Positions 1-30,655 of a stretch of DNA of 30,655 nucleotides are shown piece by piece; position 1 is the stretch's first letter; every line of letters starts with the position of its first letter. The translations under genes were made by a program, and so were the position numbers. The notes below the pieces were generated by a model. It was not told the DNA's origin. It saw only the letters and a program-made list of their open reading frames with translations, and did not search any database. Source of the stretch: Physcia stellaris (lineage: Eukaryota > Ascomycota > Lecanoromycetes > Caliciales > Physciaceae). The stretch lies in NCBI GenBank assembly GCA_018902385.1, contig JABSSW010000099.1, positions 1 to 30,655 of the forward strand, in the 5' to 3' direction.

Positions 1-483
1 CATAGACAGAAAGATGAAAACGTTCTCGAATTTTTGTTCGAAATCTGATCGCTAAACGTGAAATGTGATATCTGCAATTTAATGATATGACAAATCATTT
101 GAAAATATTTGACATTCGAAAATTTTGAAGCAAACTGATCGAGACAAAAAGATTGTTCAACGCTTTTATCTTCTGATCAAAATAACGATTCGTTTATCAA
201 ACTTTCGATGTGAATAGAAATATCTGTACTTTGATAACTGATGCAAATCTATACGAGATATTTGAAATCGAAATCATTGCAATTGATAAAAACTGATTTA
301 CAATCAACTTGCAAAAAATGCAAACGATGACGTAAATGATGAAATAAACAAACGATGAGAGTTTCGCTTCTTTTCAAAGTCTAATAGATAATTTAGAGTG
401 TAAAAAATCGAAAACTCGAACTTTTGAATGTAATGAAAACATTAATGTAAATGCTTCGCAATAATGTAAACGTTGAATTCTTG

Positions 484-850
484 CAACATCAAATCGATTA
501 TACGATGAAACGAACAGTTTCGTCATGTTGATAAAATTTTCGCAACAACGTTTAATGCATTGATATTTACGCATATGCGAAAATTGTTGTGTCATTTGCA
601 ATCGACAAAACATGAATGTAATGAATCTTTTGAAAAATGATCAATTATCTGATCTTTTACGAATAACTTCGACGATCGTTAGTAAGCAAACAACAAATCT
701 TAGATCCGATTATATCGTAAGGACAAGCAGTTTCGTTGTATTAAGCGAGAATTCGCATGTGACGATTGCTGCGTGATATTTGAGCGTATACGATAATCGT
801 GTATGCGATTAAATTCAGTAAAACGTATGTAAGAAATCTTTTTTGAAAAT
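484..850 (-). repeat. Two direct copies of a ~165-bp ZLE unit
   Basis: Unit 1 is about 484-648 and unit 2 about 690-850. Each carries in order an AAATCGATTATA-like start, a CAnTTTCGT segment, a GCATATGCGA-like core and a TTTTGAAAA end. Copy B has the same pair at 10036-10200 and 10266-10433, and a lone copy lies at 17594-17755. In the coding direction this lies downstream of the finger region, so it may be 3' untranslated sequence. A 79-residue open frame at 374-613 on the minus strand covers part of it, but I do not recognise it as a protein. Confidence 0.6.
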
Positions 851-879
851 GTTTCGTGATTGAATATTCGAGAAGCGAT

Positions 880-1335
880 TTATTTCGTCTCTTTTGATTT
901 CGTCTCGAAACGACAAATTCCAATATCGACACGTCGATGAGTCGAAATGACTTGTTGATAAACGTTAATACATTCTATTCTTGCAGCGAAAATGATCGAA
1001 ACGAATGCGAAAACAGGAAAAAAAGTCGAAAAAAGACGAAAAATTAAAAATGAAAAAGAAATCTCGACAAAGTTAATTAAAAGAATTGACAATTTGTATG
1101 ATAATTTGATCGATTTTTCAACGACAAAATCATGCGTCAACGATGCAATGTCGTTTCGTGACAATGCAAAAATATTTTTCGAGAATATTTTTGAAAAGTT
1201 TGACGATTTCAAAATTAAGTGTAGATTTGAAATAAATCGTAATTGACGACTGATTTGAGAAGAATTCTGAAAAAACCCCGTTATTTTAACATACGAAACA
1301 GACTCTTTTTTCTGAATTTTTCGTGAAAATCTCAA
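880..1335 (-). pseudogene. Degenerate C2H2 finger segment, copy A
   Basis: This is the counterpart of 10515-10781 in copy B. In a frame shifted from the longest open frame, a finger-like string aligns with the copy B finger residue by residue: a Cys, an Arg where copy B has its second Cys, Phe-Asp, Lys-Asn, and a final His. One Cys and one His of the zinc site are replaced, and an internal TGA stands where copy B has a Lys codon. The finger is therefore no longer functional. This is the last finger of the ZLE protein in the coding direction. Confidence 0.4.
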
Positions 1336-1492
1336 AATTTTCGAAAAAATAAAACTTTTGAAAGAAGTTGAGCATGATGATCAAAAACATTGACGAGCGA
1401 TAAAAATTTTGCGAAAAAAAATTTTTGATTGCAAATTCGAATATTTAAAACTTCTTATCGAACATTGTCGACTCGAAATACCATTTGATAAT

Positions 1493-2263
1493 TCAATAGG
1501 CGTCTTTCTGCATGCTGAAGATTCTTGAATTTAAAAAAAAAAATTCGAAAAGGAGCGCGTAACGATCGAATAAGTTGACAATTGACTGATAATTTCTTGT
1601 CGATTTTGATGAAATTCTGAATTGCAATCGCTGAACAGCAAAATTTATAAGTCTGACAAATCGCGAAAACATACAATGAATCAAAGCTCTACTTATTTGA
1701 TTTGCAATGAAGATAAACGAAAAACGTAAATAAACGAACAAGCGATTGCTGATTTTAAACGACTTTAAAAAATATGTTTCGAAACTCGATGAATAATTCG
1801 AAAAGGCGTGATGTTGACGTATATGCTCGTCGAAACGTTCGACGTCAAATAAATCTGATTGCAACGTCGACATGTCGTTCGATCACCAAACGATCTTCGC
1901 TAACTTCGATGCATTTTTCATCGACTTTGATGCAACGTTTTTCGCGCGTTTAACTGAAAATTCGATATTTTGACGAAAACAAATTGCAAAAAAGTTTCTG
2001 TATTTGATGTAAGATTTTTTTGATGTTGCGAAAATCAATGATTCAACGTGCGTGATGTATGACTTTTTCTCGATCTCGCGTACTAAATCGATTGCATTGA
2101 TCGAGAGATGAAAATCTTGTTTGCGAAATTTTTTGCTCGTCGATTCATTTTGTTTTTGAACTCTCGTTGATGAACACGACGAACGGGTATTTAAAATTTT
2201 TACGACGTAATGTTTCATGACATGAAAAAAATTCGAAATAATGTTCTTGAATTGAAAAAACAT
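1493..2263 (-). pseudogene. C2H2 zinc-finger unit with frameshift, copy A
   Basis: Two overlapping minus-strand frames make one ancestral unit. The upstream part (2263-1883) is rich in Ser, Lys and Ile and has the recurring ZLE motif INAIDLVREIEKK. The finger is at about 1808-1872: a CRRC pair is read in one frame and EHIRQHH in another, so a single-base frameshift splits the zinc site. The finger aligns with the intact one at 11317-11382 in copy B. Downstream is a Phe/Ser-rich linker to 1493 that was probably Pro/Ser-rich before CC-to-TT mutation. Confidence 0.5.
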
Positions 2264-2533
2264 CGATTACGACAGATGAAACAACTTTTTGAAAATTGAA
2301 AAAAACGAAGTAAACAGGAAACAGTCGAACAAGTGACAATTGAAATTTTCGCTTTTGGCGTACACTGATTTGTTTGAGAGAAATCTTGAAAAGCGAGCTT
2401 TCGTTTTCAAATTTCTGTATGACGAATTACGCTAGTGTTTTGATTCGAGCGTTTGAGAAAATGATAATTTCGACGAAATGTCAACGTTGAGTGAAACGTA
2501 TTCTTCGTCGACTTTGATGCAATTTCTGATGCA

Positions 2534-3068
2534 CTAAATGAAAAATAAGAATCTTTTCGTGAAATGAGCTGCTTCGAAAATTATGACAAACTCAAATTTC
2601 TCCTTTGATGTTGACGAAAATTGATTCTCTTCAAATGTTGTTTCTTCATATTGGTTGACTGTATCGATTGAAAAAGACTGAATTGTTGATTGATTTCTTC
2701 GCATGTTGCTCGCGTACTCGCGAAACTTTTTCTTGAAATTGAAATTTGAATCGCAACGCATGCAATTATTTTTGAAATTTTGATCATTTGCAAATGAAAT
2801 ATTCGCGAAATCGACTCGTAAGATTTCCAATGTTTCATTTAACGATGTTGAGTTCATGACGTTTGTTTATCGTATCGAAATATCAGCGAAATTTCAAAGA
2901 CAAATGAACAACAACATAAACAAATTTGACTTTCGATACGAGATCTTGACATTGCTGAAACAAATCAATGTTGCAAAAATTTCGCGATTTCGCTGAATCG
3001 TCGATTCTCGTATGTGAATATTGAATCGAAAATATCGATATTTTGAAATTTCGATGTTGACTTTGCAA
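2534..3068 (-). pseudogene. Conserved block plus C2H2 finger, copy A
   Basis: The upstream half (about 3068-2883) contains a block with FRFNIHIRES-like residues followed by a serine/asparagine stretch; the same block occurs at 12500-12745 in copy B. The downstream open frame (2857-2534) contains a finger at about 2700-2764, starting CMRCDSNFNFKKKFRE. The first zinc-ligand His position is Tyr and the second is not clear, so the site is broken. Spacing to the next finger downstream is about 0.9 kb. Confidence 0.5.
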
Positions 3069-3340
3069 TTTCTTGAATTTTCAAAATTTTTGATTTGATT
3101 AACTGCATTCTTGACCGAGCATTAGTTTTAGTCTTTTTAATCGTTTTCCAAATTTTCAGATGAAATGTTGATTTTGTTGTTTTAAAACGAACGCAGTAAA
3201 TATTGTTGATTTCACGATTGTTAATTTCACGATGATTTCGCTCGTTTGTTTTCGAGAAATTGCAAACGAATTCGTATGTTTGCTGATTTCGAGCAACACA
3301 TGAAGATATTGAAAACTATGTAAATTTCAAGTCTCGTAAT

Positions 3341-4141
3341 CTAGTGACATCGTGACAGCGATTTGAAATTGAGATTTTTAAATTCGATTGTTCTAAAATC
3401 ATCGTTGAGACTAGAAAAAAAGTAATTGATAAAAAATAGATGTATCGATTCTTGAATATTTTCAAGCAAAAAAGATGATCTTGATTCTGAATGCTGATGA
3501 ATGATATTCGAAAAAATTCTTGATGTTTTCGAAACAACGATCTTCGAGATAGAATTCTGAAAAACTGATATTGAATTTAACATCGAAACAAAAAACAAAT
3601 GCTGATTTCTTTAAATAAATAAATAAAAAAATCGAAAAACTCTCGGAAGTGAAAGAATGATTGCAATATCGAAATGTTGATGAAAGTTGAACAATTTCCG
3701 AAATTGATATTAGAGACTATCGCTAAAGATCGAGAGAATATGATCGATTGATAAAAAAAACAAACGTGTTTTCAGGCGACTTTGAAACAAAAAAAATAAT
3801 TTCGATGTTGATGTGTTGACGAAATGTTGAATCAGAAATATGTGAATTTCTTGACGATATTTGAATCAAATACGAAACTTTTTGATTGAGTATTGAAATT
3901 ATCGAAGCGGATAGAAAGAATGATCGAATTCTTAATAAAATAAATCTAATTTTGAAGAATTTTCGAAAAAAATAAACGATTCGAGTTCGACCGAAAAAAT
4001 AAAATTTTCGATGATTTCTGACGAAAACGAAATTTGATGAACGATTTTTACAAATGCAAAATTATTGAAATTGAACGTTAAAAAACTCGAAACTTGATGA
4101 TCTTTTGATTTATACAAATATGTGAATAATGTCGATAGCAT
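3341..4141 (-). pseudogene. N-terminal Ser/Phe-rich part of ZLE ORF, copy A
   Basis: This is the 5' part of the ZLE coding region, read on the minus strand in several short frames (4141-3932, then about 3598-3341). It is rich in Ser, Phe, Ile and Asn and has no recognisable domain. The composition is what a Pro/Ser-rich sequence would become if CCN codons turned into TTN or TCN. It corresponds in position and style to 13736-14047 in copy B. No start codon can be chosen with confidence. Confidence 0.35.
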
Positions 4142-4493
4142 GTTTCAATCGTCGTCATTGATTGTTTCAAATGAATTATCACGTTCGATGAAATCAAACA
4201 ATTTATGTTACAATAATAGCAAAACAATTTCGTTTCGTTAATCGAAATTTAATATGAAAATTGACATTCGAAATCGCTTTTTCAAAAAAAGTGATTTTGC
4301 AAATAAAATTCGATTTAATTTCAAATCGTCTAAATTTCGATTTCACGTGAACAAAACTACGTTTTCATTTAACACGTTTACGAATTTATGAATTTCAAAC
4401 GTCCTAAATCTTCGCATTTGTTTGATATTGTTTATTGAAATTAATTTGACGTATTTCGAGCAGCTTGAAGAAATTAAAATGACTTCGATATAA
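4142..4493 (-). other. ZLE leader between LTR and coding region, copy A
   Basis: No coding potential is visible. This is the stretch between the 5' LTR and the first ZLE coding remnants, so it is the likely untranslated leader. It is longer than the equivalent in copy B (14048-14234). The bases next to the LTR, CTTCGATATAA on the plus strand, match TTTCGATATAA in copy B and may overlap a primer-binding site. I cannot assign a tRNA. Confidence 0.4.
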
Positions 4494-4729
4494 TGTGAGA
4501 TGTCATGCATTGATATGATACTAATCGTAAATTACACGAAAATATCGAATGAGAAAAGCAAATATCTAGTAAATCTGCGAAACGTCTATGTAGAAAATTT
4601 GATTTTGAATGCGTCAAGACGAATTTCGACTTTGTCATTCGATGTGATAAAATAAAATGTTAACTTTGCAAAATGTTGAATTCGAAATGTTAATTTTGCA
4701 AATGTTGAATTCGATACACGCTCGTCGCG
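4494..4729 (-). repeat. ZLE copy A LTR (5' LTR in coding direction)
   Basis: The sequence aligns along its length with 8888-9082, 14235-14429 and 28385-28601. It begins TGTGAGATGTCATGC, where the other LTRs read TGTGAAATG. It ends TCGCG where the others end TCACA. It is 236 bp rather than 195 bp, partly because a segment ending AATGTTGAATTCGA is duplicated at about 4659-4713. The 5 bp after it are CAGAA; the matching target duplication would be off the left edge. Confidence 0.8.
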
Positions 4730-5010
4730 CAGAATTGACATAATGAAAAATCTTTTTGACAAATAATAATAACGATGACGAATTTTTCGACGAATTTCAA
4801 CAATGTCATCAACAAACGACGTCGTAAAAAACTTCGCATGATTAAATGTGATAAAATCAAAATCAAAATCAATGACAACGAAATTTTTGCGATCGTGAAT
4901 TCAAAAACAAAAATTAATTTGATAAATAACGTTTTGTTAAAAAGTTTAAATTAATATTGTTCGACGTTTTTTTTGCGAAATCATGATTTTTGATAATAAT
5001 CAGTTCAAAA
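4730..5010 (+). pseudogene. G1 Gypsy protease remnant
   Basis: Plus-strand translation shows a retropepsin-like site: IFAIV, then Asn-Ser-Lys-Thr (codons from 4898) where Asp-Ser-Gly-Ala is expected, then INLINN and a Leu-Lys-Ser-Leu-Asn segment. The catalytic Asp is Asn and the Gly is Lys, both explained by G-to-A at AG or GG. The aspartic protease would have cut the Gag-Pol polyprotein. Gag itself is not in the window; it would lie left of ZLE copy A. Confidence 0.5.
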
Positions 5011-6160
5011 TTTATGAAATTATATTTCGTACGATAAGAAAATTTCGAACAAGAAAGACGTGAATCGTTTTTTTCAACGAAAACTTTCTAGAAATCGATT
5101 TATTTTTAAAATATATCGTTAGATTTTCATGATTTAAATTATCAAAAACAGAAATGAATTGAATCGCAAATAAAATTCGATTTTGACAATTATCAATTCA
5201 AATTTTTTTTTCATCATGAATCGTATTGAGAAAATCGAATAAAAAAACTAATCAACGATGTGATTGATAAAAAGAATGAAATTTTCGTTATGTTCGTACG
5301 ATCGTTTCGTGACGAAAAAAATGATTTGAATGAAATACATATCGAACGACGAATTCAAGTAAATTCAATTTTAATGAAAATAAAAAAAGTCAAATATCAA
5401 GATCATCATATTCGAAATTCTGAAAAAATTCGTAGAAATTTCGAATGAGAAAAAGATTTACGAATTGTTTGCGTATAATTTGACGATCACGTTTAATAAA
5501 TTTGAAATCGAAAAAAAAATCATTTTATGAATTTATTTATTTTTATTTGAAAATGAATTAACGATATTGAAAATTTATTTTGACAAACATTTGAAAACGA
5601 TTTTATCAAATCGTTTATTTTCGCAACAAAAATTTCGATTTTATTCGTCAAAAAAACGAAAATTTACGATTGTGCGTGAATTACAAAAATTTAAATCTGT
5701 TAATCATTAAAAACAAAATTTTTTATCGTTAATCGACGAAAGTTTAAATCGTTTTAACAAAATTTGTATTTATACAAATTTTGATATAATCGCAACATAC
5801 AATAAATTTCGTATCAAAAAAAATGATAAATGAAAAACAAAGTTTCGAATTCGTTATAAACATTTTGAATATATCGTTTTATTTTTAATTTCATTAATGC
5901 ATTTGCAACGTTTCAGAAATTCGTTAATAAAATTTTGACAAAACGATTCGATTTTTGCGTTATAATATATTTTGACGACATCGTCATATATTTTATGAAT
6001 CGAAAACAACATATTGAAAACGTCAAATGAATTTTACAACGTTTGAAAAAAAACAAATTTTTATCAACAACGAAAATGCAAATGATTCACAAACAATATC
6101 GATTTTTTGAATTTTGTCGTTTTTTCGAAAAACGTGCAAATGCAAAAAAAGAAAATAAAA
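5011..6160 (+). pseudogene. G1 Gypsy reverse transcriptase remnant
   Basis: The fingers and palm of a Ty3/Gypsy reverse transcriptase are readable in the plus strand across frameshifts. The catalytic box reads YFDDIVIYF with both aspartates intact (codons from 5968), followed by RKQHIENVKWILQRLK, a typical Gypsy post-YxDD helix. Upstream, MKNKVSNSLWTFWI (W from TGA) and a FATFQKFVN segment match the usual RYGHFEY and ATFQ regions. The enzyme copied element RNA into DNA in the cytoplasmic particle. Many TGA codons replace Trp, so it cannot be translated. The 5260-5448 open frame is the PR-RT linker. Confidence 0.75.
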
Positions 6161-7325
6161 ACGATACAAAATTAATTTGCATCGCGAAAACGTCAAAGAA
6201 AATTTAAAATTTTTGAATTTGTGTAATTTTTACAAACGTTTCAAGAATTTCAATAAATTGATATTATTTTTAATTTCGATGCTAAAAAAATCAACAAAAT
6301 TTCACAAAAAAATCAAACGTAAACGATTTGCAAACAAAAATCGAAATAAAAATCGAAACAAAAAACGTGTGTCAAACAATTTTTGATTTTCGAAATTTTC
6401 GAATTTTTCAAACATTTGCGAAAAACGTTTTGAAAAATTTTCATTTGCGATATTTCGACTCGATTAAATTTATTCGTATAAAAATCGACGTTTTCGACAA
6501 AACAATCGATAATATTTTCAATCAATCAAATCATGAAAATCATTGACATTTTGTAATTTATTTTTCGAAAAATGATTTCGATCGAATGCAATTACGAAAT
6601 TTACAAAAAAAGTTTTTGACAATTGTTTTCGTTTTCAAACAATAACTTCATTATTTTGAAAAAATCAAAAACAAATTTTAATTTTGACGAATCATCGAAA
6701 TTTCAATCGTTTCATGTTAATTACAAAATTTACATTTCGACAAATGCGATAAATTCAAAAATTGTTTCGTTATAATTTCGTTATCGATTATCGATTTGAC
6801 AACAAAAATTTTGCGAACGATTTGTTTCGACGATTTGATTATATGAAAATCAACGAAAATGAAATCGAAAATAATCGTCAAATATTGACACAATTACGAA
6901 AATTTTTGCAAACGAATTTAAACGAATTTCGTACGTGCGTCGATGCGATTCAAACAACAATGCAAAAATCAATTCAAAAAAAAATTGCGAATTCGAATTT
7001 TATCGAACAAACAACGTGCGAAATCGACGATTTCGTTATTATCGACAATGCATCAAACGTGATCGTTGACGAATGAAAAATTTTCATGTTGAATAATGCA
7101 ACAATTTTCGAGTCGATTTTCGCGATGATTGCGCGAAAACATATTCAAAAACATAATACAACGTATAAATGCGACAATGAAACGATTGACATCATTGTCG
7201 ATCGAATTCGATCATTGTTGAAAAAAATTCATGCGCGACGTCGAGAAAATGTTTCATTGTTTATCGACATAAAGTTTACAAACGAATTATGCAAATTGTA
7301 TAAACGTTATAAATCGACTTTTTAG
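6161..7325 (+). pseudogene. G1 RT thumb, RNase H and linker remnant
   Basis: The connection subdomain reads FLNLCNFYKRF (6177-6386 frame), the standard FLGLxNFYRRF motif with Gly changed to Asn. RNase H follows in the 6328-6546 frame: LRYFDSIKFIRIKIDV, then HWHFVIYFSKN with W as TGA. The tail at 6762-7076 reads YNFVIDYRFDNKNFAND, equivalent to the DFVIDYRPGxxNxxAD end of Gypsy RNase H. The remaining frames to 7325 are the spacer before integrase. G1 is then interrupted by an unrelated insertion at about 7326. Confidence 0.75.
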
Positions 7326-8690
7326 TCATTAAACAGTGAATAGCAATATTTAAATCGATTTCGAGTCATTTAATCAACAATAACAAGTATTTAAATCAAC
7401 ATAAAACGTCAAAAGTCGAAAATCAATTGTAGAAATTCGACGTTGATTGAAAAAATCTCAATTAATTTTAACGTTTTCGCGTTTTTTGATGTTCGTTGTC
7501 AAAACAAACTAACGAGAAACGCGTAACGACGTCGTTATCAACGCTATAAAAAATAATTTTAGTTTTGAAAAATTCACGTATTTTTCACATAGAAAGATTT
7601 AATTTATGATATATTACGTGTATCATAATACACTTTCTATAAAAAAATGTTCAGTAAATTCGCTTGACGCGAATGATCGACCGGGAAGAATTCTGATCAA
7701 TACGAGAATTTCTTTGTTTAAAGTCGATAAATTCAATCAATATTTAATTTTTGTTTTCAATCGAGACATACGTCAAGATCATCTCAAAACGTTTCAACAA
7801 CGTGCAATTATTGCACATGTTGCACATCAATCAGCAATCACATATGATTTTCATTTATTCAATCAAAATTGTAAAGCAAAATGAGCGCATTTCAACGCTG
7901 TAAAAATGAAAAAAATCGACTCATTATCGCAATAGTTATGAGATCTCGAAAATTTCGTCGTTGTCAGATTTGTGTCAAATCGTCAATTGAGATGTTTGCG
8001 AAATGATTTCGCTCAATTCTTTTTGATTTGTACAGTTGTTTCGCGTTTTGCATTTCAATCAATAATCACATATGATTTTCACTTATCTAGTCATGATTGT
8101 AAAACAGAACGAACGCATTTCAATGCATCAAAAATAACGAAAATCGATTCATTATCGCAATAGTTTTGAGTTTTGAAAGATTGCGTCGTTGTCAAATTCG
8201 TGTCGACTCAATTTTTCTCGCAATGTTTGCAATGCAATAATGCGATTTTCGTTACAACTCAATGCGCACTCGATCGATTTTCGATATTTTTGATTGTTTG
8301 AATAAAATTAGTTTCGTGTTTCAATATGAATTTTTCATTGTAAATTTTGTTTATTGAAAGTGCAAATGTTATTAAAATGCGAAATTCGTGAAATCGCAAA
8401 GCAATGACGAGATGTCGAGTTTCGCAATTTTATCAAATGCAATTTTAACTTTGAAATCGTTTCGAAAAGAATTTTTTTAAAAAATTCCGAATCTGTTTGT
8501 ACATTACATAACAATTAAATAAAAAAAAATTTGTTTTTGATGACTAAATGACTTAAATACGTGAATAATTTGTTTAATTGATTAAAATTTTGCTATTCAT
8601 TGTTTAAAGTTGATTCAATTGACTCAAATAATTCAAAATCGACTTAAATATTGTCATTTTTGATTCAATGTTACGAATAAACAATGTTTT
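7326..8690. mobile_element. 1.4-kb non-coding insertion with inverted subterminal repeats
   Basis: This stretch sits between G1 RNase H and later G1 sequence and matches no retrotransposon domain. Its left end (7329-7400) and right end (8545-8680, reverse complement) share AATATTTAAxTCGATTT, GAGTCAxTTxAATCAAC and AAACAxTGAATAGCAA. The 9-mer ATTTAAATC at 7348 and 7389 faces GACTTAAAT at 8550 and 8641. Such inverted subterminal motifs are common in non-autonomous DNA transposons. I see no transposase and no clear target duplication, so the exact ends are uncertain. The two open frames inside (7606-7884 and 7972-8163) overlap the tandem repeat and match nothing I know. Confidence 0.45.
7827..8206 (+). 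repeat. Two ~150-bp direct repeats, 228 bp apart
   Basis: Unit 1 is about 7827-7978 and unit 2 about 8054-8206. Shared landmarks are CAATCACATATGATTTTCA-like starts, GAGCGCATTTCAACGC against GAACGCATTTCAATGC, CATTATCGCAATAGTT (7922 and 8150) and TTGTCAxATTxGTGTC (7961 and 8189). The offset is constant at 227-228 bp, so this is a tandem duplication inside the 1.4-kb insertion. Differences are mostly transitions. Confidence 0.7.
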
Positions 8691-8887
8691 TGACTAATCG
8701 ACTAATCGATTCGAAATCGAATTTTAGCGCAAAAATCAATAAAAATATTTTTTCGACGAATTCAAATGAAACAAAAATTAATTATTTTTGATACATTATT
8801 TCGACATTAACATTACGAAAATAAAATATTATGACACGAAAACTGTTTGTACGTTTCGTCGAATTTGAAAAAACATCATTAATACAA
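8690..8887 (+). pseudogene. Probable G1 pre-integrase spacer, cut by ZLE copy B
   Basis: Plus-strand translation with TGA read as Trp gives HYENKILWHENCLYVSSN, which resembles the strand motif before the integrase zinc-binding region in Gypsy elements (xENRLYVPxN). The end at 8887 is exact because the next base begins the left LTR of ZLE copy B and 8883-8887 is the target duplication. The match is short, so the assignment to G1 rests partly on position. Confidence 0.4.
8883..8887. other. Target-site duplication TACAA, left of ZLE copy B
   Basis: The five bases TACAA directly before the left LTR are repeated directly after the right LTR at 14430-14434. A 5-bp duplication is typical of retroviral-type integrases. 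Confidence 0.8.
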
Positions 8888-9082
8888 TATGAAATGTTAT
8901 GCAAAAATATAGTACTATTACATAATTACACGAAAATATCGAAATGAAAAACAAATACATGAAAATTTGACAAAACATATGTAGAAAATTTGATCATAAA
9001 CGAATTTCGACTTTAACATTCGATGTGATAAAATAAAAATGTTAATTTTGTCAAATGTTGAATTCGATACACGTTCGTCACA
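8888..9082 (-). repeat. ZLE copy B left LTR (3' LTR in coding direction)
   Basis: It starts TATGAAATG (TGTGAAATG in the partner, so TG has become TA) and ends TTCGTCACA. The intact partner shows the 5-bp inverted ends TGTGA and TCACA. The bases just inside, read on the minus strand, are a purine-rich run (GAAAAAAAAACGAAAAATAA) suited to a polypurine tract next to a 3' LTR. Confidence 0.9.
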
Positions 9083-9312
9083 TTATTTTTCGTTTTTTTT
9101 TCAATTTCGTCTCGAAACGATAATTCATTATTTTTTCTTTTTTTATCGATCGACAAAATACGTAATTTCGATGATTTGTTCGTAAATGCGTAAAATTTAT
9201 AACGAACGCGACAATCGTGAAAACGTACAAAAGTTTGAAATAAAAACGACAAAAACGACGAAAACGACGAAAACGACGAAAACGACGAAAACGATGAAGA
9301 AAATTTCTGCAA
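9013..9312 (-). pseudogene. Ser/Phe-repeat tail at the 3' end of copy B
   Basis: The minus-strand frame contains a run of Ser-Ser-Phe triplets encoded by a 9-bp repeat (ACGACGAAA on the plus strand, about 9247-9295). Phe was probably Pro before CC-to-TT change. The frame runs on into the LTR, so its C-terminal part is not a real coding end. The same triplet array occurs in copy C at about 28755-28800 with a slipped phase. Confidence 0.4.
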
Positions 9313-9319
9313 ATTATTT

Positions 9320-10035
9320 GATTTTGTATTTGCGAAAATCGTTGAATGTCAAAAATATTTGACGTTTAATATGATAAAACGATCGTTTTCTCAAAATAGG
9401 AAAATTTTTCAAAAAGTTTGCGTTTGAATCCAAATGTGAAAAAATTATTAAAACATTTGAAATATGCAAAAATATCGCGTTCTTTTGTATAACAGAAATT
9501 CGTTTTTTTGTAAATTTCAAAGCATGCAACAATGTTCATTAATGATTAATACAAATACAAAATAGAAAAAATGAAAACGTTTTCGAAATTTAATTCGAAA
9601 TTTAATCGTTAAACATGAATTATAATATTTGCAATTTGATAAATCGATACGTCAATTGAAAATATTCGATATTTCAAAGTTTTGAAGCAGATTGATAGAG
9701 ACGAAAAAATGTTTTTTTGAGTTTTTGATCAAAATATTGATTCGCTTTTATCAAACTTTCAATAAAAATAAAAATATCTGTGTTTTGATGACGAATGCAA
9801 ATCTATACGAAATATTTAAAATCGAAATTATTGCAATCGATAAAAGAATTGATTTGCAATCAATTCGCGAAATTTGCAAACGATGACGTAAATGACGAAA
9901 TAAACAAACGATCGAGAATTTGTTTTTCAAAATTTAGTACGTAGTTTAAAGTGTAAAAAATTGAAAATTCGAACTTTTGAATGTAATGAAAACATTAATG
10001 TAAACGTTTCGCATTAATGTAAATTTTGAATTTTG
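9320..10035 (-). other. Copy B interior without recognisable coding
   Basis: From about 9563 this aligns with positions 1-480 of copy A, including a GTGTAAAAAATxGAAAAxTCGAACTTTTG stretch (near 400 in A, near 9950 in B). The fragmentary frames (9314-9532 minus, 9692-9886 plus) show no domain. Copy C lacks this region: its sequence passes from the counterpart of about 9320 to the counterpart of about 11020. Confidence 0.5.
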
Positions 10036-10433
10036 CAACATCAAATCGATTATACAATGAGACGAACAATTTGATTATGTTAATAAAATTATCGCAACAA
10101 TTTTTAACGCATTGATATTTTTGCATATGCGAAAATTGATGTGTACATTGCATTTAATAAAATATCAACGTAATGAATTTTTTGAAAAATGATCAATTCA
10201 TATAATTTTTCGCGAATAGTTTCGACGACAGTTAATAAACAAACAATTGAGAATTTTCGAAATTTTCAAATCGATTATATCATGAGACAAACAGTTTCAT
10301 CACATTAGTAAAATTAACGTAACAACGATTAACGCATCGATATTTGAACGCATGCGATAATCGATGTATACAATTCATTTAGCAAAACGTGTATGTAATA
10401 AATTTTTTGAAAAATAGATAATTTTTGCGAATC
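10036..10433 (-). repeat. Two direct copies of the ~165-bp ZLE unit, copy B
   Basis: Unit 1 is about 10036-10200 and unit 2 about 10266-10433. They share AAATCGATTATA, CAATGAGACGAACA/CATGAGACAAACA, GCATATGCGA/GCATGCGATA and AATxAATTTTTTGAAAAAT. The same pair is in copy A at 484-850, so the duplication predates the split of these copies. Confidence 0.6.
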
Positions 10434-10514
10434 TTATAGATAATTTCGATGAAATAATAAAACATTAATATAAACGTTTATTTCTCGTCTCTTTTCAATT
10501 TCGTTTCGAAATGA

Positions 10515-10781
10515 TCAATTTAACATTCTCATTGATTGACGAAATGTATGATTTTTATGAATCATTCGTAAATGTTTATGTAAATCATTATTGAAATCGA
10601 ATTGATCAAAACAAATGCGACAACAACGAGAAAAATCAAAAAAAAAACGAAAAAGACGAAATTGACGCGAAAAATTTTCGCGAAACATATGAAACTTCGA
10701 AAATTTCATTTCTGAAAAATTTAAAAAATGTTTGACAGTTTGTATGATAAATAGATCGATATTTTTGACAGAACAAAACAA
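10515..10781 (-). pseudogene. ZLE C2H2 finger 3, copy B
   Basis: This 88-codon minus-strand frame carries a complete C2H2 pattern at about 10557-10622: C-x2-C-x12-H-x4-H, reading CRIC, FDQFDFNNDLHK, HLRMIH. The Phe and Leu at the hydrophobic core positions fit a classical finger that binds one zinc and typically contacts nucleic acid. In the coding direction it is the last finger of the protein. The frame is bounded by stops from mutation; originally it was probably continuous with the upstream fingers. Confidence 0.6.
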
Positions 10782-10947
10782 ATCGATTTCGCAAACGTAA
10801 ATTGTTGAAAATTTTTCGATTTTGAATTTTTCAAATTTTGACTAATCGATGTTTTCTGATTGATTGCAAACAGAAAATAAACGATAATGCGAAATTGATA
10901 TGTGAACGAATGTTGTCGTTTTGTGAAAAAACAAAATTTTTTTGATG

Positions 10948-11424
10948 TTAACGTAAATCAAATAATTTGAACTTTTCGACAAACATGCGACTCAAATCAT
11001 TCACAATCAGATAAAATTTCTGAATGTGAAATTCTTGATGTTTTCGAATTGAATGAAACGATGAAATAAATGAAAAAATGAAAAAACAAACGACAATTGC
11101 GTTCTTCATCGATTTTGAATTAATTTTGTATGTCGCAATCGAGAAATTCGAATATTTCGATAATAAAAATTGCGAAATTATTTTCGTCGAAAATATTTGA
11201 CTTCGTGATGTTGCAAAAAAAATAAACGAACATTCAATTGCTGATTTTTTCTTGATTTTACATGTAAATTTTTCTGTAAAAATTCGAAAATTAAAATTTT
11301 TAGTCGATTTTCGAGCATGATGTTGACGTATATGCTCGTGAAATTTGTTATTGAAATTGAAATTTTGTTTGCAACGTTTGCAAATTCGAGCGCAAACGAT
11401 TTGTTGAATCGAAAATTTTTTCAT
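10948..11424 (-). pseudogene. ZLE C2H2 finger 2 and conserved linker, copy B
   Basis: This is the longest uninterrupted ZLE coding piece (158 codons). A finger at about 11317-11382 reads CKRC, KQNFNFNNKFHE, HIRQHH, giving C-x2-C-x12-H-x3-H. Downstream is a linker with RSQIFSTKIISQF, NFSIATYKINSKS and, near the end, IRKHQEFHIQKFYLIVND, FVEKFKLFDLR. Many Phe and Ser probably replace Pro. This linker recurs twice in tandem in copy C. It resembles repeat-encoded ascomycete proteins I have seen with an IATHK motif, but I cannot name a domain. Role unknown; it could be a nucleic-acid-binding Gag substitute. Confidence 0.6.
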
Positions 11425-11629
11425 CGATTTTGATGCAAATTCGAATGTTGATAATTGAAAAATTGTTCGTTCAATTTCTAATTTTACGCGAATGCGAACA
11501 GTTTGAATTCGAAATGCTGTGAATCATTTTGCGATAAATTTCGCATTTTTGTAAATAAAACAATTGTTGATTTTTTTGCGATTTCGCACGTTGAATTGAC
11601 TGTATTATTCAAAAGAAATGAACAAATGT

Positions 11630-12013
11630 TTAAAAATTCTTTAAAAAAATTTCTTGAAATTTTGATTCGAACGTTCGAAATGATGATTTCGACGAAATGT
11701 TAAAACATTGAATTGATTTATTTTCTTTCGATTCTGATACAGTTTTTGATGTATAAATTGAAAAATGCGTATTTTTTAATATTAATTCAAAAATTTGCTT
11801 TGATGTTGCAATAGAAATATCAAATTTTTGCAATGCAAACGCAAAAAGCGAATCATTGATCGTTGATTTTTTTTCATTTTTGCACGTCGATTTGATTGCA
11901 TCGATAAAAAAACATGAATTGATAATTGAATGTTTTCGAACATTTATATATTGATGTTTTTGAGCAGAAATTTGTAACACATGTGAAAAAAATGAAACGA
12001 TCAAATATTGCAT
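11630..12013 (-). pseudogene. Inter-finger Ser-rich linker, copy B
   Basis: Two overlapping minus-strand frames cover the linker between fingers 1 and 2. The residues are rich in Ser, Lys, Ile and Phe, with no domain recognised. It has a copy of the ZLE leucine/lysine motif in degenerate form (CKNEKKST). A frame change near 11880-12010 joins it to the upstream finger piece. Confidence 0.35.
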
Positions 12014-12503
12014 CGATGTGTTTTTTGTCGATTTCGATACAGATTCGAATGTAAATGATGAAAAAATCGAACGTTTTAATAAAATGATTGATTTGAATGT
12101 TGTTGCAAATTCGAATATCGAATTTTGAAATTTCGCAAATGAAACAAATAATACGTGCGTGACGAATGATTTTTTTCTCGATATCGCATATTAAATTGAT
12201 TGCATTGATCGAAAAATGAAAAATTTTGACGAATTTCAAAACTTCATGATTGCGAACATGCTCGTATAATTTTTTATTGAAATTGAAATTCTGTTTGCAA
12301 AGTTTGCAAATCACTAAAACAAATGTAAATTTAAAATTTGATAAATTCTCGATCGATTTTGATATAACATCGAATGCATTTAATTGAAAATGCGAATTTT
12401 TCGATAAAATACGTCGCGAAAAGACTTTTGCAAAAGAAAATGCTTTTGTAAAAATCTTATCGAAACGTTTCAAAAAATGAACTTTAATTGAATTTTGAAT
12501 CAA
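11874..12503 (-). pseudogene. ZLE C2H2 finger 1 with linkers, copy B
   Basis: This 209-codon minus-strand frame is the largest in the window. The finger at about 12246-12308 reads CKLC, KQNFNFNKKLYE, HVRNH, a perfect C-x2-C-x12-H-x3-H. About 25 residues later comes the recurring motif INAINLICDIEKK, also seen at about 2060-2110 in copy A and 30390-30440 in copy C. The absence of Gly, Pro and Trp over such a length is the footprint of CC/GG loss. Confidence 0.6.
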
Positions 12504-12745
12504 TCAAATGCAAAATCACATAAACAATTCGACAATAAATTCAGCAAATTTGATTTTCGATATTGATATCGACATTGTTGAAAATATTGCAGAAAATTCG
12601 CGATTTCACTGTACAATTCGAATTTTGATTCATTACATGTTGTTGAATCGAAGATATCGATATTCTGAAACGTTAATGTTGATTTAACAGTTTGTTTTGT
12701 TTTCGAAATTTTCTTGAATTTCGAAATTTCGAATTTAATTTTCAA
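12500..12745 (-). pseudogene. ZLE conserved block upstream of finger 1, copy B
   Basis: This minus-strand piece (81 codons) aligns with 2883-3068 of copy A when frame changes are allowed: both have a TLTFQNIDIFDS/NIEISKYRYFRFN core and a YRKSNLLNLL/YRKSNLFMLL segment. No function can be assigned. Conservation between two copies suggests that it belonged to the coding part. Confidence 0.4.
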
Positions 12746-13735
12746 TTTCTGTTGTTTTTGCGAAATAGACGATTTTGATGAAACGAAAATTGATTGTATC
12801 GTTGCAAACTCGTTTAAAAAAATGTTTTCGTCAAAACGATATCGAAATCGTGTAATGAAATAAATTTAAATTGATCGTCGAGTCATGCATTGACAAAATC
12901 AATAAAAACGATTATCAATAAATCGAGCAATTTTGACTCGCAGTAAAAATGTAAACATTGTTGAAAATGTTGAAAAAAATTTGCGATGTGATTGAACAGT
13001 TCATCTTCAAATCAATTGTAAAAAAATGTCGAATTGAAAATTTCAAATTCATCGAACATTGAAATCATCGCAAAAACGAAAAATATGAATTTATTTTATC
13101 AATGAAACGAATGCAAATTCAAATTAATTTTCAAACACAATGAATGAATTCAATGTCGAATGTTGATGTAAAGTTTCGCTAAAATTTTTTTGTCGTTATT
13201 GATAAAACGATATTGAATTTAACGTCGAAACGAAAAAAAAAACAAATTTTTTGCTAGTGAAACAAATATGATTTCGCAATGATCTCGATGAAAACGAATA
13301 ATTTCAATATTGATTTCTTATCGAAGTATTGAACGAAAATATGAAAAATCTGAAAAATTGATTCGAAATTTGAATTTCAAAATGTAACAATTTTATCATC
13401 GATACGAAAAAAATTAGATTGATTTGCAAAATCGACAGATGTAATTTTTGAAAACTTTCAAAAATCAAAAATGATTCAGATATTGATTTGAAATTGTCAA
13501 TATTGAAAATTTTGTCGAAAAATTGATTGATTTCTTGATTCGAATATTAATGCTATCATTGAAAAAAAAAAGAAAAATCGTTTCATTAGAATCAACAAAC
13601 ACGTTTTCGAATTGCTTTGCGAACAAAAAAAATGATTATATTATCAAATGCTGAATGATTTTCAAATAGAATATTGAACGATTTCTTGATTCGATATTGA
13701 AACTATCGAATTAAAACGAGAAAACGACTGTTTTG
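12746..13735 (-). other. Copy B interior, heavily stopped coding relic
   Basis: About 1 kb with only short frames on either strand. By position it matches 3080-3900 of copy A, the Ser-rich N-terminal half of the ZLE reading frame. TGA is the commonest stop in the minus frame, as expected of Trp codons. I see no domain. Confidence 0.4.
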
Positions 13736-14047
13736 TTAAGAAAATAAATAGAATTTCGATATGTTTTCGAAAAAAATAAACGATTTCAACTCGTTGAAAG
13801 AAATGAAAGTTCGATCGAAAATTTCTGATATAATGTCAAGATTTTTGATCGAATAATGAAATTTCTGATTCGATTTTTGTTCGAATATTTTTTGTGTGAT
13901 GTTTTCTTGATGATTTAAATTTGATTTGATGATTTTCTGAATTTCAAACACGAATGCTTCGTCAAAAATGATAAAAATTGTTGTTGTTTGTAAATCGAAA
14001 TTATCGCGTAGATTCGTCTGTTTTAAACGTTTTTTAAAACAAAGCAA
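13736..14047 (-). pseudogene. N-terminal piece of ZLE ORF, copy B
   Basis: This 103-codon minus-strand frame begins about 190 bp inside the 5' LTR and is the first coding remnant of copy B. It is rich in Phe, Ile, Asn and Gln and ends with a Phe-Ile-Phe-Phe-Glu-Asn segment that also occurs near 3950-3970 in copy A (SFIFFENSSKLDLFY). No domain is recognised. Confidence 0.4.
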
Positions 14048-14234
14048 ACGAATTTATTATGTTTCGTTTTTTTCAATTCACAACGAGTTTATTATGTTTC
14101 GTTGTTTTCGTTGAATGATCAAAATCAGATTGAATCTATTATGTTTTTATTCGTTTATTGAATTTGACAAAAGTTTTGTTTATTTAATGTTTGCGTATTT
14201 TATAACGAACATGACGTGAATGATTTCGATATAA
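14048..14234 (-). repeat. Leader of copy B with a short tandem repeat
   Basis: The stretch GAxTxTATTATGTTTCGTT occurs about three times between 14050 and 14150 with decaying similarity. It is non-coding and lies between the 5' LTR and the first coding remnant. The bases next to the LTR (TTTCGATATAA) match copy A. Confidence 0.5.
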
Positions 14235-14429
14235 TGTGAAATGTTATGCAAAAATATAGTATTATTACATAATTATACGAAAATATCGAAATGAAAAGCA
14301 AATACATGAAAATTTGACAAAACATATGTAAAAAATTTGATCATAAACGAATTTCGATTTTAACATTCGATGTGATAAAATAAAAATATTAATTTTGTCA
14401 AATGTTGAATTTGATGCACGTTCGTCACA
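14235..14429 (-). repeat. ZLE copy B right LTR (5' LTR in coding direction)
   Basis: It is 195 bp, begins TGTGAAATGTTATGC and ends GTTCGTCACA, with the 5-bp inverted ends TGTGA and TCACA. It differs from the left LTR by about nine transitions. Four are CT/AG-type changes, four CA/TG-type and one CG-type, as if the preferred sites were already used up. Confidence 0.9.
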
Positions 14430-14434
14430 TACAA
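14430..14434. other. Target-site duplication TACAA, right of ZLE copy B
   Basis: The five bases after the right LTR equal the five before the left LTR (8883-8887), which fixes the element ends to the base. Confidence 0.8.
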
Positions 14435-15640
14435 ATCATAACAATTTTTTAATCGAAAATTTCGATATAAAACGCATTTTAAAATTGATACGTCGAAAAT
14501 ATTATTGATCGAATTAAAAACGAAATGATCAAAAAAACATCAAACATAATTTCAACATACGTGCACAAATCAAAAAATATTGCGAAACATACGTCATTTG
14601 CAAAAAAAAACAAAATTTTCGTCACAAATTATACGAAAAGTTTTTTTTTTCAATATCGAAATTCAAATGAATTGATATTATGTAAAAATCAAAACGTTGA
14701 CGAAATAATGTCTAAACGCAAATTACGTGACTAAATTTTATATACACAAATCATGTTTTTACACAATAAAAAATTAATTTATCGTTTTTCAAATCACAAA
14801 GTTTCAACAGAATTTTTACGTCGAATTAAATTTTGATTGAATCACACATCGCAATGACTCGATTCTCGACGAATATTCATGATTCATATATAACGATTTC
14901 TTTTGCGCTTTTTTTTTTTTATCACAATTTCAAATCTCGAGATTTCGATTATCGTTTGACAAAACATTTTCAAAATCACAACGTGAATAATATTATGAAT
15001 TTTTGTGACATCGTTAACATTTTTTGATCAAAAATTGATTCGCAACAATGAATATAACGTTTCAACAAACGATCGATGCGTTGTCGTTTTCAATTCAAAT
15101 TTTGAATTTCAAAATAATGTATCGTTAAAATCGCGAAATTTACGATCAAATCATTGTTCATTGCGAAATGAAACAATTCGTTCAATCAAATTTCAAATAA
15201 CAATGCAAAATTCTGATTATAATAATCATTATTTTGTTTGAATATTCGAAGTCAAAACAATCGAAATTGCAACGAAATCAAATCAAACGTCATGAATTGA
15301 ACAAAGCACGAACAATTTTCAAAATTTTCGAAAAAGCGAACTCGATGAAAAATGAAAATAAAAAATTTTGAATTATGTTTTGAAATTGCGCGCGACGCAA
15401 ATAAAAACAACGTTTCGAATTGCTTTGTAATCATGTTGCGAAGAAAAGAGTCTTAACTTGACGAAAAAAATGAATTGAAAGTACACGAGCGCTGATATAA
15501 AATAGAAACTGCAAACTGTAATAAGAAAAAAAAAGTAACAAATATAGAAATTGATCGTTGTTGAATTCGAGAATTGTCTTGTTATGAAATGTATTCGCAG
15601 TAATTGTTATACACAATATAATTGTCATTTCTTTTCAAAT
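14435..15640 (+). pseudogene. G1 segment between ZLE insertion and integrase core, poorly recognised
   Basis: By position this should carry the G1 spacer and the integrase zinc-binding (HHCC) region. Open plus-strand frames at 14525-14734, 14833-15027 and 15005-15241 have the same composition as the rest of G1, but I cannot identify the HHCC ligands. The stretch just before 15640 reads FSNSSQWIDITMNF with W as TGA, which runs straight into the integrase core. The part 15430-15640 keeps more CT and AG than its neighbours. Confidence 0.35.
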
Positions 15641-16006
15641 TCGAGTCAATGAATTGACATAACAATGAATTTCGTGACAAATTTATTCGAAAATAAAACA
15701 TGAAACGAAATTGTATACGATTCAATATTCGTCGTAATGAATAAATTAACGAAAATAACACATTATATTTTCGTCACGAAAACGATGATTGCAAAAGATT
15801 TCGTCGAAATTTTGATACGTGAAATTATAAAATTTCATGATTTTTCGTCGTCAATAACAACAAATCGAAATTTTATTTTCACGTTCAAATATTATGATTC
15901 GTTGTGTTACGTATTCAAAATTAAATTCAAATTATTTACAATATATCATTCGCAAATCGATGATCAAACAAAACGACAAAACAACATTATGAAACAATAT
16001 TTTTGA
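15641..16006 (+). pseudogene. G1 integrase catalytic core, DDE triad destroyed
   Basis: The core reads WIDITMNFVTN, WNEIVYDSIFVVMNKLTK, ITHYIF, SSITTNRNFIF and YHSQIDDQTKRQN, the standard order of a Gypsy integrase core. All three catalytic acids are gone: Asn for Asp at 15668, Asn for Asp at 15863 and Lys for Glu at 15971. Each is a G-to-A change at a G preceded by A or G. The enzyme joined element DNA to the host chromosome. A TGA at 16004 stands just after the helix that follows the third catalytic position. Confidence 0.8.
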
Positions 16007-16990
16007 ACGTTTATTAATTTCGAACAAAACAATTGAATGAAATTATTGTTTATGACGAAATTCGTTTACAACAACAATAAACATGCGTTTATTCAAATAT
16101 CATCATTCGAAATCATGCAAAAATACATTTCAAAAATGTCATTCGAAAATTTCGCGAATTTAAAAATAAATCAAAATTTGTCAACGAACATGTCAAATAT
16201 TTGACAAAGTTGTTAAATATATTTAAAATCAATTTAATTCACGTTCAAAAGCAACAAATTAAATACAAAAATGTTAAAATTAAAACGTCGATGAAATTCA
16301 AAATGAAAAGTTATATTAATTTTAACGTCAAAAATATTCGCACAAAACGTAATAAAAAATTCGAATGAAAATTTTTCGAATCATTCAAAATATTCGAAAC
16401 TATAAAAAATCAAATTTATCGTATAAATATATCAAAACGTTGACGAATTCACAATGTTTTTCATGTATCGTTTTTTGAAAAAGTCAAAACTAAACGAAAA
16501 AAAAAGTTTCGTTAAAGTTCACATATCAATTCAAAGATATTGACATCGAAAAAAACGAAAACACAATAAAAATATACGACGTTGAAACAATTAAAAATAA
16601 TAAAATTTTCAAAAAAAAATCAAATTTCGAAAAAATCATACAACGAATCAAATTTTTACTATTTTATTCGTTGAAAAAATTATAAAAAACGCATTTGAAA
16701 ATCAATATCGATGATCAAACATTTGAAAAATTTGATACGAATATTTTACATAAAAAATTCAAAAAAGAACGATGTCAACAAATTGTCAAATCGACGTCGT
16801 ATTCGACGTCAAATAAATGCAATTTTTTTGATGAAATCATTGATTAAAAAACAAATTCGTCAATGATTTTGTGTTGTTTATTGTCAAAAGTTTACGTCGC
16901 ATAAAGAATTGACTTATGTCAAAAACATTTTCAAAATTTGTTGTTCGATTTAATTGAACGTCGAATATCGTGATAAAATAAAAATAAAAA
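16007..16990 (+). pseudogene. G1 integrase C-terminus with chromodomain
   Basis: The C-terminal half continues through several frames: EQNNW-like and YNNNKHA segments, then a WRIHNVFHVSFFE-like motif near 16430-16480, and an acidic NTIKIYDVETI stretch at about 16561. A chromodomain-like string follows at about 16640-16760: YYFIRWKNYKKR, IWKSISMIKHLKNLI with Trp as TGA. Chromodomains steer such elements to methylated-histone heterochromatin. From about 16893 the tail FTSHKELTYVKNIFKICC is shared with G3 (27543). Confidence 0.65.
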
Positions 16991-17593
16991 ATCGAAAAAT
17001 TTTTCGAAATTTGATATATTCAATGCGATCGCGTTTATTCGACGTTTTTTGCGTTTAATCATTTTCTTTTGAACAATTCGTCGATTTCAATATTCGAAAC
17101 AGAAAAATAAAAAGATAATAATTGATTTAAATTCAAATTTCATTGTCATTCAATTAGTTGTCAATCATCAAATCGAAAATCGTGAATTGTACGAAGTCAA
17201 ATTCTCGATATTGAAAACAACGAGCGATGAAATTATCAAATCATGTTTTTTTTTGAATCATTCAAAAAGATGTACTTTCAAATTTTTAACGCAAATTGAC
17301 TAGAAATCGAATAAAATGATAAAATATTCGATGCGAAAATCACGATCACAATAATTTTTCAAATCATAAAATTTTCGAATGCGAAAATCGCGATTACAAC
17401 GATTTTTCAAATTTCATGAATATAACATATGAATACAAATTTACAATTTCAACAATGATTCAAATCAAATAATATTGTTATTTCAAAAAATTTCGATGTT
17501 TAAAAGAAAACGCGTGTAAAAAATTCAAAATTCAAAATTTGCAAAAAGTACGAATCGCATTTCGATTGTCAAAAATTCAAATTTTGCAAATTC
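16991..17593 (+). other. Unassigned AT-rich stretch with a 47-bp direct repeat
   Basis: No domain is recognised. An open plus-strand stretch at about 17155-17300 (VNHQIENRELYEVKF) faintly resembles a chromodomain start but is too short to call. A segment beginning GCGAAAATCxCGATxACAA is repeated at about 17334 and 17381. G1 must end somewhere here, but I find no LTR. Confidence 0.35.
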
Positions 17594-17755
17594 GAAACAT
17601 TAAATCGATTATATCATGAAACAAACAATTTCGTCATATTAATAAAATCAACGTAACAACGATTAACGTATCGATATTTGCGCATATGCGACAATTAATA
17701 TATACGTTGCATTTAACAAAACGTGTATATAATTAATTTTCTGTAAAATAATTAA
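17594..17755 (-). repeat. Isolated copy of the ~165-bp ZLE unit
   Basis: It aligns with 10266-10433 of copy B: AAATCGATTATATCATGAxACAAACAxTTTC, ATTAATAAAATxAACGTAACAACGATTAACG, GCGCATATGCGA and AACAAAACGTGTAT. No ZLE LTR or finger lies next to it. It is either a fragment of a ZLE copy or an independent short repeat that ZLE acquired. Confidence 0.6.
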
Positions 17756-17888
17756 TTTTGCAATTATTAATTTACGAACAATATTATTTTTATTACATTA
17801 TATATTTTTGATGTTTATACGTTTTATAATGTTCATTGAATTTTTTTCGATGTTCATTGAATTTTTCGTTATTGATATTTGTGCGAAA

Positions 17889-18118
17889 ATATTAAAAATC
17901 GCGAAAAACACAAAAACACGAAAAATCGTGAAAAACACGAAAATACGAAAAGTCACGAAAAGCACGAAAACACGAAAAGTCGTGAAAAACACGAAAACAC
18001 GAAAAATCGTAAAAAACACGAAAATACGAAAAGTCGCGAAAAGCACGAAAACACGAAAAATCGTAAAAAATACGAAAACACGAAGAGTCGCGAAAAATAC
18101 GAAAATTCAAAAAAATAA
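17889..18118. repeat. 27-bp minisatellite, about eight units
   Basis: Units of 27 bp follow each other from 17904, built from CACGAAAACACGAAAA followed by GTCGCGAAAA-like ends. The period is nine codons and the unit has no stop in several frames, so long open frames appear on both strands; one reads KHENTKSRE repeated. That openness follows from the repeat and is not evidence of a gene. Units differ mostly by A/G or C/T changes. Confidence 0.85.
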
Positions 18119-18129
18119 AATTCGTGCAT

Positions 18130-18410
18130 GATAAAAAAATGTCGAAATTGTTTGATTTTCGATCAATGAAATCGAAATATTCGAAAAAACGTTAATGAAT
18201 GAAAATTGTGAACGAAAAAAAATATTGAAATTGTCGATTCGTTAATCGATCGAAATTTAATATACGATAAAACGTTGATAAATGCGATTTGTAAACGAAA
18301 AAAAAATTAAAATTGTTGATTCGTTAAACAATCGAAACAAAACGTTCGATAAAACGTAAAACAATTTCGAAAAAACGTTAAAAATATTGAACAATGTTTT
18401 TGCACGATTT
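18130..18410. repeat. Three imperfect ~83-bp tandem units
   Basis: Starts near 18135, 18224 and 18307. Each has AAATTGTxGATTCGTTAA-like beginnings, CGATxGAAA, CGATAAAACGTT and a GTAAACGAAAAAAAA-type end. The stretch is non-coding. Confidence 0.5.
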
Positions 18411-19142
18411 GTAAAAAAAAATCGTTAAATTTATATTTTAATTCGCGATTTGTTCGTATCAAATTCAATTATGACAAAAAATTCGTCGTAAAAAATGTTG
18501 CATTATCGTATTTTTTATTTAAAATTTATATTAAATTTTGAATTGAAACATTTGAATTTTTTCGTTTTTTTGAATTTTTAAAAATATTCATTCGATTTAT
18601 TATTGCATTTTTTATTATCGAACGTATTCAATCGATATTCGAATACGTTTTTGCGAAATTATTAAAAACGTTTAAATTTTTGTAAATACGTACGAACGTA
18701 TCATTTGTTTCACGTTAACGAAATTTCAAAATTGTTTTTTTAATTTTTTTGTTCGAAATTTTTGATTTTTTTTTCAAAACGAAAATTTTTGTTTTTTTAT
18801 ATTTGTTCAACAATCGTTTTTAATTTTAAACGATTCATTGATAATTTTTCAATCAATTGATAAAAATCGATTATAAAACGTTTTATTTCGTAAAACAAAA
18901 TATTCACAAAATTTCGAACATTTCGTATCAAATTTTCAACATGTATGTTGTGTGTTTTGTATTTCAAAAAACTTTTCAATTCGTCGATATAATTAAAAAT
19001 ATTAAATCAAATTATTAAACGTTGATTTATTTATTTCAAAAAAACATTAATACAACGTTCGATTGTTTTTACGAATATTAATTTTACGAATGTTTTTACG
19101 AATGTCATTGTTGATTTGAAACTCATTAATAAAACATAAACA
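18411..19142. other. AT-rich stretch, no recognised gene
   Basis: Only one modest frame stands out, minus 18797-18979 (60 codons: ELKSFLKYKTHNIHVENLI, FYQLIEKLSMNRLK). It is Lys- and Asn-rich, possibly helical, and could be a scrap of a retrotransposon Gag, but I have no firm match. The rest is runs of A and T with scattered CG and CA. Confidence 0.3.
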
Positions 19143-19355
19143 AATCAAAATTTTGTAAATTTACGCAATTTTTCGAAATTAAATTATAAAATATTAAATG
19201 AAAATTTAAATTTTGCAAATTTAAACAATTTTTTTGCAAATTCAAACAATTTTTGAAAATTGATTTGTGAAATATAAAATGAAAAAATCAAAATTTTGCA
19301 AATTTGAACAATTTTTGAAAATTGATTTGTAAAATATCAATTGAAATGAAAATTG
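19143..19355. repeat. Three AT-rich repeats, 60-85 bp
   Basis: Units begin near 19144, 19204 and 19286. Each carries AAATTTTGCAAATTTxAACAATTTTT and usually GAAAATTGATTTGTxAAATAT. The stretch is non-coding; spacing varies because part of unit 2 is internally duplicated. Confidence 0.6.
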
Positions 19356-19848
19356 CATTTATAATTTAAAAAATCAAATTCGAAAAAACGAAACAAACAA
19401 TGAAATTATTAAAAAAAAAAATTTGCATGTCGATTATTAATTTAAATCAAATAAATTTTCACGATCGTTGTTTTTTATTTTTTGACACGTAATTGTTAAT
19501 ATTTATTGTTTTTATTTCATTTGATATTTTACGAACACGTTATTGAAAAAAATGTTTGTTTTGATTTTAAACAAAAACAAATTTTCAAAAATTACGAATT
19601 GAAATATTTTGTTTTGTTTTTAAACAATTCAATTTAAATGCAATTTTTTTTTGTAAATTACACATTTATTTGTTGAATTTTGATCGTATTTTGAAAAATT
19701 CAATCGACGTAATAATATTTTCAAAATATAACGATTTTTAAAATCGAATTTGTGTATTAACGCGATTTTTTTTTGCAATAGAATTTTTCTTAATTGATGT
19801 GTATTACGAAACAGATTTTTATTATTTTTTTGACGTTTTAAACGTGAC
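19356..19848. other. AT-rich stretch, nothing recognised
   Basis: No coding, RNA or repeat structure is seen. CT and AG remain rare, as in the rest of the heavily mutated block. The change to the CT-rich sequence of G2 occurs at about 19849. Confidence 0.4.
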
Positions 19849-20031
19849 TGTTGATGTATTGAATGTAAAAAGTTTGATTAGCTATCTAGAAATCAATGAT
19901 CAGATATATATCATAGTAATTACATAAGCAAATCACTCAATTGACTGAGTGTCAATTGATTGATTGAATGTTAAATACAGAAAGTCTGTCTATTTTGTTT
20001 TCAAATTCTAATCACATGTCAATTCATAACA
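19849..20031 (-). repeat. Candidate 3' LTR of Gypsy element G2
   Basis: Read on the minus strand this 183-bp stretch begins TGTTATGAATTGACATG and ends ACATCAACA, plausible TG...CA LTR ends. It lies 97 bp beyond the G2 stop codon, where a 3' LTR belongs. Its left end coincides with the switch from heavily mutated to lightly mutated DNA. A CACTCA/TGAGTG stem with a 6-base loop lies near 19935. The second LTR is outside the window, so the ends are not proven. Confidence 0.45.
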
Positions 20032-20127
20032 ATCTGTTTCAATAGAAAGAAACTAGCATTCGTTTCGATGTTATTCGTATCAATATCATTTCACATATCA
20101 ATATTAATCACGTATTTAATCATACAG

Positions 20128-21288
20128 CTATTCGAGTCGAGAAATTCGACGAATCAAAACGTTAAAAGAAACATCAACGATCGAAATCTTAAATGAAATG
20201 ATAATGACAAATCTTTGCTCAAAGAAAATCTCGACAAATGAAATTGTGAAAGACTTTCGAACTAAAGTCGTGAAAATTGTGAAAAATTTTCGAATTGAAA
20301 CTAGTTTGAAAGATTTTTTCAATATGATTCGTTTGATAATTGATTTAACTAACTTTGACGATGATATGAAAAACGAATTCGCAAATTCATCAAATGAAAT
20401 TAATCGATTTGACAAAATACTTTGATTCATAATTGTTTCATATTTTTTCACGAAATTCATAACATTTTCAAGTTTCGAAAAATTTCGTCAAACATCATGC
20501 TCTGACTCGTAGTTTTTTCATTCAACAAAATATTCAACGTTTCGCTTTTTGATCATGCGCTTGTTGATAATGCGTGACAACTCAAAAAATTTGACGTTAA
20601 TTGTATCGTCGTTCACAAAGACGAAATCAAAATGATTTGATTTAAAACGCTTGAAAAAATCAGTCGATGACGACGAGCATCTTTTCAGTTGAATTACGTT
20701 GAAAATCGAATGAATAAATCAGTTGCTAAAAATATTCAATCGATAAATCAGACGATCAATCTTCTCGATAATAGTAAAAAATTCAACGAATTGTTGATCA
20801 TATTTTTTGCTGATAGTCGAAAGTATATTATAGTCTTTGTGTAATTTGATGAGCGCGACATTTTTTTGTTTCATAAACATCGATTGATGTTTTCTGTCAT
20901 AATGAAACTTAGCATTTATTTGATCAAAAGCTATGACATCACTAGCATTTTGACGAGTGATAAAACGACGCTTCTTTAACGTGAGCTCAGAGATATCGAC
21001 GTCGATAAATTTAGTCAAATCAATGATTTGAACTGAAATAAAATCATAGACGATCTCATTTGAAAAGTTGTCAATGTTAATTGAATTGTTGAAATCTCGT
21101 TGCATTTGCGACAGAACGTCAAATCAAAAATCAGAATATTTCAGAATAGAAATCAGAAAGCGAAAAACGATTTCAACGATTTGATTAATTCGTTTCGACA
21201 AGTCGTTCGTTTGAAAATGATAAACAATTGAATACAAAAATTTAACTTCTAGTCTGATAAACATAGCAATTCACATATTTGATAAAAA
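20128..21288 (-). pseudogene. G2 Gypsy integrase C-terminal half with chromodomain
   Basis: Reading leftward from the G3 insertion: RKFLSNM, then YHFQTNDLSKRINQ (integrase core, with Lys at the third catalytic Glu), then the 128-codon frame 21105-20719 with FIDVDISELTLKKRRFITR, NAKFHYDRKHQSMFMKQ and IEKIDRLIYRLNI, all typical of this Gypsy family. A chromodomain follows at about 20440-20577 (RIINKRMIKKRNVEYFVEW, KNYESEHDVW with W as TGA). The last frame ends at 20128 with a basic Ser-rich tail that was probably Pro-rich. It is interrupted at 21289 by G3 and continues at 27999. Confidence 0.85.
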
Positions 21289-21293
21289 CTTTC
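21289..21293. other. Target-site duplication CTTTC, left of G3
   Basis: The bases CTTTC precede the 5' LTR of G3. The matching 5 bp after the 3' LTR are TTTTC (27994-27998), differing by a single C-to-T at a CpT. The G2 integrase frame reads across this junction. Confidence 0.65.
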
Positions 21294-21517
21294 TGTTACG
21301 AGCATGCCTGACAGATAGATTTGACAAATAGATAGTTGATATGATATATGATCGAACAGCGAACTATGCTTTAATTCTACGTTGAAATTAACGTGATTTG
21401 AAATTTGACGTCGCACATTGTTTGCAATTTCAACATTTTGTATTTATTTGTTTTTGCAAATTTATTGTTTTCGTCTAGCTAATCAATAATACGTCTATTC
21501 AAACACGACTCATGATA
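21294..21517 (+). repeat. G3 5' LTR
   Basis: It begins TGTTACGAGCATGCCTGAC and aligns over its length with 27772-27993. The shared sequence ends at CATGATATT (5' LTR to about 21519), so the end is uncertain by a few bases; I place it by the 5-bp target duplication on the other side. About 15 of 18 transition differences between the two LTRs are at CC/CT (or GG/AG). Confidence 0.8.
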
Positions 21518-21780
21518 TTACAATAAATTTTCAATTTTTATCGCTCGTCGTGATACGCGAGCGCTCAAAAATAAAATTTCAAATCGATTAAATTCTTTTG
21601 ACGAAACAAACGACGAAAAGTTTTGTTGATCAAACAAACGATTCAAAAATTCTTTTGACGAGACAATTGACGAAAGTCGTGAAATAACAAGTCGAATTTT
21701 TCACGCAATCGACGATAAAAACGAAAATTGACACGATTAATTTTTTCTCTTTTATCATTTTCAATTTTTCATTTTCAGTT
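21518..21780 (+). other. G3 leader
   Basis: This is the untranslated leader between the 5' LTR and the first Gag-like ATG at 21781. It has no TGG-type primer-binding site next to the LTR; either it has been mutated or priming is of another kind. A repeated TTTTGACGAAACAAACGACGAAA-like element occurs twice (about 21596 and 21653), truncated in the second copy. Confidence 0.4.
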
Positions 21781-23235
21781 ATGACTCGAAGTCATCACGA
21801 AACAACTTTTTCGAATTTTTATTTCGATGAAACAACGTTTCAAAACGTTACGCGTCAACGTGAATCGTATGCTGCATGAAATTAACGACAATTTTTTTGA
21901 CGAAAGTTTCGTTAATCAGTTCAAACGTCGTCGATTTATATCAACGATCGAATTCATAAAAATGAAAAATGACGAAATCATTCATTTTTTGAATATCGTC
22001 ATCATCGATCAGTTGAAATGATGAATCAATCATAAAATCGTCGACTTTTTAAAGAAATTTGATCGATTACGCATCGATCGTGACAATTATTTGAATGTTT
22101 TGATTCAATATCAGAATTTGTACAATATTGTCAACGTCGATCGTGACGAGCTGATCAATATGAATGTCGAATTAAATGAAATTCGTCGAAAATTGAATAC
22201 TCGAAAAAGCGAATACGAAAAACAACGTGATTTACTTTTGATCAAACAAAAAAATTACATTTTTTTGAAAAAAGATCACGACGTTTTGCTGATCAAAATT
22301 CGCGATCGTGCACGAGATTTTGACGTCGACGATGAAAAAAGCGACGATGAAATCAACGTAATTAATTTTTTTCAAAAGAACAAACGACGTTTCAAAACAC
22401 ATTCAGATTCTTTTAAATTCATCGATGAAATAAAATTCATTTGACGTGTTTGAAAAACAAAAATACACGATAAAATGACGATCAACGTTGATCATTACGA
22501 CACGAACATGATCGCGATCATTATTGTAATTGATTGAATTGAAAATGATGTCGATGATCACATACAATCGATTCGTGATATTGATATGAATCATTTCAAA
22601 ATTTGACATATAATGTTGAAATTCTTGAACATTATTTACGAAAATTCTGATTTTAAACGCAATATGCGTAATCAATTCCGAGCATTGATCATGAATATTC
22701 AGAATTTTCAATTTTTTTATTTCATCTTTTTTCGTTTTAGCAATTCAATTGACTATAGCGAAATCATCAAAATCGAAAAATTGATGAACAAAATTTTCTG
22801 AAATTTGAAAAAAGCGATGAATGTATATTCACGTGAATTCATCACGCTCGATGAGACTCGAATCATTTTGCAACAAATATACAATCGACAATCGAATTTT
22901 CGAAAAGAAAAAATCGCGACACGTCAACAACGTTCTGAATTGTCTCAGTTCAAATCAATTTTTGTCGTTTCGATTTCGATATTTTTTACGAAATTTGCTA
23001 TTTCGACTTTTTTCGTGAAATTTGTCGCTTATTTTCATTTCAACGTTGAAATCAAAATTCGTGATTCGATGACAAACAAATTGATCGTCACGAACAAATG
23101 TTTCACATGCGATGAAATCGATCACGTATGAAAAAAATGCTCGAACGTTCACAAACATCAAAAACGTCATTGACACAAAATGCAAATGTTTTACATGAAC
23201 ATGATCAACGAATCGAGCGAATTTGATTCGAAAAA
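21781..23235 (+). pseudogene. G3 Gag remnant with zinc knuckle
   Basis: Gag is the structural protein of the particle and packages element RNA. The plus-strand frames run from the ATG at 21781 through charged, coiled-coil-like stretches (22091-22444: RRKLNTRKSEYEKQRDLLL) to a retroviral zinc knuckle at 23099-23140. The knuckle reads CFTC, DEID, H, VWKK, C, fitting C-x2-C-x4-H-x4-C, with the usual Gly changed to Asp and W as TGA. At least three frame changes and several TGA stops break it. The C-terminal ESSEFDSKN leads into protease. Confidence 0.7.
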
Positions 23236-23700
23236 TTGATAATTCACATCAAAGACGCGATTGATGAGTGTTTAAAAATTTTTTTTACTCATCATGACGA
23301 ATTGTTTGATTTTTTTGTCAAACGATTTTTAGTTATCAGTTGTACGTTGTCATTCAACGATAATAAACATAAATTAGAAATTTTAATAAACATTGATGCA
23401 ATTGATTATGTTTTCATTGATAAAGAAATTGCGCAATTTGTATGCAACATGCTGAATATGAATTTCGTATTTTTATTAAAATCGAAATTCATTATCGAAT
23501 TCGACGATCGTCAAATTTTTTCAATAATTCATGTCATTTATTTCAAGTTGACAATTGATTTGCATTTCGAATTGACAGCTTTTTTGTTCATCATCGATTT
23601 GAACAATCATTCGATAATTTTAGAAAAATCGTGAATAAACAAACATGAAATTATTTTGAATATGATTTACGATAAACTGATTTTCAAATCGTTCAAATGT
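23236..23700 (+). pseudogene. G3 aspartic protease remnant
   Basis: The 132-codon frame contains a retropepsin-type segment: LEILINIDAIDYVFIDKEIAQ. Asn at codon 23389 stands where the catalytic Asp of (L/I)-D-(S/T)-G-A should be, and the Gly is Asp. Downstream, FVFLLKSKFIIEFDDRQI and IIDLNNHSIILEKS match the rest of the family fold, ending before a TGA that was probably Trp. Protease processed Gag-Pol in the particle. Confidence 0.7.
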
Positions 23701-24350
23701 AATTATCATGACAGCATACTCATCAAAACAATGCAAATTCGACGTTTGAAAGTTTTTAATTCAAATCGTCGATGAAACGTATTTAATTGACGTCGCGATT
23801 TTTTTATCGAAAACAAATAACGCGAAACATATTGTTGCAATAAAATTTCGATATACGATTTTATCTCGTTCGCAATTTAGTTTTTCAGCGTTTTATGTAC
23901 AGAACGAATCAGACGTATTCGATTCAAAATGTTTCGATTGCTTTATTCATTCGAAAATCGATCAAAATGACGAATCGTTCGTCGTTGAATCAAATCATTC
24001 AAAAATTGATATCACAACGATTACGAAAGCGACATTCGTCAAAAAAAAAAATTTGAAAAAACAACGCAACAAACGTTGAAAAATCAAAAAACAACAATTC
24101 GAAATTTCTTCATTTTCGAGATTGAATTCAGACGATTCGATGAATATCGCGATAATTGATGCGATTTTTTTGTTTATTCGTCGATTTCAAAAAATCGAAA
24201 ACAAGAAATGCAATGTTTTTTATTACGATTAATCAAATCGATTTCGCACTCAAAACATTGAACAAATTTTGAATCGTTGAAAATTGTCATCATGATCAAA
24301 GAGATTTTGAAACACGAACAAATCAAATCGATTCTTGAACGTATAATGAA
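23701..24350 (+). pseudogene. G3 linker between protease and reverse transcriptase
   Basis: Several short plus-strand frames. Lys/Asn-rich residues and internal TGA codons continue the Pol reading. No defined domain belongs here in Gypsy elements of this type. Confidence 0.4.
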
Positions 24351-25260
24351 AAAAATATCGAAATATTTCAGACATTTGTCAAAAATATTCGATTTTCAAA
24401 AGCAATTGAATTGTCGTCGCATCGAATTTACGATCACAAAATCGAATTTCTAAACGATAACAATACATTGTTTCGAAGTCGAATATATTCTTTGTTCGAA
24501 TTCAAATTTCAAAACTCAAAAAGTATTTGAAAAATAATTTTCAAAAAAATTTCATCGTATTCAGTCAAACAACATACGTTTCGTTCGTTTTATTTGCAAT
24601 CAAATCAAATGATCAATTACGTTTGTGTGTGAATTATCGACGATTTAATCACATCACGAAACGCAATCGATATTTCATTTTTTTGATCGAAGAAATTTTA
24701 ACTAAAATGCAAGATTGCAAATATTTGATCAAACTGAATATTATATCGATTTTCAACAAGTTTCGAATGAATGAAAAAAATGAAAAATTCATCACATTCG
24801 TTATTTTCATGAAATCGTACAAATATCGAGTATTATTTTTCGAATTGATCAACGAACTCGCGAATTGACAACATTATATTAACGATTTGTTGTTCAGTTT
24901 TTGAACGATTTTTGTCAAATCTATTTAAATGATATTCTCATTTACAACAAATTCAAAAAAGAAACACATCGTTCACGTTCGTAAAATGTTGAAAAACTCA
25001 AAAAAGTCGAATTACAGATGAATATTGAAAAGTGCGAATTCTTCAAAAAAAAAAAATGACATTTTTGAGCGTCATATTATCGATGAATGATCTTCGCATG
25101 AATTCGAAAAAATAAAAATCATTGTCAATTGAAAACGTTTTACAAATTTGAAGAAAATGCAAATTTTCGTGAATTTCGTCAATTTTTACAGACGATTCAT
25201 TCGTGATTTTTCGAAAAAGATTCGAATTTTCACTCGAATGATCAAAAATTCGTGAATTTC
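24351..25260 (+). pseudogene. G3 reverse transcriptase remnant
   Basis: The frame 24527-24868 holds the Gypsy fingers-palm motifs: NNFQKNFIVFSQTTYVSFV, QLRLCVNYRRFNHITKRN, YLIKLNIISIFNKFRMNE and YRVLFFELINELAN, followed by TGA for Trp. The catalytic box at 24922-24933 reads Tyr-Leu-Asn-Asp: the first catalytic Asp is now Asn (G-to-A after A), so the enzyme would be dead even without stops. The thumb has MQIFVNFVNFYRRFIRDF-type residues near 25155-25205. The enzyme copied element RNA to cDNA. Confidence 0.85.
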
Positions 25261-25920
25261 GAATGAATTGCTGAAATCGAAAAGATTTTCAATTTTCTCA
25301 AAAAAACGATGATCGAGATTTTCATATTACGACATTACGATCGAATCAAACAAATCATTTTGAAAATTGATTTTTTGATTACGTCAATGCGAAAATATTA
25401 TCTCAATACGACGACGAAGAAGTTTTGCATTTCGTTGTTTTTTATAATCGCAACATGATTTCAATCGAATGCAATTACGAAATTTATAACAAAAAATTGC
25501 TGATCATTATTCGTTGTTTAAAACATTGACGTTTTGAATTTGAAAACATTGAAAAATCGATCAAAATTTTCATCGATCACAAAGATTTGAAAATTTTCAT
25601 GACGTCAAAAATTAATTTTCGTCAAACTCGTTGAGCAAAAACTTTTTCGAAATTCAATATTGTCATTCAATTTCAATTCGAAATTCAGAACGTTAAAACA
25701 AATGTTTTGATTCGTATGTTTGATTCACGATCAAAAAACGATATTGACGAACGACATCAATATCGAAAGCAAATATTGTTTATTTCGAAACGACTCGAAA
25801 TTCACGCGATGAAAATTGACGAATCTATTTATGAACGAATTTTTGTTGTTAATCGAATTGACGATGATTGCGCGATTTATCGTGAAATCATCGAGCAAAA
25901 TTTCATTTTTCAATGAATGA
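25261..25920 (+). pseudogene. G3 RNase H and pre-integrase linker remnant
   Basis: RNase H is read across frames: an [11 protein letters not shown] strand, a [20 protein letters not shown]-like segment (about 25425-25475), IKIFIDHKDLKIFMTSK and NFRQTRWAKTFSKFNIVIQF. The linker frame 25707-25916 reads NDIDERHQYRKQILF, LEIHAMKIDESIYERIFVVNRIDDD, which is uninterrupted. RNase H degrades the RNA strand during reverse transcription. Confidence 0.75.
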
Positions 25921-26930
25921 AATTGATTTACGAGATTGCATTGAAAAAAACGACGTTCTGTATCGAAAAAATCGATTTTGAATGTTCGTCGATGTTTTTT
26001 TACTCGTTGATTTTTTCAGAAAAATTCATGAACTTTCTGTTTCGAAACATTCAGATTTTAATCGCATGAAAAATTTTATACGTCGTGATTATTATTGATT
26101 CAACATGCGTAAAGCGATTCGTCGATACGTGCGTAAATTGTCATGAATGTCAACGCACGAAAATTTTCAAAAATCGCAAAAACGATTTATTTATTTTTTT
26201 GATTATATTTTTGCAACGTTGAATCGACATATATCAATGAATTTCATCATCGAATTGTTCGACGTTCACGATCATAATGTCATATGCACGATAATTGACA
26301 AATTTAACAAAAACGTCATTACGTGTTTTGTATCGTCGACGACGAGAATATCGATTTTGAAATCACGATCAAAATATTCATCAATTACGTATTTCGTACA
26401 CATGAGCTATTTTTTTTCGATAACGTTTGATCGAGATTTTCAGTTCATATCGTTCGTTTGACAGACATTTTGTCGAATTTTCGACATCAAATGTAAATTT
26501 TTCATCGTTTTTCATTCAGAAATCGATGAGCAAATCGAGAAAATCAATCAGAATATCGAAAGACAATTGCGACAATATTGCAATTACATGCAAAACGATG
26601 AAACGTTTGATTGTTCATGATCGAATTTGCAAACAACAACGCAATATTTGCAACAACAAAATTATTTTCATTTTTCATCAATAAAGATTTTCATTTTCGT
26701 ATGAGTTTTTCATCAGATTTTATTTCGTATGTTACAACGAGAAAGCGATTTCTGATCGTCAAAACAAAAAATATTATCGACACAATGCAAAATATTCTCA
26801 ATTACGTACGAAATCATGCAAAGATGACTCAAAAGCGTATGACAATTTAAATCAACAAACATCGAAAAATCGTAAAATACGTCGAAAAAATTTCGTTTTT
26901 TTCGATCGACGAAACATCAAAACGATCAAA
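25921..26930 (+). pseudogene. G3 integrase remnant
   Basis: The zinc-binding end is visible near 26080-26150: RRDYYWFNMRKAIRRYVR, then NCHEC in the next frame (26136-26150), so one extra A has shifted the frame inside the HHCC motif. The core continues in 26147-26461: ISMNFIIELF (first catalytic Asp now Asn), FSITFDRDFQFI (second Asp kept), then in the next frame EIDEQIEKINQNIERQ with the catalytic Glu kept and RQYCNYMQND. The frame 26611-26850 carries DFHFRMSFSSD and TMQNILNYVRNHAKMTQKR. Confidence 0.8.
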
Positions 26931-27771
26931 TCGTCTGACAAATTCGATGACAAAAATTAAATTTCTACAAAATATTACAACGTATGAACAACTCATATCG
27001 ATTCGAGTTGTTTGAAATCATGATATTTACGATGTGTTTCATTGTTGATTTTTTTTGCGCAAAAATTTTCGTGATTCATTCGAAAATCAAATCAATAAAT
27101 TTTTTGATTTTGTCATAATCAACGAAAATTTCGAGTGAAAAATAAACGATATTTTGAAATTTCGATATCATTACAATCGTTTTCAGTATCGTGTCAATTG
27201 ATCGAGTTGATCGTATGATCGAACATGATATTATGTCGACAACGAAAAATTTGATAATGTTCGCGACGTGATTTAACGATTTTCATCGTATTCATTTCAC
27301 GATTGCAAACTCAAAATCGTTCAAAACGTTGATTTCAATATTTCAAAACGTCGTCAACGAATCAAATTCTCGATGAATCGTCGTCGTTTTCGAAAAAAAT
27401 CGTCATGCTGACATTAATCGAGACTACATTCGATTAAAATTTGAAAATCTCGAATTCAGTACATTCATCTCGATTTCACTCGCAACGTTTTCGCAATTTT
27501 TAGTTTTCGTTATCGTTTCGACGTTATTTACAATCAAAATTTACGTCGCATGAAAAATTGAATCGTGTCAAAAATATTTTCAAAAATTGTTGTCAAATTT
27601 TATCGAACTTTGAAACAATAACGAAACATCTGAAAATGAAAAATGATGATCGTGAAACTTCACAATTTTGCAAACATTCAAATCAGTCGACAAAGTTTTC
27701 AACAAGATTTTTCAATTTCGAAATAACAACGAATCGTCGAGACGACGTTCGCGAAAAAAAAAAAGAAATAG
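26931..27771 (+). pseudogene. G3 integrase C-terminus, chromodomain and tail
   Basis: After the GPY-type region (ITTYEQLISIRVV, then HDIYDVFHC), a chromodomain is read at about 27124-27245: ENFEWKINDILKFRYHYN, RFQYRVNW, DRTWYYV with W from TGA at 27135 and 27199. The tail frame 27558-27809 contains MNRVKNIFKNCCQILSNFE; its FTSHEKLNRVKNIFKN-like motif, from 27541, is shared with G1 at about 16893. The tail ends at a purine run (GAAAAAAAAAAAGAAATAG, 27753-27771) just before the 3' LTR, a good polypurine tract. Confidence 0.7.
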
Positions 27772-27993
27772 TGTTACGAACATGTCTGACAAATAAGTTT
27801 GACAAATAAATAATTGATATGATATGTGATCGAGCAACGAATTATGATTTAATTCTACGTTGAAATTAGCGTGATTTGAAATTTGACGTCGCCATTGTTT
27901 GCAATTTCAATATTTTGTATTTATTTTTTTTGCAAACTTATTGTTTTCGTCTAGCTAGTCGATAATACGTCTATTCAAGCACGATTCATGATA
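27772..27993 (+). repeat. G3 3' LTR
   Basis: It begins TGTTACGAACATGTCTGAC and aligns with the 5' LTR over its full length. It ends at about 27993 (CATGATA), followed by TTTTC, which matches the left target duplication CTTTC with one CpT-type change. It lies directly after a polypurine run. Confidence 0.8.
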
Positions 27994-28384
27994 TTTTCTA
28001 TCACGATCGAAAATAGTTTTTTTGATAGTTCTCAATCAGTCGTATTCAGACGATTCAGCAAAACACGCTTCATGAACAATTGTTCATGTGTTTTGTTTGA
28101 AATTAGCACTATACGTTTGAAATATTTACAGTTAATCGACATCACGCAATCGAATATGACTCGTATAACTTTGATAGAATCAAAATGAAATCGATAATGA
28201 TTTGCGAAAAAGAATATTCGAAGTGAATATAGATTGCAGTGAGTCATAGAGTTTTTGTCGACGTGTTTGATATGTTTGACATTTCGAACAATGCTTAAAA
28301 AAAATCTTTGAAATATTTGAACAAATCACGAATGTAATAGAAAGCGCTATTTTCTCATAGCAGCGGAGCGAAATTTGAATGATT
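27994..28384 (-). pseudogene. G2 Gypsy integrase N-terminal half, HHCC and first core strand
   Basis: Reading leftward from 28384: YYIRDLFKYFKDF, then a Cys-x2-Cys pair KHCSKCQTYQTRRQK (codons at 28279-28290) of the HHCC zinc site, YDSLQSI, a core strand near IDFIL, then FDCVMSINCKYFKRIVLIS and LLNRLNTTD up to FDRDRK at the G3 insertion. These are typical of the ascomycete Gypsy family with QTRRHKPYGSLQPI. Frame changes occur at a run of T near 28296 and near the first catalytic Asp. It is cut at 28384 by ZLE copy C and at 27998 by G3; upstream Pol lies beyond the window. Confidence 0.85.
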
Positions 28385-28601
28385 TGTGAAATGTCATGCA
28401 TGATGATATGATATTAATACATAATTACACGAGAATATCGAAGTGAAAAACAAATACATGAAAGTTCGACAAAACATATGTAAAGATTTGATCATAGACG
28501 AGATTCGATTCTGTCACTCGATGTGATAAAATAAAAGTGTTAATTCTAATGATTGATCAAATATTGATTTCAAATGTGAAATCGATGCGACGCTCGTCAC
28601 A
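28385..28601 (-). repeat. ZLE copy C LTR (3' LTR in coding direction)
   Basis: It begins TGTGAAATGTCATGCATG and ends CTCGTCACA, with the same 5-bp inverted ends as copy B. At 217 bp it is longer than copy B because of an insertion around 28545-28585 (ATGATTGATCAAATATTG). The ACATAATTACACGAGAATATCGAA core aligns with all other ZLE LTRs. Confidence 0.9.
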
Positions 28602-28642
28602 TTACTTTTCGTTTTTTCTCAGCTTCGTCTCGAAGCGATAAC

Positions 28643-28861
28643 TCATTGTTTTTTTCTTTCATCGATCGACAAAATACGTAATCTTGATGATTTGATTTTT
28701 AGAAATGTACAGTTCATAGCGAATGCGACAGTCGTGAAGACGTACAGAAATCTGAAATGAAAACGACGAAAACGACGAAAACGACGAAAAACGACGAAAA
28801 ACTTTTGCAAACTATTTGATTTTGTATTGCGAAAATCGTCAACGTCAAAGAAATTTCGCAA
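28643..28861 (-). pseudogene. Ser/Arg-Phe repeat tail, copy C
   Basis: This is the counterpart of 9083-9312 in copy B. The ACGACGAAA repeat lies at about 28755-28800 and reads Phe-Arg-Arg here instead of Ser-Ser-Phe because the phase has slipped by a base. It is flanked by the same RILSIDERKK-like residues near the LTR. Confidence 0.4.
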
Positions 28862-28942
28862 ATATGAAATTTTGATGTTTTCGAACTGAGCTATGCGATG
28901 AAATAGATGAAAAAATGAACGAGCAAACGACGATTGCGCTTT

Positions 28943-29592
28943 TCATCGACTTTGAGCTAATTTTGTATGTCGCAATCGAAAATTCGAAGCATTTCGATGA
29001 TAGAAATTGCGAAGCAATTTTCGTCGAAAATATTTGACTTCGTGATGTTGCAAAAGAAATAAACGAAACGAAGAAACAAAAATGTTGATTGATGCAATCT
29101 TCACGAATTTTGATGTGATTTTGTGTGTCGCAATCGAAAAACTTGAATTATTTGATGAAACAAATCGCGAAACAATTTTCGTTGAAAATATTTGATTTCG
29201 TGATGTTGCAAAAATAAATCGAACGAGCGAATCAGATGAGCAAATAAATATTGATTTCTTCTTGATTTTACATGTAGATTCTGATGCGAAAATTTGAAAA
29301 ATCAAGTTTTTGACAAACTTTTCGAGCATGATGCTCGCGAATACGCCGTGAAATTTGTTATGAAATTGAAATTCTGTTTGCAACGTTTGCAAATTCGAAT
29401 GCAAACGATCTGTGAAATCGAAAATCGTTCGATTTTGTTTTTACGCGAATGGAGCAATTTGAATTCGAAATGCTGTGAGTATTTTGCGATGAATTTCGCA
29501 TCTTTGCGAATAATGTAATTGTTGATCTCTCTGCGATTTCGCACGTTGAATTGACTATCATTCGAGAGAAATGAACAGATTATTGAAAACAT
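28943..29592 (-). pseudogene. ZLE finger 2 region, copy C
   Basis: Minus-strand frames 29592-29302 and 29404-28943 together match 10948-11424 of copy B. The first has CIRICKRCKQNFNF from about 29391, the Cys half of a C2H2 finger. The His half is shifted to another frame and altered (NKFHGVFASIML). The second frame carries the duplicated IATHK linker with ICKIKKKS upstream. The zinc site is therefore broken here though intact in copy B. Confidence 0.55.
28945..29225 (-). repeat. Tandem duplication of the IATHK linker, copy C
   Basis: Two units about 158 bp apart: 28945-29067 and 29101-29225. Shared landmarks are TGTCGCAATCGAAAA, GCGAAxCAATTTTCGTxGAAAATATTTGAxTTCGTGATGTTGCAAAA. Both encode SQIFSTKI and FSIATxKI on the minus strand. 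Copy B has a single unit at 11099-11230, so this is a copy-number change within one element family. Confidence 0.75.
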
Positions 29593-30412
29593 CTGATCAA
29601 AAGTTTTTGAAAATTCAAGTACGTGCTCGAAAGATGTTGCGAACGAAACAACACGTGATGAAACAATGATTTTTTTTCATTTTTCGCATATTGATTTAGT
29701 GTACAGTTTTTGAAAGACGAATCGCTTTTTGAAGACTTCTGTACATCGATTTTTAAATCGATTTGAATCGAATTTTTAAATGAAATAGTAAAGCATTGAA
29801 GTGATTCGCTCTCTGTTCGAATAGATACAATTTCGAATGTGAAAAAAGTAGAAAAATTCGAATTCTTTAGTGAGTTGACTGTTTCGAAAGATATTGTCCG
29901 ATTCGAATATTTGTTTCTGTGATGTTGCAAATGTTTTTGACAAACGTTTTCAACGAAATCAACGAATTGACAATTGTTGATTTTTTCGTCTCGCATACTG
30001 AATTGACCTGTATCGATCGAGAAATGAAAACTGACGATTGAATGTCTTCGAATATCGATTTTGCGAAATTTTTGAGTCGAAATATGCAGTTCTTGCGAAG
30101 CGAAAACAAAGTCGTCACATTTTTTGACTGTTGATTTCTTCTCTGCTTTGCATACTGATTTGAGTGAATGAAATCGAAAAGACGAATTGATGACAGTCTT
30201 TTTGCATGCTGCTCGCGTTTATGTTGACGAAACATTTTTTTGAAATTGAATGTCTGTTTGCAATGTCGACACGCTGATAATCTCTTCGTCGATTCTGATG
30301 TAATTTCGAATGCAAAAATTGAAAAATCGAGTGTTTCAATAGAATGACTGTTTCGAGTGTTGCAAATGAAACAAAAGCTCAAGCGAAACGAATGACGTTT
30401 TCGATTTCGCAT
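29580..30412 (-). pseudogene. ZLE C2H2 finger and linkers, copy C
   Basis: The 181-codon frame 30412-29867 holds an intact C2H2 finger at about 30206-30271: CRHC, KQTFNFKKMFRQ, HKREQH, C-x2-C-x12-H-x4-H, followed by AKRLSS. The next frame (29996-29580) is a Ser-rich linker to finger 2. The finger-to-finger distance is about 0.88 kb. Together with copies A and B this gives four intact finger patterns in the window. Confidence 0.6.
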
Positions 30413-30655
30413 ACTAAATTGATTGCATTGATCGAGAGAGACGAATTTTGACGAATTTCTGAATAGAAATTTTTTGATGTTTTGATTCGAGCGTTTGAAA
30501 AGATGTTGATTTCAACGAAATAACAAAACATCGAGTTGAAATATTTTTCATCGACTCTGATACAGTTTCTGATGTAAAAATGAAAGATGCGAGTTTTCAA
30601 TAAAATGACTGTTTCGAAAATCATTGTTGAATTAAATATCTGCTTTAATGTTGCA
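30413..30655 (-). pseudogene. ZLE linker at the window edge, copy C
   Basis: The minus-strand frame 30624-30379 contains another copy of the recurring motif, SINAINLVCEIEN, after a Ser/Phe/Asn-rich stretch. The element continues off the window, so the upstream fingers and the 5' LTR are not visible. Confidence 0.45.

Follow-up and report, generated by a model that had tools for sequence, protein, structure and literature searches.

The DNA analysed here (the window) is the whole of contig C99 of Physcia stellaris, positions 1–30655, from a genome of 44 Mb. The best named matches were to Heterodermia (72% and 62%), which fits a lichen-forming ascomycete allied to Physciaceae. It is mutated, repeat-rich DNA in which GC varies between 0.17 and 0.35 per 500 bp and the dinucleotides CC and GG are nearly absent. 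On the plus strand, a decayed Ty3-type element has its reverse-transcriptase region at 24200–25400, a stretch found in at least 39 other places in the genome at 91–98% identity (40 of 301 candidates were scored); RVT_1 matches fall inside some of these genome copies. An open reading frame of 113 amino acids survives within this region (24527–24868, plus strand), and related stretches were found in searches. A search of viral_contigs for relatives confirmed none. Two direct repeats of family D20, 89% identical and both on the plus strand (21294–21414 and 27772–27892), probably lie in the element's 5' and 3' long terminal repeats, respectively. Comparison of copies within the window also identified a zinc-finger-bearing repeat, with a less mutated copy in 1–4729, a more mutated one in 8801–14500 and a third, less mutated, in 28301–30655.

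On the plus strand of positions 6421–6780 we counted 47 C residues, 24 in CA, 21 in CG, two in CT and none in CC, a result identical to the count given in the original prediction. The mirror image proposed for the opposite strand, with G kept after C or T, was borne out: 21 of the 36 G residues followed C, 14 followed T, one followed A and none followed G. In the block where the effect is strongest, to which the signature had been assigned (4730–19848), CC and GG each occurred three times, CT 147 times and AG 196 times, and CG was at 3.54 times expectation. CC and GG together numbered 6 and CT and AG together 343; 200 single-base shuffles gave 466 (SD 17, minimum 418) and 1415 (SD 31.5, minimum 1317), respectively. 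The signature is real, but the limits given for it were too narrow, as CC was also depleted on both sides, to 0.16 of expected in 1–4729 (where CT was at 0.75) and to 0.03 in 19849–30655.

Dinucleotides were compared with those of other sequence from the same genome. Repeat copies lacked CC and GG and were poor in CT and AG, with CC at 0.00–0.25 of expected in 30 genome copies of one window stretch, whereas nine of ten 4-kb stretches, taken arbitrarily and regardless of copy number, had normal dinucleotides, with CC at 0.83–1.04; the tenth, L032, was mixed (0.59). L048, a locus that carries a reverse transcriptase and matches nothing else in the genome, was untouched and of normal composition. 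Among the stretches examined, the effect was restricted to repeats. Two 96%-identical repeat copies, L055 and L056, nevertheless have a normal composition, so not every repeat is targeted. With CC at 0.93 and CT at 1.16 of expected in the core of L055, it was not the case, in the part of the genome covered, that unmutated copies already lack CC and CT.

L055, an open-frame relative of the Ty3-type element of the window, was used as the reference for polarising changes. Relative to L055, 24 decayed copies had changed C to T at 77–99% of CpC and 44–99% of CpT sites, but at only 2–11% of CpA and 1–5% of CpG sites, CpA change reaching 11% where mutation was heaviest. In L003, changes were near saturation at CpC (130/131) and CpT (168/172) and rare at CpA (4/153) and CpG (1/128); the background was low, with 298 of 303 CpY (CpC or CpT) sites changed compared with 5 of 282 CpR (CpA or CpG) sites, 6 of 613 for AT-to-GC changes and 5 of 1200 for transversions. 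The copy in the window, L068, showed the same context (CC>TC 118/126, CT>TT 133/166, CA>TA 4/149, CG>TG 2/126). The 5' base had a small effect: NCC changed at 0.93–0.97 for all four 5' bases, NCT at 0.77–0.87 and TCG at 0.014, with a modest 5'-base effect at CpT in partly mutated copies (0.63–0.78). Change at CpY alone sets a GC floor of 0.236 for the core, and the six most mutated copies used were at 0.226–0.242; one kilobase of the window, 18501–19500, lies under this floor with a GC of 0.18.

In 12 tabulated decayed copies, CpY changed 51–229 times faster than CpR, and transversions amounted to 0.3–0.7%. The least mutated decayed copies, L057 and L058, which are presumably the youngest, already displayed the full context rule. 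In the first 900 bp of L057, CC>TC was found at 5 of 61 sites and GG>GA at 75 of 82 (Fisher P = 8e-26); such a strand block was present in one of three copies profiled lengthwise, being absent in L058 and L059. Transversions at about 0.5%, together with the one-strand block of 900 bp, point to directed hypermutation and not to slow decay.

A second element family repeated the CpY rule in three of four copies: L051, L053 and L054 had changed 95–99% of CpC, 78–85% of CpT, 1–4% of CpA and 5–6% of CpG. The fourth, L052, was noisier (45 transversions), with 124/147 CpC, 121/153 CpT, 11/143 CpA and 13/149 CpG, so that the four together span 1–8% at CpA and 5–9% at CpG. L049 and L050 were dropped as polarised copies because they are too diverged (58–61% identity to L045, 212–253 transversions). 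The predicted loss of C before a pyrimidine, with no such loss at most CpA and CpG sites, can thus be seen directly in polarised alignments of two families, in neither of which, over the part of the genome covered, do most C-to-T changes lie at CpA or CpG. Within the window, copies of a third, zinc-finger-bearing repeat agree with this rule: where the less mutated copies have CT, 8801–14500 reads TT at 145 of 206 sites, and CA was changed at 87 of 460 and CG at 72 of 442.

In a 30-copy alignment, only columns with at least 95% C or T and at most three gaps were counted. T was the majority in 140 of 140 CT columns, and no CC column remained. Of 167 CA columns, 46 were fixed for C, 35 had a single T, 34 more had less than 10% T, 37 had 10–50% and 15 more than 90%; for 153 CG columns the corresponding numbers were 88, 25, 12, 10 and 15, with three further columns at 50–90%. 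CpA and CpG columns therefore vary among copies, but far less than CpT columns. The locus sets L059–L074 and L001–L030 overlap, some genome copies being in both.

Decayed frames contained 250 TGA, 33 TAA and three TAG stops. An excess of TGA is what CpY targeting predicts, since such change makes stops only via TGG to TGA; it gives no account of the 33 TAA stops. The rule strips Pro, Gly and Trp codons and creates TGA stops only, and long open frames remain and reach protein databases. The 109 database open reading frames collected are skewed toward the signature, since the search needs words in common with the mutated query.

The genome contains one DIM-2-like and two RID-like genes. The DIM-2-like gene has a long match (E 4e-180) to 9bap_A, a record that names just a cytosine methyltransferase and which we take to be DIM-2. 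It has a methyltransferase domain (PF00145, E 4e-36) and a BAH match of E 0.0014 (19 bits, cut-off 30.8), its N-terminal end lying outside the locus fetched. The RID-like genes keep their motifs and, judged from sequence, appear to be RID/Masc1-type homologs. One of them is on C5. The divergent one, at C6:791557, has the motif-IV loop PPCQSFSPAQ, its final Q standing in place of the H of other RID-type proteins, and is the first candidate writer. For PF00383, 11 genome matches had an E of 0.01 or less, nine of them over the cut-off.

We propose that repeats undergo a RIP-like hypermutation in which C changes to T before a pyrimidine, about 2.5 times as fast at CpC as at CpT, sparing CpA and CpG. 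Either strand is hit, at least once as a strand-specific block; homology between copies would be the trigger, the timing would be the sexual phase as in RIP, and the writer would be a cytosine methyltransferase of the RID or DIM-2 type, with its 3'-base preference inverted. We assign this explanation as a whole a probability of about 0.87. A different deaminase or methyltransferase specificity may be at work, as originally suggested, and, as the change depends on the 3' base, a methyltransferase of the RID/DIM-2 type fits better than a deaminase of the APOBEC type.

Ordinary AT-rich composition, codon bias or an ancestor without CC and CT would match the uniform look of the entire window, but CC and CT are normal in nine of the ten arbitrary stretches and in relatives of these elements with open frames. 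Almost the only differences between decayed copies and their relative are CpY transitions; the polarised alignments of both families refute this view, leaving it a negligible probability. An AID/APOBEC-like or other free deaminase editing single-stranded repeat DNA would account for the strand-specific block, and the PF00383 matches could supply one. The enzymes of this type known to us read the 5' base, whereas here the 3' base decides and NCC changed about equally behind any base, which makes such editing highly improbable. Under passive decay, CpC and CpT in heterochromatin would undergo DIM-2-type methylation, and the 5-methylcytosine would then slowly deaminate of its own accord, active mutagenesis playing no part. 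The DIM-2-like gene is consistent with this, as is the CpT preference reported for DIM-2 methylation in Neurospora crassa (PMC13297926). It is nonetheless very unlikely, as the block of L057, mutated on nearly one strand only, needs a strand-wise episode and transversions are so few. Moreover, known methylation-driven mutation excesses are far below the 51–229-fold ratio of CpY to CpR.

The same CpY-directed mutation might instead be written in heterochromatin by DIM-2 and not by a RID-like protein. N. crassa can RIP older repeats without RID via DIM-2 (PMC11969663, PMC13297926), and DIM-2 methylation is said to prefer CpT (PMC13297926). Nothing speaks directly against this writer, but the full rule in the presumably youngest copies, L057 and L058, and the RID dependence of new repeats in N. 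crassa (PMC11969663, PMC13297926) lead us to consider it unlikely. That this lichen-fungal lineage has inverted the RIP rule from purine-3' (CpA) to pyrimidine-3' (CpC, CpT) through the divergent RID paralog with the PPCQSFSPAQ loop is a tentative reading, to which we give slightly less than even odds.

Like N. crassa RIP, the proposed hypermutation makes C:G to T:A transitions in repeated DNA, comes near to saturation, depends on the 3' base and occurs in a genome with RID-like and DIM-2-like genes; in L003, other changes are few. N. crassa RIP is reported to prefer CpA>CpT>CpG>CpC (PMC5496416), whereas here CpC precedes CpT, and no CpA preference was seen in either family (2–11% in 24 copies, 1–8% in L051–L054). 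Trichoderma reesei RIP also has a context of its own, but in the opposite order, with CpA and CpG changed most and CpC least (PMC5496416). CpT-rich RIP, with CpT predominant in some species, is described in Magnaporthe, Botrytis and Sclerotinia (PMC4352252), Anisogramma (PMC10998396) and the control species of PMC7882544. CpT as a target is shared with these, but the four named genera also target CpA, and the available portions of these sources, PMC7882544 included, report a CpC-led pattern in none. Repeats of Stagonospora nodorum likewise show a depletion of CpC and GpG (PMC2621366). The CpG/TpCpG signatures of Basidiomycota are likewise transposon-linked C-to-T changes in one sharp context, but their target is CpG (PMC4352252), which here changed at 1–5% (TCG 0.014) in the Ty3-type family and 5–9% in L051–L054. 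Cladonia rangiformis, also a lichen mycobiont, has heavily mutated retrotransposons and RID and DIM-2 homologs; its transposon DNA is mostly 10–20% GC, under the CpY floor of 23–27% computed here, and the main text gives no dinucleotide, CpA, CpC or CpT (PMC12542154). MIP of Ascobolus methylates repeats without mutation, whereas the repeats here are mutated. On the original remark that no such context preference was known for a described fungal system, RIP led by CpC and sparing CpA was not found in the literature searched, but CpT is already a described RIP target.

To our knowledge, how RID picks its cytosines is not settled. RID catalysis is listed as not detected in vitro (PMC13297926). 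An almost perfect, opposite 3'-base rule in a natural system offers a direct handle on RID context choice and, if the divergent-paralog reading is true, comparison of the paralogs would reveal what sets RIP context. Such genomes could go unnoticed or be misinterpreted by standard RIP indices, which use TpA and CpA, so that similar systems may be overlooked.

The original prediction, that C is lost before pyrimidines and kept before purines, drew on a count for positions 6421-6780 that proved exact: 47 C residues, 24 in CA, 21 in CG, 2 in CT and none in CC. Over 4730-19848, CC and GG together occurred 6 times vs 466 (sd 17) in 200 single-base shuffles, and CT and AG together 343 times vs 1415 (sd 31.5). 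The loss ascribed to this block was found, and it extends over the whole contig, though it is weaker across 1-4729 and the final 2-3 kb of the window. The window also carries a tandem repeat of CGAAAA-type words with 27-bp spacing (family D1, 17857-18153), and zinc-finger-like Cys/His motifs (e.g. CKRCKQNFNF) were noticed in the frames of a repeat present in about three copies (10948-11424 and 29302-29592, minus strand).

The assembly, of which the window is contig C99, comprises 43,974,083 bases in 147 contigs. Ten arbitrary 4-kb stretches were sampled; nine were normal (GC 0.47-0.54, CC 0.83-1.04 and CT 0.91-1.24 of expectation) and one, L032, was mixed (GC 0.34, CC 0.59). Copies of the window's reverse transcriptase (RT) region had 301 candidate places, of which 40 were scored and 30 fetched (4.2 kb each): GC was 0.24-0.29, CG 3.0-4.3, CT 0.01-0.38 and CC 0.00-0.25 of expectation (0.00 in 23 of the 30). 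The loss of CC and CT is not a genome-wide composition, and change at CpY (C before C or T) is restricted to repeats within the sequence sampled.

The RVT_1 domain was scored at 150 of 527 candidate places, 10 of them without an internal stop. One stop-free match (L055, also fetched as L046; C5:1166220-1167420) has normal composition, is related to the window's element and encodes RT, RNase H and integrase-zinc domains. To its 1.2-kb core we aligned 24 distinct decayed copies, counting both strands: 18 of the 20 loci of one set (L055 and its relative L056 being left out) and six of the 30 RT-region copies, picked among the most mutated. C had become T at 77-99% of CpC, 44-99% of CpT, 2-11% of CpA and 1-5% of CpG sites, bearing out the predicted context; in the window's own copy the changes were 118/126, 133/166, 4/149 and 2/126, respectively. 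The 5' base had little effect in the pooled copies (NCC 0.93-0.97, NCT 0.77-0.87, NCA 0.05-0.06, NCG 0.01-0.06). In ten less mutated copies neighbour effects were modest, the largest being those at CpT (0.63 with a preceding G, 0.78 with a preceding C) and a low value for CCC (0.82 vs 0.90-0.96 for other CCN). Arithmetic on three copies (L057, L058, L059) puts the CpC rate at 2.3-2.7 times the CpT rate. C/T differences between L055 and L056 are few and lean to sites with a 3' pyrimidine (30/666 vs 11/533).

CpY change is directed, not slow. In the decayed copy L003, 298/303 CpY sites were changed vs 5/282 CpR sites (C before A or G), with 6/613 A:T-to-G:C changes and 5/1200 transversions, and the CpY:CpR rate ratio was 51-229 across the 12 decayed copies tabulated. 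A core with all its CpY sites changed would have a GC of 0.236, and values of 0.226-0.242 were measured in the six most mutated of the copies used. Three copies were profiled lengthwise: the first 900 bp of L057 form a strand block (CC>TC 5/61 vs GG>GA 75/82, p 8e-26), absent in L058 and L059.

The same context was observed in a second family, represented by a normal-composition copy (L045) with 20 genome matches, itself counted. Three copies (L051, L053, L054) had T at CpC in 150/152, 148/151 and 143/150, at CpT in 134/158, 129/159 and 123/158, at CpA in 4/147, 2/148 and 6/148, and at CpG in 7/150, 7/150 and 9/150; a fourth, L052, with 45 transversions, gave CpC 124/147, CpT 121/153, CpA 11/143 and CpG 13/149. 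Changes could not be polarised in L049 and L050, which come from more distantly related families. For a third repeat, in the window, comparison from a less to a more mutated stretch gave T at CT 145/206, CA 87/460, CG 72/442 and CC 3/4, and the opposite direction CT 42/88, CA 36/421 and CG 48/399; this evidence is weaker because alignments overlap and either stretch may hold the ancestral base.

CpY change creates stops only by turning TGG into TGA; CpA change gives TAA or TAG. The internal stops of the 150 RVT_1 matches were 250 TGA, 33 TAA and 3 TAG. Among the longest open stretches at decayed loci, 25 of which were listed, 22 lack Pro, Gly and Trp altogether and keep Gln, His and Arg (exceptions: L057, twice, and L050); as loci overlap, the 22 represent 15 distinct copies. 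Among 109 database ORFs homologous to the mutated RT, 107 have at most 3% Pro+Gly+Trp; since the search favours such ORFs, it shows that this debris is present elsewhere, not its frequency. Many of the 109 have no Pro or Gly yet several Trp, which suggests that such contigs were annotated under code 4, with TGA translated as Trp by the gene caller.

Known fungal repeat mutation (RIP) is reported to prefer CpA>CpT>CpG>CpC in N. crassa and CpA~CpG CpT>CpC in T. reesei (both PMC5496416). A survey of 10 genomes describes CpA, CpT and CpG signatures, with CpT predominant, ahead of CpA, in one strain of B. cinerea and in M. oryzae, and CpC is unmentioned in its available text (PMC4352252). CpA is reported in M. 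graminicola (PMC4522978), with CpT in Anisogramma (PMC10998396), as the main change in rDNA pseudogenes (PMC5555474), with double changes including CpC to TpT in Monilinia (PMC8959702), and as dominant in S. nodorum repeats, where CpC is among the depleted dinucleotides (PMC2621366). The main text of PMC7882544 names neither CpC nor Lecanoromycetes, the Cladonia rangiformis paper (PMC12542154) is silent on dinucleotide context in its main text, 'CpC' in PMC5602860 is a strain number, and the available text of PMC7493409, PMC8545091 and PMC9907504 holds nothing on mutation context. The absence of a CpC-led, CpA-sparing RIP from print is provisional, because subscription papers (e.g. Clutterbuck 2011) lay outside the search.

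PF00383, the deaminase fold, has 11 genome matches, 9 above cut-off; the methyltransferase domain PF00145 has four, at three loci: a DIM-2-like gene (L042, matching 9bap_A at E 4e-180) and two RID-like paralogs on C6 (L041) and C5 (L043/L044), whose methyltransferase cores are 39% identical. Judged by sequence, the catalytic PPCQ and the motifs that follow it are retained in both RID-like proteins. In an 11-row alignment, the motif-IV loop shortly after the catalytic PPC has Q in five C6-type rows (FSPAQ/FSPMQ) vs H in the other six (FS.AH); this Q-for-H change is a candidate basis for the altered context, a lead and not a test. The best named match is Heterodermia aff. obscurata (Physciaceae, Caliciales, Lecanoromycetes) for both the C6 protein (72%; top match overall up to 94%) and the DIM-2-like protein (62%; up to 93%), whose next named matches are lichen fungi at 47-53%, presumably Teloschistaceae. 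These matches make it likely that the genome is that of a lichen-forming ascomycete. The BAH domain scores under the Pfam cut-off in L042 and one checked relative (P0184), and its label is missing in about 15 of 120 listed relatives, including the three closest (P0184-P0186).

Several observations count against a CpY-directed system. L055 and L056 (C12), 96% identical, have normal composition and escaped mutation; CpA change is as high as 11% among the most heavily mutated copies; the TAA stops call for a source other than CpY change; and positions 18501-19500, at GC 0.18, lie below the floor expected from CpY mutation alone, a stretch that may have been AT-rich from the start. On the other side stand the context, direction, saturation and low background of the change. 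Since context is set by the 3' base, with little weight on the 5' one, the pattern looks like RIP carried out by proteins of the RID/DIM-2 type rather than APOBEC editing. On this likeness we put forward a RIP system whose 3'-base rule is inverted and which would mutate repeats at CpY. Homology between copies would be its trigger, a RID/DIM-2-type enzyme its putative agent, and the mutation would presumably take place in the sexual phase.
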